A stretch of DNA of 64,000 nt, taken from contig JAJDEB010000036.1 of the NCBI GenBank assembly GCA_029260015.1, positions 62,001-126,000 of the forward strand, read 5' to 3'. The stretch is from Phycisphaerae bacterium (GTDB lineage: Bacteria; Planctomycetota; Phycisphaerae; UBA1845). The notes beneath the pieces are model-generated. The model was not told the origin of the DNA, did not search any database, and saw nothing but the letters and a program-made list of their open reading frames with translations. The first letter of the stretch is position 1. Every line of letters begins with the position of its first letter. A program made the position numbers and the translations under genes. Below, piece by piece: positions 1-64,000 of the stretch.

Positions 1-1306
1 TGCCAGCGGAAACATGCCGTGGTTTCGCGGCAGCACGTTGATGCACTATCTGGAAAACGTCCACATCGCCGCCGACCGCAACCTGACTGAACTTCGATTT
101 CCCATTCAGTACGTCAATCGCCCGACGCACGATTTCCGCGGATACTGCGGGACCATCGCGTCGGGCATCGTTCGTCCCGGCGACGAAATAACGATTCTTC
201 CTTCGCGAACACCGAACACGGTCAAGAGCATCGCCACCAGCGAAGGTGAACTCGACGAAGCATTCGCAGGGATGGCCGTCACCCTAAGGCTTGCCCTTGA
301 AGTCGATGCCAGTCGCGGTGATATGATCGTCGGAACCGATAACCTGCCCAAGAGCGATCAAAAGTTTGAGGCCATGATGGTATGGATGGCTGAAGAACCG
401 ATGGTTCCGGGAAAGCAATACATCGTCAAACACACCACCAAAAAAACGTTCGGAAGCGTTTCCACATTGCTCTATCGCGTCGACGTCAATTCACTTGAAA
501 GACAAGCCGCCCCCACGCTTTCGCTCAATGAAATCGGCAGGTGTAAGATGACGCTGACCCAACCGATCATGTTTGACGACTATCAACGCAACCGGGCAAC
601 CGGCGCGTTCATCCTGATCGATCGCGTGACCAACGGAACGGTTGGCGCTGGAATGATCGTTGAAGCGACGCCCGGTGATTCTCGCGCTGACCATTGGGAC
701 ACCGAACCCCAAAGCGACAAACTCGCGTCGTCGGCCAGCTTCGTCACGCCGAAGGAACGCGCCGCTCGCTTTGGCCAGCAAGGCGTTACCGTCCTGCTCA
801 CCGGGCTCACCGGCGCGGGAAAGACCACGACAGCCTACGCCCTCGAACGACGCCTGTTTGAGTTGGGCCGAGCCTGCACGGTGCTGGACGGCCAAAACAT
901 GCGCAAGGGCATCAGCAAAGACCTCGGTTTTTCTGCCGACGAACGCTCGGAAAATCTGCGCCGCAGCGCCGAAGTCGCGAAACTGATCAACGATGCCGGA
1001 CTGATCGCCATCTGCGCATTCGTCGCCCCCAACAAACTCGCCCGCCGCCGCGCCCGCGAAGTCATCGGCAGCGATCGCTTCATCGTCGTCCACCTGTCAG
1101 CCCCCATCGAAGTCTGCCGCGAACGCGACCAAGAGGGACTGTACGCACTAGCCGACTCCGGCCAAGTCGCCAACTTCCCCGGCGTAAGCTACCAATACGA
1201 AGCCCCCGAAAAAGCGCAACTCGTTCTACCAACCCACGAAATCTCAGTAACAGAAGCGGTAGACCGCATCGTCGCCCTGCTCGACAAGCGCGACATCATT
1301 ACCTAG
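1..1306 (+). CDS. cysNC: Bifunctional sulfate adenylyltransferase subunit 1 / APS kinase, 5'-truncated
   Basis: This is the C-terminal part of a CysN-CysC fusion; the reading frame is open to the window edge, so the GTPase domain lies outside. The visible protein begins at the NMPWFRGSTL segment that ends the CysN G domain. It continues through the two beta-barrel domains of translation-factor type, then an APS kinase domain with P-loop GLTGAGKTT (about 806-832) and a DGQNMRKG segment where CysC proteins usually have DGDNVRHG. By family knowledge, CysN with CysD makes adenosine phosphosulfate from sulfate and ATP, and CysC phosphorylates it to PAPS in the cytoplasm. cysD would be expected just upstream. 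The stop is TAG at 1304-1306. PAPS could feed the sulfotransferase at the other end of the window, which is inference only. Confidence 0.93.
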   Translation, partial: ASGNMPWFRGSTLMHYLENVHIAADRNLTELRFPIQYVNRPTHDFRGYCGTIASGIVRPGDEITILPSRTPNTVKSIATSEGELDEAFAGMAVTLRLALEVDASRGDMIVGTDNLPKSDQKFEAMMVWMAEEPMVPGKQYIVKHTTKKTFGSVSTLLYRVDVNSLERQAAPTLSLNEIGRCKMTLTQPIMFDDYQRNRATGAFILIDRVTNGTVGAGMIVEATPGDSRADHWDTEPQSDKLASSASFVTPKERAARFGQQGVTVLLTGLTGAGKTTTAYALERRLFELGRACTVLDGQNMRKGISKDLGFSADERSENLRRSAEVAKLINDAGLIAICAFVAPNKLARRRAREVIGSDRFIVVHLSAPIEVCRERDQEGLYALADSGQVANFPGVSYQYEAPEKAQLVLPTHEISVTEAVDRIVALLDKRDIIT

Positions 1307-1421
1307 TATCGGTGCTTCAACTCGGGAGATGCGCGTCGGGCTAAGCAAACGGTTTCCCAGTCGTCTGAAGACCCGAATCTGCGCAGCTCACTGGGCCACG
1401 CAATATTGGGCGAGCGATTAC

Positions 1422-3947
1422 ATGTCGGACTTTTCAAAGCAACCGATGTTTGGGAGGCAGCAATTCCTCGATAAAGTTCGCGAACGCGTACAAACGACCG
1501 GAATGACAGCCGTGCTCGGTCGATCTCAGTCGGGCAAGACAACGCTATTAAGACATCTTCGCGAAGATCTCAAGAATCACGACGGGGTTCTTGTTGGATA
1601 TTCGCAGTCAACTGGCGAACCGAACCTGATGCTTCGCAGCCTCAAGGACTTGTACACGAGTTGGCTTGCCAATTCGAGCTATATAGACCAAGCAAAGTTG
1701 CTCTGGAAAAAGAACAAAGACTCTATTGTTCAGAAAGCCGGAGGAACAGCCGGTCGATTCTTAGGGAATATTCTTGGGGTTCAGCATCAAGCAGTGAAGC
1801 CCGTTTCAGGCCTTGTTGCAGAGTGGTTTGATAAGCTTGAGTCCATGGGCAACCAGCTCAATACTGGAGATATCAAACTTCCGACACTTGCGCACGACGT
1901 TGCTAAGGATCTTTTGGAACTGCTCAGAATTCTCTCCGGAAAGCATCCGATACTGATCCTCGATGCACTCGAACAATCAAATGACGTAGAGACAGAAGCA
2001 AAACTGCTCAGTGCGATTGTCCGCCACGTACGTGACTGGCCGCCTTTGCACATTGTGATCGCGGCGCGATGCCCAGAAGCTGACGAAGACGAGTTGAAGG
2101 CAACCAAATGCATTACCGACATGAATTCCGCAAGCGCGGCGGTCGAGATTCTAGACATTCCCGCAGTCAACTTGGATGAACCGCCTGAACTCGACCGCTT
2201 GATGATCTATCTGCGCGACAAGATTCCTTGTACGCGGGATATCAAGCCTGCCAAAATCGTCAAATTGATAGATGGGTACGGAGGTGTGATCGGTCGCTGG
2301 CTCGAAGTAGCGGGCCCGCTAGGCAAAATTCCTGAGCGTTCGGACGATCTAGAGGTTCTGGCCCACGAAGCACATTCTTACCGCTATCGCGAATTGGAAT
2401 CGAAGCTTTCGCAGCTAGTCTCAGACCTCTCGGACGAACTGAAGTTTTGCATTCGAGTCGCATTACTGCCCGAAATGACCTCGGATACAGACTGGGAAGC
2501 GTATTCTGAGATAGTTGATCGAGACATCAAAGACTCGGCGATGACATCCCTACAAATGAAAGGTGTGTTCTTGAGCAACGCAGCGACTCCCTCATTCGGG
2601 CACACTTTGCGGCACAATGTTGTTCAAAAATACCTTAGTGAGAACGCTTCGCCACTGGCCCGCAAGGAAGCATGCTACTTGATCGACGAATTCGCTTCGC
2701 GAATTCACGGGGTGGATCGCGTCGCCGCGCGATACATCAATGCGTTATTTGTCATAGCCGCACTGCCATTGTCACACGAATTGACTTCACCCCATCGAGG
2801 GCTTGCTCAATGTGCCGTTTCCGTTGGACTAGGCGGAATGCCGGATTCTGAATTGATTCTCAAGGCCGTTCCAATTGCGATCGATCGCAACTGTGTTTCG
2901 ACACTTGTCGCCATGGCATTGGTCAACGCAATACTGATCGACAAAGAGGCGGACGATATCGAACGTATGATGATTTTGCTTCAATCGCTTCAGAGAATAG
3001 CAGAAAAACACATCAATAATACGGCCCTTCAAGAAGCGTTTGCCCGCGGACTCTATAACGCTGGAATAAGGGCGAAGAAAGCCAACAATCTTAGATTCCG
3101 CGATGAATTGCTCGATGATTTGACTCGTATTGCAAAGCGGCATCCTGAGAATTCGGACATTCAAGCACATCTTGCAAAAGCACTTCTGAATACGTTGGTC
3201 AACGCCGAGCAAGAAAGGGATCTTGAACGTTGCAATCAAATGTTAGCTGCGTTGCGCGAACTGGCCAACTGCAGCGCAGCGAATTCAACAGTCCAATTGA
3301 TGTACGCACAGGCTCTTGTCAATACCGCAAATGATGCTAAGTGTGCGAATGCCTTGAACAGACGCGATGAACTAATGGACGAATTGCGAAACTTAGTTGG
3401 GCGATACGAACAGTGGCCTGACATGCAGAAGCAGCTTGCGATGGGCCTGTTCAACAACGCAAAAGATGCTTTAGAAGAAAACGATCATAGCAAGCGCAAT
3501 GAATTGATTGACGAACTCTTTGAGTTAGAACGGCGCAGTCATGACAACCCGTGCGTCCAACGCATTTTTCTCAAAGGATTGTTCAAATCGATAATCGACG
3601 CCTGTGACGAGGGCAGTTCAGACTTGCGAAACGTGACACTCAAAGAACTACGACATCTAACGGAGGATCGTGTTGTTGATCCGGAAAACCTCAAAATGTT
3701 AGCGTACGGGTTGCAGAACACGTTGAACATCATGAACAAGAAATCCATATTTGAAGTCAGCGACGTGTTGATCGTCAGATTACGTGACTTGGCCGAGTCG
3801 TACCGACGTGAACCATTTATTCAGCATCAGTTCGAAACAGGTCTATTGAATTCCCTGAAGCGAGCAAAAGCACTGAAGGATCTCGACCGATGCCGTGCCT
3901 TGACCCACGAATTGAGTCGCTTGTCAGACCGGCATCACTTCGACTAG
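1422..3947 (+). CDS. STAND-like P-loop ATPase with 44-residue C-terminal repeats
   Basis: This is a protein of about 841 residues. I chose the ATG at 1422 because the FGRQQFLD segment that normally precedes a STAND/NACHT-type P-loop follows at once; the frame is open back to an ATG at 1329. Walker A is GRSQSGKTT (residues about 32-40), a Walker B-like ILILDALEQ lies near residue 180, and IVIAARCPE resembles a sensor strand. A helical middle region follows, then seven exact 44-residue units and a partial eighth (2964-3944). This is the classic sensor-repeat layout of signal-transduction ATPases, some of which are antiphage or regulatory; no effector domain is recognisable at either end. The coding sequence looks richer in A/T than its neighbours, a possible sign of transfer. 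The family is probable, the biological role unknown. Confidence 0.75.
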   Translation: MSDFSKQPMFGRQQFLDKVRERVQTTGMTAVLGRSQSGKTTLLRHLREDLKNHDGVLVGYSQSTGEPNLMLRSLKDLYTSWLANSSYIDQAKLLWKKNKDSIVQKAGGTAGRFLGNILGVQHQAVKPVSGLVAEWFDKLESMGNQLNTGDIKLPTLAHDVAKDLLELLRILSGKHPILILDALEQSNDVETEAKLLSAIVRHVRDWPPLHIVIAARCPEADEDELKATKCITDMNSASAAVEILDIPAVNLDEPPELDRLMIYLRDKIPCTRDIKPAKIVKLIDGYGGVIGRWLEVAGPLGKIPERSDDLEVLAHEAHSYRYRELESKLSQLVSDLSDELKFCIRVALLPEMTSDTDWEAYSEIVDRDIKDSAMTSLQMKGVFLSNAATPSFGHTLRHNVVQKYLSENASPLARKEACYLIDEFASRIHGVDRVAARYINALFVIAALPLSHELTSPHRGLAQCAVSVGLGGMPDSELILKAVPIAIDRNCVSTLVAMALVNAILIDKEADDIERMMILLQSLQRIAEKHINNTALQEAFARGLYNAGIRAKKANNLRFRDELLDDLTRIAKRHPENSDIQAHLAKALLNTLVNAEQERDLERCNQMLAALRELANCSAANSTVQLMYAQALVNTANDAKCANALNRRDELMDELRNLVGRYEQWPDMQKQLAMGLFNNAKDALEENDHSKRNELIDELFELERRSHDNPCVQRIFLKGLFKSIIDACDEGSSDLRNVTLKELRHLTEDRVVDPENLKMLAYGLQNTLNIMNKKSIFEVSDVLIVRLRDLAESYRREPFIQHQFETGLLNSLKRAKALKDLDRCRALTHELSRLSDRHHFD
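2964..3944 (+). repeat. Seven and a half 132-bp / 44-residue coding repeats
   Basis: Units begin at 2964, 3096, 3228, 3360, 3492, 3624 and 3756, with a partial unit from 3888 to the stop. Each is exactly 44 codons with no insertions. Typical features are an RRDELLDELRxL first helix, a central (I/V)Q position, and a second helix of the form AKALLNTLxNA. Units are diverged in sequence but invariant in length, as expected for a stacked helical (TPR-like) solenoid. Confidence 0.85.
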
Positions 3948-4129
3948 TCGTCAGTTTTGCTTGCTTGTCAAGCTTCGTCACTTTATGTCTGAAGCAATCG
4001 CATTGAGACAACGAAATTCAAAAGATTCTTGTCATCCTTTTTGCGCTTCAGATCGTCAAAAACACTGAAGAGCTCGGTGCCAACGGCTATCAAATGCTTG
4101 GGCGGAAATCCAGTTCAGAGGTGCCAATA

Positions 4130-5086
4130 TTGACTCGGAGTAAGCTTCCCCAATCTCACGGATTCACGCTGGTCGAACTGCTCGTTGTCATTTCGATCAT
4201 CGGGATTCTGATGGCGATTTTGATTCCGGCGCTTTCTACTGCTCGCAAGCAGGCTGGGGGCGTGGTTTGTCAGTCTAATGTTCGGCAGTTGATGACGGGG
4301 GTGAATGTCTATGTGGCTGACGAGGGGGCGTTTCCAGGCACGCATAGCCTCTTCTTCTTCCAGTCCTTGTTCGACCAATCCTGGCCGCGAATCAGTGGGG
4401 TGACCTGGGATGGGGCGCGGGACAAACTCAACGACAACCTTAGCTACACGCCGGCATACACCCAACCCTATCATCTTGATCCTGAATTCGCGACGGACGT
4501 TCCGACCAAAGGCACCTTGTTTCCGTACGTCAAAGACGAGCGCGTTTACCTTTGCCCCAATGATCGGCCCGGTGTCGCTGCGGACACGCCCGAGGGCGGG
4601 GGCGGCAACGGACGACTCAGCTACGGGTTCAACGCCTACATTGGTTTCCGCTCGCCCGACAACCTCCGAAGCTTTCGATACGCTGCCGATTCGATCAACA
4701 ACGAGCTTCCCGATCCCAATAAGAAGCGATCGTTTCGTGTGGGTGAAGTAGTGCGTTTCTCACCGGCGACATTCGTCACATTTGTCGAAGAACACCCCAA
4801 AGCCAACCTCAATGGTGATTGGCCCGACGGTAACTTCAACGGTCTTGATCGAATCGCGACGCGGCACCAGCTTAACCCTGGCGCAAACACAAGCGGTCCC
4901 AAGGGGCGCGTCAGCATTGCGTACATGGACGGGCACGCCGATGACCCGATCTACCGAGCGAGGACTCTGGGGCGGCAGATATTCACCGAATTCGGGCAAC
5001 CTCACATCTGGCGTAACGAAGGCGGACCCGACAAGGTCAACATGACGGCATTTCTGAATGATATACCCGGAACGTGTCCCTGGTGA
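4130..5086 (+). CDS. Prepilin-type N-terminal cleavage/methylation protein (type II pseudopilin-like)
   Basis: A secreted protein of about 318 residues. It has a ten-residue leader (TRSKLPQSHG) before the prepilin peptidase site G/FTLVELLVV and a hydrophobic helix typical of type IV pilins and T2SS pseudopilins. The C-terminal part carries the AYMDGHAD segment common in the large planctomycete families of such proteins. I prefer the TTG start at 4130, which has AGAGGTG at 4117-4123 about eight bases upstream; an in-frame ATG at 4094 has no Shine-Dalgarno and would lengthen the leader. After cleavage by PilD-like peptidase the protein would sit in the inner membrane or periplasm. It stands alone, with no secretion genes nearby, so its partner machine is unknown. 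Confidence 0.85.
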   Translation: MTRSKLPQSHGFTLVELLVVISIIGILMAILIPALSTARKQAGGVVCQSNVRQLMTGVNVYVADEGAFPGTHSLFFFQSLFDQSWPRISGVTWDGARDKLNDNLSYTPAYTQPYHLDPEFATDVPTKGTLFPYVKDERVYLCPNDRPGVAADTPEGGGGNGRLSYGFNAYIGFRSPDNLRSFRYAADSINNELPDPNKKRSFRVGEVVRFSPATFVTFVEEHPKANLNGDWPDGNFNGLDRIATRHQLNPGANTSGPKGRVSIAYMDGHADDPIYRARTLGRQIFTEFGQPHIWRNEGGPDKVNMTAFLNDIPGTCPW

Positions 5087-5141
5087 TGAATGCGGAATTG
5101 AGCAATTGTGGAGCGCCGGACTAAATGATCGGGGTCAAAAA

Positions 5142-5534
5142 TCAGTCGTCATCATCATGTGTAGGCGACAGCGCAGCCCCGTAAATCTCGGCCATCTCCG
5201 TCATGCAGCATTGATTGGATACGATGAAGTAACCGACGGGCCGATTGAACATTGAAGCGAAAGCACACATGATCGTCATGATGGCGTGAACTGCCCAGGC
5301 GACAACGATTGGCCCCCTCATATCAACGATCAATCCCAGAATAAGCAGGAAGGCGACCGGGGCAAACAATGCCAGCGACCAAATGGTATTGCCCTTAATC
5401 CAAAAACGGACATACGGCGAGATCCAAAGCTTCGACCGACGCACGATCAATCCCGGTACAAAGTAGAAAAACAACGAAGCGAGTTGGATGAACGCAGTCT
5501 GCAAACGCTCGGTGTCGGAGGGCACATAAGTCAT
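5142..5534 (-). CDS. Small multi-pass membrane protein (possibly DUF4870-like)
   Basis: A 130-residue protein with about three hydrophobic segments: LASLFFYFVPGLIV, IWSLALFAPVAFLLILGLIV and a stretch around VVAWAVHAIMTIMCAF. A charged KLWISPYVRFWIKGN loop lies between the first two. GGAG sits about six bases upstream of the ATG, supporting the start. The layout resembles the small DUF4870 membrane family, but I cannot confirm it. The tail is acidic (DDDD). The function is unknown. Confidence 0.6.
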   Translation of the reverse strand: MTYVPSDTERLQTAFIQLASLFFYFVPGLIVRRSKLWISPYVRFWIKGNTIWSLALFAPVAFLLILGLIVDMRGPIVVAWAVHAIMTIMCAFASMFNRPVGYFIVSNQCCMTEMAEIYGAALSPTHDDDD

Positions 5535-5714
5535 TTTTCACTCCAAAGGTCGCTTCAAATTCTTGAGACGTTGCACCTCGGGCAACTCCCCTCGAACATT
5601 CCGCGAACTCACGGTGACAGACATGAACAATCTAACGCGAGCAGACTAAGACGTCCTTGCCCGCGAAGTAGAAAGCCGACCAAACGAACGAGTCGAGCAA
5701 CCTCTGCCGAAGGA

Positions 5715-6617
5715 TCAGTTGCTCGGTCCAGACAAGATTTGCGCACAAGCGGCAAGATCGTCAACTTGTACGGTTTCGTCACCGGCCACATTGCACGGAG
5801 CACAAGCGCTACCGTTTATGCCGACGCACGCCAAACATGCTACATAGTCAGTCATGTCGACGTCGCCATCAAGATCAACGTCTCCATTACCAAAGGGTAA
5901 ACACTCTCCAGACTGGCTGCAATACTCTTCTAGGTCACAATCTGTATTATCTTCGCAGGAGTCCAGCCCCACTATCCGTACGTCATCAACTGCAGCTTCA
6001 ATGACGTTTCCCAGTACCAACAGGTTGCCATCACTGGCGCCAAACCGGATTTGAACGGTAGGCGTCAGATCAATCAATGATTCCAATAAGAAACTACGGG
6101 AGGTCCATGAATTTTCCGGTGCCGAATCATCGAGCCGCTCCAGATCAACCCACTCCGAGCCAACCGAATCGCGCACTTGCGCCACAAAGTAATCGTCCGG
6201 ATCAACGTCCAAGTACAGAACGTAGTACCACCGCACATAATCAATTCGAACACTTGAATAGCCCGAAAGATCGAGCATTGGAGACATGAGGTATACCGCG
6301 CCTTTATCAACATCATGGTGACCGACCTGGCCAACTAAGTTTTGTTCGGTGAAGGCGCACGCCGCACCGCTAAATGCGGTCTCTGGTTGGGCGGGTGCTC
6401 CATCTTGAACTGTGCCTATAGGGTCACCAAACTCCCATGCACCATTGAGGGCGGTGTCGTCGGGTCCGTCTATGATCCACCCATTCGTATTGCCATTCTC
6501 GAATCCATCCTCGAACAGCACAACTTCGCCATGGGACATTTGGGTCGATACGAACACCACGACAAACACACAGGCTCGCGAGTAGCCGTTACCGGCTTGA
6601 CTCCCAAGCGCGCGCAT
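5715..6617 (-). CDS. Secreted protein with C-terminal dockerin-like calcium loops
   Basis: A protein of about 300 residues if started at the ATG at 6617; the frame is open to 6779 and an ATG at 6668 is an alternative. A signal peptide is visible (YSRACVFVVVFVSTQMSHG). The mature part opens with LFEDGFENGNTNGW, a beta-sandwich-like domain of the type found in MAM or immune-inhibitor proteins. It ends with a Cys-rich CEDNTDCDLEEYC stretch and GDVDLDGDVDMTDY, a calcium-binding EF-hand/dockerin-like loop, followed by a weaker second loop (VQVDDLAAC). The protein is probably extracellular. No substrate can be assigned; the same tail type recurs in the proteins at 12.4 kb and 32.5 kb. Confidence 0.75.
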   Translation of the reverse strand: MRALGSQAGNGYSRACVFVVVFVSTQMSHGEVVLFEDGFENGNTNGWIIDGPDDTALNGAWEFGDPIGTVQDGAPAQPETAFSGAACAFTEQNLVGQVGHHDVDKGAVYLMSPMLDLSGYSSVRIDYVRWYYVLYLDVDPDDYFVAQVRDSVGSEWVDLERLDDSAPENSWTSRSFLLESLIDLTPTVQIRFGASDGNLLVLGNVIEAAVDDVRIVGLDSCEDNTDCDLEEYCSQSGECLPFGNGDVDLDGDVDMTDYVACLACVGINGSACAPCNVAGDETVQVDDLAACAQILSGPSN

Positions 6618-6821
6618 TCGAATGCCGCAACCGAGGCTACGAATCTTTTGACTAATCGCAACAAACATGAATATCAGTTTTTTGAATTCCCGGAGGGTCG
6701 AAGCAAGTACCGCGCAGACCCGACCTAACCAATCGCTTTCCTTTGAACAAAGGATAACCAAGCGGGAAGCACGATTCAAATTTGAGCTAAGGTACCCGCG
6801 TAGGACGTCCGTAAGTCGCGA

Positions 6822-9033
<2,212 letters not shown>

Positions 9034-9163
9034 ACATTGAGTAATAGCGTTCGCAGCGTGTTCGGTCTAGCCACTTAGGGGATCGCCCACAATGCGTTTT
9101 AGCGAAAGAACTTAGCAACATGCCAAAGGCATGACCGACCCCTCAGGCCCGCTGGAGCCCACC

Positions 9164-9547
9164 ATGAGTTTCGAAGACAAGACCATCAGTTGTGTAGATT
9201 GTGGAACAGATTTCATTCACTCCGCTTCCGATCAAGAACGCTATGCCGAACGCGGATTCACCAACGAACCCAAGCGATGTCGTGATTGCCGCGAGAAGAG
9301 AAAAGCTCAAGGCGGCGGCGGTGGTGGTGGTGGCCGAGGCGGATACGGTGGCGGCGGTGGTGGATACGGCGGCGGTGGCGGCGGATATGGTGGCGGCGGC
9401 GGTGGTGGATATGGCGGCGGACGTTCGGAACGCGAAATGCACGAAGCCACCTGTTCGACATGCGGCGCACAGACCACGGTTCCATTCAAACCCACGGAAG
9501 GTCGCCCCGTCCTTTGTCGCGATTGCTTTCGATCGAGTCGCGACTAA
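9164..9547 (+). CDS. Double zinc-ribbon protein with Gly/Tyr-rich linker
   Basis: A 127-residue protein. I chose the ATG at 9164, which has CTGGAG six bases upstream; an in-frame ATG at 9131 lacks one. The N-terminal part (SCVDCGTDFIHSASDQE ... RCRDCREKRK) matches the probable zinc-ribbon family zf-trcl. The C-terminal part is a CxxC-x17-CxxC zinc domain (CSTCGAQTTVPFKP ... CRDC) with exactly 17 residues between the pairs. Between them lies a low-complexity linker of GG(Y)GGGG units. Proteins of this build are common in bacteria and are usually of unknown function; an RNA- or protein-binding role is inference from the glycine-rich linker. Confidence 0.88.
   Translation: MSFEDKTISCVDCGTDFIHSASDQERYAERGFTNEPKRCRDCREKRKAQGGGGGGGGRGGYGGGGGGYGGGGGGYGGGGGGGYGGGRSEREMHEATCSTCGAQTTVPFKPTEGRPVLCRDCFRSSRD
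9311..9423 (+). repeat. Gly/Tyr-rich low-complexity coding repeat
   Basis: This is a run of GGC/GGT/GGA codons broken by TAC/TAT, encoding about five GGYGGGG-type units inside the zinc-ribbon gene. Such tracts slip easily, so length variation between strains is likely. They also generate spurious open frames in other frames (poly-Pro, poly-Arg/Trp, poly-His). Confidence 0.8.
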
Positions 9548-9617
9548 CTCGGCCGACACGCGTCGCAAGACACGAAGCCCCAACCATTCAAGACCGGTCA
9601 ATCACCAGTGGCCGGGC

Positions 9618-11072
9618 ATCGTTAGGCTGTGCGCAGCGATCGCGATCGTATTCTGCGCGTGTACTGCGCACGCCATTTCACCCGACTTGTTGGAGGTCGT
9701 TCCGCGCGATCATCTTGCCTTTGTCGTGTTCGACAACTCGGCGATAGAAGGTGCCGCCGATTCAACGACGCATGTGACGCCCCTTGTTTCTTTGGGGGCT
9801 GATGTGCTGCACCGCTTTGGCGGTCAACGCGCCAACCAGAGTGCTGTCAGCGCGACCCTCGATATCCTAAGTACACTTGCGAAGCTCGAACCCTACCCGT
9901 TTGCAGTCGTCGTCACCGACGCATCAGCAAAGCGAATGGGACCAGACAGTTTCCGGCTCAGCGGCATGCAAGCCGCCGTCATCGTTGCGACCCACGGTAA
10001 CAACGCACCCATCACCCAATACATTCAAGACCTATTAACGCGGTGGACTTCGCGCGACTCAGCCCGCATCACGAACCAAGAGGAACATGGCACCAAAGTA
10101 TTCACGCTGATCGACGACCGCCTCCCCGACTGGTGCGTCGTGAAATGGGGATCGATCAAGGATTTCTATGTGGTTGCGCTCGGCGATCGAGGCTTCAATG
10201 ATGCGGCACAATCGATCTTGCGCGCCAACGAAGATGCTACCGAAAACTCAAGACACAAGCGTTGGCAGGAGTTGCTCGACAGTCGGTCCGCACACTTCGA
10301 GTTGCAAATTAACTTTGACGCGATTAGCAACGCTCTATCGACCGTCGTGAAAGGCCGCACCCAAGACGTCATCGACGAACTCGGATTTGCAAACTGCCAG
10401 CGATCAATGTGGACTGTTGCCAAGAAGAATCGCGCGGTGGTTTGGAGCCAACTTAAGATCGAAGACGGCAACGAAGTATTCGTACCGATCAGCACGGAGG
10501 CCCGCGGCGTGCAGTCGCGACTCATTCCAGCTACAGCCACGGAGTACACGCTGTTTCGATGCGGCATGGATGACATATTAAACCGCGCAGCTGAAGCTTA
10601 CCTCGCCTCACGACGAGATGAATTTCGCGCAGACCTGCGATCACGCTGGACCCGCTTTGAAACGGATGCCGGCATATCAATTCAAACAGGTCTATTCGAT
10701 CATCTCGGCGAGATCATTCTCATCCATGACGATCCGCCGCATCCACTCAAGCTGCCCCTGCTTTCGACCATCGTGATACCCATCGCTGGCGAACCAGCCA
10801 TCGTGGACCAGACGCTGGCTGCATTGCTCAAACAGTCCAATCGCTGGTTCAATAAGACCAACGCCAATCCGGGTGACGATGCCCCGGTGTTTGCCCCGCA
10901 GTTCACCAAAGCCGACGACAACGTATGGTATCTGTCGTTCGGTTTCGCCGGACCAGCAATCACCGTTGCCAATCGCTTCATCGTCATCAGTCATTCGCCG
11001 CTGGCCTGCCGTCATGCGCGCGATTTTCTTCTCGCCAAAACACCCCCCCAATCAGAGTCGAACGCAGAATGA
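9618..11072 (+). CDS. Secreted protein of unknown function, start codon non-canonical (ATC?)
   Basis: A protein of about 484 residues. A classic signal peptide VRLCAAIAIVFCACTAHA precedes ISPDLLEVVPRDHLAFVVFDNS. The opening and the overall run of alternating strands and helices recall the DUF3352 family of planctomycete secreted proteins, at low confidence. Between the stop of the upstream gene (9547) and the end of the signal peptide, this frame holds no ATG, GTG or TTG. The ATC at 9618 sits exactly where the signal peptide should begin, so I use it as a provisional start. The gene ends in an ATGA overlap with the MFS transporter gene, so the two are probably translated together. Confidence 0.7.
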   Translation: MVRLCAAIAIVFCACTAHAISPDLLEVVPRDHLAFVVFDNSAIEGAADSTTHVTPLVSLGADVLHRFGGQRANQSAVSATLDILSTLAKLEPYPFAVVVTDASAKRMGPDSFRLSGMQAAVIVATHGNNAPITQYIQDLLTRWTSRDSARITNQEEHGTKVFTLIDDRLPDWCVVKWGSIKDFYVVALGDRGFNDAAQSILRANEDATENSRHKRWQELLDSRSAHFELQINFDAISNALSTVVKGRTQDVIDELGFANCQRSMWTVAKKNRAVVWSQLKIEDGNEVFVPISTEARGVQSRLIPATATEYTLFRCGMDDILNRAAEAYLASRRDEFRADLRSRWTRFETDAGISIQTGLFDHLGEIILIHDDPPHPLKLPLLSTIVIPIAGEPAIVDQTLAALLKQSNRWFNKTNANPGDDAPVFAPQFTKADDNVWYLSFGFAGPAITVANRFIVISHSPLACRHARDFLLAKTPPQSESNAE

Positions 11073-12283
11073 GCATCACCGATTCCGGCGAGCAGCCGTC
11101 CGATCGACTTTACGATCGGCCATTCTTCATCTTGTTCGTCGCGCTGCTGTGTTACATGGGTGGGTCGAGCATGCTTGTACATCTGCGTAAGTATCTCGCG
11201 GCAGCCGGCGGCGGCGTCAGCACCGTCAGTTGGGTGTTTGGCATCGGCATGGTGGGCAGCATCGTCACGCGGCCATTCGTCGGAACGTCGATCGACCGTT
11301 TCGGTTGCGGGCGAATTCTCCGGATGGCAACGGTCTTGGGCACGCTCTCGATCCTGTGTTTCTTGATTTCGTCAAACCTCTGGCTGATCTGTTCGCTGCG
11401 CGTCATCTTCCAACTGTCGCAAGCAACGTTTCTCGCAACCGTCGCCGTGGCCGCCGCCCGCATCGCCCCGAAAACCAGATCCGCAGAAAGCCTCGCGATG
11501 ATTGGTATGGGTGGATTGCTCGGACTGATGCTGGGACCGATGATCGGTGATCTGATTTTCTCGCAATACTCCGAAGCGAACGGACGCTTCACGATTTTCT
11601 TTTGTACCGCCGCCGCGCTGATGCTCGTCAGCTTGGCATTCGCATCATGCGTAATAATTCCCGAAATCAACCAAACGGCATCCGATCGTGAAAACTTTTT
11701 CCGCGTGGTAAAGCGTCACAAACCCGGTCCGATCGTCATCATGGCCGTCTGCCTTGCAATGGTGCAAACGATACCGGTGATGTTCATCGAAGGCTTCGTC
11801 CACACGCGTAACCTGACCGGTGTAACCCTATTTTTTCTGGCCTACTCGCCAACCGCGATCGTCCTGCGCATCGTGCTGCGTCGAATGCCCGCCCGCATCG
11901 GACGCCGGCGCACGTTGCTGCTCGGCATGACTGCATACCCGATTGGCTTGCTTCTTCTCACTCGCGTCCACGAAACCACTGGTCTCATTCTCCCCGCAAT
12001 CGTGATGGGGTTTGGACATTGTTTCACGTATCCGTTTCTCGTCGATCTAGCAGCCGAATCCATGCCGCCGCAACATCGCGGGGTGGCGACGGCGCTAATC
12101 CTCGGTGTCTTGGATATTGGATTCTTCACCGGATTCCTCGCGATCGGAACGCTGACCGATTGGTACGGTTTCGACGTCTCGCTCAAGGTTCTTGCAGCGT
12201 TCGCGACAACCGGAGTCATCATGTACGCATGGACCCAGCGTGGATTATTCCAACCGCTAAAGCCGCTAGCTGATCGCCAATAG
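11069..12283 (+). CDS. MFS transporter
   Basis: A 404-residue inner-membrane protein with about twelve hydrophobic segments. The start ATG at 11069 overlaps the stop of the preceding gene (ATGA), which fixes the start and suggests coupling. Typical major facilitator features are visible: TRPFVGTSIDRFG after the second helix, a central hydrophilic loop (KRHKPGP), and RMPARIGRRRTLL between helices 8 and 9. The closest general type is a drug or metabolite efflux carrier. Substrate is not predictable. Its pairing with a secreted protein is unusual for a simple efflux pump. Confidence 0.9.
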   Translation: MSITDSGEQPSDRLYDRPFFILFVALLCYMGGSSMLVHLRKYLAAAGGGVSTVSWVFGIGMVGSIVTRPFVGTSIDRFGCGRILRMATVLGTLSILCFLISSNLWLICSLRVIFQLSQATFLATVAVAAARIAPKTRSAESLAMIGMGGLLGLMLGPMIGDLIFSQYSEANGRFTIFFCTAAALMLVSLAFASCVIIPEINQTASDRENFFRVVKRHKPGPIVIMAVCLAMVQTIPVMFIEGFVHTRNLTGVTLFFLAYSPTAIVLRIVLRRMPARIGRRRTLLLGMTAYPIGLLLLTRVHETTGLILPAIVMGFGHCFTYPFLVDLAAESMPPQHRGVATALILGVLDIGFFTGFLAIGTLTDWYGFDVSLKVLAAFATTGVIMYAWTQRGLFQPLKPLADRQ

Positions 12284-12400
12284 CTCCTGGCACGCCCCAA
12301 CCCGATAACCTTCCCGGTCACATAGAAGTTGAATCGCCGAGATCACGCGCGATACAATGGAGGCCATCGTCGGGCACTGGATGAGAGCGATCTGCGCATC

Positions 12401-15001
12401 ATGGGGATTCAAAAACAATATAGACGACTTTTGTGCAGCGTCAGTTACTGGATGGCGATCGCTGCGTGCGTTTCATCACACGCATTCGGCCAACAAACCA
12501 CCGGCACGACTCCCCCATCCGTCAATGTTGCGGCTCATTCAACCTGCCCTATCGAAAGTTCTGCTAAGCAATACAGAAATGCGGTCGCTCGCGGCGGGTT
12601 GCCCCCTGCCGGTTGCGACGATGGCAGCGTCATCGACGTGATGGTGGTTTACACAACCGATGCCCGAATCGCCGCCGGCGGTCAAACCGCGATCGAAATC
12701 CAAATCGACCTTGCCATCGCCGACGCCAACGACGCATTCGCCAACAGCCTCATCAACACAACGCTGGACCTCGTGCATTCCGAAGAAGTCGCGTACGTCG
12801 AAAGCGGCGATTGGACGATCGACGGACCGAGACTTGTGGCTCCCAGCGACGGTTTCCTCGATTCCGTTCATGGGCTTCGCGATCAATACGGTGCCGATTG
12901 TGTAAGCCTCTGGGTCAACACGCTCAACACCGGCGGTATCGGATACTTCCCCGATGGGTCGTTTCAAGGCATCGGTGCCAGCGGGTTCAGCATGTTGCGC
13001 CTCGACAACGCCCCCTTGCTCACGTTCGCTCACGAAATCGGGCACAACTTCTTTTGCACGCACGATCGGCCCAACGCGCTGGATATCCCATTTGCGGATT
13101 ACTCGTACGGATACGTCGAACCCGGCAGCCAGTGGCGCACAATAATGGCCACCGCAGCCACGCCCACGATCATCCCCCACTTCGCCAACCCCAACGTCAA
13201 CTGGACCGGAACCAACCCCGGCCCGACTGGGATCGCAGAAGGTCAACCGCTGCCCAGCGACACTGCCCGCACGATCAACGAATTGCGAACCGTCGTCGCC
13301 AACTTCCGCGCGACGGTAATCCCCGGACTGTCTGCGACCCTATACGTCGATGCAGCGGCGACACCGGGAGGCGACGGTCAAAGCTGGGCGACTGCGATAA
13401 ACGACCTGCAGGAAGCAATCTGCGTGGCCAAGGGATCGGCAGGAATGGTGCAGGAAATCTGGTTGAAGGCGGGAGCGTATCATCCGGATGCCGGCAGCGG
13501 CGATCGGTCGGCGACGTTTAAGTTGATCGATGGTGTGAGCATCCTCGGCGGGTTCAATGGAACCGAGTCAACCAAGACCCAACGCGATCCGATTGCAAAC
13601 GAAACGATTCTCAGCGGCGACATTGGTACGCCGACAGACGATAGCGACAACAGCTATCACGTCGTCACCGCAAACCTGAATGACAGCACGGCGATCCTCG
13701 ATGGCGTCACGATCCGTGACGGACACGCCAACGGTGTGGGTTCGGATCATGGAGGAGGAGGCGTCATCATCGTCGACGGCGGGTCGCCGCACTTCATCGA
13801 TAGCAAGTTCATCGACAACATCGCATCGAACCGCGGTGGCGCAATGATGAACTCCAACGGCAGTTCGCCGACACTGACGGGTTGCACGTTTGAAAACAAC
13901 ACCGTCACCGGATCGAGTTGGCCGGGCGGTGGAGGCGGAATCCACAACAGTTCTTTCTCAAACCCGACGCTCAACAATTGCACATTCCGAGCAAACAGTA
14001 CAACGCTGGGATCGGGAATGGCCAACTACTTCAACAGCAGTCCGACCTTGAATGGTTGCACATTTGAAAACAACACCGGCGTAGGATCAGCCGAAGGGGG
14101 TGCAATCTATGGATACTCATTCTGCGGACCGGTGTTGACCGATTGCATCTTCGACAGCAACAGCGCGTCGATCGGCGGAGCAGTGGTCGGATTTTTCAAC
14201 TGCTCGACCAACTTCGACCGCTGCATTTTCAGAAACAACGCAGCCACTGGCGACGGAGGCGGACTATACAGCTACGGTAACTCAAGCATAACACTGACGA
14301 ATTGTCTGCTTGCAGGCAACTCCGGTGCATTCGGCGCAGCAATGATCAACTTGTTCGACAGCCACGCCAACATCATCAACTGCACCGTCGTCGGCAACGC
14401 AGGCACAATCGGCGCGGGCGGAATCTCCAATTTCCAAAGCGATCCGGCGATCGACAACTGCATCCTTTGGCAGAACTCCGCCAACGGATCGTTCGGTGAA
14501 TCCGCGCAAATCGACAACAACGATGGTTTCCCGGTCATCAACCACACGACAATCGAGGGCTGGACCGGTGCGTTGGGCGGCAGCAGCAACAATGGCAGCG
14601 ACCCAATCCTGCAGGATGCGAATGGCACTGACAACACCTACGGCACAACCGACGATAACGCCCGCCTATCCACCGGCTCACCGGCCATCAACACTGGCGA
14701 AAACGCATCCGTCCCCGTAGCAACCACCCTCGATCTCGACCAAAGCCCCCGCATCGCCGACACAACCGTCGATCGCGGCGCATACGAATTCAACCCGCAA
14801 CAAGGCGATTTCGACAACGACGGCGACATCGACCTAACCGACTACGCCAAACTAGCCGACTGCCTAAGCGGCCCAGAAACCGCACCAACACCAACGCCAC
14901 CAACAACCTCGCAACAATGCCTGACCACCTTCGACATCGACACAGACCAAGACATAGACCTAACCGACACCGCCGAATTCACGCGAGCCTTTCAACCGTA
15001 G
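12401..15001 (+). CDS. Secreted metzincin metalloprotease with beta-helix region and dockerin-like tail
   Basis: A protein of about 866 residues, started at the ATG at 12401 followed by signal peptide LLCSVSYWMAIAACVSSHAFG. Residues about 60-310 form a reprolysin-like peptidase with zinc motif HEIGHNFFCTH (HExxHxxxxxH, residues 211-221). From about residue 320, LYVDAAATPGGDGQSW introduces a region of repeated strand motifs (GCTFENNT, CTFRANST) of the polymorphic-outer-membrane/right-handed beta-helix type. The end carries two calcium loops, FDNDGDIDLTDY and IDTDQDIDLTD. It is likely extracellular and calcium dependent. The TAG stop lies inside the first arm of the paired palindrome at 14997. 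Confidence 0.88.
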   Translation: MGIQKQYRRLLCSVSYWMAIAACVSSHAFGQQTTGTTPPSVNVAAHSTCPIESSAKQYRNAVARGGLPPAGCDDGSVIDVMVVYTTDARIAAGGQTAIEIQIDLAIADANDAFANSLINTTLDLVHSEEVAYVESGDWTIDGPRLVAPSDGFLDSVHGLRDQYGADCVSLWVNTLNTGGIGYFPDGSFQGIGASGFSMLRLDNAPLLTFAHEIGHNFFCTHDRPNALDIPFADYSYGYVEPGSQWRTIMATAATPTIIPHFANPNVNWTGTNPGPTGIAEGQPLPSDTARTINELRTVVANFRATVIPGLSATLYVDAAATPGGDGQSWATAINDLQEAICVAKGSAGMVQEIWLKAGAYHPDAGSGDRSATFKLIDGVSILGGFNGTESTKTQRDPIANETILSGDIGTPTDDSDNSYHVVTANLNDSTAILDGVTIRDGHANGVGSDHGGGGVIIVDGGSPHFIDSKFIDNIASNRGGAMMNSNGSSPTLTGCTFENNTVTGSSWPGGGGGIHNSSFSNPTLNNCTFRANSTTLGSGMANYFNSSPTLNGCTFENNTGVGSAEGGAIYGYSFCGPVLTDCIFDSNSASIGGAVVGFFNCSTNFDRCIFRNNAATGDGGGLYSYGNSSITLTNCLLAGNSGAFGAAMINLFDSHANIINCTVVGNAGTIGAGGISNFQSDPAIDNCILWQNSANGSFGESAQIDNNDGFPVINHTTIEGWTGALGGSSNNGSDPILQDANGTDNTYGTTDDNARLSTGSPAINTGENASVPVATTLDLDQSPRIADTTVDRGAYEFNPQQGDFDNDGDIDLTDYAKLADCLSGPETAPTPTPPTTSQQCLTTFDIDTDQDIDLTDTAEFTRAFQP

Positions 15002-15149
15002 GGTGCGGCTTGCCGCACCAACTGAAAGCGAAGAATTTCGTAATTAGGTATGCGACGGATACCCAGATACATCATTGCGAGTTTGAATAATAGATGTTCG
15101 CAATTGGCAAGGTCGATACAGGCAGGCGGTGCGGCAAGCCGCACCCTAC
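14997..15149. repeat. REPIN-like paired palindrome 1
   Basis: Two perfect inverted copies of 23 bp (14997-15019 and 15127-15149) enclose 107 bp. Each arm is itself a hairpin with stem GGTGCGGC/GCCGCACC and a GTAG tetranucleotide at its outer foot. That is the design of REP sequences moved by RAYT-type transposases. It lies between two convergent genes and may also terminate both transcripts. The left arm includes the stop codon of the metalloprotease gene. Confidence 0.85.
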
Positions 15150-15171
15150 GTTGAATTGCGTCGAGAATTGT

Positions 15172-16056
15172 CTACGACTGGAGGCTGCTCATCATTTCGT
15201 TGAGCTTGCGTAGGGCGCCGGCTTCTATTTGGCGTACTCTTTCGCGGGTTAGGCCTACCCTTGCGCCTATGTCTTTTAGGGTCATTGCTTCTTCGTCATC
15301 CAAGCCGAACCGCAGTCGAAGAATTCTTGCTTCGCGTTCGTCGATTTGCAACAGCAGTTCGCGAATGAGCGATGCTTCGGATTCCTCGAACATTGCCTTG
15401 CCGGGATCTGGCGTGCGTTCGTCGGCGAGGATTTCGCCCAAGCCCATTGCGTCGTCACCTGATGATGCCTGCGGGCGGGCGGTGAATGCCTTGACGGCGC
15501 GCCGGACGATCTTGGCTTTCTTCAATGGGATTTCCATCAAATCCGCCAGTTCTTCGAGCGACGGCTGCCGGCTTTCTTTCTCGACGAAGCGGTCCATCGT
15601 TTGTCGCCAGCGGGCGATCATTTCGACCATGTACGCGGGGATGTGAACTGGCTGAACACCGTTAATGAGCGAGCGCTTGATGGACTGCTTGATCCACCAC
15701 GACGCGTACGTACTAAAGCGCGTGTTCTGTTTCGGGTCGAACCCCTCGACCGCGCGGATCAAACCTAGGTTGCCCTCTTCGATCAGGTCGTTGAGCAGCA
15801 TGCCGCGGTGGCTGTACTTTTTGGCGATGTTGACGACGAGGCGCAGGTTCGACTTAACCATCCGATCGCGCGCATTCTGCCCGTCGATCTCGATCTGCTC
15901 TTTCTCAGTCAGCGAAATCTCTTTGCTCTTGAAGCGATCGGCGGCTGTGTACACCGCTTGAATCAAGGCGCCGAGCTCCTTCTCTTCGTCCGCAGTCAGG
16001 AGCGGTGCCTGGTTAATCTGCTTCAAATAGAATTGTAAATCAGAGTCAATTGCGAT
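15172..16056 (-). CDS. RNA polymerase sigma-70 family factor (RpoD/SigA type), probable ATC start
   Basis: A protein of 294 residues containing regions 1.2 to 4.2 but no region 1.1. Region 2 is seen in DLIEEGNLGLIRAVEGFDP and FSTYASWWIKQSIKRS, and region 4.2 helix-turn-helix in LTRERVRQIEAGALRKLNE. Homologues usually begin with a few residues before the LKQINQAPLLT segment. The frame has only a TTG at 16026, which would start inside that segment and has no Shine-Dalgarno. An ATC at 16056 has a strong GGGGAG (16070-16065) at eight-base spacing and yields AIDSDLQFYLKQINQ. I take that as the likelier start. Whether this is the primary or an alternative sigma factor cannot be told here. Confidence 0.92.
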   Translation of the reverse strand: MAIDSDLQFYLKQINQAPLLTADEEKELGALIQAVYTAADRFKSKEISLTEKEQIEIDGQNARDRMVKSNLRLVVNIAKKYSHRGMLLNDLIEEGNLGLIRAVEGFDPKQNTRFSTYASWWIKQSIKRSLINGVQPVHIPAYMVEMIARWRQTMDRFVEKESRQPSLEELADLMEIPLKKAKIVRRAVKAFTARPQASSGDDAMGLGEILADERTPDPGKAMFEESEASLIRELLLQIDEREARILRLRFGLDDEEAMTLKDIGARVGLTRERVRQIEAGALRKLNEMMSSLQS

Positions 16057-16212
16057 CGCTGAAACTCCCCGTTAGTCATACTCTTGCGACACTTGCTGAT
16101 CGCACGCGGGCCAACCCCCAGAATTAGCAGCCCCACGATATTGGTCGCACCCGGTTCTCGTTGCGACGTTCCGCCACTTGCGTCTTACCGCTATCGAGAA
16201 ACCGCCTCAACA

Positions 16213-16241
16213 TGTTTAGTTCTAGCGCCGGCCCCAGTCAA
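16213..16241 (-). promoter_or_regulatory. Possible promoter of the sigma-70 factor gene
   Basis: On the minus strand TTGACT (16241-16236) and TAAACA (16218-16213) are 17 bases apart. The -35 match is good and the -10 weak. It would give a leader of about 150 bases. Confidence 0.3.
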
Positions 16242-16263
16242 CGTCCACGCAGTATAGCATAGC

Positions 16264-16303
16264 AAAAGCGGTCCCAGCGCCGAAACCCGGCGCCGAGACC
16301 GCT
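16264..16303 (-). terminator. Rho-independent terminator of rpsA
   Basis: On the minus strand, AGCGGTC and GACCGCT close a long GC-rich hairpin (inner stem GGCGC/GCGCC type) followed by TTTTGC. It starts 65 bases after the rpsA stop codon. Confidence 0.85.
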
Positions 16304-16367
16304 TAATATTCAAATCACAATTGCACCAACCACATTTAAGGGGCTGGTAACTTCGGTGCAACCCAGA

Positions 16368-18266
16368 TCAGGCCTCGCCGTCCTTCGACTCGCCATCCTT
16401 CGACTCATCCGAATCATCATCTGATTTGGTTTCATCATCTGAAGCTGCCTCTTCTTTCTTGGCTTCTGTTGCACCTGTATCATCCCCACCGCTTGGCGTT
16501 GGTGGCTGAGGCATGAAATCGGTGATCAGATTTGTCGTTTCTTCACCAGGACCATGAAGCCCACCGCGACGCGCCTTCTCAATCTTGGGCGTTTCGCCAT
16601 CTTCCTGATGCTCGGTCGACCACTCGGCCCGTTTCTTCGACAAGCCAATCTTGCGATCCTGCGCATCGACCCGCAAGATCTTCACCTGAATCTTCTGTCC
16701 AATCTCCACTTCGTCGTGGGGATCTTCCACCTTATGATCGGCTAACTCACTGACGTGCAATAGTCCCTCGAGATCGTTTTCAAGCTCGACAAACACGCCG
16801 AAATTAGTGATTTTCGTAACAGTACCCTCGACGATCTGGCCAGGGATATAGTTATCGGGCACGGCTCGCAACCACGGGTCTTCGTGAAGCTGCTTGAGAC
16901 CGAGTGCGATGCGTTGCTTGTTCTCTTCAACCTTGAGCACCACGCATTCGAGTTCGTCGCCCTTCTTGATCATTTCCGATGGGTGCGAAATCTTCTTCGT
17001 CCAACTCATGTCAGAAACATGCAGCAGACCGTCGATGCCTTCTTCGATCTCGATGAACGCACCGTAGTTCGTCAGGTTGCGCACCTGGCCGGTGATTCGT
17101 GTATTCGGTGGGTACTTCTCAGCCACCTTCGTCCACGGGTTGACCTCGGTTTGCTTGACGCCCAGCGAGATTTCCTGCTTGTCCTTGTTGATGTCGAGAA
17201 CCACGACTTCGATCTCGTCGCCAACGTTGAAGAGTTCCGACGGATGGTTGATACGACGCGTCCAACTCATTTCGGAAATATGCACCAAACCTTCAATGCC
17301 TGCACGCAGTTTGATAAATGCGCCGTAGTTCATGATGTTGACGACTTCGCCCTTCACCTTCGTACCAATCGGGAAGCTTTCTTCAATGCCCTCCCAGGGA
17401 CTCGGTGATAGCTGCTTGTGACCGAGGGCGATTTTCTCTTTTTCCATGTCGATGTTGAGAATTTTGACTTCGATTTCTTGATCGATCTTGACCACCTGCG
17501 ACGGATGGGCAACGCGTTCCCAACTCATGTCGGTGATGTGCAGCAGACCGTCGATACCTCCGAGGTCTACGAATGCACCGAAGTCGGCGATGTTCTTGAC
17601 GACACCCTTGCGGGTCTGCCCGACTTCGATGTCGGCCATCAGTTTTTCTTTCGCCGCACCGCGCGTTTCTTCAATCAGCTTGCGACGCGAGATCACGATA
17701 TTGCGACGTTCGGTGTCGATCTTGAGGATCTTGGCTTCAACATCTTTGCCAATGAATTCTCCGATGTCGCCGGGTCGACGAATATCGACCTGCGATGCCG
17801 GAAGGAAAACGGGCACGCCGATATCGACCAGCAACCCGCCTTTGATTTTTCGCATGACTCGTCCGGAAACCAGATCGTCTTCCTTCTTGGTTTCGACGAT
17901 GTGATTCCAGTTGATGATTCGGTCGGCTTTGCGCTTGGAGAGTTCGATCACACCGCTGTCGGTTTCGAGATTCTCCAGGAATACGTCGATGGTGTCGCCG
18001 ATGTCGATGCTGCTGCGATCGTCCCATTCCTGAATCGGAATGACGCCTTCGCTCTTGAGTCCGACGTCGATGACCACGTCATCGCCAGCCCGGCCGACGA
18101 TTTTTCCCTTCATGACGCGACCGGGTGTGAGTTCTTCGCCGTCGCCAGCATCGACCAACGTGCCAATCGCACCGTCGTCCGTCCCGGCATCAAAAATGGA
18201 ATTGAGTTCAGAATCCAACTCAGCGCTGGAACCGTCCAAAGTACTAATTAGATTAAAATCAACCAT
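16368..18266 (-). CDS. rpsA: 30S ribosomal protein S1
   Basis: A 632-residue RNA-binding protein of the small ribosomal subunit that helps recruit mRNA. Six S1 domains are visible as repeated blocks of the type GxVxxIxxFGAFVDL...GLLHITDMSW, starting near residues 50, 135, 220, 305, 390 and 475; the last four are the most alike. The tail is a low-complexity Asp/Ser/Glu/Lys segment (SDDETKSDDDSDESKDG), an acidic extension beyond the usual S1 end. The start MVDFNLIST at 18266 gives a typical acidic N terminus. A strong terminator follows at 16303-16264. Confidence 0.96.
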   Translation of the reverse strand: MVDFNLISTLDGSSAELDSELNSIFDAGTDDGAIGTLVDAGDGEELTPGRVMKGKIVGRAGDDVVIDVGLKSEGVIPIQEWDDRSSIDIGDTIDVFLENLETDSGVIELSKRKADRIINWNHIVETKKEDDLVSGRVMRKIKGGLLVDIGVPVFLPASQVDIRRPGDIGEFIGKDVEAKILKIDTERRNIVISRRKLIEETRGAAKEKLMADIEVGQTRKGVVKNIADFGAFVDLGGIDGLLHITDMSWERVAHPSQVVKIDQEIEVKILNIDMEKEKIALGHKQLSPSPWEGIEESFPIGTKVKGEVVNIMNYGAFIKLRAGIEGLVHISEMSWTRRINHPSELFNVGDEIEVVVLDINKDKQEISLGVKQTEVNPWTKVAEKYPPNTRITGQVRNLTNYGAFIEIEEGIDGLLHVSDMSWTKKISHPSEMIKKGDELECVVLKVEENKQRIALGLKQLHEDPWLRAVPDNYIPGQIVEGTVTKITNFGVFVELENDLEGLLHVSELADHKVEDPHDEVEIGQKIQVKILRVDAQDRKIGLSKKRAEWSTEHQEDGETPKIEKARRGGLHGPGEETTNLITDFMPQPPTPSGGDDTGATEAKKEEAASDDETKSDDDSDESKDGESKDGEA

Positions 18267-18668
18267 AAGAGTAATGTTCCCACGTCATCGCAGTTGTCCA
18301 GATCGCACCTTCAATTTGACAGAAATTGCCAACCGACGCGATTTGTACTCATGCAACCCTGCGTCACGAGCAGGTATTAGACCAAGTGCATTTCGCCAGC
18401 CCGCACCACGCGGCACGTCAAAAGCCAGACGAAACGTTGAGCCGCGCAGTTTACCACATTCCCGCAGACAAGCCACAATACGGACCCACGCCCCGGTTTA
18501 CTGGCTGACTGGCACTACAACCTTCCGAATGACGACGTTTTCCGACAGATTAAGGCCGCAAATGGGGTCATCCGTATGGCCCTCCAAAACGTCAATAAGG
18601 GTGGACGGACTTGGAGTCGAGTCTTAAACAGGGTGGGACTGCTCCCTTCCAGCCAAACGGAGTCATCG
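18267..18668. other. Intergenic region between divergent rpsA and lipoprotein gene
   Basis: About 400 bases that must hold the promoters for rpsA (leftward) and the lipoprotein gene (rightward). I see a TTGACA at about 18316 on the plus strand, but no convincing -10 element at the right distance. No gene, RNA or repeat was recognised. Confidence 0.4.
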
Positions 18669-19835
18669 ATGATTGATCGCAAACTGCTAAGAACCGGACA
18701 ATGTCTGGCCACGTTCGCACTGCTGACTATTTTGGGCGGGTGCGTCAAACGCGGCGAAATGATTGCCGTCCTACCCGACGGTCGAGTTGAACTTGTCACT
18801 TACCTGCATGGGGGCAAAGGCGATGTTCTTGGCGGAACGGATCCTGCCGGTATCGTTGGCGACCCAACGCCCAGCGCCGAGAATGGATGGAGCATTTCTG
18901 AGGGTGACAGTACTCAACACGATGGCAAGAATGCCACACTGATGGCTACGATGTCGTTGGCTCCGGGTGAGAAATTGCCGACAACCTATGCGACACCGAA
19001 CACGGCAATCGCGTCCGCAGCCACTCAATTCAATACGCAAGTGTCCATCGAGAAAACCGACAAAGGCACTTACTATCACTTCAAGCGTACATATGTTCGC
19101 AGACGATGGGCACCCTTCGAGTATCATCGCCATCGCATTCTCGAGTCGGACAAAATCAAGAAACTGATGGAGAATGATCCAGAGTCGATGTCGCAGCAAG
19201 ATCGAAAGACTGTCGTCAAAGCGATGATCGATGTCGCAACCGAACAGCAGATTGAACTCTTCAATATCGCCGTGAGTTCAACCGAAACGTCTGTTTCACA
19301 GTTGGCTCAATTGAGCGCGCAGAAACGCATTCGTGAAATCGCATCAGAGCCCGGCATCGTCGAGAGAGTCATGGCGGCCATGATGACCTCCAATGGCCCC
19401 GAAGATGCGACCGCGATCGAAAAGGATTTGAATCGTCGAGTCGACACGGGTATTAAAGATGCCTTGACCCAAGCCGGAACAAATCAGACGATCGCATCGG
19501 GAGTCATCGAATCACTCCACAAAGCCCGCCGCGATTTGGAAGTCTCCAAAGATCTGGAGGACGAAAGCTGGGCCGTGCAAGTGATACTGCCAGGGAAAAT
19601 TATCGCCCACAATGGAACCGAAGAACCCGAATCAATTGGGCCGGCGGACCTTGAAAACACGGGTAAGCCATCAAACGACGATCCACTATCCCATGCGGCT
19701 CATATGTTGGAAAATAAGCTCAAACCGTACGTCGAATCGCCTGGGTTCCAAAACTATACTTGGGGTTTCGAGTTTGATGCGCTGCTCGATCGCGACGTTG
19801 TGTTGATGGCCACTTCATTTGTGCCGAACAAGTAA
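18669..19835 (+). CDS. Lipoprotein of unknown function upstream of an ECF sigma factor
   Basis: A 388-residue protein. I chose the ATG at 18669, with CGGAG six bases upstream. It has a signal peptide ending in the lipobox LGGC (LATFALLTILGGCVKRG), so the mature protein would be lipid-anchored at Cys22. The remainder is mostly helical and charged with no recognised domain. FKRTYVRRRWAPFEYHRHR and a stretch of Ala/Gln-rich helices are the most distinctive parts. The ECF sigma and anti-sigma genes follow on the same strand 74 bases downstream, so it may be the envelope component or target of that regulon (inference). Confidence 0.75.
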   Translation: MIDRKLLRTGQCLATFALLTILGGCVKRGEMIAVLPDGRVELVTYLHGGKGDVLGGTDPAGIVGDPTPSAENGWSISEGDSTQHDGKNATLMATMSLAPGEKLPTTYATPNTAIASAATQFNTQVSIEKTDKGTYYHFKRTYVRRRWAPFEYHRHRILESDKIKKLMENDPESMSQQDRKTVVKAMIDVATEQQIELFNIAVSSTETSVSQLAQLSAQKRIREIASEPGIVERVMAAMMTSNGPEDATAIEKDLNRRVDTGIKDALTQAGTNQTIASGVIESLHKARRDLEVSKDLEDESWAVQVILPGKIIAHNGTEEPESIGPADLENTGKPSNDDPLSHAAHMLENKLKPYVESPGFQNYTWGFEFDALLDRDVVLMATSFVPNK

Positions 19836-19909
19836 TTCGTGAGCGTCGAATTGCAAGAACACCATTGCCATTGGAATACGATTCAGCTGAACGTGAATTT
19901 GTGTTGACC

Positions 19910-20398
19910 ATGAAGATTGAGCCGAAAATCGAGCGCGAAGCGTGGGCGAGCGTTTACCAATGGGCCTATCGCATGTTGCGAAACCACGATGGTGCGCTCG
20001 ATGCGACTCAGGAAGTGATGCTCCGATCGGTGCAATACCGGGGGGCGGACATCAAGAATGATCGGGGATGGCTTCGCCGAATCACTGTGAACCATTGTAT
20101 CGACGCGCTGCGCAAGAAACGCCCCGTCGCAGTCGAATCATTGGAGCCAGTCAACCGCCAACCGTCGCCCGTAGGCGAGGCAATTTCCATCGAGACGGCA
20201 GAGATGGTCACGACGGCGCTGGACAAACTCACCGAGCAACAGCGTGCTGTCGTGGTGGCAAAAACGTACGACGGTGAAACATTTGCATCCATCGCCGAAT
20301 CCATGAACCTTTCTGTCGGTACGGTGAAGACCCACTACCTGCGCGGGCTGACCACATTGCGAAATGCCTTGGGAAAACTGCGGGAGATTCGAAAATGA
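19910..20398 (+). CDS. ECF RNA polymerase sigma factor
   Basis: A 162-residue sigma-70 factor with only regions 2 and 4. Region 2 contains DATQEVMLRSVQYRG and the DRGWLRRITVNHCIDALRKK segment; region 4 contains LTEQQRAVVVAKTYDGETF followed by the helix-turn-helix IAESMNLSVGTVKTHYLRG. The ATG at 19910 gives a normal ECF length; a TTG at 19865 is a longer alternative. Its stop overlaps the start of the anti-sigma gene by ATGA. It likely answers an envelope signal sensed through that partner. Confidence 0.93.
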   Translation: MKIEPKIEREAWASVYQWAYRMLRNHDGALDATQEVMLRSVQYRGADIKNDRGWLRRITVNHCIDALRKKRPVAVESLEPVNRQPSPVGEAISIETAEMVTTALDKLTEQQRAVVVAKTYDGETFASIAESMNLSVGTVKTHYLRGLTTLRNALGKLREIRK

Positions 20399-20883
20399 AT
20401 TGCAATGAAGTCAGTCCCATGCTGGCCAACTACCTGGGAAACGAATTGTCCAATGATCACCGCAGCGCTATTGCAAGCCACCTGCAGGTTTGTGAATCGT
20501 GCGCGCGCGAAGTGGCGTCACTGCAAGAAACGATTACAGCACTCGCGCAGCTTGACACAGTAAGCCGTTCAGACGCGATGGATCGCACGAACGGTTTTTC
20601 CGTCGTCAGAAGGAATTCGGCGACGCGACATTTCATTCTGGCATCACTGCGAATCGCTGCTGTACTGGCACTTGGAATTGTCCTGGGGCGCCTATCGAAT
20701 GGTTCGACATCTGAATCGAACTCCACGGCATCGCTCCTACCCAAACCAGACGAACCGGTCATCGCAGGAGCGAGTTCCGATTCCATTCACCCCGATTGGA
20801 TGGAATTCGCTGAAAAATTCAGTCGAAATTCGTCGGGGCTCACGAGTTCACTTCGCCCCCTCGTCAGAAGTTATCAGCGCTAA
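20395..20883 (+). CDS. Zinc-finger anti-sigma factor, single transmembrane helix
   Basis: A 162-residue protein with an N-terminal ZAS-type zinc finger: Cys3, then HLQVCESCAREV giving the H-x3-C-x2-C pattern. A membrane helix (ILASLRIAAVLALGIVLGRL) lies at about residues 80-99, and a short periplasmic tail of about 60 residues follows. It would hold the ECF sigma factor at the membrane until a signal releases it. Its ATG overlaps the sigma factor stop (ATGA), a typical sigma/anti-sigma pair arrangement. Confidence 0.9.
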   Translation: MNCNEVSPMLANYLGNELSNDHRSAIASHLQVCESCAREVASLQETITALAQLDTVSRSDAMDRTNGFSVVRRNSATRHFILASLRIAAVLALGIVLGRLSNGSTSESNSTASLLPKPDEPVIAGASSDSIHPDWMEFAEKFSRNSSGLTSSLRPLVRSYQR

Positions 20884-20977
20884 TTCCGCTACCACAGGCC
20901 CAACTTCCAGAAATCGACTACCCAAACCCTAACTTCTAGCCCTGCAGTGCTTTACAATTCCACTTATTCATTTTCCC

Positions 20978-21006
20978 TTAACAAATAGCGCAGAATTCAT
21001 TAGATT
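20978..21006 (+). promoter_or_regulatory. Putative sigma-70 promoter of the SGNH gene
   Basis: TTAACA (20978-20983) and TAGATT (21001-21006) are separated by 17 bases within an A/T-rich intergenic stretch, about 100 bases before the ATG at 21105. Confidence 0.4.
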
Positions 21007-21104
21007 GATAAAGGTTCAAAAGCTTGGCTAAACTTGCCGAATTTCAAAGGAAACCACACTGGCCGGTTGGTTAGTACGGTATTCTCGCACTGACTCCAAT
21101 TCGG

Positions 21105-22595
21105 ATGAATCCCAATATGGACGACTACAACGATCCCGATTTCGCTTCAACGCCAAGAGGCCAATCCGATGCCACAGCCCAACTGCTTCCTATTGAATCT
21201 GACGACACAGAATCAAGCAGTTCTGACGAAACAGAATCAGACAGCGATCGTCCATGGGGTATCGCATTCTTCTTAATGCTCATTCCAGGATTGTTGTTGG
21301 CCGACTTGCTGCACCCGGCAATTCTAAATAAACACTTGTTCGAGTCTGTCAACAATGCAAGCTCTCATCACTATAAATTGCTCAAGAGTTGGGATTGCGT
21401 CCTTGCAGGTGTTCTCATCGCAAGCATTTTGATTGCGATGACGTTAGCATTCAAACGTAAACGCATGATTCTCATGCGCCTGACAGCCTTGGCATATTGC
21501 TTCGTGATTCCGCTCGGGCTGGTAGAAGCGTACTTTCAAGTTACGTCGATACCACGGTTGTATTCGCCAGGCATGATCAGAGATACAAATCCTAAACCAG
21601 AAATCGCTCCGGGTATCACCGGCCGAAGTCGCATGACGATCAATCGACTTGGTTTGCGCGGTCCTGACCCACAAGACGAACCACGTAAGATATTGTGCAT
21701 CGGCGGAAGCACAACGATTTGCTCTTACCTGAACGACGACGAGACCTGGCCGGCACACTTGATGAAAAAACTCAACCAGGGCGCAGCATCGGGGAATACC
21801 TGCGTACAAAATGCCGGGAAGAACGGTCTGGACTTGCTTCATCACATCGAGTTTCTCAATCGTTGCCAGATTGCGGATCAATTCGACGATTGCATTGTGC
21901 TGTGCGGTGTGAATGACTTGGAGCATTCGATCCGCATGGCCCAAGAAGACCGGATCGCCCTCGCCCCGTCGCATATATTTGATGTTGGCGGGCCCGACTA
22001 CCCACTTACGCCCCATTTCAAGCAGGCGATCCTGTACAAGATGCTAAAGAATGCCGTCAAGAGAATCATAAAACACGGGGAGTCCGACACAGCTGACCCT
22101 GAAGGTGAATTTTACACAGAACGGCGAAAAGCGCGTCAGAAGGCAACCAAGGACTATCCACTCCCGCCGCTCGACGATCATCTCGCTTTCTACAAGAAGA
22201 GTCTCTCGACCCTCAAGGAGTTTTGTGACGCGAACGGGTTGCACCTGGTCCTCGTGACGCAACCTGTCCTTTGGCGCGAGGATCTCCCCCCCGATTTGGA
22301 ACGATTGCTTTGGAGTCGTCCAATCGGCGACACAAAACGTGTACTCGCCACCGAGTCACTCAGTCGTGGAATGAAAGCATTCAATGATTCGCTTCGAGAA
22401 TTTTGCGCAGAAAGCAAAGTCGATTTGGTCGACCTAGCCGCCGTGCTTCCGCAAGATGAAACGGTTTTCTACGACGACGAACACTTCAATGAGAACGGTG
22501 CCAAGTTGGTTGCCGACCAGATTGCAAAGTTTTTTGAATCTCAAAAAGACGACAAAAACATGGCGCCGAAACCCTCCAACTTCTCGGGATCGTAG
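21105..22595 (+). CDS. Membrane-anchored SGNH/GDSL hydrolase-like protein
   Basis: A 496-residue protein with an acidic N-terminal tail (rich in SDE), then three hydrophobic helices (around residues 48-70, 95-115 and 125-145), then a large SGNH domain. The family blocks are seen as GGST (block I, near residue 200), NAGKNGLD (block II), GVND (block III) and YDDEHFNENG with the catalytic Asp-x-x-His (block V, near residue 455). Such proteins are esterases or acetyl transferases; membrane-tethered forms such as AlgX/AlgJ acetylate exported polysaccharide. Its place at the edge of the polysaccharide locus fits a carbohydrate esterase or acetylation role, which is inference. Confidence 0.85.
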   Translation: MNPNMDDYNDPDFASTPRGQSDATAQLLPIESDDTESSSSDETESDSDRPWGIAFFLMLIPGLLLADLLHPAILNKHLFESVNNASSHHYKLLKSWDCVLAGVLIASILIAMTLAFKRKRMILMRLTALAYCFVIPLGLVEAYFQVTSIPRLYSPGMIRDTNPKPEIAPGITGRSRMTINRLGLRGPDPQDEPRKILCIGGSTTICSYLNDDETWPAHLMKKLNQGAASGNTCVQNAGKNGLDLLHHIEFLNRCQIADQFDDCIVLCGVNDLEHSIRMAQEDRIALAPSHIFDVGGPDYPLTPHFKQAILYKMLKNAVKRIIKHGESDTADPEGEFYTERRKARQKATKDYPLPPLDDHLAFYKKSLSTLKEFCDANGLHLVLVTQPVLWREDLPPDLERLLWSRPIGDTKRVLATESLSRGMKAFNDSLREFCAESKVDLVDLAAVLPQDETVFYDDEHFNENGAKLVADQIAKFFESQKDDKNMAPKPSNFSGS

Positions 22596-23124
22596 ATTTT
22601 TTTTGCCAAAATCGCACCCCAATACAGAAAAAACCGACTCATCGCTTTTGGCTGCGAAATCGCGTGTTTCGTAAAGCGCTGCTGAAATCGAAACAACACA
22701 ACTTTTTTGAACCCACGAATTTGAGTTGTGTCTAAATCATTCCAGCTAGACATTGGCATGGCGAATGGATAGGAAAGCAATGATAACGCTGGGGCTTTGT
22801 GATTGAATGGGCGAACCACAGAGCTTGGATGAACCTGCTTGGACGGCTGTTTGGTTTAAGCTACACTGAAGGCCTCGGCGTTGGCGAGTGTGTCAAGCAG
22901 GCGTAAGTAAGCCTGAACAGAATCGAACGATCGAGAAGCAAGACCAGAAGTACGCAGTGGGACCGGCTCCCCAGCCCGCCTTAATGCCCCACTGCCCGTA
23001 AGGAACCAACAACCTGTTCACCTGCGATCCCCGTCACCGTTGGCGCGGTCCGGATCGAATTGCAGCGAACAACGAACTCTGAAAAAATCCGGTACGAGAG
23101 TACCCATGCCAGGGAGGGCGGACC
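22596..23124 (+). other. Long intergenic leader before the first beta-helix gene
   Basis: About 530 bases without a credible gene. It opens with a run of eight T just after the SGNH gene. A weak promoter-like pair lies at 22839-22867. Downstream are short inverted repeats, GCAGTGGG/CCCACTGC at 22954-22961 and 22988-22995 and CAGGC/GCCTG near 22900, so the leader of about 260 bases could be structured. I matched it to no known riboswitch. Confidence 0.45.
22839..22867 (+). promoter_or_regulatory. Weak promoter-like pair before the first beta-helix gene
   Basis: TTGGAC (22839-22844) and TACACT (22862-22867) are 17 bases apart. The -35 match is poor, so this is only a candidate. Confidence 0.28.
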
Positions 23125-26100
23125 ATGCAAGGAACGCGCTTAATGAAGACAACTTGGACCAACGTGATTCGAATGAGTCGGGTCTTGATTCCGGCAGTGG
23201 TCTTGGCTTTCGCAACTTCTGCGTCGGCTTGGGATCCACCGATAGGCATCCCCGTTCCATCCTTCGGAATCGATCAGACGGTTGCGGGTATCCACGGTTC
23301 CGCCTCGTATTACACGCACTACGTCAATCGGAATCACAGCGCGGCAACCGACAGCAACAACTCGAACGGAACGTCGAGTCGCCCCAGACGAACCATCCCG
23401 CAGAATCTTTCAGCCGGCAGCGTTGTGGTCGTCGTCGGAACGTATGACTATTCGACAGGCGGCTTCACGCCGATCAGCGGATCGGGAACTGCATCGAATC
23501 CGATCTTCATCCGCGGACAGAGCAGCTCCAACAAACCGCGTTTTGTACACGGAACGCAGATCAAGGGTCAGTACATCATCGTCGAGAACATTGATTTCGA
23601 CGGCGGCAATCCGCTCATGACCGAAAATGCACCCCACCACATCGCCGTTCGTCACAGTGAAATTCATAACTGCGGTGGACCTGCGATTCAGGTTAGCGCG
23701 TGGGACAATCAAACGATGAACAACATCGTTTTATACGATCTTGAAGTTCACGATAACGGTGACTGGCAGGCCAACTTCGACGAAGACTATCACGGTGTTG
23801 GCGTCGGTGACTATGTCAACAATCTTTGGATCGTCGACAGCGTGTTCTATCACAACAGCGGTGACGGTGTTCAGATCAATGCGGGAAGTCGATCTGCTGA
23901 GGGAACGACGCATCACATTTACGTCGGCCGCAACGAATCATTTTCAAACAAGCAAACTGGCATGTGGTCAAAACAGGGAACCGACATCGTCTTTTCTGAA
24001 AACTATATCCACGATCACCGCCCGAGCAATTCCTCGTTGGGCGCCGGGATGGGATGTCAGTATGACCCCGTTCGTATCTGGTTCATCAACAATGTCATCT
24101 TCGATTGCGATTATGGCATCATGATTGCCAGCGGCGGCAGCGACCTGGGCGGCGGTCAGGATATGTACATCGTCGGAAACGTCATTCACTCCATCCACGA
24201 CAGCAACGGCGGATTCAATCCCAATACCGCATGGACCAATGCGGCGATCATGATTGCCGGTGGACTGCGGCGACATGTGGTCAACAACTCCATTTATGAC
24301 GCCGACGGCGGGATTCACGGGGCCGCAGCATATGGCGATTTCCACCTCGCAAACAACATAATTTCAAGCATTTCCAGGTCGTCGGGTTGGCACATTTTCG
24401 TGGAACACCCCGATGCCGCGAATGGATCATCCGTCGATGACTGCCTCTTTTATCAAAGCGGTGGCAGCGTACGATTCGATTGGCGCGGGACATCATACTC
24501 AAGCGTCAGCTCGTTCCAGTCGAGCACTGGCGTAGGTTCTGGAAACTTCTCATCCAATCCAAACTTCACGAACCCCAATTCAGGCGACTTGCACCTTCAG
24601 TCGTCAAGCCCAGCCATCAATGCCGGTTCGTCTCACTCGGTCTACAGCACGTTCGCCAGTCGCTACGGATTGAACATTAACATCGACATCGATGGTACAT
24701 CGCGACCCGGTGGTTCGGCTTATGACATCGGTGCCGACGAGTTGGGCGGGGGATCACCACCGCCACCTCCCCCGCCTGGTTGCACCAGCAACAATCAATG
24801 CGATGACGATGTTGATTGCACCGACGACTTCTGCGTCAGCGGAACGTGCGTGAACAACGCGATCGACGCCAACTGCGACGACGGTAATTTCTGCAACGGT
24901 AACGAAACATGCGATCTGTTTGCCGGTTGCATGGATGGCAGCAATCCTTGTGGCAATCAAAGTTGCAACGAATCGACAAATTCGTGCGTCTCATGTACAA
25001 GCGACTCGCAATGCAGCGATGGCGATTTCTGCAACGGTGTCGAGCGATGCATCAGCGGTGAGTGCGAAAACGGGTCAAACCCGTGCCCGACCCAGGCCTG
25101 CAACGAACAGAACAATTCATGCGTGGACTGTTTCAACGATTCTGAATGCGACAACGGCGTCTATTGCGACGGTGAAGAAACCTGTAGTGGCGGAACTTGT
25201 TCGTCTGGAACACCCGAGTGCAGCGGTGAGCAGTGCAATGAAGACTCGCAAACCTGCGGTGTGGTTCCCGATGCGCTGATCAATGTCGGTGACGCCTGGT
25301 GTTATCAAAAGGGTGTAGCCGGTACACCGACCCAAGGTTGGAATACGACAGATTGCAGCAACTCAGGGTGGCCGACCGGACCGACCGGCATCGGATATGG
25401 TGATGGGGACGATCAAACCGTCCTCAATGACATGAGCGGAAGCTACATCACCGTTTACACCAAACGCGAATTCACGGTGCCCCAGGCATCGCAGGCGTTC
25501 AGTTTGATTCTTGAGATCGATTACGACGACGGGTTCGTGGCCTACCTCAATGGCGAGGAAGTCGCACGACGCAACATGGGCGGTCAGTTCACACCCGTCA
25601 ATCGAAACACAATCGCCTCCGGGCTTCGCGAAGCCGGCGAATTCGAATTGATCACACTTCCGCACACGAAGCTCAATTCCGGTGGTCCAAACATCCTGGC
25701 GATCGAAATCCACAACTACAATATCAGTAGTTCCGATCTGACGCTCATCCCTCGCTTAATCGCGCAGACTGAAGATTTCGTTTGTCAGAGTGATTCCGAC
25801 TGCGATGACGGCAAGTTCTGCAATGGCCGAGAAACGTGCGAAGACGGTGAATGCGAACCGGGCGCACTACAGTGTCCCGGCGAAGCGTGCAACGACTTCA
25901 CGCAAGAATGCTTCCCGCTTCCGGCACCGCCAACACCCATTCCGCCGACCGAGACCACACCAGAAGCGTGTCTCGGTTGTGAGTTGGATGAGCCTTCGTT
26001 TGACCCGGATACGGGTGCGGTCATCGTCGTGAATCCCAGGATCGACTCGGATCTGGACAACATTCCCGACAGCATTGACCGCTGCATCAACACGCCGGCA

Positions 26101-26532
26101 AATGGATCGGTTAATGCTTATGGTTGCACCGAGCAGCAACGAAACCTCGATGATGACGACGACGGCGTCATCAATGACGATGACGAATGCCCCGGCACGC
26201 CACGACGAACGCCAGTCTACGACAGCGGCTGTTCAGACGAGCAGTTGGCCACCGTCGGTAAGCCCGTTTCTCAGGCGGCAGCAACGCCAAACCGCGTCAC
26301 GGGTAATGGGCAAACCGATACAGATGGAGACGGTGTTGCCGACGCCACGGATCAATGTGCAGAGACGCCGCAAGGTACGGCCGTCGATGAAATCGGCTGT
26401 CCAATGGATTCGGATGGCGATTCAACAAATAGTGGCGGTGCCTGCGGTGCAATCGGCATGATCAGTTTCGTGATCACGCTTGCGGGACTTGCTGGCAGTC
26501 GACCACGTCGCCGACGGCGGTCGCGCGACTAA
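23125..26532 (+). CDS. Large secreted right-handed beta-helix protein with Cys-rich, thrombospondin-3-like and C-terminal anchor regions
   Basis: A protein of 1135 residues. GGGAGG is well placed before the ATG at 23125. Signal peptide: VLIPAVVLAFATSASA. Residues about 36-545 are a right-handed parallel beta-helix opening with DPPIGIPVPSFGI, closely paralogous to the proteins at 43.5 and 51.6 kb, with the shared blocks FDEDYHGVGVG, NSGDGVQIN, GRNESFSNKQTGMW and CQYDP. Then come Cys-rich units (CDDGNFCNGNETC type), a galactose-binding-like sandwich (about 716-885; GPTGIGYGDGDD, DYDDGFVAYLNGEEV), more Cys units, and calcium-binding DxDxDG repeats of thrombospondin type 3 (about 970-1105). The end is GACGAIG, a hydrophobic stretch and RRRRR, resembling a MYXO-CTERM sorting tail. 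A lyase, epimerase or hydrolase of polysaccharide is plausible but unproved. Confidence 0.88.
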   Translation: MQGTRLMKTTWTNVIRMSRVLIPAVVLAFATSASAWDPPIGIPVPSFGIDQTVAGIHGSASYYTHYVNRNHSAATDSNNSNGTSSRPRRTIPQNLSAGSVVVVVGTYDYSTGGFTPISGSGTASNPIFIRGQSSSNKPRFVHGTQIKGQYIIVENIDFDGGNPLMTENAPHHIAVRHSEIHNCGGPAIQVSAWDNQTMNNIVLYDLEVHDNGDWQANFDEDYHGVGVGDYVNNLWIVDSVFYHNSGDGVQINAGSRSAEGTTHHIYVGRNESFSNKQTGMWSKQGTDIVFSENYIHDHRPSNSSLGAGMGCQYDPVRIWFINNVIFDCDYGIMIASGGSDLGGGQDMYIVGNVIHSIHDSNGGFNPNTAWTNAAIMIAGGLRRHVVNNSIYDADGGIHGAAAYGDFHLANNIISSISRSSGWHIFVEHPDAANGSSVDDCLFYQSGGSVRFDWRGTSYSSVSSFQSSTGVGSGNFSSNPNFTNPNSGDLHLQSSSPAINAGSSHSVYSTFASRYGLNINIDIDGTSRPGGSAYDIGADELGGGSPPPPPPPGCTSNNQCDDDVDCTDDFCVSGTCVNNAIDANCDDGNFCNGNETCDLFAGCMDGSNPCGNQSCNESTNSCVSCTSDSQCSDGDFCNGVERCISGECENGSNPCPTQACNEQNNSCVDCFNDSECDNGVYCDGEETCSGGTCSSGTPECSGEQCNEDSQTCGVVPDALINVGDAWCYQKGVAGTPTQGWNTTDCSNSGWPTGPTGIGYGDGDDQTVLNDMSGSYITVYTKREFTVPQASQAFSLILEIDYDDGFVAYLNGEEVARRNMGGQFTPVNRNTIASGLREAGEFELITLPHTKLNSGGPNILAIEIHNYNISSSDLTLIPRLIAQTEDFVCQSDSDCDDGKFCNGRETCEDGECEPGALQCPGEACNDFTQECFPLPAPPTPIPPTETTPEACLGCELDEPSFDPDTGAVIVVNPRIDSDLDNIPDSIDRCINTPANGSVNAYGCTEQQRNLDDDDDGVINDDDECPGTPRRTPVYDSGCSDEQLATVGKPVSQAAATPNRVTGNGQTDTDGDGVADATDQCAETPQGTAVDEIGCPMDSDGDSTNSGGACGAIGMISFVITLAGLAGSRPRRRRRSRD

Positions 26533-26547
26533 GCGCAGCAGAACGCC

Positions 26548-27738
26548 TCAGACAACCAAGACCTCAGCCGCGATTTTTAGATCGGCGAGTTGCGACTCGA
26601 TTTCAGACTTGTAGATGGCGTTCATGATCAGGACCTTGTCCGGTCGCAAGTCCTTCAATTCGGACGGCTGGACGATTTGCTGCCCGGTTCCGGTGACGAA
26701 GCGCCCGTGCTTACGCGGATTCACATCCACGGCATGGGCAATGACATCAGACGGCGCGTTCATCACATTTAAGAAGGTGACGCCTTTACTTCCCGCACCC
26801 CAAATGACGGCTCGCGTCCCGGCGTTGGCCCATTCTGCAAACTGCTTTCTCCAATGGGCCACTTTCGACTCATAGGCCGAATTGAATTCGCTAACCAAAC
26901 GATCGGTTTCCGACAATGAAACCTCAGGTGAAATGGAACCTTCGAGATCAGTGGTCGCATCGATCGACAGAAACTGCCCATCATAGACACTGTCCACGCG
27001 AATCGGATGAAAGCCAGCGCGTCGAAACAACGCATCAAGCGCAGCCGGCGTGAAGTACAAGCAGTGCTCGTAAATCAAATCCCAAATGCCCAGGTGCTTC
27101 AACGTGTATAGAGCGTTGGGCACCTCGAAGTAAACGGCTGTCGTGCTGCCGCCTTTGATCGTGCCATGAACACTTCGAACGAATCCAAACGGTTCATTGA
27201 TATGTTCAAGCACATGACGACAACACACGAATTCCGCGTCGAATCCGCGATGCCTTGGGCCGTAATCCTCGGACCGAATCGTGACATTGGGATGCGACGG
27301 CGGCGGATCGTTTTCGGCATCAAAACTCGGGTCATACCCCACGCATTCGTTGCCACCCAGATCGGCCAGCAGTCGAAGAAAATCACCGCGACCGCAGCCG
27401 ATCTCGACGATGCGCTTTTCCTTGAGTTTAAAATCAGCAACCAATCGGTCAGCCAACTGTCCGCGATATTCTCGAAAACGCGGCGAACCATCGAGACTGT
27501 TTTCATACTGCGCGGAGTAAGCCATCTTACCGGGGTCAAACGCTGCATTAAAAACCAGATCGCAGTGCGAACAGTGGGCAAGCTTGATGGTTGCCCGATC
27601 GGTATTGAGGGCGTCTTCTCGCGAATCCCATAGCACGTTGCAAAAGACGGGCACGTTTTCGGCAATGAAGAATGTGCGGGCGCCATCCTGACCGCAACCG
27701 GGGCAGTCTTGCATACCGTTTTGTTCTTGAGTGGACAT
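26548..27738 (-). CDS. Zinc-binding class I SAM methyltransferase (sugar C-methyltransferase-like)
   Basis: A 396-residue cytoplasmic enzyme of the three-part sugar C-methyltransferase family. An N-terminal Cys4 zinc site is formed by CPGCGQ and CSHCDL. The central Rossmann fold has the SAM motif VEIGCGRGDF. The C-terminal nucleotide-binding-like domain contains VIWGAGSKGVTFL. The YEHCLYF segment corresponds to the YHEH catalytic region of TylC3/TcaB9-type enzymes, but the usual HGGSLR block is replaced by YDGQFLS. It is a close paralogue of the next gene, 48 bases away. The stop lies only 15 bases from the stop of the convergent beta-helix gene. The substrate is probably a nucleotide-linked keto-sugar (inference). 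Confidence 0.88.
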   Translation of the reverse strand: MSTQEQNGMQDCPGCGQDGARTFFIAENVPVFCNVLWDSREDALNTDRATIKLAHCSHCDLVFNAAFDPGKMAYSAQYENSLDGSPRFREYRGQLADRLVADFKLKEKRIVEIGCGRGDFLRLLADLGGNECVGYDPSFDAENDPPPSHPNVTIRSEDYGPRHRGFDAEFVCCRHVLEHINEPFGFVRSVHGTIKGGSTTAVYFEVPNALYTLKHLGIWDLIYEHCLYFTPAALDALFRRAGFHPIRVDSVYDGQFLSIDATTDLEGSISPEVSLSETDRLVSEFNSAYESKVAHWRKQFAEWANAGTRAVIWGAGSKGVTFLNVMNAPSDVIAHAVDVNPRKHGRFVTGTGQQIVQPSELKDLRPDKVLIMNAIYKSEIESQLADLKIAAEVLVV

Positions 27739-27786
27739 GAAAGACTCGCTGTCTTGAGCGCGGGATTGCGTTTGGTTCAGCGAAGC

Positions 27787-29019
27787 TTACACCGCGCAGA
27801 TCTTCGCCGCAACGCCCAGGCGATCCAGGTCAGCTTGGATCTCATCGCAATAGATCGGATTCATGACGATGACGTGGTCGGGTTTGTACTCTTGAAGCTT
27901 GTCGGGAGCAACGATTTCCTGTCCGGTAGATGGCATAAAATGACCCTGACGGTACGGGTTGATATCGACGACATATTCAATCGCATCACCAAGCGCAAGG
28001 GTTGAAAGGAATGACACGCCCTTGGAACCGCTGCCCCAGAGAACAACTTTCTCGTTGCGGCTGATCGCGTCATCGACGAACTTTCGCCAACCGAGGATCG
28101 ACTTCTCAACGATCGCGGGAAACGCCTCGACGCAGCGCGACATTTCATCAAGATCGTCTTCCGCAGCCAGGCTTGCTTCCGTCGCACCGTCAGAAGGTAT
28201 CGCCGTCAAGAGCAAGTACTGCTTGTCGTAGACAGCCTCCAACTCGGTAACCTCAAAACCGGTCTGTCGAAACAACCTTGCCAGCGACCCCAAGCTAAAA
28301 TAAGTGCAGTGCTCGTAGTAGATATCCCAAAACGCCCCTTCTTTCAACACGCGATAGACGTCGGGCAATTCAAAAAAGATCACGGTGTCTTTTCGATCGC
28401 CGATGGTCTTGCGAATCGACTGCATGAATTCAAGCGTCGGGGCGATGTGTTCCAATGTGTGGCGACAACAGATGAAGTCGGCCATCAGGTGAGCATATTT
28501 GGGACCGTAGAAATCCTGAATGAATTCGATTCGAGGCGCGACTTCCGGTGGGGTGCGCTGCGGAACGTAACCGGGATCGATACCGATTCCACGGTTGTTG
28601 GCCAACTGGCACAGCAGCACCAGAAACTCACCCTTGCCGCAACCGATTTCCAGAATCGTCTTGCCTTCAAGATCGTGTTTCTTGATGACGTCGGCTGCGA
28701 GTTCACGAGCAAACGCGTTGAACGTCGGCGAAAACCCTTGCGTCTCTTCGTAGGCGGTCGAGTATTCGTGAACGTCCGGGCGAAATTGCGTGTTGAAAAC
28801 AAAACCGCACTGCTCGCAAAAGCCCAGTTTCAAATCGCCCCGAGGATATTCGAGGGCGGCTTCCCGTGTGGGCATGAGCAGGCAACTGTGGACGGGAATA
28901 TCGCTGACTGAATAGAACGTGTGAATGCCAACCGACGCACAATTTGGGCATGCAAGATTGGGTTGGTGGCCGGTTTCAAAAGAAGCGGCTGTCTTGTTTT
29001 GCGTCAAACTGTTGGTCAT
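27787..29019 (-). CDS. Zinc-binding class I SAM methyltransferase (paralogue)
   Basis: A 410-residue protein started at the ATG at 29019; the open frame runs further upstream into the palindromic repeat and is not used. The build is the same as the 26.5 kb gene: zinc site CPNCAS/CEQCGF, SAM motif LEIGCGKGEF, YEHCTYF in place of YHEH, and VLWGSGSKGVSFL in the C-terminal domain. The two paralogues share AVYDxQxL where typical family members have HGGSLR, so they form a distinct subgroup together. Gene duplication within the operon is the simplest account. A sugar-nucleotide C-methylation role is likely from the neighbouring rfbF and epimerase. Confidence 0.88.
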   Translation of the reverse strand: MTNSLTQNKTAASFETGHQPNLACPNCASVGIHTFYSVSDIPVHSCLLMPTREAALEYPRGDLKLGFCEQCGFVFNTQFRPDVHEYSTAYEETQGFSPTFNAFARELAADVIKKHDLEGKTILEIGCGKGEFLVLLCQLANNRGIGIDPGYVPQRTPPEVAPRIEFIQDFYGPKYAHLMADFICCRHTLEHIAPTLEFMQSIRKTIGDRKDTVIFFELPDVYRVLKEGAFWDIYYEHCTYFSLGSLARLFRQTGFEVTELEAVYDKQYLLLTAIPSDGATEASLAAEDDLDEMSRCVEAFPAIVEKSILGWRKFVDDAISRNEKVVLWGSGSKGVSFLSTLALGDAIEYVVDINPYRQGHFMPSTGQEIVAPDKLQEYKPDHVIVMNPIYCDEIQADLDRLGVAAKICAV

Positions 29020-29051
29020 GGCTCGACTCGTTGTAATTGATTTGATCTGAG

Positions 29052-29126
29052 GTGCCACTGCTCTGTGAGCAGTGCTTTTTTTTCTAAGCCGTCTACTATT
29101 CTGCACTGCTCACAGAGCAGTGGCAC
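29052..29126. repeat. REPIN-like paired palindrome 2
   Basis: Two perfect inverted arms of 24 bp (29052-29075 and 29103-29126) are separated by 27 bp. Each arm folds on itself with the stem CACTGCTC/GAGCAGTG and a TGT loop. A run of T follows the left arm on the plus strand. The element lies between two methyltransferase genes of the same operon, where it may tune mRNA processing or read-through. Confidence 0.85.
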
Positions 29127-29140
29127 AGCTTACGTCCATA

Positions 29141-30454
29141 CTACGCTATATGCGGTTTGGGAATTGGGATGATGAACTGACCACCCTTGTCGCGGTACTC
29201 CTGCTGCTGCGACATGATTTCATCCTTGAAATTCCACGGCAAGATCACCACATAGTCGGGCATCTCTTTGGCGATCCGATCGGGATCGGGTATCGGCTGA
29301 TGCGTTCCGGGCATGAACAAACCCTGCTTATGCACGTTGCGATCGACGACATAATCGATCACGTCTGCGCCAGCACCAATGTAGTTAAGCATGATCGCGC
29401 CCTTGGCTGCCGCCCCGTATCCCGCGATGGTCTTGCCCTGAGCGCGAAGGTCTTTCAGAAGCGTTTGCATCTCGCCGCGAATCTCGCGAACGCGTTCACT
29501 GAAGTTCTTAAAATACGCGTAGCGATCCAGCCCCAATGCTTTCTCTTCCGAGAGCATTTCCAGAATCACCGGTGACGGGCGTTCATGTTTCTCAACATAC
29601 AAACGAAGCGAACCGCCATGAATCGACAACGTCTTCACGTCGTTGAGGTACAAACCGTTCTGTCGAAACAATGCATCGAGCGCACACACTGAGAAGTAGC
29701 ACAAGTGTTCATGGTAGATCGTGTCGAATTCGCCGTGCTCGATCAATTCGCGAACGTAAGGCACCTCGATGACAGCCACCCCGTCTTCTTTGAGCAACGT
29801 TCGCACTCCGCGAACAAAACCGTTGGTATCGGCGACATGGGCGAGAACATTGTTGGCGATGATGACGTCGGCTTGCTTGCCTTCGTCTGCCAACCGTTTG
29901 GCCAGGTCCTCGGTGAAGAAATCGCAGAGCGTCGAAACGCCGATTTCCTCAGCCGCCTTCGCCGGTCCGGGTGCAGGATCTATGCCCAAGACCTTGATGC
30001 CCTGCTCGACGAAGTTCTTCAACAAGTACCCATCATTGCTCGCCAGTTCCACGACGAGGCAATCCTGCTCACTAGAAAGGTTTCGCCGATCGACCAAATC
30101 GAGGGCGTTCTCGCGCGAGTGGGCTAAGAGCGCATCGGAGAACGACGAGAAGTACGGATAGTCGTGCCCGAACAGGACTTCCGGCGGAACCGTTTCGAGA
30201 ATCTGCACCAACGCACACTTGGAGCAAAACGCCAATTCCAATGGATAGGTGTGTTCCGATTCGGACAGTTGTTCTTCAGTAAGCAGACCGTCAGCCAGGG
30301 GCATCTTGCCGAGGTCGAGCACCGGTAAGAGCGCGGCCTCTCCACACGATCGGCAGGTGGCTGCGTCACAGCGTTTGGTGAATTCGTCCCAGGATTGCGG
30401 TGCCACGAGATGACTCCCGTCGGTTAGTGTTGCAGTTCGATCCATCGTACTCAA
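29141..30454 (-). CDS. Sugar C-methyltransferase (NovU/TylC3-like class I SAM methyltransferase)
   Basis: A 437-residue enzyme with an N-terminal zinc site (CRSCGE, CSKCAL), SAM-binding VELASNDGYLL and the full catalytic signature YHEHLCYFS followed by HGGSLRLY. It is therefore nearer the characterised TylC3/NovU/TcaB9 group than its two neighbours. Those enzymes add a methyl group from SAM at C3 or C5 of a nucleotide-linked 4-keto-6-deoxy sugar. The C-terminal part has AGYGAAAKGAIML. It sits between the paired palindrome and the epimerase gene and probably belongs to the same transcript. Confidence 0.92.
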   Translation of the reverse strand: MSTMDRTATLTDGSHLVAPQSWDEFTKRCDAATCRSCGEAALLPVLDLGKMPLADGLLTEEQLSESEHTYPLELAFCSKCALVQILETVPPEVLFGHDYPYFSSFSDALLAHSRENALDLVDRRNLSSEQDCLVVELASNDGYLLKNFVEQGIKVLGIDPAPGPAKAAEEIGVSTLCDFFTEDLAKRLADEGKQADVIIANNVLAHVADTNGFVRGVRTLLKEDGVAVIEVPYVRELIEHGEFDTIYHEHLCYFSVCALDALFRQNGLYLNDVKTLSIHGGSLRLYVEKHERPSPVILEMLSEEKALGLDRYAYFKNFSERVREIRGEMQTLLKDLRAQGKTIAGYGAAAKGAIMLNYIGAGADVIDYVVDRNVHKQGLFMPGTHQPIPDPDRIAKEMPDYVVILPWNFKDEIMSQQQEYRDKGGQFIIPIPKPHIA

Positions 30455-30496
30455 TCTCTCTCTCGTGTCTGGCGCTCTCGAATCTCTGGGATGTTT

Positions 30497-31552
30497 CTAC
30501 TTATTTGCGGGCGCGGCTTGCTCTGCAAACCGCAAGTTCTTATCAAGTTCACCGCTGGCGATGAGGCTGCGAATGTATCCGATGCGCTGGTACTTGGAAC
30601 CTTCAAACTCTTCAAGCGTTACACTGTGCTTGGTATACGCCTGATAGCATTCTTCGACACCTTTGCGAGCCGTCCACTGCGGTACGAAATCGCTGAGTTC
30701 GTTGGCAATCAAATCGCAATTCACGCGATAGTTGCGGGCATCAGGCGAAGCACCATCTGCAAACGCCACCTCGCAGTTAGGTACGATCTCGCCAACAAGA
30801 TTGGCAATGTCGCGGACGCGCAGATTCTCATCCGTCCGGCCAACGTTAAACGCGCGGTTGTGGATCTTCTCACGCGGTGCCTTCAAAACGGCAAGGAACG
30901 CACGCGAAATGTCCTCAATATGAACGATGGGGCGCCAAGGGCTGCCGTCGCTTTTCATCATGACTTTGCCGGTCGTCACCGCCCATGCCGTCAGGTTGTT
31001 GACCACCAGATCAAAACGAAGACGCGGCGACACACCATATGCTGTCGCATTGCGCAAGAATACTGGTGAAAATGAACCGTCGGCTAGCGGCGAAACGTCG
31101 CGCTCAACGAACACCTTCGACTCACCATACGGCGTCACGGGGTTGAACCGCGAATCCTCATCCAGCATGTCATCACCACCCGCACCGTAATTGCTGCACG
31201 ATGACGAGAAGATGAACCGCCCCACGCCGGCTTGCTTACAGAGCTCGGCCAAACGCACGGAAGCGCGGTGGTTGATTTCAAATGTCAGATCGGGATTCAA
31301 ATCGCCCAATGGATCGTTGGACAGACCGGCAAGGTGACACACCGCGTCGAAGCCCTCAACATCGGAGAGTTCGACATCGCGCACGTCTTTGATGATCGTC
31401 GGCACGTCGGGGATATCCGCACCAAACGTACAGTGCCGATACAGGTCGCTATCGAGCCCGACCACTTCCATGCCTTCCTTCAACAACATCGGGGTCAAGA
31501 CCGTTCCGATGTATCCGAGATTTCCTGTGACCAATACTCGCATGTCGCTCAT
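30497..31552 (-). CDS. NAD-dependent epimerase/dehydratase (extended SDR)
   Basis: A 351-residue enzyme with the Rossmann motif GNLGYIG near the N terminus, the active-site serine region FSSSCSNYG and the catalytic Tyr-x3-Lys in YGESK. The start is fixed by an ATGA overlap with the stop of rfbF (31549-31552). With a glucose-1-phosphate cytidylyltransferase upstream and C-methyltransferases downstream, it likely dehydrates, epimerises or reduces a CDP-linked hexose. I cannot tell which. A clear separate CDP-glucose 4,6-dehydratase is not present in the window. Confidence 0.92.
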   Translation of the reverse strand: MSDMRVLVTGNLGYIGTVLTPMLLKEGMEVVGLDSDLYRHCTFGADIPDVPTIIKDVRDVELSDVEGFDAVCHLAGLSNDPLGDLNPDLTFEINHRASVRLAELCKQAGVGRFIFSSSCSNYGAGGDDMLDEDSRFNPVTPYGESKVFVERDVSPLADGSFSPVFLRNATAYGVSPRLRFDLVVNNLTAWAVTTGKVMMKSDGSPWRPIVHIEDISRAFLAVLKAPREKIHNRAFNVGRTDENLRVRDIANLVGEIVPNCEVAFADGASPDARNYRVNCDLIANELSDFVPQWTARKGVEECYQAYTKHSVTLEEFEGSKYQRIGYIRSLIASGELDKNLRFAEQAAPANK

Positions 31553-32334
31553 TCCCATGTCTTCCAGGGTGCTTTCCCCGATTCCCAAAGCTCTTCCAAT
31601 AGCTTCTTATCGCGCAGCGTATCCATACACTGCCAAAATGAATTGTGCCGGTAGGCCATCAACTGGCCTTCGTTGGCGAGGCGCTCCATCGGTTCATGTT
31701 CCCACTGGGTCGCATCGCCCTCAATGTAATCAAAGATAGCCGGTTCAAGAACGAAGAACGCCCCGTTGATCCAACCTTCTGCCGTCTGCGGTTTTTCCGA
31801 AAACTCCACCACGCGATCGCCGTCGAATTCCAAATGTCCGAAGCGCGCGGTCGGACGAACGGCTGTCACCGTCGCCAGTTTGCCATGTGACTGATGAAAC
31901 GCCAACAGCTTGTCGAGGTCCACATCGGAAACGCCGTCACCCCATGTCAGCATGAACGTTTCGTTGCCGATGAAGGGGGCCAACCTTTTGATGCGTCCGC
32001 CCGTCAGCGTATCGCGACCCGTGTCCACCAGATCGACTTTCCAATCCAGTTTGTCTTTACCGTGCTGCTCGACGTCGCCGGTCTTTAGGTCAACCGTCAG
32101 GTGCGATTGCAGCGACGCGTAGTCCATCATGTATTTCTTGATGTATTCGCCCTTATAACCCAGGGCGATGGCAAACTGCTTGTGACCGAACTGCGCGTAG
32201 TGGCGCATGATGTGCATGATGATCGGTGTTCCACCGACCTCCACCATCGGTTTGGGTTTGATCTCGGTTTCTTCAGCCAGGCGCGTTCCCACACCACCTG
32301 CGAGAATTGCAACTTTCAAGAGACGCTCCTTCAA
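31549..32334 (-). CDS. rfbF: Glucose-1-phosphate cytidylyltransferase
   Basis: A 261-residue nucleotidyltransferase that makes CDP-glucose from CTP and glucose 1-phosphate. It has the N-terminal signature LAGGVGTRLAEETEIKPKPM, the metal-binding LTWGDGVSDVDL and a family-typical end (FWQCMDTLRDKKLLEELW). Length matches the family. It opens the sugar-nucleotide operon and overlaps the epimerase gene by ATGA. CDP-glucose is the usual precursor of 3,6-dideoxy and branched deoxy sugars in surface polysaccharides. Confidence 0.96.
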   Translation of the reverse strand: MKERLLKVAILAGGVGTRLAEETEIKPKPMVEVGGTPIIMHIMRHYAQFGHKQFAIALGYKGEYIKKYMMDYASLQSHLTVDLKTGDVEQHGKDKLDWKVDLVDTGRDTLTGGRIKRLAPFIGNETFMLTWGDGVSDVDLDKLLAFHQSHGKLATVTAVRPTARFGHLEFDGDRVVEFSEKPQTAEGWINGAFFVLEPAIFDYIEGDATQWEHEPMERLANEGQLMAYRHNSFWQCMDTLRDKKLLEELWESGKAPWKTWE

Positions 32335-32472
32335 AGTGCCCGATACCGTTGGGGCACCGGCAGCGGACGATTCCGTTTAGGATTCATCGTCTGCAGATCG
32401 GGTGATCTTTCGCCCCCAAATGCAGAATGAACCCCAAGTCTTTTTGTTATCGGCCGCCTACCGCAGAGGGGG

Positions 32473-35400
32473 TCACGGACATGTGATCGCGGTAGGACCG
32501 GTAAAGGCCGTCTGGAATACTGCCCAGTCGAATAAGTCTATATCACCATCGGCATCGCTGTCGAATGGCTCCTGACAGGGTAGCGTGGCATCGAATCCAG
32601 CACCACTGACACACGCGGCGAATTCGCCCAAATCGTCGAGATCGATGTCGCCATCGCGGTCGAAATCGAACAGCCCATCGCACGGATCGCCGAATCCATC
32701 TTCGTCGCCGTCATTTTGCAACGGATTCGCCACCGATGGGCAGTTGTCTTCACCATCGCACACGCCATCGCTGTCGCAGTCTTCAAGCGTTCCGGCACAC
32801 TTTCCAGAAGCACACGATTCGTCAAACGTGCAATCGATACCGTCGTTACACACTTGACCTTCATTGGCTGGAACCGCTTCGCATTCGCCGGTTGAACCAT
32901 TGCAGGCACCGACGTTGCACTGATCATCCAAACCGGAGCAGTCTGCTGGCGTACCGGCGCACGATCCGCTGACGCACTCGTCGCCATCAGTACACTGGTC
33001 ACCGTCATTGCAGGATGTGCCATCGTCGGCGAGTTGGGCAACGCACTGCCCCGTTCCCCCGTCGCACATACCCGTCTGACACATGCCATCGAGCGAACTG
33101 CAATCGACAAGCGATCCCTCGCAGAGGCCACCAGCGCAGGCATCGTTTTCCGTGCAGAGGTCGCCGTCATCACACCCACCGGCTTCATTCACTGCGACCT
33201 GTTCGCAGAAACCGGTCGAAGTGACGCACACCCCGAGGTTGCAGGCGTCGTCAAGTCCGGAGCAATCCACGAAGGTACCTTCGCACAGACCGATGCTGCA
33301 TGTGTCGTTGGTCGTACACAAGTCACCGTCGCTGCAACCACCGCCTTCATTGGCACTCACCGATTCGCAAACACCCGTCGATGGATTGCACGCGCCGATC
33401 AGGCACTGATCATCCAACGATGAACAATCGACTGAACTTCCGACACAAACGCCATTGGTGCAAGCATCCAACGTCGTGCAGAGATCGCCGTCATCACACC
33501 CACCGCCGTCATTGGCCGGCGCTATTTCACATTGACCGGTGCCTGCATTGCATGCGCCAACGTTGCACGCATCGCTCAAGCCCGAGCAATCCTGCACAGC
33601 CCCCTCGCACACACCGTTCGTGCAAGCATCGAGTATCGTACACAGGTCGCCGTCATCGCAGGTGTTGCCTTCGTTGATCGGCTGGGCTTCACATTCACCG
33701 GTAGTTCCGTTACACGCACCCGCCGTACACGCACCGTCTAATGGCGAACAATCTTTTGGCGTTCCAGCGCAGATGCCGCTGGCGCAGGAGTCGTTTTCCG
33801 TACATGGATCAAGATCGTCGCACGAACCGCCCTCGTTCGCCGGAGTTGCATCGCAGGTGCCGAGCGATTCATTGCATGTACCCACATTGCATGCGTCGTC
33901 CAGACCGGAACAGTCAAGCGGTTCGGATTCGCAAACGCCATTGGTACAGGCATCGTTAACCGTACAGTTGACGCCGTCATCGCAGGCGCCGCCCTCGTTG
34001 GCGGGTAATGATTCGCAAGAACCCGTTGATGGGTTACAAGCCCCGACCACGCAGGTGTCGTCCAATCCGCTGCAATCGACCACCGCCCCAACGCACACAC
34101 CATTCGTACACGCATCGGTGATCGTACACAGATCGCCATCGTCGCACAGTCCGCCTTCATTGACCGAAACGGCTTCGCAAGCACCTGTCGATGGGTTGCA
34201 TGTCCCCGCGAGGCAATCGTCGTCTAGTGAAGAGCAATCGACCGTTGACCCCGCACAAGTACCACCGGCGCATGTGTCGTCAACGGTGCAAAGGTCGCCA
34301 TCGTCGCAGCCGAGTCCTTCGTTGATCGAGGCGGCTTCGCACGCTCCGGTTGACGGATTGCACACGCCTGTCGAGCATTCGCCGTCTAGCAACGTACAAT
34401 CGACGCTCACGCCTTCGCAAACACCATTGGTGCAGAAGTCGCTGACGGTACACAAATCGCCATCGTCGCAAAGCAGCCCTTCGTTGGCTGGCAGTGCTTC
34501 GCATTCACCCGTCGAACCGTTGCAAACACCAACCGTGCAAGGCCCATCGAGCGACGAACAGTCTTTAGCCACACCAGTACACGTTCCATTCGTGCAGGCA
34601 TCGTTGATCGTACAGAGATCAAGATCGTCGCATGTTTCGCTTTCATTGGCCGGCGACGATTCGCAAGTACCAAAGCCTTCGTTACAAGTACCAACATTGC
34701 AGGCGTCATCCAACCCCGAACAATCAACAGTATCCGCGAGGCACAATCCGTTTGAACAGGCGTCACCAGTCGTACAATTGACGCCATCATCGCACGCCCC
34801 ACCTTCGTTGGCGGGTGCTGTTTCGCACGTACCGGTGCCTGGATTGCACACACCCACAATGCAGGAATCGTCCAAGCCGGTGCAATCGATCGCAACCGCG
34901 CTACACACGCCATTCGAACAAGCGTCATTAGCCGTGCAGTTGTTTCCATCGTCGCATGCCACGCCCTCGTTGGCAGGTAGTGTTTCACATTGCCCAGTAT
35001 CCGAGTTGCAAACACCAGTCAGACAGGCATCGTCCAGTCCGGAGCAGTCCACTGCATCGGTGATGCATAATCCATTTGAACAAGCGTCGCCCGTTGTGCA
35101 GTTGTCGCCATCGTCACATGAATTGCCCTCGTTCGCGGGGGCTGTTTCGCATACGCCGGAACCAGGATTGCAAACACCGGCCAGGCACGCGTCATCAAGA
35201 CCTGAACAATCGACCGCCTGCGCATTGCAGACACCGCCCGAGCATGTGTCGTTTGTCGTACACAAATCGCCATCGTCGCAGCCGCCGCCATCATTGACCG
35301 GAACGGCTTCGCAGAGTCCGGTTGAAGCATTGCAGGCACCGACGTTGCAGTCATCATCTAACCCGGAGCAATCAACGCCATCACCAAGGCACACACCATT

Positions 35401-38397
35401 GGAGCAGGCGTCACCGATCGAACAAAGGTCGCCATCGCTGCAAGCTTGTCCTTCACTTGCCGCACTGACTTCACACAAACCGCTGCCTGGGTTGCAGACG
35501 CCAACGGTGCATTCACCGTCCAAACCCGTGCAATCCGTCGCCACTCCTGCACACACACCGTTCGTGCAGAAATCGCTAACCGTACAGAGGTCGCCATCAT
35601 CACAAAGGGCGTCTTCATTGGCTGGCAGAGCTTCGCAATCGCCCGTCGTCGCGTTGCACACGCCAACCGTGCATTCGCTATTAAGTCCGGTGCAGTTTTT
35701 CGTCGTCCCGACACAAACCCCATCCGAACACGAATCGTTGACCATGCACGGATCGCCGTCATCACATGCACTGCCATTGTTCGCCGGCTGCGACTCGCAC
35801 ACTCCGGTTGACGGGTTGCAGACCCCCACCGTGCAATCGCTGTCGAGTCCGCTGCAATCAACACTGGCACAAAGATCACCGCCGTCTTCCGGGTCGATCG
35901 GAGTAGCTAGGTTGAACACATAGTCGATGATCGCAGTGTATCCAGGTGAGTCGATACCGGAGAATGAATCGTTTCCAGCATAAACGCCGACGGCCGTCAC
36001 ATTAATCTGCGTCGTAAATGCTGCGCCAGTCGTCCAATTTTGGCCATCGTCAGTCGAGTACTCAAACGTCCAGAAGTCGCCGGTACGATGAAGTCTTGCC
36101 TTGGTCGGTCCAGACGTTCCGATCGTTAAAAAGGCCTGTGACGCCCCAGATCCGCCAATGACCGACTCGACATAAATCAGCATCTGACCGCCATTGCTGA
36201 GAATATCGAAGTACACGTAATTGTTGGCGTCTTGCTCGGCAACAATCCCGTGAGTTTGAAACTGCTGTGTCACCAATGATTCAAAACTGACTTCCATCTC
36301 GAAATCGGCGTTCGCAACGTTTTGCATGATGCGCGGAGAAAGTCGAGTGCCTCCGCCAAACATCGAATGAAGGATCCCCGCTTCCACCGTGATTTCGGCC
36401 TGCGTACCGGTCATATTCAAACTGCTGTTACCGGTCGGATTGACAAACGTCCAGATGTTCGTGTTGAGCGACCCACTGCTGAAATCATCCGACACCAAAC
36501 CGGACGACACGCCAGCCGTCGTCATGAATACAGCGTCAATCGTCTCAGTCGAATTCGCAAACGCATCCGCCGACGTGATCTGATAGTGGTATGTCGTTTC
36601 GGGCGTAAGGTTCGCCAGATTGATCGTGTGATTGATGACCTGACTCGGGTTGCTCACCGAACCATTTTCATACGCCGCAGTCGGCCCGTAAGCAACGCTT
36701 GAGTCGGCTTGCTCATCAGTCGTCCAGGTCACCTGCGCGCTTGTCGCACCAGACGCCACCTGCACATTGCTGATCACCGGACCATTGGTGTCGATATTGT
36801 CCGTAAAGACAGCAGTCACATTCATGTCACCGCTAACGGTCAACTGTTTCGGATTGGCAGTACCGTTCAGATCGCCCTGCCAGTTGACGAACACCCAACC
36901 GTTGTCAGGCACGGCCTCCACGTCTACGACGTCATTGTCCAGATATGCCGGTTGATCCGGTGTTAGAGTGATTGATCCATTGCCCGACGTGTTCGTGGTA
37001 ATGGTGCGCGGTCCAAGCGTCGTGAATGTAAAGTCTCCGCTCGATACCGACTCCAATGCCGCAGTTTCGCTGCTCGCTTGAATGTGGTAGAGCGTGTCCG
37101 GTTGTAGGTTGTTTAGCGTGATGTTATGTGTGCTGACGAATGACGGGTTACTCTCGGTGCCCAATTCGTAACCCGCAGTTGTTCCATATGCCACCGAACT
37201 ATCGGAAAGCTGATTAGTCGACCAGGACACCTGCGCCGAAGTCTGCGACGGGATCACCTGCAAATTGGAGATTGCCAAGGTCGAACCCGCTCCCAATGGC
37301 ACCACAGAAACATCGCCAAAGGTCGCATCAACATGATGCGGGATGAGCAGCACGCAACCGTTCTGAAGATCGTTGAACCCTTCGAAACCGCTCAGCAACC
37401 AGCCCTGTGGTTCTGGTTGACCAAACTCCCAAACCTTCCCCGCGTAAAATGTGGAACCGTCGGGCTGACTTTCGCATCGGAATTTCCAGAAATAAGTAGT
37501 GCCCAAAACGAGCTTCAGTCCGGACTGGTCAGATTGGATCGTACCAGCATCTCCGTGGAGCCCGTATCTCCCATTGCTATCAGAGAAGTCATACCAGAAG
37601 CTCGCCCCCATTGGCAGATAGCCGATGTTCGGCTGACGCCCTTGCCAGTCGCTGTGACCCTGCCAACGCATCACGATGCCAATACCCGGACCGATACTTG
37701 GGAAACCGAGATCGAGTTCATCGTGAGCAAAAACGGTAATCGGTACGGTGATCTCATAATCGGTCCAACCCAGATCACCTACGGCAATAATTCGGTCGTA
37801 TCCCCATTCAAGAATGCGCGCGCCGTTAGACGTGTAATCCCATAAACCGTCAACAACTTGAACCACATCGGTCAATTCCGAAACATTGTCCCAGTCAATG
37901 TTGTAAGGGAGTGGCCAAGTATTTTGCGGGGTGTAGTCCAACGAAACCGTGACGGTCGTCGTGTTGCCCTGCGAATCTTCAGCCGTGATGTCAATGATGT
38001 TGATGCCCGCATTCAGATTGTTGCGGTTGATGTCAATGTTGAAGTCGCCATCATTCTGAAGCCGAAACGTGTCCGGTCCGATCGACAGCGGAATATCAGA
38101 TCCGTCGTTAATCGTGTAGGACAGTGAATCGACAAAGGTGTCGTCTGAAACCTGACCGAGAATGTTGTAGATTTTCTGCGGAACACCGGGAGCGCCATAA
38201 TTTTGGAAGAGTCCTTCCCAGACGTCAATTTCCGGGTCACCAGGGGCGGCCAACACCGTTGCGGGAATCGCTGCACTACTCAGAATAGCAATGAGGGACC
38301 AAACAAAACGGCACGCAACACCACCCCGCGGCGCATTCCGTCGGCGCGTACGCTTCCTGAAGAATCCCTTTGCGGATGAACGATCGACCCACCCCAT
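32473..38397 (-). CDS. Giant secreted multidomain protein with nineteen 8-Cys repeats
   Basis: A protein of 1974 residues. A long basic N terminus (FRKRTRRRNAPRGG) precedes signal peptide FVWSLIAILSSAAIPATVLAA. Then, in order: an unassigned beta-rich region (about 52-365); a fibronectin-III-like domain (370-460); an InlB-type bacterial repeat (461-535; TTNTSGNGSITL, NWQGDLNGT); a second fibronectin-like domain (536-630); a concanavalin-like DUF1349-type domain (635-835); nineteen 54-residue eight-cysteine units (846-1871); a short DxDxDG segment; and two dockerin-like calcium loops (FDRDGDIDLDDL, SDADGDIDLFDW). It must be exported and disulfide-rich. An adhesive or structural role in the surface layer is inference. 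It separates the sugar operon from the glycosyltransferase operon. Confidence 0.9.
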   Translation of the reverse strand: MGWVDRSSAKGFFRKRTRRRNAPRGGVACRFVWSLIAILSSAAIPATVLAAPGDPEIDVWEGLFQNYGAPGVPQKIYNILGQVSDDTFVDSLSYTINDGSDIPLSIGPDTFRLQNDGDFNIDINRNNLNAGINIIDITAEDSQGNTTTVTVSLDYTPQNTWPLPYNIDWDNVSELTDVVQVVDGLWDYTSNGARILEWGYDRIIAVGDLGWTDYEITVPITVFAHDELDLGFPSIGPGIGIVMRWQGHSDWQGRQPNIGYLPMGASFWYDFSDSNGRYGLHGDAGTIQSDQSGLKLVLGTTYFWKFRCESQPDGSTFYAGKVWEFGQPEPQGWLLSGFEGFNDLQNGCVLLIPHHVDATFGDVSVVPLGAGSTLAISNLQVIPSQTSAQVSWSTNQLSDSSVAYGTTAGYELGTESNPSFVSTHNITLNNLQPDTLYHIQASSETAALESVSSGDFTFTTLGPRTITTNTSGNGSITLTPDQPAYLDNDVVDVEAVPDNGWVFVNWQGDLNGTANPKQLTVSGDMNVTAVFTDNIDTNGPVISNVQVASGATSAQVTWTTDEQADSSVAYGPTAAYENGSVSNPSQVINHTINLANLTPETTYHYQITSADAFANSTETIDAVFMTTAGVSSGLVSDDFSSGSLNTNIWTFVNPTGNSSLNMTGTQAEITVEAGILHSMFGGGTRLSPRIMQNVANADFEMEVSFESLVTQQFQTHGIVAEQDANNYVYFDILSNGGQMLIYVESVIGGSGASQAFLTIGTSGPTKARLHRTGDFWTFEYSTDDGQNWTTGAAFTTQINVTAVGVYAGNDSFSGIDSPGYTAIIDYVFNLATPIDPEDGGDLCASVDCSGLDSDCTVGVCNPSTGVCESQPANNGSACDDGDPCMVNDSCSDGVCVGTTKNCTGLNSECTVGVCNATTGDCEALPANEDALCDDGDLCTVSDFCTNGVCAGVATDCTGLDGECTVGVCNPGSGLCEVSAASEGQACSDGDLCSIGDACSNGVCLGDGVDCSGLDDDCNVGACNASTGLCEAVPVNDGGGCDDGDLCTTNDTCSGGVCNAQAVDCSGLDDACLAGVCNPGSGVCETAPANEGNSCDDGDNCTTGDACSNGLCITDAVDCSGLDDACLTGVCNSDTGQCETLPANEGVACDDGNNCTANDACSNGVCSAVAIDCTGLDDSCIVGVCNPGTGTCETAPANEGGACDDGVNCTTGDACSNGLCLADTVDCSGLDDACNVGTCNEGFGTCESSPANESETCDDLDLCTINDACTNGTCTGVAKDCSSLDGPCTVGVCNGSTGECEALPANEGLLCDDGDLCTVSDFCTNGVCEGVSVDCTLLDGECSTGVCNPSTGACEAASINEGLGCDDGDLCTVDDTCAGGTCAGSTVDCSSLDDDCLAGTCNPSTGACEAVSVNEGGLCDDGDLCTITDACTNGVCVGAVVDCSGLDDTCVVGACNPSTGSCESLPANEGGACDDGVNCTVNDACTNGVCESEPLDCSGLDDACNVGTCNESLGTCDATPANEGGSCDDLDPCTENDSCASGICAGTPKDCSPLDGACTAGACNGTTGECEAQPINEGNTCDDGDLCTILDACTNGVCEGAVQDCSGLSDACNVGACNAGTGQCEIAPANDGGGCDDGDLCTTLDACTNGVCVGSSVDCSSLDDQCLIGACNPSTGVCESVSANEGGGCSDGDLCTTNDTCSIGLCEGTFVDCSGLDDACNLGVCVTSTGFCEQVAVNEAGGCDDGDLCTENDACAGGLCEGSLVDCSSLDGMCQTGMCDGGTGQCVAQLADDGTSCNDGDQCTDGDECVSGSCAGTPADCSGLDDQCNVGACNGSTGECEAVPANEGQVCNDGIDCTFDESCASGKCAGTLEDCDSDGVCDGEDNCPSVANPLQNDGDEDGFGDPCDGLFDFDRDGDIDLDDLGEFAACVSGAGFDATLPCQEPFDSDADGDIDLFDWAVFQTAFTGPTAITCP
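32785..35862 (-). repeat. Nineteen tandem 162-bp / 54-residue Cys-rich coding repeats
   Basis: Read on the minus strand, units start at 35862 and recur every 162 bp to 32785 with no length change. Each has eight cysteines at unit positions 3, 10, 15, 22, 33, 39, 45 and 50. The pattern is VDCSGLDDxCxxGxC ... GxCE ... ANEGxxCDDGDLCT ... DxCxNGVC. The codon bias leaves a long open frame on the opposite strand that is not a gene. Confidence 0.95.
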
Positions 38398-38842
38398 TAA
38401 TGCTCCCCTACCTCTGACTTTCTGTGTCGAGCGTGATATCGACGAAGTGACTGGCCCTGTTGACGACGTTCCCGCGTCTGTTACGCGCAGAGCCCCCCAG
38501 TGATTACCCCCGACTCATTATTGACCACCAACCAAGCAAAGGCCAGCGACCAACGAATTTTTCGCAAGTGGACACGCCGAGCAATCCTTCTGGCAACCAA
38601 TCTGAGTCGACGCCACAATCGTTCCGCCGCGATCCTGCAAACCATTATAACTAATGCAGAAAGCGAACCAAGGTTTGATCGAACCAGTCCAGTACGACAC
38701 GACAAACCAGCCGCTCAACGTCCGTAAATCGATAATCTGGGTAAGTCACATGGCAAATCAAGTTGGCAATGTCATCGCAGATATCCGCCGTTATGGGATG
38801 TCGCAAGGCAAATTGGCGTGCGGATGGATCGGACTTGCGCGG
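38398..38842. other. Intergenic region upstream of the giant protein
   Basis: About 445 bases between the PIG-L gene and the giant gene, both on the minus strand. It should hold the promoter of the giant gene. Short open frames here lack coding character. No terminator, RNA or repeat was recognised. Confidence 0.4.
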
Positions 38843-39679
38843 TCAAACATTGCGAACGGAAAATATCTCGATGTCCTGGGTACACGCAGCCACCCACGCA
38901 CCGTCGGACACATCGCTGAGGATTGGCCATTCGCAATTCGGCATGAGGCGTTGGACCTGAGACTCATGAGCTGCAAGGGCGGCTAGTTTCTGATCGCGCT
39001 CGCTGGAGATATCGACGCAGACGTTGAATTCGCGGTACATCCGCATCGGTCTGAGAACAGCATTGGCGACAGCTCGAATGGGCGATCGCACGATTCGCTT
39101 GTCCGGTCGCACCCAAGGCCAATGGTGCCAGAACCACACGGCATACTCGACGATGCGCGGCGTTTGCTTGAGAGTGTTCAAAGCGTCCATGACAAATTGA
39201 TAGGTGGCCAAGTGATCATCAGGACCGTCGTACCGCGAAGGAACGTAAACTTCTTCTGGGCACAAACGCGCGAGGATGTCGCGAACTTGCTCGGTGCCTT
39301 CATCACGATGCTCATTAAGCTTTCCATCTGGAAGGTCGAATATCGACACGCGATCTGCAGCGACACCGAGAACTCTCGCCGCATTCAGCGCTTCCGTTTC
39401 GCGCAGCGCGATCAGATCGCTGACCTCCATCATACCGGCATGCGATCGACGACCATTGGTCATGAACACAATGTCAACATCTGCACCGTGTGCGATCTTC
39501 TTAATGATGGTTCCGCCACACCCCAAGACTTCATCATCTTGATGCGGCGCGAATACGATTGCTCTTTTTGAATATTCAGGTAATTCCGGACGCCTGCGCA
39601 TGATCGAGTGCAACCGCTTACGACGGCGACGCGCAAAGAATCCCGTCGGTGCACAATGATCAATCGCTGATGAGTTCAT
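38843..39679 (-). CDS. PIG-L family deacetylase
   Basis: A 278-residue LmbE/PIG-L type zinc hydrolase that removes acetyl groups from N-acetylglucosamine-like sugars. The N-terminal metal motif reads APHQDDEVLGCGG (His46, Asp48, Asp49), with Gln in place of the usual Pro. A second conserved block is YVPSRYDGPDDHLATY. The start codon lies within the end of the glycosyltransferase gene (20-base overlap). In this context it probably de-N-acetylates a sugar of the polysaccharide or its lipid-linked precursor (inference). Confidence 0.92.
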   Translation of the reverse strand: MNSSAIDHCAPTGFFARRRRKRLHSIMRRRPELPEYSKRAIVFAPHQDDEVLGCGGTIIKKIAHGADVDIVFMTNGRRSHAGMMEVSDLIALRETEALNAARVLGVAADRVSIFDLPDGKLNEHRDEGTEQVRDILARLCPEEVYVPSRYDGPDDHLATYQFVMDALNTLKQTPRIVEYAVWFWHHWPWVRPDKRIVRSPIRAVANAVLRPMRMYREFNVCVDISSERDQKLAALAAHESQVQRLMPNCEWPILSDVSDGAWVAACTQDIEIFSVRNV

Positions 39680-40907
39680 CGTATCGTTTGTCTATCGTCG
39701 TCGCGATTTGGTCCCAAGAGAACTGCTTAAGAACGCGAGACCGGCCCGCCGCCCCCATTGCCTTGCGCTTCGTCGCGTCCTCAAGAACCTCACACACCCC
39801 GACGGCCAATGCCTTCGGATCATCCGGGGCCACCAGCAACCCGGTTTCGCCCGGTTGCACGATTTCGGTCATGCCACCAATCCTAGCCGCCACGACCGGC
39901 GTTTCGCAGGCCATCGCCTCGACCAGGCTCATGCCAAATGCCTCGCTCAGTGACGGATTGACCAGCACGTCAGCCGACCGATATCGCTCGACCAATTCCG
40001 CCTGAGGCAATCCCCCAATGAAATTGACGCGACCGGCTGCCTCGGCTGAACACCCCTCCCGCAACTGTTGTCCGTAATCGCCCTCATAAAATCGGGCCAG
40101 CGCTCTGACCCGATCGTCATCGCTCAGTCCGATGATAAACTCGATCGGTGCGGAACCCTCCGGGCCAACAACGTCCAATAAAGCATTCGGCACACGACGG
40201 GCGATTTCATTAAACGCTTCGATCAAAACATGAACGCCCTTCTCAGGAGACAAGCGACCGACGAACAAGATGCGTTGGACTTCAGAAGTATCCGGTGTGG
40301 TGGTGATCGGCTGGGCTGAGAACGTTTCAGTGTTGACGCCATTGTAAACACAATGGCACTTGTGCGCATGCTGCGGCTGCTTCTGGACAATTCGATCGAC
40401 GACATATTGACTGCACGCGTAAACCGCGTCGATATGGGACAGCGTCTTCGTTACCCACTCGGTGTCCAGTTGCGACAACCACTCGCAATGCATGTGTACG
40501 CAAATCTTCGCCTTGGGTAATGCCCGACGAATGATTGGCGCATATTGGGCGAAGTTATGGATGTGGACGATGTCTACAGGGTGAGCCTTCAGCGAGTCAG
40601 CCACCTGCCGGATATACGATCGATAATAAAGTCGCGACGCGAAGAATGGTTTACGATCCGACCAGATACCCGGAATCCGTCGAAGCAGTTTGTGTGCCAA
40701 AGGATCGGTGTCGGTTGCGATTCGCCGAAGCGTCAGGTTATCGGTTGACTGCGTGACCGACTGCTTCGAGCCGCGACGGGCATAGATATCAATGTGATTC
40801 CTTTGAGGCAGGCGGCTGGCGACTTCGTAAGTCCATATGGGAAGTGAACCCGATAAAGCGGAAAGGTCCATTGTGTCCCAGGGATGGTTGATGAAGGCGA
40901 CCGTCAT
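39660..40907 (-). CDS. Glycosyltransferase family 4 (GT-B)
   Basis: A 415-residue retaining glycosyltransferase. The C-terminal donor-binding half holds FVGRLSPEKGVHVLIEAF, the E-x7-E motif EAFGMSLVE and a GGMTEIVQPGETGLLV loop. The N-terminal half has a basic patch (RRGSKQ, LRRI) typical of membrane-associated acceptors. Its ATG overlaps the stop of the family 2 glycosyltransferase by ATGA, and its end overlaps the PIG-L gene, so the three are translated as a unit. Confidence 0.93.
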   Translation of the reverse strand: MTVAFINHPWDTMDLSALSGSLPIWTYEVASRLPQRNHIDIYARRGSKQSVTQSTDNLTLRRIATDTDPLAHKLLRRIPGIWSDRKPFFASRLYYRSYIRQVADSLKAHPVDIVHIHNFAQYAPIIRRALPKAKICVHMHCEWLSQLDTEWVTKTLSHIDAVYACSQYVVDRIVQKQPQHAHKCHCVYNGVNTETFSAQPITTTPDTSEVQRILFVGRLSPEKGVHVLIEAFNEIARRVPNALLDVVGPEGSAPIEFIIGLSDDDRVRALARFYEGDYGQQLREGCSAEAAGRVNFIGGLPQAELVERYRSADVLVNPSLSEAFGMSLVEAMACETPVVAARIGGMTEIVQPGETGLLVAPDDPKALAVGVCEVLEDATKRKAMGAAGRSRVLKQFSWDQIATTIDKRYDELISD

Positions 40908-41905
40908 CGGTCGGTCGGTCCTCCGCCGGAAGTTGAATGCGATACTGCGGAAGGCGGTTTCTGCAGATTCAGCTTGCGGCGTCTGCGTCCTTTCCAGGCG
41001 CCAACCAGATCGCGAACAAACTTACGCCGATAAGAAAGCGCCGATCGGATCAGATGCATCTGGCATCTAAAACGCTGCCATAATGATGTCGGGGTTCCGC
41101 CGATGGCGCGGAAGTATTCCCAGAACATCCGCCACGTCGGAAATACCATTCGCCCGGTTCGCTTCGTATCAAACCAGTCCGAGTAATCATAACGATCCTT
41201 CATCGCCTTCATCGATTGGGCGGCGTGTTCTCTTGGGAAAAACAACTCTTCGGGCACTTCATGAAAGCGTCCAAACAGCGCCACCCGCGCGAGCAGCACA
41301 CCGTCACCGTGCGGATAGTTCCCGATCAACTCGGTGTTGTTGAGGACACTCATTCGATAAAGCCCAAACACTTCGTAACACTTATACCCAACGTGTCCGC
41401 GAACCACTTCGCCATATCGGACATGCGCTTCGGGCGAATCGGTCTTTAACCTGATCGGATAGGGATCCTGCTTCTCACCCTGGTCATTGATGACCCGCGG
41501 CTTGGGACAGACCAATACCGCCGATGAATCACTATCAAGGACGTCAACGCAGGATTGCAGAAACTCGGGCGCGCACAAATCATCATGGGCCGCCCATTTG
41601 AAGTATGCTCCATCTGCCAACTGAACGGTCCGATTAAAATTCCACGCTGCACCGTGGTTGATGTCGGTCCGGTAGTAGCGAATGCGCGAATCCTGTTCGG
41701 CATACCGGCGGCAGATTTGCATGGTCGAATCAGTCGAACCGTTATCGGAAATAATGATTTCAAAATCAGAAAAGGTCTGACCCAGTAGCGAGTCGAGGCA
41801 CAGTGCAAGGTAACGCTCGCCGTTGTAGACCGGCACACCGACGCTAACTTTGGGGGTGTGGTGACCCTTCCCCGTTTTTGAATCAACTGAATTGGCTGGA
41901 GACAT
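40904..41905 (-). CDS. Glycosyltransferase family 2 (GT-A)
   Basis: A 333-residue glycosyltransferase opening with the GT-A signature VSVGVPVYNGERYLALCLDSLL, then IIISDNGSTDST, and a metal-site region AHDDLCAPEFL. The tail is basic (WKGRRRRKLN), suggesting contact with the membrane. It is coupled downstream to the family 4 enzyme by ATGA. The sugar specificity cannot be read from the sequence. Confidence 0.93.
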   Translation of the reverse strand: MSPANSVDSKTGKGHHTPKVSVGVPVYNGERYLALCLDSLLGQTFSDFEIIISDNGSTDSTMQICRRYAEQDSRIRYYRTDINHGAAWNFNRTVQLADGAYFKWAAHDDLCAPEFLQSCVDVLDSDSSAVLVCPKPRVINDQGEKQDPYPIRLKTDSPEAHVRYGEVVRGHVGYKCYEVFGLYRMSVLNNTELIGNYPHGDGVLLARVALFGRFHEVPEELFFPREHAAQSMKAMKDRYDYSDWFDTKRTGRMVFPTWRMFWEYFRAIGGTPTSLWQRFRCQMHLIRSALSYRRKFVRDLVGAWKGRRRRKLNLQKPPSAVSHSTSGGGPTDR

Positions 41906-41955
41906 CGATACTATTCATAACCCCCGGGCGTGTGGGCGATGTTGCCCCATACCCG

Positions 41956-43068
41956 TCAAGACCCCATGACTTCACGAATCGCCTGAGACATACGCTTCTG
42001 CGTCACTTCCCAGGTGAATTCCCTCGCGACGCGTTCGCGCGCCCGACACCCCATCATAGCGCAAAGTTTGGAATTCGCGACTAATTTTTCCAGCGCCCCT
42101 GCCAGAGCGGTAATGTCAAACGGCTCTACCAGGAACCCGGTTACTCCGTTTTCGACCAAGTCGCGCGGCGCACCAAGGTTCAAAGCGACGACCGGTAACC
42201 CCGCGTTCATCGCCTCCAGATACACCAACCCGAACGGTTCGCGGAGGCTGGGCATACAAAAGCAGCACGCCTCGGCCATGAGTTCCCCCACCCGTTCAAG
42301 CGGTACGACGCCAAGGACTTCGACGCCCGGTTGGGCAATATCGGGCTCACATCCAACTATGATCAGGCGCGCGTCGGGCTGCGTTTCTCTGACGCGGGCA
42401 AAGGCCTCGACCAGTTGCGGACCGCCCTTTCGTTCCCAATCGAAACCGACAAATAGAATACTCTTGGAAGGTTCCACATCGTCCGAATCGATGACGGACT
42501 TTCGGGCATTGAAACCCGCCCCGACACATCGGACTCGATCCGCGGGGACGTTGTAAAATTCGATCAGCGAATCGCTGACATGCGTGCTCATCGTAAAGAT
42601 AAGCGCCGCGTCTTCAATCAGCGCCCGTTCAGCTGGCAGCCAGTCTTCCCATCGTTTGATCGCGACATCGCCATCGGGATAGTAATGATTGGTTAGAATG
42701 GCATGGTCTGTATAAATGAAATTGGGTTTGCCCGTCGGCGGAATCGGAAAGAGGGTTTGAAACGTCAGCGTACAGTCGAACGTATGACGATCACAGGTCT
42801 TGCGAATCTCATTTTCAAGCCGAGTCAGGTTTGACCGTGAACGAAGGGCAATCTGCCGATAACTGCGCCGTGCTTCGTTGATGCCCATTGAAGCACTGGC
42901 TTTGACGAGCTCGGGCAGCGCTTTGAGTTTGTCCGCAACGTTTTCGAAGTACCCCTCATCCAAATCGCGGCGCGTGATAACGTCGTCGGGCGAGCCTGCT
43001 TCCCAAGCATCGAGCAAAGACCCCGAAATGCCCGAAAACAATCCACGTTGAAGTGCGAGAATCTGCAT
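41956..43068 (-). CDS. Glycosyltransferase family 1/4 (GT-B)
   Basis: A 370-residue enzyme, started at the ATG at 43068 (MQILALQRGLFSGISG); a further ATG lies at 43095. The C-terminal half contains ILFVGFDWERKGGPQLVEAF, E-x7-E motif EPFGLVYLE and GVTGFLVEPFD. The N-terminal half is more distinctive, with FIYTDHAILTNHYYPDGD and FTMSTHVSDSLIEFYNVP. It is the first gene of the glycosyltransferase group and is divergent from the large lipoprotein gene at 43.5 kb. Confidence 0.92.
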   Translation of the reverse strand: MQILALQRGLFSGISGSLLDAWEAGSPDDVITRRDLDEGYFENVADKLKALPELVKASASMGINEARRSYRQIALRSRSNLTRLENEIRKTCDRHTFDCTLTFQTLFPIPPTGKPNFIYTDHAILTNHYYPDGDVAIKRWEDWLPAERALIEDAALIFTMSTHVSDSLIEFYNVPADRVRCVGAGFNARKSVIDSDDVEPSKSILFVGFDWERKGGPQLVEAFARVRETQPDARLIIVGCEPDIAQPGVEVLGVVPLERVGELMAEACCFCMPSLREPFGLVYLEAMNAGLPVVALNLGAPRDLVENGVTGFLVEPFDITALAGALEKLVANSKLCAMMGCRARERVAREFTWEVTQKRMSQAIREVMGS

Positions 43069-43535
43069 AACCGTTGTTCTTGCCACCATTCCCAAAACAG
43101 CAACGAATATCCAAACGTTGCGTCAAACAATCAACCACCACCCATGTTTTTGACGGGGAACGTCAGTCTGAACATGAGATGAAAACGCTGACTTAAATCA
43201 AGTTTAACCGGAATCCTAGCACCGTGCCTTAACCTTGTTTAAAGGGAGAATTCTTTCTTTTTCGGCCCCAGAATTTGGGGTGAAATACTTCCGAAATCGC
43301 AAAGTCAGATACCCCCACGGTTTATTGGTCGCTCGACCGCAATCGGCATTTTTTGCCGGTGATTATCGCTGGTTACCCCCCATGAACTGATCCGATGGGT
43401 TCCTGCCTGCGGCGTGACTCTTGCCCCGTTCACCCAGCGAATTGTAGGTTCCAAGAAGTATTGGGGGAAAGAGTCTCGCCAAGCTGTACCCAGCGCGAAC
43501 CATCGCGCCACCAAGAGGCACATTAGGAGCAAAAT
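43069..43535. other. Divergent intergenic region with two small hairpins
   Basis: About 467 bases between the minus-strand glycosyltransferase gene and the plus-strand lipoprotein gene. It must hold both promoters. Two adjacent perfect short hairpins are visible, GGTCG-CT-CGACC at 43327-43338 and CGGCA-TTTTT-TGCCG at 43344-43358, plus CCCCA/TGGGG near 43267-43281. No known RNA family was recognised. Confidence 0.4.
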
Positions 43536-46500
43536 ATGAAACCGTTCAAAGACCGTCTAGGTCTGCGCCCACTTGGTGCGGCCTGTCTTGCGATCTTTAT
43601 TTCGTCGAACACCGGCTGTCAGTCAATGACTGAATCTGCCAGCAAGGACGAATCCAACAGCAATGCGGATGCCTCCGCAAGCACTGGCACCGAAGACGAT
43701 CGCGAAGTCGAATTCTCGACGCTCGTCGAGGATGACGTTGACGACGATGTAGACGACGAGTTCACCGACGAAGAACTCACGGAATTGGCACAAGAAACCC
43801 CGCCAGTAGGCAGCGTCTTAATTCCAGTGACCGACAGCAATGGCAATTCAGGCGTTTACAGCATTCTGGCTCAGCCGATCAGCCCTACGGTACCTGATAC
43901 CTGGTCATTTGCTATCCAGCCGGTCGATCCAGTCAAACGCAAACGATTGAGTTATGCCTGGAATTTTGGCGACTCAGGTCGAGTCGAACACGGCCAGCGT
44001 ACCACCCATGTTTTCGCCGAACCCGGTGAATACGAAATCACGGTGTCCGGTTTTGAACGTGCTCAGTCGTCTTCGGTTTTTTCCAGCTCAAGCCAGGGCT
44101 CGGACGAGCCTGTGTTTGAACTGCAGTTCGTCATCGAGGTTGAAGCACTCGACGTTTCGGAATGCGACGAAGACGCCGACTGTGACGACGGCTTGTTCTG
44201 CAATGGTGCCGAAGCCTGCAACGGCGGCCAATGCGTATCAGGCGATGGTCCATGCGGTGACGACGATTGCGATGAAGATACCGACACCTGCATCGCTGAA
44301 GAGGAACCGGAAGAACCAGATGGTCCGGGCGGTCCTGGAGGTCCGGGTGGCCCGACGGGTGGCTGCACGTCAGACGCAGAATGCGACGACGGTGACTTCT
44401 GCAACGGTGACGAATCGTGCGTCAACGGCGCATGCGTTGACGGTGATGTCCCCTGCCCAAATGGCGGCTGTAACGAAACCATTGATGCCTGCTCAGACGT
44501 GCTCATCGCAGTGGGTGACCAGTGGCATTACCAAAAAGGTCTTTCGGGTACGCCTTCAGTCGGTTGGACTGATACGTTCTTCAACGATGGCAACTGGTTG
44601 GTTGGCCCGACCGGAATCGGTTATGGCGACGGTGACGATGCCACGATCCTTTCCGACATGGCCGGCAACTATGTGACCGTTTACGCCCGCCGCAAATTCG
44701 AAATTCCGCAGGGTGCAGACGTTTCCGACCTCAAACTCGCCATTGACTATGACGACTCGTTTGTCGCCTACATCAACGGTACGGAAGTTGTCCGCCGCAA
44801 CATCGGCAACCCAGGGTCACCCGTCAACCGAGGCACTGAATCAGATTCCGGTCGGGAAGCGGGTGTTGTCGAAGAGATCAGCCTGCCAGTCGCAGGACTC
44901 CTGCTCAACGGGACGAACGTTCTCGCAATCGAAGTCCATAACTTCAACATTGCAAGTTCAGACCTGACGCTGATTCCGGCACTGTCGGTCGGAGATGCCG
45001 TCGCGTGCGATTCAGACTCGGACTGTGACGATGGATCGTTCTGCACCGGCGTCGAAAGCTGCGTCAATGGTGCGTGCCAACCCGGCACCGCGCCTTGCGA
45101 TGCCGACCAGTGCGATGAAGCTGGCGACTTCTGCTACGAATGCGGTTCAAATCTTGACTGTGACGACGGTGAATTCTGCAACGGTACCGAAACCTGCGAC
45201 GAAGGCCGCTGCTTTGTCGGTACGCCGCCATGCTCAGCCGACCTTTGCGACGAGGCCAACGAGTTCTGTGGTGAATGTTCACAGGACAGCGATTGCGACG
45301 ACGGTGCATTCTGCAACGGTGTCGAAGCCTGCGACGGCGGTTCGTGCGTCGTCGGTGTCGCTCCGTGTGATAACGCGTCGCTCTGCAATGAAGGCCTCGA
45401 CCGCTGCGACGAATGCGGTAACGATTCCGACTGCAACGACGGTGCATTCTGCAATGGTTCGGAAACCTGCAACAACGGTACCTGCAATGTTGGCACCGCG
45501 CCATGCGGTTCGGACCTGTGTGCGGAAGACCGCGACACCTGCGACGAATGCAGCAACGACAGCGACTGCACCGACAACTTATTCTGCAACGGTGCCGAGT
45601 ATTGTGATACCGGCGTCTGCATGGCTGGCAGCGAACCCTGCGACGATCCGTCAGCACCGGTTTGCAACGAAAGCGCCGACTCATGTGACGCTGAACCCAA
45701 TGGCGGTGGCTTCAATCAAGATTTTGAAGGTCTGTCGGATGGCAGCGATCCGGTTGACTGGTTCGACACTGGCGCCAACAACAGCCTGAGCCAAAACGAC
45801 GGACTGTTCAAAGTGCAGACGAGCGGCGGCGACAAGGTTCTCGGCACCACCTCGACGCAGACCAACATCCACTCGCACTACGTCGGTGACGGCAGCGAGA
45901 ACTGGACCGCGTACGAATTCACCGGACGCATGCGAGCCACCTCGTCTACCGGTGGTGTCGGTGTGACGTTCTTCTCAGGCTTCCCCAACAGCGATTCGTA
46001 TTACCGTCTTCGCGAATGGGGTGGCGGTACGTTCCACATCTCGCCACACGGAACGGACCTCACCGGTGGAACGAGCGATTCGGGCGTAAGCCTGAGCGCT
46101 GGCACCTGGTTCAACTTCCGCGTCGAACTGGAAGACACCGGTTCGCGAACGGAAATCCGAGCCAAGGTTTGGGCGGAAGGTTCCAACGAACCCAACAACT
46201 GGCAGATCAATTGCTACGACGACAACGGCACGCGTGCCACTCGTGGTACGGTTGGTGTGTGGGCAATGGGTGCTGGCGACAAGCAGTGGGATGACTTCGG
46301 TGCTACGTTCCTGAACTGCGACGAAGACTCCGACAATGACGGCGAACCCAACTGCAGCGACGGTTGCCCTGACGACGCCTCGAAACAGAGCGCGGGCCAG
46401 TGCGGCTGCGGTATCGCGGATTCCGACTCAGATGGTGACGGTGTCGCAAACTGTATTGACGAGTGCCCGGGACAAGCCGACGTTGACTCCGACGGTGACG

Positions 46501-48299
46501 ACACCCTCGACTGCAACGACGACTGCCCGAACGATGGCGACAAGACCGAACCCGGCGTATGTGGTTGCGGCGTTTCCGACGACGATTCGGACAATGACGG
46601 CGTTGCCGACTGCAACGATGTCTGTCCCGGTTTCGACGACAGCGTTGACTCCGACAACAACGGTACGCCAGACGGATGTCAGCCGTGTGGCAGCAATTCC
46701 GATTGCAGCGACGGTTTGTTCTGCAACGGTGTCGAAGTCTGCCAGAGCGGTTCATGCGTCGCCGGTAGCCTGCCTTGTGATTCAGACGAGTTCTGCAACG
46801 AATCAACCGATTCGTGTGATGCAGACGGTTGGCAAGCCCCGATCGGTATTCCCGAGCCCAGCTTCGGTGTCCGCGAGACGGTGGCCAACACTTATGGCAG
46901 CGATTCGTACTTCACGCACTGGGTCGATCGCAACCACTCGAGCGCGACCGACAGCAACAACCCGAACGGTTCGCCATCGAAACCACGCGTAACCGTCCCG
47001 ACCAACCTGCCAGCAGGTAGCGTCGTGGAACTGCGCGGTGGACCTTACGACTATTCATCCGGTGGCGACCTTCAAATGTCGGCCAACGGTACCGCGCAGC
47101 AGCCGGTGTTCGTCCGTGGTCCCCGCAACGGTCCACGACCGCGAATCACCCGCTCGGTGAATTTCGGCGGCAAATACATGATCGTCGAGAACATCGAGTT
47201 CGACGGGGCCAATGGTATGTTCACCGATGGTGGCGATCACCACATCGCCGTCCGTAACAGTGAATTCATCGGTGGTGGTGGTGCGGGCATCCTGATTATC
47301 TCGTGGGATGGCAGCACGATGCACGACATCGTGATCTCGAATTGCGTGATCCACGATTGGGGTGACTACCAGGCAAGCTTCGACCAAGACTTCCATGGCA
47401 TCAACGTCGGCCACAAGGTGAACAACATCTGGCTGCTCGACAATGAGTTATACCACAACAGTGGCGACGGTGTGCAGATCAATGGTGGACAGGGTGGCTG
47501 GTCTTCAACGCACCACATTTACCTCGGTCGCAACGAAGCCTGGGAGAACAAGCAGACCGGTTTCTGGGCGAAGCAGTCCAGCCATGTGATCATGTCGGAG
47601 AACATCGCTCATGGCAATCGTCCAAGCGACTCGTCGCTGCACGCAGCCGGCATGGGTGGCCAGTATGATCCGAACCCGATCTGGTTCCTCTACAACGAGA
47701 TCTACGATTGTGATACGGGCTTTGCACAGATGAGCGGTGATGGTGGCGGTGGTAACAGCTACTACATCGGGAACGTGATCCACGACTTGTACGACAGCAA
47801 CAACGACTTCAATGCCGGGACGGCATGGTCAAACGCAGCGTTCACGTTGATCGGCACGAACAACCGCTACATCATCAACAACACCGCGTACAACGTGCCA
47901 GCCGGCATCAACGGACCTGCGACCTATGGCAGCTATGTCATCGCGAACAACATCATCGCGAACATCAACGAACCGGGCGGGCGACATGTGATGCTCGAGT
48001 ATCCCGGCGCGGTGAACAACTCGTCGCTAACCAACTGCCTGTTCTATCAGAACGGTAGCGCGGTAGATATCCAGTGGGCCAACAGCTATCCGCAAGCCAC
48101 GAGTTTCTCGGGTACGTTTAGCGCCAACCCGATGTTCGTCAGCCCGGGTGCCGACAATTACTCCCTGCAGTCGGGCAGCCCAGCCGTCGGTGCAGGATCA
48201 TCCAGCGCCGAGAACAGCGTCTACAACACGTTCGAATCGACGTACGGCATAAGCATCCGCCCGGATCGAGCCACGGTAGACATCGGCGCCCCGTACTAA
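43536..48299 (+). CDS. Giant surface protein: PKD-like, Cys-rich, LamG-like and beta-helix domains
   Basis: A protein of 1587 residues with AGGAG six bases before the ATG. The N terminus looks like a lipoprotein signal (ACLAIFISSNTGC, Cys28) though the lipobox is not ideal. An acidic linker (DVDDDVDDEFTDEE) follows, then a PKD-like domain (about 120-210), Cys-rich units, a Gly/Pro stretch, a galactose-binding-like sandwich (320-485), seven or so Cys units (490-715), a LamG/DUF1080-like sandwich (720-925), thrombospondin-3-like DSDGDG repeats (930-1045), one more Cys unit, and a beta-helix paralogue (1098-1587) starting at QAPIGIPEPSFGV. Key beta-helix blocks are FDQDFHGINVG, NSGDGVQINGG and GGQYDP. 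It has no C-terminal sorting tail. Probably surface anchored by lipid; enzymatic or adhesive role unknown. Confidence 0.9.
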   Translation: MKPFKDRLGLRPLGAACLAIFISSNTGCQSMTESASKDESNSNADASASTGTEDDREVEFSTLVEDDVDDDVDDEFTDEELTELAQETPPVGSVLIPVTDSNGNSGVYSILAQPISPTVPDTWSFAIQPVDPVKRKRLSYAWNFGDSGRVEHGQRTTHVFAEPGEYEITVSGFERAQSSSVFSSSSQGSDEPVFELQFVIEVEALDVSECDEDADCDDGLFCNGAEACNGGQCVSGDGPCGDDDCDEDTDTCIAEEEPEEPDGPGGPGGPGGPTGGCTSDAECDDGDFCNGDESCVNGACVDGDVPCPNGGCNETIDACSDVLIAVGDQWHYQKGLSGTPSVGWTDTFFNDGNWLVGPTGIGYGDGDDATILSDMAGNYVTVYARRKFEIPQGADVSDLKLAIDYDDSFVAYINGTEVVRRNIGNPGSPVNRGTESDSGREAGVVEEISLPVAGLLLNGTNVLAIEVHNFNIASSDLTLIPALSVGDAVACDSDSDCDDGSFCTGVESCVNGACQPGTAPCDADQCDEAGDFCYECGSNLDCDDGEFCNGTETCDEGRCFVGTPPCSADLCDEANEFCGECSQDSDCDDGAFCNGVEACDGGSCVVGVAPCDNASLCNEGLDRCDECGNDSDCNDGAFCNGSETCNNGTCNVGTAPCGSDLCAEDRDTCDECSNDSDCTDNLFCNGAEYCDTGVCMAGSEPCDDPSAPVCNESADSCDAEPNGGGFNQDFEGLSDGSDPVDWFDTGANNSLSQNDGLFKVQTSGGDKVLGTTSTQTNIHSHYVGDGSENWTAYEFTGRMRATSSTGGVGVTFFSGFPNSDSYYRLREWGGGTFHISPHGTDLTGGTSDSGVSLSAGTWFNFRVELEDTGSRTEIRAKVWAEGSNEPNNWQINCYDDNGTRATRGTVGVWAMGAGDKQWDDFGATFLNCDEDSDNDGEPNCSDGCPDDASKQSAGQCGCGIADSDSDGDGVANCIDECPGQADVDSDGDDTLDCNDDCPNDGDKTEPGVCGCGVSDDDSDNDGVADCNDVCPGFDDSVDSDNNGTPDGCQPCGSNSDCSDGLFCNGVEVCQSGSCVAGSLPCDSDEFCNESTDSCDADGWQAPIGIPEPSFGVRETVANTYGSDSYFTHWVDRNHSSATDSNNPNGSPSKPRVTVPTNLPAGSVVELRGGPYDYSSGGDLQMSANGTAQQPVFVRGPRNGPRPRITRSVNFGGKYMIVENIEFDGANGMFTDGGDHHIAVRNSEFIGGGGAGILIISWDGSTMHDIVISNCVIHDWGDYQASFDQDFHGINVGHKVNNIWLLDNELYHNSGDGVQINGGQGGWSSTHHIYLGRNEAWENKQTGFWAKQSSHVIMSENIAHGNRPSDSSLHAAGMGGQYDPNPIWFLYNEIYDCDTGFAQMSGDGGGGNSYYIGNVIHDLYDSNNDFNAGTAWSNAAFTLIGTNNRYIINNTAYNVPAGINGPATYGSYVIANNIIANINEPGGRHVMLEYPGAVNNSSLTNCLFYQNGSAVDIQWANSYPQATSFSGTFSANPMFVSPGADNYSLQSGSPAVGAGSSSAENSVYNTFESTYGISIRPDRATVDIGAPY

Positions 48300-48343
48300 C
48301 AAGGCACCAAGAGCAGTATCAATCAAGCACCTTTCATGATGCG

Positions 48344-48378
48344 GGGCCGGGCGAATCATCGCCTGGCCCTGCTTTTTT
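48344..48378 (+). terminator. Rho-independent terminator after the giant surface protein gene
   Basis: The hairpin GGGCCGGGCGA-ATCA-TCGCCTGGCCC is followed by TGCTTTTTT. It starts 45 bases after the stop codon at 48299. Confidence 0.9.
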
Positions 48379-48431
48379 GGTTGCAACTTGCGTCCCTTCA
48401 CCGCCGCCCATACAAAACTATACATCTTATG

Positions 48432-48580
48432 GTCATTCCCGCGCACGCGGGAATCCAGGCGCGTGCGTCAGACCTGCCCAAAACGCCACAGGCCCGGGAA
48501 GCCTCAATGCGACCAATTGCGTTGGACAAACGATTGGCGTTTCTTGCGTAATTCTGGATTCCCGCGTGCGCGGGAATGAC
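48432..48580. repeat. REPIN-like paired palindrome 3
   Basis: Two perfect inverted arms of 27 bp (48432-48458 and 48554-48580) enclose 95 bp. Each arm folds as ATTCCCGCG-CA-CGCGGGAAT. The GTCATTCCCGCG...GGGAATCCAG arm resembles a widespread class of bacterial interspersed palindromes (for example dRS3-like repeats). It lies in the gap between a terminator and the next gene and also creates a spurious upstream extension of that gene's frame. Confidence 0.9.
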
Positions 48581-48673
48581 GGGAGAGCACAAGAGTCTGA
48601 CGATTCCCAGCCGAGTGCTTTCCGAGTAAGCTCAAATCTCGAAAACCACAATCGGACGCCGGAATTTGACAAC

Positions 48674-50098
48674 ATGAAATCTAAGCGAACAACGTGGCTG
48701 ACAATTTCCATTTCACTGCTGATCGTTGGATCGGTTGCAACGTTCATTATTCTTCGTCGGTTCAACATGGAACGGGAAGCCGATGCCCTTTGGAATGAAT
48801 GCCGAAGCGAACTCATTGCAGCGGGTGAGCCGATTACACTGGCCGAGATCGAAGCGAGACGCCCTGTTGTGCCCGACGCAGAAAACGGCTCGTTGATCAT
48901 CGAGACTTTCGCCTCCAAACTTCAGGACTTGAATTCAAACGCAGCCGAAAACGTCCCGCTATTCAATGAGGACCAAAGACGCATCGACCCGTTCGTCGGC
49001 ATCGCGCCAGAATGCGTCGGGCCGATGCGGGCATTTCTCATGGATAACCGAAGACTCATTGACGATCTTTCGCTCTTGAACACAAACACCAATGGGCGGC
49101 TGACAAACATTTCGTACGACTTTAAGGGCGACAATCCGAACGATTTCAGGCTGCCGTCACTGGCACCGTGGAGTGTCGCGGGAAAACTCATGCGCATTGA
49201 GTCAATCGGTCAATTCATCGAGGGAGACATAAACGGTGGAATGAAATCCATCGTGACGCAATTCGGAATTGCCGCGACGATGAGACATGAACCGAACTTC
49301 AAACTCTACAGCATTCGTATGAGAACCATTCGTGATGCCATATCATCATTCAAGGCAGCAATTCGAACGGGTAAGCTAGACCTGCAACACCTTGACCGCA
49401 TGGCATCGCAAATCAACGCCCAAATTGACACGATCTCACCCGCCGAAGTCATGCGGGCGGAACGCGCTTTCCACATCTTGGCATACGAAAGTCTCGCCGC
49501 GAATAAGATTAACGCTGCGGATGTTTTTTGTGACAGAGAACTTTCTGAAATCGGTGCTGTTTCAAAGTTTGATATTCGAATTGCTCAGGTGCGCGCAGTG
49601 TCATATTGGCCGAACCGAATTGCTGTTGCGAGCGATCCCGAGAAACTTCTAAATGCCCGCAAGGACAAGAGGTTCAGACGTAAGTCGCTATCGATTGAAG
49701 ATAAGAAGCGATGGCTGTACAGGGACCTCTTGCCAAATTCATTCTTCAGCGGTCAATTTGCCCGAACCCATGCGCTGTTGCGATGCGCGATCACAGGGAT
49801 CGCGGCTGAGCGCTTTCGACTGGAACATGATCGATTCCCAGATTCGCTTGAAGAACTCGTGCCAACCTACATCGACGCGATACCGAATGACCCATTCACC
49901 AGAAAGCCAGTGCAACTCGCCAAGACCGATATTGGCATCGTCATTTACTCATTCGGAATAGACGAGGAGGATGATCGCGGCAACGTCGAAACTCCCAGGG
50001 GCGGATACGGCAATCCGGACATCGGGTTTCGCTTAGCCAACCCAACAAATCGCGGCTCGATCATCGCTTCGCCGGAACCATTCAAACATTCAGAATAG
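48674..50098 (+). CDS. Membrane-anchored protein of unknown function
   Basis: A 474-residue protein started at the ATG at 48674 (MKSKRTTW), the first start after the palindromic element. One N-terminal membrane helix (LTISISLLIVGSVATFIIL) is followed by a helical periplasmic-side domain beginning READALWNECRSELIAAGEP. The C-terminal region ALLRCAITGIAAERFRLEH ... FPDSLEELVPTYIDAIPNDPF resembles a motif found in many planctomycete membrane proteins and in some pseudopilin-like proteins. No function can be assigned. It converges with the zinc-ribbon trio. Confidence 0.75.
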   Translation: MKSKRTTWLTISISLLIVGSVATFIILRRFNMEREADALWNECRSELIAAGEPITLAEIEARRPVVPDAENGSLIIETFASKLQDLNSNAAENVPLFNEDQRRIDPFVGIAPECVGPMRAFLMDNRRLIDDLSLLNTNTNGRLTNISYDFKGDNPNDFRLPSLAPWSVAGKLMRIESIGQFIEGDINGGMKSIVTQFGIAATMRHEPNFKLYSIRMRTIRDAISSFKAAIRTGKLDLQHLDRMASQINAQIDTISPAEVMRAERAFHILAYESLAANKINAADVFCDRELSEIGAVSKFDIRIAQVRAVSYWPNRIAVASDPEKLLNARKDKRFRRKSLSIEDKKRWLYRDLLPNSFFSGQFARTHALLRCAITGIAAERFRLEHDRFPDSLEELVPTYIDAIPNDPFTRKPVQLAKTDIGIVIYSFGIDEEDDRGNVETPRGGYGNPDIGFRLANPTNRGSIIASPEPFKHSE

Positions 50099-50118
50099 CG
50101 CACCAGCTTCAAAGCAAG

Positions 50119-50544
50119 TCAGGTCGTTTCACCACATTCGGGACATCGTGGTTCGGGCAGGCCAGTCAAGTTGTAACCGCAATGAATGCATTGGTTGCAA
50201 TCGCGACGGCGGCGGGCTCGCAAGGGAATGCCAATCAAGGCCCATACGGGAATGATGGAAAACAAGATCAGTGGAACCCACATAGGGAATCGAATTAGGG
50301 TTCCGAATTTACCAGATACTCTCCACCACCATGCCGGTGCTAGGTTGGGCGAACTGCAATACTGCGGAGTCCCCGCTGGTTCGTACTCAAACTCTAAAGA
50401 ACCATTAAAGCAACAGACATGCGTTCGATCGGGGTCCCAACCAGTGTCATAAATCCGCACATATCCGTTATGACCCTTGATCGAAATCGTCAAAGTCATA
50501 ACAGCCAGCATCAGTGAAACAATTGCGATTGACTTGTGAATCAT
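50119..50544 (-). CDS. Small membrane protein with C-terminal zinc ribbon, paralogue 3 of 3
   Basis: A 141-residue protein with an N-terminal hydrophobic helix (IAIVSLMLAVMTLTISI), an extracytoplasmic loop with conserved Trp/Tyr, a second helix (WVPLILFSIIPVWALIGIPL), a basic stretch and a zinc ribbon CIHCGYNLTGLPEPRCPEC. The start is set by an ATGA overlap (50541-50544) with the preceding paralogue. The zinc ribbon would face the cytoplasm. This build is frequent in planctomycetes; its function is unknown. Confidence 0.8.
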   Translation of the reverse strand: MIHKSIAIVSLMLAVMTLTISIKGHNGYVRIYDTGWDPDRTHVCCFNGSLEFEYEPAGTPQYCSSPNLAPAWWWRVSGKFGTLIRFPMWVPLILFSIIPVWALIGIPLRARRRRDCNQCIHCGYNLTGLPEPRCPECGETT

Positions 50545-51002
50545 GCTTTGTGACCACATTCGGGACACCTCGGTTCGGGTAATCCGGTCAGGCTGTAGCC
50601 GCATTGAATGCATTGATTGTGTTTTCGGCGGCGACGGCGGCGGAGCGGACCGTAGAAGAGGATCATCGTAACTGATACGGACAGTAAGAATGCAATCCAA
50701 ACCGGAAACAATACTCCAGAATGCACGGTTCCCCTCGCATCATAGGAAAAGATTGAGACGCTATACCAACTCGGCTTTGCCCATATATGTCGTCCCAGCA
50801 TGAATGTTTTCTGCGGTTCCTGTGATTCGTTACGCCGACTGACAAAACAGCTTGCACGTCCTGAGTGGAAAGCAAAAGTAATCTGAGACGTTTCTGAAAA
50901 CTCCCAAGCACGAATCTTGTCAGTGCCATAACTGGCAATCCAAAGCGCTCCAATTGAGACAATAAAGAAACCGGCAATTATTATGATCGATTTGCGAATC
51001 AT
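50541..51002 (-). CDS. Small membrane protein with C-terminal zinc ribbon, paralogue 2 of 3
   Basis: A 153-residue protein built like its neighbours: N-terminal helix (SIIIIAGFFIVSIGALWIA), a loop of about 70 residues with SYDARGTVHSG, a second helix (FPVWIAFLLSVSVTMILFYG), RRRRRR and the zinc ribbon CIQCGYSLTGLPEPRCPEC. It is joined to both neighbours by ATGA overlaps. The zinc-ribbon tails of paralogues 2 and 3 are almost identical, while the loops have diverged. Confidence 0.82.
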   Translation of the reverse strand: MIRKSIIIIAGFFIVSIGALWIASYGTDKIRAWEFSETSQITFAFHSGRASCFVSRRNESQEPQKTFMLGRHIWAKPSWYSVSIFSYDARGTVHSGVLFPVWIAFLLSVSVTMILFYGPLRRRRRRKHNQCIQCGYSLTGLPEPRCPECGHKA

Positions 51003-51463
51003 ATTTGTTCACCGCACTCTGGGCACACGCCGGATTCATTCCCGGTCAAATTGTAATCACACCGCCGGCAATGATTCAGCAAGTTTGGCTTACTTGGCCA
51101 AGCAACAATCGCCGCGCACGCACACGGAAGGATAATCATCCACAACGGGATCGCGTACCAACCGACACCCACGGCATTTTCTATGAAGAACCACCATCGC
51201 ATCCGGATTGGTCGATGCGTAACGATTGCCCATCCCGGCATGTTTGTTTGGAAGGCTTTTTCCAGCGTGACAAGGACAAGGGCGCCATCTTTGGCTCCAA
51301 CCCCTACGCCATTGCCGAACCAGTAAATAATCGACAAAGAGAAATTCGCGACCCAAAGCGAGGCAAACGCTACCGAACCGCAAGGTCCAAGCAGAAAGAC
51401 TGAGCGACGTAGTTTTGGACGTCTGCCCAACCACTGCTTTAATGCTTTTGGTATCAGTGTCAT
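50999..51463 (-). CDS. Small membrane protein with C-terminal zinc ribbon, paralogue 1 of 3
   Basis: A 154-residue protein, first gene of the coupled trio. It has a basic N terminus (KQWLGRRPKLRR), two hydrophobic segments (around SVAFASLWVANFSLSIIYW and YAIPLWMIILPCACAAIV), and a zinc ribbon CRRCDYNLTGNESGVCPEC that is more diverged than those of its partners. The stop overlaps the next start by ATGA. The function is unknown; the coupled stoichiometry suggests the three proteins may form one membrane complex (inference). Confidence 0.8.
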   Translation of the reverse strand: MTLIPKALKQWLGRRPKLRRSVFLLGPCGSVAFASLWVANFSLSIIYWFGNGVGVGAKDGALVLVTLEKAFQTNMPGWAIVTHRPIRMRWWFFIENAVGVGWYAIPLWMIILPCACAAIVAWPSKPNLLNHCRRCDYNLTGNESGVCPECGEQI

Positions 51464-51596
51464 CCGAATTCAATGGCCCTTTAACAGGCGCTGCTTGTCA
51501 GTTGCCTGTTGGATTTGACATAATATCCTGGTGCCAGCCGACGGGAAGAAACTTCTGTATCATTTTGGTCGCGCGGCACTGGAAGGCTGTATTTCG

Positions 51597-53555
51597 ATGA
51601 ATGCGAATTCGTTTTTTAACTCTTGGGAGGCACGGATGCTGACTCTTGTACTTGCTGGATGGCTTGCTGGATGCGGCGTTGCTGATGATCCGGCTGTATT
51701 TTTGGCTGACTTCAATAGCGGCGGTATTTCGGATGCGAACGGAAACGGCTCCTCTGGAGATTCGGGGAGTGATTGGGCGAAGTTTCGGGCGGTCGATCAA
51801 GTCGTTTACGTTGCAACCGATACACCGAAACCGCTTGCCTTAACTTGTCTGGGCGGCGATCCTGGCGACGCTGCATTTGAGACTACGGCTAAACCGAAGA
51901 ACGGTTCGCTTTCTGGCGATGCGCCGCGACTTTTCTATACGCCATCCAAAGAATTCACTGGCGAGGACCAGATCCGATTTCGGGCGACGCGCGGGCAGGG
52001 TTCTTCTGAGGCGGTCATTACCATTCATGTCAGTGAATGGGTTCCGCCGATCGGCATACCTGTGCCCGATTTTGGCATTGAAGAGACGGTGGCTAAGCAG
52101 TATGGCGATGCTTCGTTTGTGACGCACTATGTCGATAACTCGCATCCGCGTTCGACCGATGACGACAATCTCAACGGTTCGCGATCGCAGCCGCGACATA
52201 GCATTCCCACCGAACTTGATGCTGGCAGCGTCGTCGTGCTTGCGGGCGGGCCTTACGATTATCGCATTGGTGGCACGATTCCCATTCATTCCAAAGGAAC
52301 CATAAAGCAGCCGGTCATCATCCGAAGCGCCGACCCGACGTCGCCCGTTCATTTTTCTGAAAGCGTGACAATGACGGGCGCGTATCTCATTATCGAACAC
52401 GTCGTCTTCGACGGCGGCAACCCGCTGTTCGTCAAGGATGGCCCGCACCACATGGCCATCCGACACAGCGAAGTCACCAACTGCGGCGGGCCGGCGATCC
52501 AACTGTCATCGTGGGACGGCAAACCCATCCACGACATCGTGATCTACGACTGCAAGATTCACGGCAATGGGAACGTCAATGCCGACTTCGACGAGGACTA
52601 CCACGGCATCGGCGTCGGCAGCGGCGTATCTAATCTGTGGGTCGTCGATAACGAAATGTACGCCAACAGCGGCGATGGCATTCAGATCAACGCGGGCAAC
52701 TTCGCGGCGCAGGCATCAACGCATCACATCTACGTCGGCCGCAACGAATCGTATGGCAACAAGCAAACCGGCATGTGGTGCAAGCAAGCCACCGATGTCA
52801 TCTTCTCGCAGAACCATTCCCATCATCACGTCCCCAGCAACTCGTCACCGGGGGCTGGCATGGGTTGCCAATACGATCCGGAACGCATCTGGTTTTTGTT
52901 CAACCGAATCCACGACTGCGACTATGGCATCATGCAAGCCAGCGGAAGCGGCAGCACCGGCGGTGAGAACAGCTACATCGTCGGCAACATGATCTACGAC
53001 ATCCGCGACAGCGACGGCGACTTTAATCCGAACACCTCATGGTCCAACGCGGGAATTCTGGTTGTCGGCGGAATGCATCGCAGCATCGTCAACAATACGA
53101 TCGAACGTGCGGATGGCGGTATTCATGCGGCTGCGACTTATGGTGATTACGTCATCACCAACAACATCATCGCCGACATCAACCGGCCCGACGGCAAACA
53201 CATCTTTTTTGAACACGCCGAACCAGCGTCTAAGTCGACTATTCAAAACTGCTTGTTCTCGCAGAAGCAGGACCGTTTGCGACTGATCTGGGGCGGTAGG
53301 AACGTCAGCAGTGCGCGGGCGATTGGCGGTACGAGCAGCCCACAGTCAAGATGCCTCGAGGACGATCCGCACTTCGTCGATGCGCGAAAGGACAGGTTGC
53401 AATTGCGGAAAGACAGTCCGGCAATCGATCACGGTGCGATGAGTGCGGTCTATGAGGAATTCAAGAAGCGCTATGGCATCAGCATCATGGTTGACTTTGA
53501 TGGAGTTGCGCGACCGATTGGCGATGGATTTGATATTGGTGCCGATGAGTATTAG
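51597..53555 (+). CDS. Beta-helix lipoprotein (short paralogue)
   Basis: A protein of about 652 residues if started at the ATG at 51597; an ATG at 51636 has a stronger GGGAGG but leaves a signal without basic residues. The lipobox is LAGC (LVLAGWLAGCGVADD). A cadherin/BID-like module (TPKPLALTCLGGDP ... YTPSKEFTGEDQIRF) occupies about residues 60-145. From residue 148 to the end is the beta-helix shared with the 23.1 and 43.5 kb proteins: PPIGIPVPDFGIEETV, FDEDYHGIGVG, NSGDGIQINAG, GRNESYGNKQTGMW and CQYDPERIWF. It lacks all Cys-rich and calcium repeats, so it may be closest to the bare enzyme. It is probably an outer-membrane or periplasmic lipoprotein. Confidence 0.88.
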   Translation: MNANSFFNSWEARMLTLVLAGWLAGCGVADDPAVFLADFNSGGISDANGNGSSGDSGSDWAKFRAVDQVVYVATDTPKPLALTCLGGDPGDAAFETTAKPKNGSLSGDAPRLFYTPSKEFTGEDQIRFRATRGQGSSEAVITIHVSEWVPPIGIPVPDFGIEETVAKQYGDASFVTHYVDNSHPRSTDDDNLNGSRSQPRHSIPTELDAGSVVVLAGGPYDYRIGGTIPIHSKGTIKQPVIIRSADPTSPVHFSESVTMTGAYLIIEHVVFDGGNPLFVKDGPHHMAIRHSEVTNCGGPAIQLSSWDGKPIHDIVIYDCKIHGNGNVNADFDEDYHGIGVGSGVSNLWVVDNEMYANSGDGIQINAGNFAAQASTHHIYVGRNESYGNKQTGMWCKQATDVIFSQNHSHHHVPSNSSPGAGMGCQYDPERIWFLFNRIHDCDYGIMQASGSGSTGGENSYIVGNMIYDIRDSDGDFNPNTSWSNAGILVVGGMHRSIVNNTIERADGGIHAAATYGDYVITNNIIADINRPDGKHIFFEHAEPASKSTIQNCLFSQKQDRLRLIWGGRNVSSARAIGGTSSPQSRCLEDDPHFVDARKDRLQLRKDSPAIDHGAMSAVYEEFKKRYGISIMVDFDGVARPIGDGFDIGADEY

Positions 53556-53629
53556 GCGTTGAAATGGACAGAACGGACACGGCCCACGCTGCGAACCTAT
53601 TCACGCCAAGAACCAGATGAGTTATCGCC

Positions 53630-54556
53630 CTACCGAATTTTTCTTGCTGAGAATGTTGCGTTTCCGCCATCGTCGTCTTCGATTTTGAATTCTTCGACAC
53701 CTAGTTTTTTGAAAGAGCGTTTCCACCATCCGAGAGTCGGATAGGCGACGCGGTGGCTGGCGTGCATACGGCCCTTTACGGGCAAGTTCATCTGTCGGCC
53801 CGTCAAATTGCATCCGATCGAATTGCAAATCGCAAACGCACCGAGTACGCGACTCCGCACACGCAGTTCGCCTTCAAAGATTCGGCGAAACGCGCAACGG
53901 AAGGTCTCCACCTGCACCCAGATCATACCGCCCTTTCGCAGCACCTTGGCCACCTTGGGCAGCGTGATGTGAATGTTCACATGATTGAAGACCAATCGCG
54001 AAAACACAAAATCGATCGAGTCGGGCGCGATGTATTGATTAAGGTCTTCAACCCCGGAGTTGTGAATCGTCGGCGGTTCGATTCCTTCGCAGCGAGCCAG
54101 TGCAGATCCCAACTCGACGTATTCCGGTTGCAATTCTAACCCTACCACCGAATTCGCAGTGCGCTGAAATTCCCATAGCCAACGACCGAAACTGCAACCC
54201 AGGTCCAATACGTCTTTGCCTTCGATCATTGATTGCGGCGGTTTGGGCGTTGGCATGTTGCGGCCATGATCGACCCAGTTGCAGTATTCCTTGGCGACAT
54301 TGCCAACGATGTAGCCCTGGTTGGTGAGGGTGTGGCGTTTATCACCTTGGCCGATCAGTCCGAGTTCGCGGGCTTTGAGGGCGATTTCGACCGGATAGGC
54401 ATCCGTCGAGTGCTCGCCCTGCTGACCATAATAGGCGTCGCGCAGGAAACGCAGCAAGACGTCTCCCGTTGGCGGCATAATGGCTTCTTGGATTTCGGTC
54501 AGCGTCGCCGTCGTCATTGGTTTGCTCAATCGTTCCACTTGTTTATCGACCTTCAA
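53630..54556 (-). CDS. Class I SAM-dependent methyltransferase
   Basis: A 308-residue cytoplasmic enzyme with SAM motif VLDLGCSFGRWLWEF at about residue 115 and the partner acidic residue in VGLELQPEYV. The N-terminal 100 residues are helical (EIQEAIMPPTGDVLLRFLRDA). The C-terminal part has a basic, aromatic stretch (YPTLGWWKRSFKKLGVEEF). As last gene of the block B transcript it probably methylates a sugar or a lipid-linked intermediate (inference). An ATG at 54517 is a shorter alternative start. Confidence 0.85.
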   Translation of the reverse strand: MKVDKQVERLSKPMTTATLTEIQEAIMPPTGDVLLRFLRDAYYGQQGEHSTDAYPVEIALKARELGLIGQGDKRHTLTNQGYIVGNVAKEYCNWVDHGRNMPTPKPPQSMIEGKDVLDLGCSFGRWLWEFQRTANSVVGLELQPEYVELGSALARCEGIEPPTIHNSGVEDLNQYIAPDSIDFVFSRLVFNHVNIHITLPKVAKVLRKGGMIWVQVETFRCAFRRIFEGELRVRSRVLGAFAICNSIGCNLTGRQMNLPVKGRMHASHRVAYPTLGWWKRSFKKLGVEEFKIEDDDGGNATFSARKIR

Positions 54557-54580
54557 AGACCGGCCATGTAACTGCGCGGG

Positions 54581-56551
54581 TCATGTGATTGCGGACGCCT
54601 CCCTCGATACGCTTCGAGCGGGCACTTTCGCCCCACCACGAAGGTCGGCGATGGTATATTCGGACCCATCGGTGATGCCATCTTCGATGTACATGCGATG
54701 CCACGCTTCCAGGGCGATCACGCTCCAGAGTTGAAGCGAGTAGTCGCGTTTCCCAGCAAGGTGATTGCCAACCATTTTTTCGACGCCTTGCGGATTTAAG
54801 ATTCCCGTCTTGGTCACATGCTCGTTCGAGAGAAACCGCGTCACGAATTCCTGCAACTCGCCCTTGAACCACTGCCCGATCGGAGAATCGAAACCAACCT
54901 TCTTCCGCTCGGCGATGTTTTTGTCAATCCACTGCGTCGCAACGGTTTTGAAAATGTGCTTGGTCCGCGTCCCATTGATTCGGTACTTGGCCGGCAAACT
55001 CGTCACAAAATCGACCAACTCAAAATCGCACAAAGGGGCGCGCACTTCCAAACCGCAAGCCATGCTCATTCGGTCCATGTAGCACAACTGATATTCGGGC
55101 AGATACCCGTTCACATCCACATCGGTAACGCGATGCATGAAACGCCGATCGTCATCAGCGCACAAAATGTCACGCAAGAACCCATCGCCTGCAGGGTCAT
55201 TGGCTGCTGCTTTTACGGCGTCCGCGATCAAACCGTCGCGCGTCTCAGCCGACAACATGCTCACCCAACCGAGGTACGCCTCGGGCAGCGGCAATGCCCC
55301 ACCGCTGACGAACCGCTTTGCACGCTTGGCGAATCGACTTCCCGTGGTTGACTCCGGCCAACGGTTGACGATGCGCTCGACGATGCTTTTGCGCATCCAG
55401 ACGGGCAGCCATCGATAGTATTGCAACATTCTGACGCCACCGTGCCTCGGATACCCGTAAAAAATCTCATCGCCGCCGGTTCCCCCGACAGCCACTTTGA
55501 CGTGCTTGCGGGTGAACTGGCTAAGCAGGTATACCAGTACTGATGTGGGCTCTCCGTGGGGTTCGTCGTAGTGCCACAGGATTTTTGGAAGTAGCTCTAT
55601 ACTCGATACCGGACCGAGGATGAGTTCGTGGTGCTTCGCGCCAAGGTCCTCCGCTACTTTTCGGGCGTAGTTGAGTTCGTTGAACCCTTCAGCAAGCCCC
55701 TCATAACCCACGGCGAAAGTCTGCACGTTGGCTTCGTGCTTGCGCATCAGGGCGACCATGACCGACGAGTCCAGCCCACCGCTGAGAAACGCCCCGACCT
55801 CGACATCGCTCTTGAGGCACAACCGGACTGACTCGTCTAACCGTTCGCTCAACTCGGTGCAGGCGCCCGCGAACGACAGGTCCGAGCGCTGCTGTTGGGT
55901 CCGCTGCCAATAGCGTCGAACTTCGGATTCGCCGTTTTCCCAAATGAGCATTTCACCCGGGGCGAGTTTTTGGATGCCTGAATAAAACGTTCCAGGCGCG
56001 GGAACGTAACCGGCGGCCAGGAATTGGCATACCGCTTGTGGATTGACCGCACGGCGATGCTGCGATTGCAGGATCGTCTTGGGTTCGGAACCGAACAGAA
56101 TCTGCTGACCCTCGATCTTGTAGTATAGCGGCTTCTCACCGATCCGATCGCGGGCCAGCACCAATCGGCGGCGACGGGAATCCCAAATCGCGATCCCGAA
56201 CATGCCGCGCAGATGCGATGCGAAATCCAACCCATGGTCTTCGTAGAGGTGGACGATCGTCTCCGTGTCGCATGCTGTCGTAAACTGATGACCGTTGGCT
56301 TTGAGCTGTTTGGTGAGTGATTCGTAGTTGTATATTTCACCATTGAAAACAACATGCAAAGTGCCGTCTTCGTTGGTCATGGGTTGTTTGCCGCTCGTCA
56401 GGTCGATGATGCTCAGGCGCCGCATCGCCAAACCGACTCCGTCAGCGACATAGAATCCATCTTCATCCGGGCCGCGGTGTTCGATGCTTGCGCACATTCG
56501 CCTTAACAGCGCTTCGTCGTTGAACCCTACATATCCCGTGATACCACACAT
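54581..56551 (-). CDS. asnB: Asparagine synthase (glutamine-hydrolysing) family amidotransferase
   Basis: A 656-residue protein started at the ATG at 56551 so that the catalytic Cys2 of MCGITGYVG becomes the N-terminal nucleophile; AGGAG lies upstream. The glutaminase half has RRLSIIDLTSG and FNGEIYN. The synthetase half has the ATP P-loop SGGLDSS. In housekeeping form it makes asparagine. In polysaccharide clusters homologues often act as amidotransferases that convert uronic acids or other carboxylates to amides. The position between glycosyltransferases favours the latter here (inference). It begins two bases after the stop of the preceding glycosyltransferase gene. Confidence 0.93.
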   Translation of the reverse strand: MCGITGYVGFNDEALLRRMCASIEHRGPDEDGFYVADGVGLAMRRLSIIDLTSGKQPMTNEDGTLHVVFNGEIYNYESLTKQLKANGHQFTTACDTETIVHLYEDHGLDFASHLRGMFGIAIWDSRRRRLVLARDRIGEKPLYYKIEGQQILFGSEPKTILQSQHRRAVNPQAVCQFLAAGYVPAPGTFYSGIQKLAPGEMLIWENGESEVRRYWQRTQQQRSDLSFAGACTELSERLDESVRLCLKSDVEVGAFLSGGLDSSVMVALMRKHEANVQTFAVGYEGLAEGFNELNYARKVAEDLGAKHHELILGPVSSIELLPKILWHYDEPHGEPTSVLVYLLSQFTRKHVKVAVGGTGGDEIFYGYPRHGGVRMLQYYRWLPVWMRKSIVERIVNRWPESTTGSRFAKRAKRFVSGGALPLPEAYLGWVSMLSAETRDGLIADAVKAAANDPAGDGFLRDILCADDDRRFMHRVTDVDVNGYLPEYQLCYMDRMSMACGLEVRAPLCDFELVDFVTSLPAKYRINGTRTKHIFKTVATQWIDKNIAERKKVGFDSPIGQWFKGELQEFVTRFLSNEHVTKTGILNPQGVEKMVGNHLAGKRDYSLQLWSVIALEAWHRMYIEDGITDGSEYTIADLRGGAKVPARSVSREASAIT

Positions 56552-56553
56552 GA

Positions 56554-57873
56554 CTACGCAGAACTCCTGAGGATTTCGTCCCATCGCGACACGACAGCCG
56601 GCGCTTCGTATGGAGTCGCCGACGCGCGGGCGTTTGCCGAAAAGGTCGCCCACGTCGCGTCATCGTTTACAAGTTTCTCCATACCGGCGGCGAATTGCTC
56701 CGGCGAGCGATCGTCGATGAGGAAACCATTATGCCCGTCGGTTACCAGATCACCAAGATCGCCGACGTTTGAAACGACGGCTGGCAACCCGCAGGTCATC
56801 GCTTCCATTAGCGACAGGGCCAAGCCTTCTGAATCTGACGTTAGGACAAATGCCCTTGAGCGATTCAAGAATGACCCCACGTCGCTTTGGTGGCCAAGGA
56901 ATTCGACTCGATCGGTGATGTTCAACTCGGTGGCCAATGATTCCAACGCTTCGCGCAATTCACCATCGCCGACGATCACCGCTCTGGTTGCGGGTCGATT
57001 CTTTGCGACGATCGCCACTGCACGAAGGTAGTGATCGATACGTTTGATAGGGCTTAGTCGAGCCACCAGAATAAAATCGATGTCGCGCGTATCCCCCGAA
57101 CATTTAAAGCGCTCCGCATTGATCGCCCCGGAAACGACTTCGCAGCGCGTGGTCACGTCGTGATCGCGATAAAACTGTGCGGCACTGGTGCCCATCGTGA
57201 TGATCAGATCAAACCGACGGACAGCTTTCAGCAGGCTGGCTTCGACTCTGGCGTCGGGTGTTTCCAGCCTACAAAACAAGCGGTTTTCTGCCCAAATACC
57301 TCCGCCCAAAACCTCCATCGGCCCACCGACGCAAAAGTATAGCGCCCGCGATCCGGACAGGCGGGAAACCCCTTGGGCGACTAAACCGTTCAGTAGTAGA
57401 TGGAACCCCCCAACCCATGCAGGCCTGCGCCGCAATGCGACCCACATGAACGTCAGCAGGCGCGACGGCACATTTCCAATCGTTTTGCGCAACCAGTTCG
57501 GTGGTGCAATGATTTCTACATCCGGTGAAGGTGCTGCATCAAACGTCGTCACCATCAACAGCTTGCGACATTTTGGCGATGCGGCTAACGGTGCGACGTG
57601 GGCGTTGAGCCAGTTGTCGGAGTAAAACGTTCCGGTCAGGAGAATCTCGACCGGGTGATCTGCGGCGACGGTTTTTGGTTTGCGTCCGATGAAGCCTGCA
57701 ATCGCAACGCAAACGTGATACGCAACTAGAAACGATCGCAGAATCCACCGCCACATTGCCCGGCGAACGCGCTGCCCCAAAGGGACGTGTGCATTCGCCT
57801 CACCATCGAGCGGTGGCAGCACCAGCGCCGCGTCGGACGCGCTGACTTCGGATGTTCTCGCAAATGCAGTCAC
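56554..57873 (-). CDS. Glycosyltransferase family 4 (GT-B)
   Basis: A 439-residue enzyme with an N-terminal hydrophobic stretch (ILRSFLVAYHVCVAIAGFIG) that may hold it at the membrane. The donor half shows FILVARLSPIKRIDHYLRA, AVIVGDGELREALE, E-x7-E motif EGLALSLME and GDLVTDGHNGFLI. The ATG overlaps the stop of the deacetylase-like gene by ATGA. Confidence 0.92.
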   Translation of the reverse strand: MTAFARTSEVSASDAALVLPPLDGEANAHVPLGQRVRRAMWRWILRSFLVAYHVCVAIAGFIGRKPKTVAADHPVEILLTGTFYSDNWLNAHVAPLAASPKCRKLLMVTTFDAAPSPDVEIIAPPNWLRKTIGNVPSRLLTFMWVALRRRPAWVGGFHLLLNGLVAQGVSRLSGSRALYFCVGGPMEVLGGGIWAENRLFCRLETPDARVEASLLKAVRRFDLIITMGTSAAQFYRDHDVTTRCEVVSGAINAERFKCSGDTRDIDFILVARLSPIKRIDHYLRAVAIVAKNRPATRAVIVGDGELREALESLATELNITDRVEFLGHQSDVGSFLNRSRAFVLTSDSEGLALSLMEAMTCGLPAVVSNVGDLGDLVTDGHNGFLIDDRSPEQFAAGMEKLVNDDATWATFSANARASATPYEAPAVVSRWDEILRSSA

Positions 57874-59219
57874 CGCTCAGGAAACTCCAGCCGGATCCAT
57901 GGAATCGAAACACTCGCGCGACCGGAGGCGTCCGCCGCATTTTGCAATAGCCCAGTCACTTCTTCACCTTCAATGCGAACGCGGGTTAGTTGTGGATCAG
58001 GTGTGTAGAACGTCAATCCTTCAAGATCGCGTTCGATGATGGGCGTCAAGTCTGCGTATCGATTTCTGGCCGTATCGATATCAATCACGATCGAATCGTC
58101 ATTGCGAATCGTTGTGAATCCAATCTCGTTTTTCGCGCGACAATACCCAAGCAATCGCCGCGTCGTCGTGACGAGCAAATCGCCGTCAGCCTGGGATGCA
58201 GCCAGTCGTCGGAATCCCTCAATCGCTGTTGCACCAAGTGGCATGTCGGCATTGGGGTCGGACTTTCCAAGATGCGTATAGAGAATGCAGCCACCATTGC
58301 GCTCGACGAGCTGATTGATCATCCGCTGCGTCAAAACATCACCGATGCCCCATGCCGTCTCATGTGAACTGACGCCACCCCAATGCGGATTGCATCGCAG
58401 AAACTCGTACACCGCTTGGCCGTCGCGCAGGCTCGATTGCTTGAGGATACGATTCGGGGCGTGCAGCGCATACTTCTCGTTGCCCATGCGACTGAGCATT
58501 TGCTTGGTGAGTTCCTTCGCCAAGGTCTTACCCGATGCGATCGGATGCGTGGGCGACAGAATCCCGCCAAGTTGCGGCCGCACGTCTTGCCCCAGTACGC
58601 TACTGACGCGACCGCGCCAGACATACTGTACACCGTGTTTGACGGTGATGTTGGCATGGTAGGCCGGCGACGATGTCACATCGCCTTCGCCCATCATGAT
58701 CCCACCGTCGAAGTTTGAAATCGCCTGGGCGTGGTCAATCCAAACATCTAGCCGGCAACCGTTTTGCTCGAGTTCGTCGAGGGCACGTTGAGCATGTTCG
58801 CGGGTGGTTGCAAGGTCGCCGAATGAATGCAGGCAATCGATGTGTCCGCTGCGGATGAGCAATTGAACCATCGATCGACCCGCATCGTCGGTGTTCCAAT
58901 AGGCGAACTGGTCGGTGGCCATGTCGAAGTAAATGGTGTTGCCAACTTCCAATCCGAGACCGTCACCCATCGGCGTGGAGCGGGTTGTGTTCAAGAACTC
59001 AGCCGTGTCCCAATAAGCATTTCGATCGGGGGTTTCGTCGAGGTCGCTGCAGACGGCTAACATCGCGCGGTATGGATATGGCCAGTGCCGCATGGCGACA
59101 CCTTCGACCGCCATCTCGTCACGAGAGGCAGCGTTTGATTGCATATAGGCCTGACTGCTCAACCCGATTGCTCCAGCGTTGCTCTTGCGCGTCGTTTTCG
59201 TTTGCGTACCCGTCGTCAT
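57870..59219 (-). CDS. Polysaccharide-deacetylase-like protein
   Basis: A 449-residue protein without signal peptide. YPYRAMLAVCSDLDETPD near residues 48-65, then HIDCLHSFGDL, and a long TIM-barrel-like sequence suggest a divergent NodB/polysaccharide-deacetylase or related glycoside-hydrolase fold. The usual TFDD and HxxxH signatures are not intact, so the catalytic residues are uncertain. It is coupled by ATGA overlaps to glycosyltransferase genes on both sides (57870-57873 and 59216-59219), which ties it firmly to polysaccharide assembly. Confidence 0.7.
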   Translation of the reverse strand: MTTGTQTKTTRKSNAGAIGLSSQAYMQSNAASRDEMAVEGVAMRHWPYPYRAMLAVCSDLDETPDRNAYWDTAEFLNTTRSTPMGDGLGLEVGNTIYFDMATDQFAYWNTDDAGRSMVQLLIRSGHIDCLHSFGDLATTREHAQRALDELEQNGCRLDVWIDHAQAISNFDGGIMMGEGDVTSSPAYHANITVKHGVQYVWRGRVSSVLGQDVRPQLGGILSPTHPIASGKTLAKELTKQMLSRMGNEKYALHAPNRILKQSSLRDGQAVYEFLRCNPHWGGVSSHETAWGIGDVLTQRMINQLVERNGGCILYTHLGKSDPNADMPLGATAIEGFRRLAASQADGDLLVTTTRRLLGYCRAKNEIGFTTIRNDDSIVIDIDTARNRYADLTPIIERDLEGLTFYTPDPQLTRVRIEGEEVTGLLQNAADASGRASVSIPWIRLEFPER

Positions 59220-60394
59220 CGACTGACCTGACTCATGTCAGATTCGTTGGCGGCTGTTGCTTTTGAATCCGAACGCGCCGCACGCAGGTAGACCTCGCGC
59301 GTCCGGCGGGCCACCTTTGCAGGATGAAACCGCGCCTTGGCGATTTCGCGCGATTCATCCCCCATTTTCTTTCGGAGTTCATCGCTTGTGATCATCTGCC
59401 CCAAGCGATGAGCGATGTCGGCAGGGTCATTGGGATCAACTAGAAAACCGCTTTCGCCGTCGCGCAACATATACGGCATCCCGCAGCGGTTCGATGTCAC
59501 CACCGGTACGCCTGCCGCCATCGATTCTTCGATGCCCATCGGCGAACCTTCTTCGAAAGATACCAGCGAAAACACGGCTGACTCGGAAAGGTGCTTCTTG
59601 ACGGCGACCGAATCGATTTCCCCCAGCAGCTTCACCTGTTTTTCCAAACCACACGCTGTGATGCGATCCTGCATGTGCTTGAAATATTCTTGATCCGTCG
59701 CCCGACCAGCCAACCTCAACTCCGCACCGACGCCCTGCTTTTTCAGCAGCGCGACGGCTTCGACGAGGGCGATGGGGTTTTTTCGTTTGTTCAATAGCGC
59801 CGCAGAAAAGATCACGTTGGATTGCTCGTTGCGTTCAATACCGAAGAACGATTCGTCGATGGGGTTATCAATATCGTGAATGATTCCCGTGGCGATTCCT
59901 TTTAGTCGTTCGCGCACATACGGGCTGATCGAAATGATGTGCGGTTGATCGGCCCAACCCGCAAGCTCAACTTTCCTCCAAAGCTTCGACCGGATGCGTG
60001 CAAATCGCTGCCCGCTGTAAATGGTATCTTCATGGATGAAGCCGTGAATCGTAAACACGCGCGGGATATTGAGTCCCTTTACCATCAACCCGTAAGTATC
60101 ATGGGCGTGAATGACGTCTGGTTTGAGCCCTTCAACATAACGCAAAACTTCTTGACGATCCGGTCCAGTGAAGTGCCGTAGCGTCTTGCCAGCCGTCCAG
60201 GGCAATCGATGGATCGTCGCACCTTCCCAGGTAATGGTTTCCGGCGATGCACATTCCCGATCGGTCGTGACGACATGAACGTCCAAATCATCGAACGCTG
60301 CCAACCCGCGCGTCAATTGCACGCTGACCGCTTCAACGCCACCATGCGGGCGAAGCGGATCACTCGGAAACGATGTGGCCATAACGACTTTCAT
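59216..60394 (-). CDS. Glycosyltransferase family 4 (GT-B)
   Basis: A 392-residue enzyme. The N-terminal half opens with VVMATSFPSDPLRPHGGVEAV and holds DVIHAHDTYG; the C-terminal half holds LLNKRKNPIALVEAV, the motif EGSPMGIEE and GESGFLVDPNDPADI. Both ends overlap neighbours by ATGA. Confidence 0.93.
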   Translation of the reverse strand: MKVVMATSFPSDPLRPHGGVEAVSVQLTRGLAAFDDLDVHVVTTDRECASPETITWEGATIHRLPWTAGKTLRHFTGPDRQEVLRYVEGLKPDVIHAHDTYGLMVKGLNIPRVFTIHGFIHEDTIYSGQRFARIRSKLWRKVELAGWADQPHIISISPYVRERLKGIATGIIHDIDNPIDESFFGIERNEQSNVIFSAALLNKRKNPIALVEAVALLKKQGVGAELRLAGRATDQEYFKHMQDRITACGLEKQVKLLGEIDSVAVKKHLSESAVFSLVSFEEGSPMGIEESMAAGVPVVTSNRCGMPYMLRDGESGFLVDPNDPADIAHRLGQMITSDELRKKMGDESREIAKARFHPAKVARRTREVYLRAARSDSKATAANESDMSQVSR

Positions 60395-61581
60395 GCGTGC
60401 AGCACCTTTCCTGCTTCAGCGTGCCTAGGCATCTGCCGGTCAAAAAATACAGCTTCAAACCGCGGCAATACAGCTTCGACCGTGTGGTTGTTTTCGTAGT
60501 ACGACCGAGCGTTGCGCGACGCCTCGAGCCATGCATCCGGGGAACCGAGTATTTCGCGCAAGCCAGCCGCCAACGTTTCAACATCGCCAGCCGTTCGCCC
60601 GAGGTTCTTTGCGGCAACAAGCCCATCGGGATCGAACGTTGTCACCAGCGGAATCCCCAGACTCCACGCCTCCAGAAACGTATTTGGGAAGCCTTCAAAA
60701 TCGCTCGTCGAACAAAGGCACGCGGCGCTGCGATACATTTTTCCGACCTTGGCCCGCTCGATTCCGCCCCACACCTTTACATTGGGAATCGACTTGCTGC
60801 GGTGAATCACTTCACTGCAATACTCATCGTCGCCGTATGGGCCGACCAGGTCGAATTGAAACTCGGGGCATGCCTCGGCCAAGTCCAGATACCGATCGGG
60901 GCGTTTCTGCTTGCAGAGTCGCGCGATCCAGAGAATCGATTGCTTCGTCGACTCGGGGGCGGCTGGCAGCGATTCGTTTTCCTTGAGTAAATCCGGACAC
61001 GGCATGGGAATCACTTTTGAATCCAGCCCGAATCCATCGAGAAGTGTCTGCCGCTGCGTCTGCGTTTGCACCACAATTTCATCGGCGCGACGCAGACCAT
61101 GGCGATACAGGACGCGTTCGCGAATCGTGTGCATGTCGGGCAGTTTCGGATCGACATCGGGATCATTGGCAATCGTGTAGACGAAGCGTTTGTTGTGACG
61201 CTTGCACCACATCGCCACCTGACCCGTCACGTACTCCGCACAGTTTTGATAGTAGACGTCAGCGTCGGCCCGCGCGAGTGCTTGATTCAAACTCGACCAT
61301 CGCGGATGAAAAAACCGCAACCCCGGGATGCCCGCATCCTGCCGGCACATCTTGATCAACCGCACGCCATCGACGACTTCGCCATCGACTTGACCTTCAT
61401 CCCAGGTGATGAGCGAAACCGGGTAACCCTGCTCGGTCAACCACCGCGCCGTCAGCGATGTCTGCCTTTCGACGCCGCCAATGTGACCCGTCGCACCACC
61501 GGACATCGCTCCGTAGGCAAAGTGTGCGACAATGGCGATGGATGGTTTGGTCGAATCGGTCAATGAATCATTCCCATGCAA
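60391..61581 (-). CDS. Glycosyltransferase family 4 (GT-B)
   Basis: A 396-residue enzyme with a glycine-rich acceptor region (GGATGHIGGVERQT), SILWIARLCKQKRPDRYLDL, and the E-x7-E motif EGFPNTFLE in the donor site. It is coupled by ATGA to the next gene and starts 24 bases after the flippase stop. Confidence 0.92.
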   Translation of the reverse strand: MHGNDSLTDSTKPSIAIVAHFAYGAMSGGATGHIGGVERQTSLTARWLTEQGYPVSLITWDEGQVDGEVVDGVRLIKMCRQDAGIPGLRFFHPRWSSLNQALARADADVYYQNCAEYVTGQVAMWCKRHNKRFVYTIANDPDVDPKLPDMHTIRERVLYRHGLRRADEIVVQTQTQRQTLLDGFGLDSKVIPMPCPDLLKENESLPAAPESTKQSILWIARLCKQKRPDRYLDLAEACPEFQFDLVGPYGDDEYCSEVIHRSKSIPNVKVWGGIERAKVGKMYRSAACLCSTSDFEGFPNTFLEAWSLGIPLVTTFDPDGLVAAKNLGRTAGDVETLAAGLREILGSPDAWLEASRNARSYYENNHTVEAVLPRFEAVFFDRQMPRHAEAGKVLHA

Positions 61582-61605
61582 ACAGGCAGCAAACTTAAAC
61601 TTAGG

Positions 61606-63222
61606 TTACGACGGCTGGGGGACAATCGGACTGGAATCATTCGCCGCATTTCCCGTTAGTTTATCTCTGAACTTCTGTGGTAGAACCAGCCACCAATACA
61701 GCGGCAGCAAAACCATTCCCCCGGCAGCGCTACCGGAGAGCAGGGCATACCATGGCTGATCGGGAAATGCATACCGTCCACCGACCAGACATGCCGAAAA
61801 GGGTACCGCACAAAGCACTGGTCCTTTGACGCATGCAATGAAGTACGTCGCCACGTTCATTTTCAATTGCTGACACGCATAGATCGGAACGTAGATTCCG
61901 TTCACCAACGTCATCGGAATGGTCACCGCCAATGCGACACCGATCAGGCCTTTGTCATAAAACAAGAGCGCTACCGCTGCACCAGCTGCGCTGACAATCG
62001 CGGAAATAAAATTTGCAACGCCCGGTCGTCCGTGAGCGTTCAAACCGGCGAGGATGTTCTTAATCGGAAGTTGCACCATGTAGGCCAGATGCCCGACAGC
62101 AAGTACGATCAGCAGTATCCACGACGATCGGCCCGAATATTCTTCGCCCATCCATACTTGGAGCAAAATATCGCCCATGATCGACAAACCCAGCACCATT
62201 GGCAAAGCAAGATACAATCCCGCGCGCGTGGCTTTGGTCAACAAGTCGCGCAGTGCAGAATTGCTTTTGCTGGCTTTGAGTGAACTGGCTGTTGGAGTTA
62301 AGACCAATGCAAAGCGTTCGACCAACGTTGCGGCTTGTCGCACAAGCGCAAGCGGACGGGCGTAAACTGCCAGAATCGTCACGCTCAGGCATGTCGTAAT
62401 CAAAAAGTTGATTACTTGATATTCGAGCAGTCCGCCAAGATCGGGCAGGATTGACTTGCCTCCAAAGGTCACCATCTGTCCCATCGTCTTGCGATGTATG
62501 TGCTTGAACCCCACTTGCATGCGTGGACACAAACGATAGGCGAAAAATATTCGCACGCCGCGCCCTAACGATTCGCAGGCCAATACGATGATGCCCATCG
62601 TGATCAAACCGCCACCCAACAAGACAGCCGCTATCATCGCTAGAAACTGTGCGCCGTTAACGCTTGCATGAATACCGGATTGAATATCCCACCGATGGTA
62701 CCCGGTGATGACACCACCGAATGCGGACGTGCCCACCTGAATCGCAAAGCTGGTTCCCAAGAGTAGAATCACCCAACATGCCTGGCGGCCATACTCTTCG
62801 AATTGGGTTTCAAGCGAATGCGGTATGAGGATTGCTAATCCGATCGCCAGTGCGAAAATAACCAGGGCAAGCGACACGAGGATAAGCGTTACCGAACTGA
62901 CGGCTGAACTGATCCCATTGATGTCGTTACTAACCCGATACTTCGCGACAAAGCGGTTGACCGACGATGCGATTCCGCTTTGAAGCAGCGCGAATAATCC
63001 TGTCAGTGACCAGGCAAAATCCCAAACGCCTAACGCCCCTTGCCCGATCTCATCGTTGACGACACGCGGCAGGATGAAACCGCCTGCGATGACCACGGAT
63101 TGCGCCAGCCAACTGGCTACCACATTCTTCGCGAGACGGTTTCGACCCGACACATCACCCTCTTCGCCAGTGCTGACCGGCTGGTTCGGTACGGGTTGAT
63201 CTGTCGGGTTTGAGTGAGTCAT
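61606..63222 (-). CDS. Polysaccharide flippase (MATE/Wzx-like)
   Basis: A 538-residue membrane protein with about twelve to fourteen hydrophobic segments, from LAKNVVASWLAQSVVIAGGFILPRVV to MVLLPLYWWLVLPQKF. I chose the ATG at 63222 after an upstream ATG at 63243. The N-terminal cytoplasmic tail is Pro/Asn-rich. By family it moves lipid-linked oligosaccharide across the inner membrane for later polymerisation. Its place among glycosyltransferase genes supports a Wzx-dependent route. No Wzy polymerase is recognisable in the window. Confidence 0.88.
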   Translation of the reverse strand: MTHSNPTDQPVPNQPVSTGEEGDVSGRNRLAKNVVASWLAQSVVIAGGFILPRVVNDEIGQGALGVWDFAWSLTGLFALLQSGIASSVNRFVAKYRVSNDINGISSAVSSVTLILVSLALVIFALAIGLAILIPHSLETQFEEYGRQACWVILLLGTSFAIQVGTSAFGGVITGYHRWDIQSGIHASVNGAQFLAMIAAVLLGGGLITMGIIVLACESLGRGVRIFFAYRLCPRMQVGFKHIHRKTMGQMVTFGGKSILPDLGGLLEYQVINFLITTCLSVTILAVYARPLALVRQAATLVERFALVLTPTASSLKASKSNSALRDLLTKATRAGLYLALPMVLGLSIMGDILLQVWMGEEYSGRSSWILLIVLAVGHLAYMVQLPIKNILAGLNAHGRPGVANFISAIVSAAGAAVALLFYDKGLIGVALAVTIPMTLVNGIYVPIYACQQLKMNVATYFIACVKGPVLCAVPFSACLVGGRYAFPDQPWYALLSGSAAGGMVLLPLYWWLVLPQKFRDKLTGNAANDSSPIVPQPS

Positions 63223-63311
63223 GCGTTTAGAATCAATCTGCAATCGGTTTCAGATGCCGGACGTAAGCGTACCGCTGCGGCACTATCGTCGGGTAAATAC
63301 CGGTCCCTACC

Positions 63312-64000
63312 CTACTTATAGCCATATCGACGGTTCGCAGCACCGGCCACGCGCTCGAACGCGTTTAAATCATCGTCAGATAATTGTTCCCTCCAACGCT
63401 CGTCAAGGCGAATTTCCGATGTGGAATCCAGTCGCATTCCGTTTCCGACGACATGCTGCGGGGTGTCGCGAAATTCAACCGTACCCTTGGTCGGGTCAAG
63501 GCCCAGGAATTTGAACACATTGCCCAACGTGCCGAGCGGAAACTGGCAGACGTTTTCGTAATGGACCGTCATCACACGGGTCGGGGCAATCGTCTTGACG
63601 ATTTGGTCGGCTTCCTCGTTGCTGCGTTTCCATTCGTTGGCGGCGTCTTCCATGCCGAGACGTTCGTCATCGCGATCACCACCGCTTCCACCTCCGCGAA
63701 GTTTCGGGTCGGTTGCATCGGCGAAGGCAGCCGGCTCCATCAGCGCGAGCGCCCCACCGCGTCCATCGCGAATCAATCGAATCACGCTTATATCGAGTTC
63801 CGGCAGGCGAAGCAGGTATTTCAAACGGATTGCAGTTTTTGATGAATCGACGACGACTTGCGCGCCAGATTGTGCGGCGACCGATTGCATCAAAGCGACG
63901 TTGCGCTGGGCAAACGTGCGCCGTTGTTTGTGCCAGGTCAGTGACAAGCCAAGCGCCGTGTCACGAGCGAGTTCCATCAACCGGTTACGATGCAGCGGGC
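63312..64000 (-). CDS. Sulfotransferase family protein, 5'-truncated
   Basis: The last 229 or so residues of a gene whose 5' end lies beyond the window; the frame remains open to the edge (HRNRLMELARD). The 3'-phosphate binding region of PAPS-dependent sulfotransferases is visible as VVDSSKTAIRLKYLLRL followed by ISVIRLIRDGRGGALAL. The 5'-phosphosulfate loop would be upstream, outside the window. A Gly/Asp/Arg-rich loop (RGGGSGGDRDDE) is unusual. It likely sulfates a sugar of the exported polymer, using PAPS made by CysNC (inference). Confidence 0.85.
   Translation of the reverse strand, partial: PLHRNRLMELARDTALGLSLTWHKQRRTFAQRNVALMQSVAAQSGAQVVVDSSKTAIRLKYLLRLPELDISVIRLIRDGRGGALALMEPAAFADATDPKLRGGGSGGDRDDERLGMEDAANEWKRSNEEADQIVKTIAPTRVMTVHYENVCQFPLGTLGNVFKFLGLDPTKGTVEFRDTPQHVVGNGMRLDSTSEIRLDERWREQLSDDDLNAFERVAGAANRRYGYK

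Follow-up and report, generated by a model that had tools for sequence, protein, structure and literature searches.

The window analysed here, a 64,000-nucleotide stretch of a Phycisphaerae bacterium genome, encodes a secreted protein with 19 consecutive 54-residue units, each carrying eight cysteines at fixed positions. The units are confidently predicted to fold as small antiparallel β-hairpins, and their only significant structural match in the PDB is the cysteine-rich chain of an amoebal adhesion lectin. With about even credence, we read the array as the stalk of a secreted surface protein encoded in a glycan cluster: a stiff, very acidic, disulfide-laddered spacer that gains or loses length in whole units.

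Organization of the array protein

The protein consists of the following parts (positions are those of the window).

32473..38397, minus strand: whole gene, 1974 residues; signal peptide, N-terminal β domains, cysteine array and TSP3/dockerin-like tail; full orthologs in four congeners
38245..38397, minus strand: signal peptide (residues about 1–51); Arg-rich n-region, hydrophobic core and A-x-A at a TVLA/AP cleavage site, read by eye
35863..38244, minus strand: N-terminal part (residues 52–845); fn3 (375–448), InlB-B-repeat (465–534), purple-acid-phosphatase-N/fn3 (545–612) and a DUF1349/GH43_C2-like concanavalin-type sandwich (636–807)
35869..35871, minus strand: cap cysteine C843, which precedes the first unit cysteine by five residues; same spacing in all five orthologs of the genus
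32785..35862, minus strand: cysteine array (residues 846–1871); 19 units of 54 residues with eight cysteines each
32476..32784, minus strand: C-terminal 103 residues; thrombospondin type 3-like Ca2+ motif and, after it, two EF-hand loops in a dockerin-like pair

The first-pass annotation had described 19 exact 54-residue, eight-cysteine units, and its coordinates and counts are right to the residue. Cysteines occupy positions 3, 10, 15 and 22 (half A) and 33, 39, 45 and 50 (half B) in 19 of 19 consecutive units, giving 152 cysteines with zero exceptions, and an independent regular-expression scan recovered the same 19 units. Thirteen columns are invariant, namely the eight cysteines, Leu6, Gly13, Gly20, Asp35 and Gly48; Asp43 is nearly invariant. 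Eighteen identical period-54 steps, each with eight fixed cysteines, are far beyond chance. As the earlier description also stated, two other giant proteins of the window (23125–26532 and 43536–48299, both plus strand) contain broadly similar modules that are shorter and irregular. These two proteins share a β-helix-type domain, N-terminal in one and C-terminal in the other, together with the cysteine modules, a case of domain permutation. Elsewhere in the window, Tandem Repeats Finder reported a glycine-rich coding repeat with GGC/GGT runs (9310–9420).

The hydropathy maximum of the protein lies at residues 34–51, within the signal peptide, and there is no other hydrophobic segment. The Pfam matches in the N-terminal part are PF16656 (E = 2.1e-14), PF18998 (E = 5e-12), PF00041 (E = 1.1e-7) and PF07081 (E = 2.2e-7, just below the cut-off). 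The C-terminal tail matches COMP (PDB 3fby) in a phmmer search with an E-value of 1.9e-6. Similar dockerin-like double EF-hand C-terminal tails are found at about 100 places in the same genome, and they are perhaps sorting or anchoring tags. A cellulosome finds no counterpart here: the genome has 33 Dockerin_1 matches and no match to Cohesin (PF00963), and the tail itself has no Pfam dockerin match.

Age and integrity of the array

The units are well diverged from one another. Pairwise identity averages 57.6% for amino acids and 59.2% for nucleotides (maxima of 76% and 72%, respectively), third codon positions are 40% identical, and codon identity at same-residue pairs (0.463) is close to the expectation from codon usage (0.434). 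The longest exact repeated DNA word in the array is 23 nt, and Tandem Repeats Finder made no call on it. Intact arrays that agree on the unit occur in five separate assemblies of the genus. The units are thus old, and neither a recent nor a collapsed repeat. An assembly artefact, named in the first-pass annotation as a finding that would overturn the array, is very unlikely given this divergence, the 23-nt longest exact repeat and the five intact assemblies; recent expansion was rejected on the first two of these grounds. A block duplication at an offset of five, in which units 7–9 resemble units 12–14, is modestly supported (32 of 2000 permutations), and the units are too short for a tree to split most of its forks.

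Unit number among relatives

The orthologs in the four congeners, one of which is Phycisphaerales bacterium UBA1845 (L070, on a contig of G001), contain 16, 12, 13 and 16 units, compared to 19 in the window protein. Units of varied length had been proposed as evidence against the regular array; none other than 54 residues was found in the four congeners, and across the five species 76 of 76 units have this length and all eight cysteines, with zero indels at about 57% identity between units. The same comparison weakens the earlier argument that strict control of unit length points to a rod. The flanking parts are equally indel-poor among congeners, as the N-terminal part varies by at most two residues (843–845) and the C-terminal part always has 103; constancy of unit length by itself therefore argues only weakly for a rod. 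Related modules of other proteins and taxa have units of about 45 to 64 residues, a descriptive range taken from overlapping frames. The special feature of the array is constancy between paralogous units that are only 57% identical.

Outside the genus, the same protein is found with few units or none. A relative from another genus (G053, L155) has exactly one 54-residue unit (VDCSHLD...RGTY) between the same N- and C-terminal parts, and a further relative (G010, L151) has the same two parts with no unit between them. Other families of the order (G335, G339) have the N-terminal domains in reading frames that lack such units. The array is thus dispensable for the protein family, and the presence of zero or one unit in other genera and of array-free frames in other families indicates lineage-specific insertion and expansion. 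This agrees with the earlier suggestion of a special expansion, with 12–19 units in this genus. The result is a natural length series of 0, 1, 12, 13, 16, 16 and 19 units. The G339 locus (L163, G339:C10) encodes an N-terminal protein of 2483 residues with a repeated and permuted fn3/DUF1349 block, beside epimerase and methyltransferase genes.

Unit-by-unit alignment places units 11–19 collinear with three congeners, with differences around units 1–6 and 9–10. Unit 7 of G004 is an in-register chimera: its first 32 residues resemble unit 9 (84–91%) and its last 22 residues resemble unit 7 of G001, the ortholog of unit 10 (86%). Read from the sequence, such a junction is what recombination between repeats would leave, with the period kept.

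Among 298 genomes of the class, 27 have matches to the units, and 24 of these belong to the family of the window genome. Across 84,980 species, a scan yielded 74 loci, most of them in Phycisphaerae and Myxococcota. Two records among these loci carry titles that look wrong: "Alphaproteobacteria IP29b_bin.190" (L068), which is a congener of the window genome, and a metagenome-assembled genome labelled Klebsiella pneumoniae with such an array (L097). Other repeat types also adjoin the cysteine modules. Another secreted protein of the window genome (L015, G000:C40) has, adjacent to them, about 20 short repeats in tandem of the type KHNSGSTWHVNGQSFIPPGS, and the C-terminal half of a 1906-residue frame (L052) has, after them, about seven copies of a second repeat of about 39 residues with a CC pair and further cysteines.

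Predicted fold and structural match

AlphaFold2 models of three units calculated from 17 alignment rows were unstable, with pLDDT values of 36–87 for the five models. A four-unit model calculated from 80 rows, drawn from the window and related loci, reached a pLDDT of 96.0 (94.7–96.0 for the five models; pTM 0.59), with the same two-hairpin pattern in every unit, and was used for the fold search in place of the three-unit model. The five best Foldseek matches in the PDB are all the Entamoeba Gal/GalNAc lectin heavy chain (HgL), with E-values from 3.1e-5 to 5.8e-3 and a probability of up to 0.99; the next match has an E-value of 0.29. A viral structure library gave no credible match. The TM-scores to HgL are about 0.2, as would be expected between elongated chains that curve differently, and we therefore claim only the local fold, a chain of consecutive four-cysteine β pseudo-domains. 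With this pTM and low TM-scores, straight, curved and flexible arrangements of the units would all be compatible with the model.

The HgL heavy chain contains pseudo-domains of 20–35 residues with four cysteines, of which the first and fourth are paired internally and the second and third are bonded to neighbours (PMC12948311). The predicted array resembles the cysteine-rich arc and arm of the Entamoeba histolytica protein (PDB 9gjf, 9gjc and 9gjg; PMC12948311), the sole significant PDB match, in being a chain of small antiparallel β pseudo-domains with four cysteines each. However, the HgL pseudo-domains are irregular, with about seven in the arc, whereas the array has 38 halves in strict alternation and a cysteine pairing that we infer. 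HgL is absent from an hmmsearch of the PDB with the unit profile at an E-value of 1. As no sequence similarity was detected, the array is better said to work like HgL than to be a member of its family. A regular disulfide rod, as first suggested, is thus still the best reading, on the strength of a confident and consistent model whose sole solved match is a disulfide-linked chain, and not of the constancy of unit length.

Disulfide connectivity

If the halves are bonded to their neighbours, the array needs one extra cysteine before it and one after it. Cys843 precedes the first unit, and the one-unit relative (L155) has an extra cysteine on both sides of its unit; the zero-unit relative (L151) has neither. 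Among related arrays, exactly one extra cysteine stands in front at 41 of 55 classifiable starts, 34 of them with a spacing of 5–6. L052, L102 and L076/L078 have lost both the first and the fourth cysteine of a half, and rare single losses affect the third cysteine in first halves (L060, L085) and the second cysteine in last halves such as that of L118. These cases come only from an anchored count and from hand-checked examples, as flexible regular expressions and Viterbi parsing misregistered in Myxococcota proteins. The cap cysteine and the joint loss of cysteines 1 and 4 would fit pairing of the HgL type, with the direction of the neighbour links ambiguous; the single losses at the ends of arrays would be in keeping with links opposite in direction to those of HgL. 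The genome also encodes a VKOR–DsbA fusion of 497 residues with both domains in one frame (G000:C5:8404–9894; L156, 405–1895, minus strand), which is likely a disulfide-forming enzyme for the cysteine-rich secreted proteins.

In the stalk reading, each 54-residue unit would consist of two consecutive four-cysteine β-hairpin half-units. Neighbouring half-units, and hence neighbouring units, would be joined by disulfides into one continuous ladder, capped by one cysteine on either side of the array, Cys843 in front and probably Cys1880 behind.

Glycan gene cluster

The array gene lies on one strand with a set of genes for glycan biosynthesis, a context that the first-pass annotation did not mention.

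41956..43095, minus strand: glycosyltransferase, family 4 type, first of the conserved cluster (PF00534, E = 1.5e-31; synteny)
40904..41905, minus strand: glycosyltransferase family 2 (PF00535, E = 1.4e-30; synteny)
39660..40907, minus strand: glycosyltransferase family 4 (PF00534, E = 1.5e-40; synteny)
38843..39679, minus strand: PIG-L type sugar de-N-acetylase, directly upstream of the array gene (PF02585, E = 6.1e-29)
31549..32334, minus strand: glucose-1-phosphate cytidylyltransferase (RfbF-like), directly downstream (TIGR02623, 359.8 bits, cut-off 300.25)
30497..31588, minus strand: NAD-dependent nucleotide-sugar epimerase/dehydratase (PF01370, E = 1.2e-41)
26548..30454, minus strand: three sugar C-methyltransferase-type genes (PF08484/PF13489 in each)

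The glycosyltransferases and the PIG-L enzyme are thus upstream, and the cytidylyltransferase, epimerase and C-methyltransferases downstream. Gene order with the glycosyltransferases is conserved, all on the same strand, in the four congeners, which places the array gene within a glycan biosynthesis cluster: nine of nine checked neighbours are in order in L068, L070 and L071, and in L067 as far as the contig reaches. Parts of the neighbourhood are kept elsewhere: the epimerase and a methyltransferase in the other genus (G053), and PIG-L upstream, a glycosyltransferase and methyltransferases in another family (G335).

Comparison with known families and alternative readings

Sequence searches against Pfam and NCBIfam profiles and the PDB placed the units in no known repeat family. 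No Pfam or NCBIfam match to the Myxococcus cysteine-rich repeat or DUF4215 was found at E-values up to 1 over the whole protein. The CTDC proteins (EcmA/EcmB, PF00526) contain arrays of short cysteine-rich repeats. Such arrays in secreted proteins are what the window protein shares with them; the CTDC repeat model, however, stays below the cut-off, with a best E-value of 0.15 in two of 17 members, searched as triplets. The family and its matrix role are known from Dictyostelium (PMC4931340). Clear sequence similarity links the array to the irregular cysteine modules of giant proteins in Phycisphaerae and Myxococcota (P0002 and P0003 in the window; L051/L069 and L076–L082), which have the two-half module and its motifs in common with it. 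These modules have mixed lengths (about 45–64 residues) and interspersed types, in contrast to the strict 54-residue repetition. Searches of the open-licence literature turned up no publication about such repeats in Phycisphaerae. The repeat kind is widespread and uncovered by the profile libraries searched, and its strict long form and zero/one/many series are new as far as our searches reach.

Tandem EGF-like modules, as in fibrillin and Notch, are likewise extended, disulfide-rich extracellular spacers with two hairpins per unit. By analogy, each 54-residue unit could be autonomous, with four internal disulfides, in a flexible or semi-flexible chain of beads on a string. The even number of cysteines per unit suits such an arrangement, fibrillin is the sole PDB sequence match to the unit profile below an E-value of 1 (E = 0.055), and the fold searches returned weak EGF, Notch and Jagged matches. 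However, the eight cysteines have other spacings than those of EGF modules, no EGF model is among the Pfam matches even at E-values up to 10, HgL alone reaches significance among the fold matches, and an odd cap cysteine is conserved before the array and absent when there are no units. We consider autonomous units rather unlikely. Neutral repeat growth or an artefact without function, which the variation from 12 to 19 units between species and the zero or one unit in other genera might suggest, is already disfavoured and very improbable, considering the complete conservation of length and cysteines in diverged units, the agreement of five assemblies and the short longest exact repeat.

The composition and the gene neighbourhood raise two further readings, each of which we hold to be improbable. 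The array might mainly bind Ca2+ or other cations and stiffen or swell the coat, with spacing secondary: the mature protein has a pI of 4.05, the array contains 13.1% Asp, 5.0% Glu, 0.4% Lys and no Arg, Asp35 is invariant and Asp43 nearly so, and a Ca2+-type tail adjoins. Yet no known Ca2+-binding consensus matches within the array, Cys and Gly figure more among its invariant positions than acidic residues do, and the whole mature protein shares its acidity. It might also be the acceptor for the sugar made by the neighbouring glycosyltransferases, as in S-layer or adhesin glycosylation clusters, a role consistent with its many Ser, Thr and Asn residues and with its conserved neighbours, namely three glycosyltransferases, a deacetylase, a CDP-glucose synthase and C-methyltransferases. 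The G335 ortholog, however, sits beside such genes without a cysteine array; the cluster therefore does not need the array.

Implications

As a laddered stalk, the array would separate the N-terminal β-sandwich domains, probably glycan-binding, from the Ca2+-dependent TSP3/dockerin-like tail, and its length would change as whole units are gained or lost in register. The protein most likely acts within the glycan coat or by way of it; its surface location and glycan binding are suggested by the domain types and the gene context. More tentatively, the array may represent an uncatalogued bacterial fold class of long, self-capping disulfide ladders of four-cysteine half-units, like the arc of the amoebal adhesion lectin, used as a stalk whose length can evolve and which is linked to a glycan locus. 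The structural match between a bacterial repeat and an amoebal lectin arc raises the question of convergence or transfer. Such repeats are abundant in giant proteins of Phycisphaerae and Myxococcota but lack a model in both Pfam and NCBIfam, and the series from 0 to 19 units offers a testbed for the disulfide ladder, for the role of stalk length and for its link to the cell-surface glycan.
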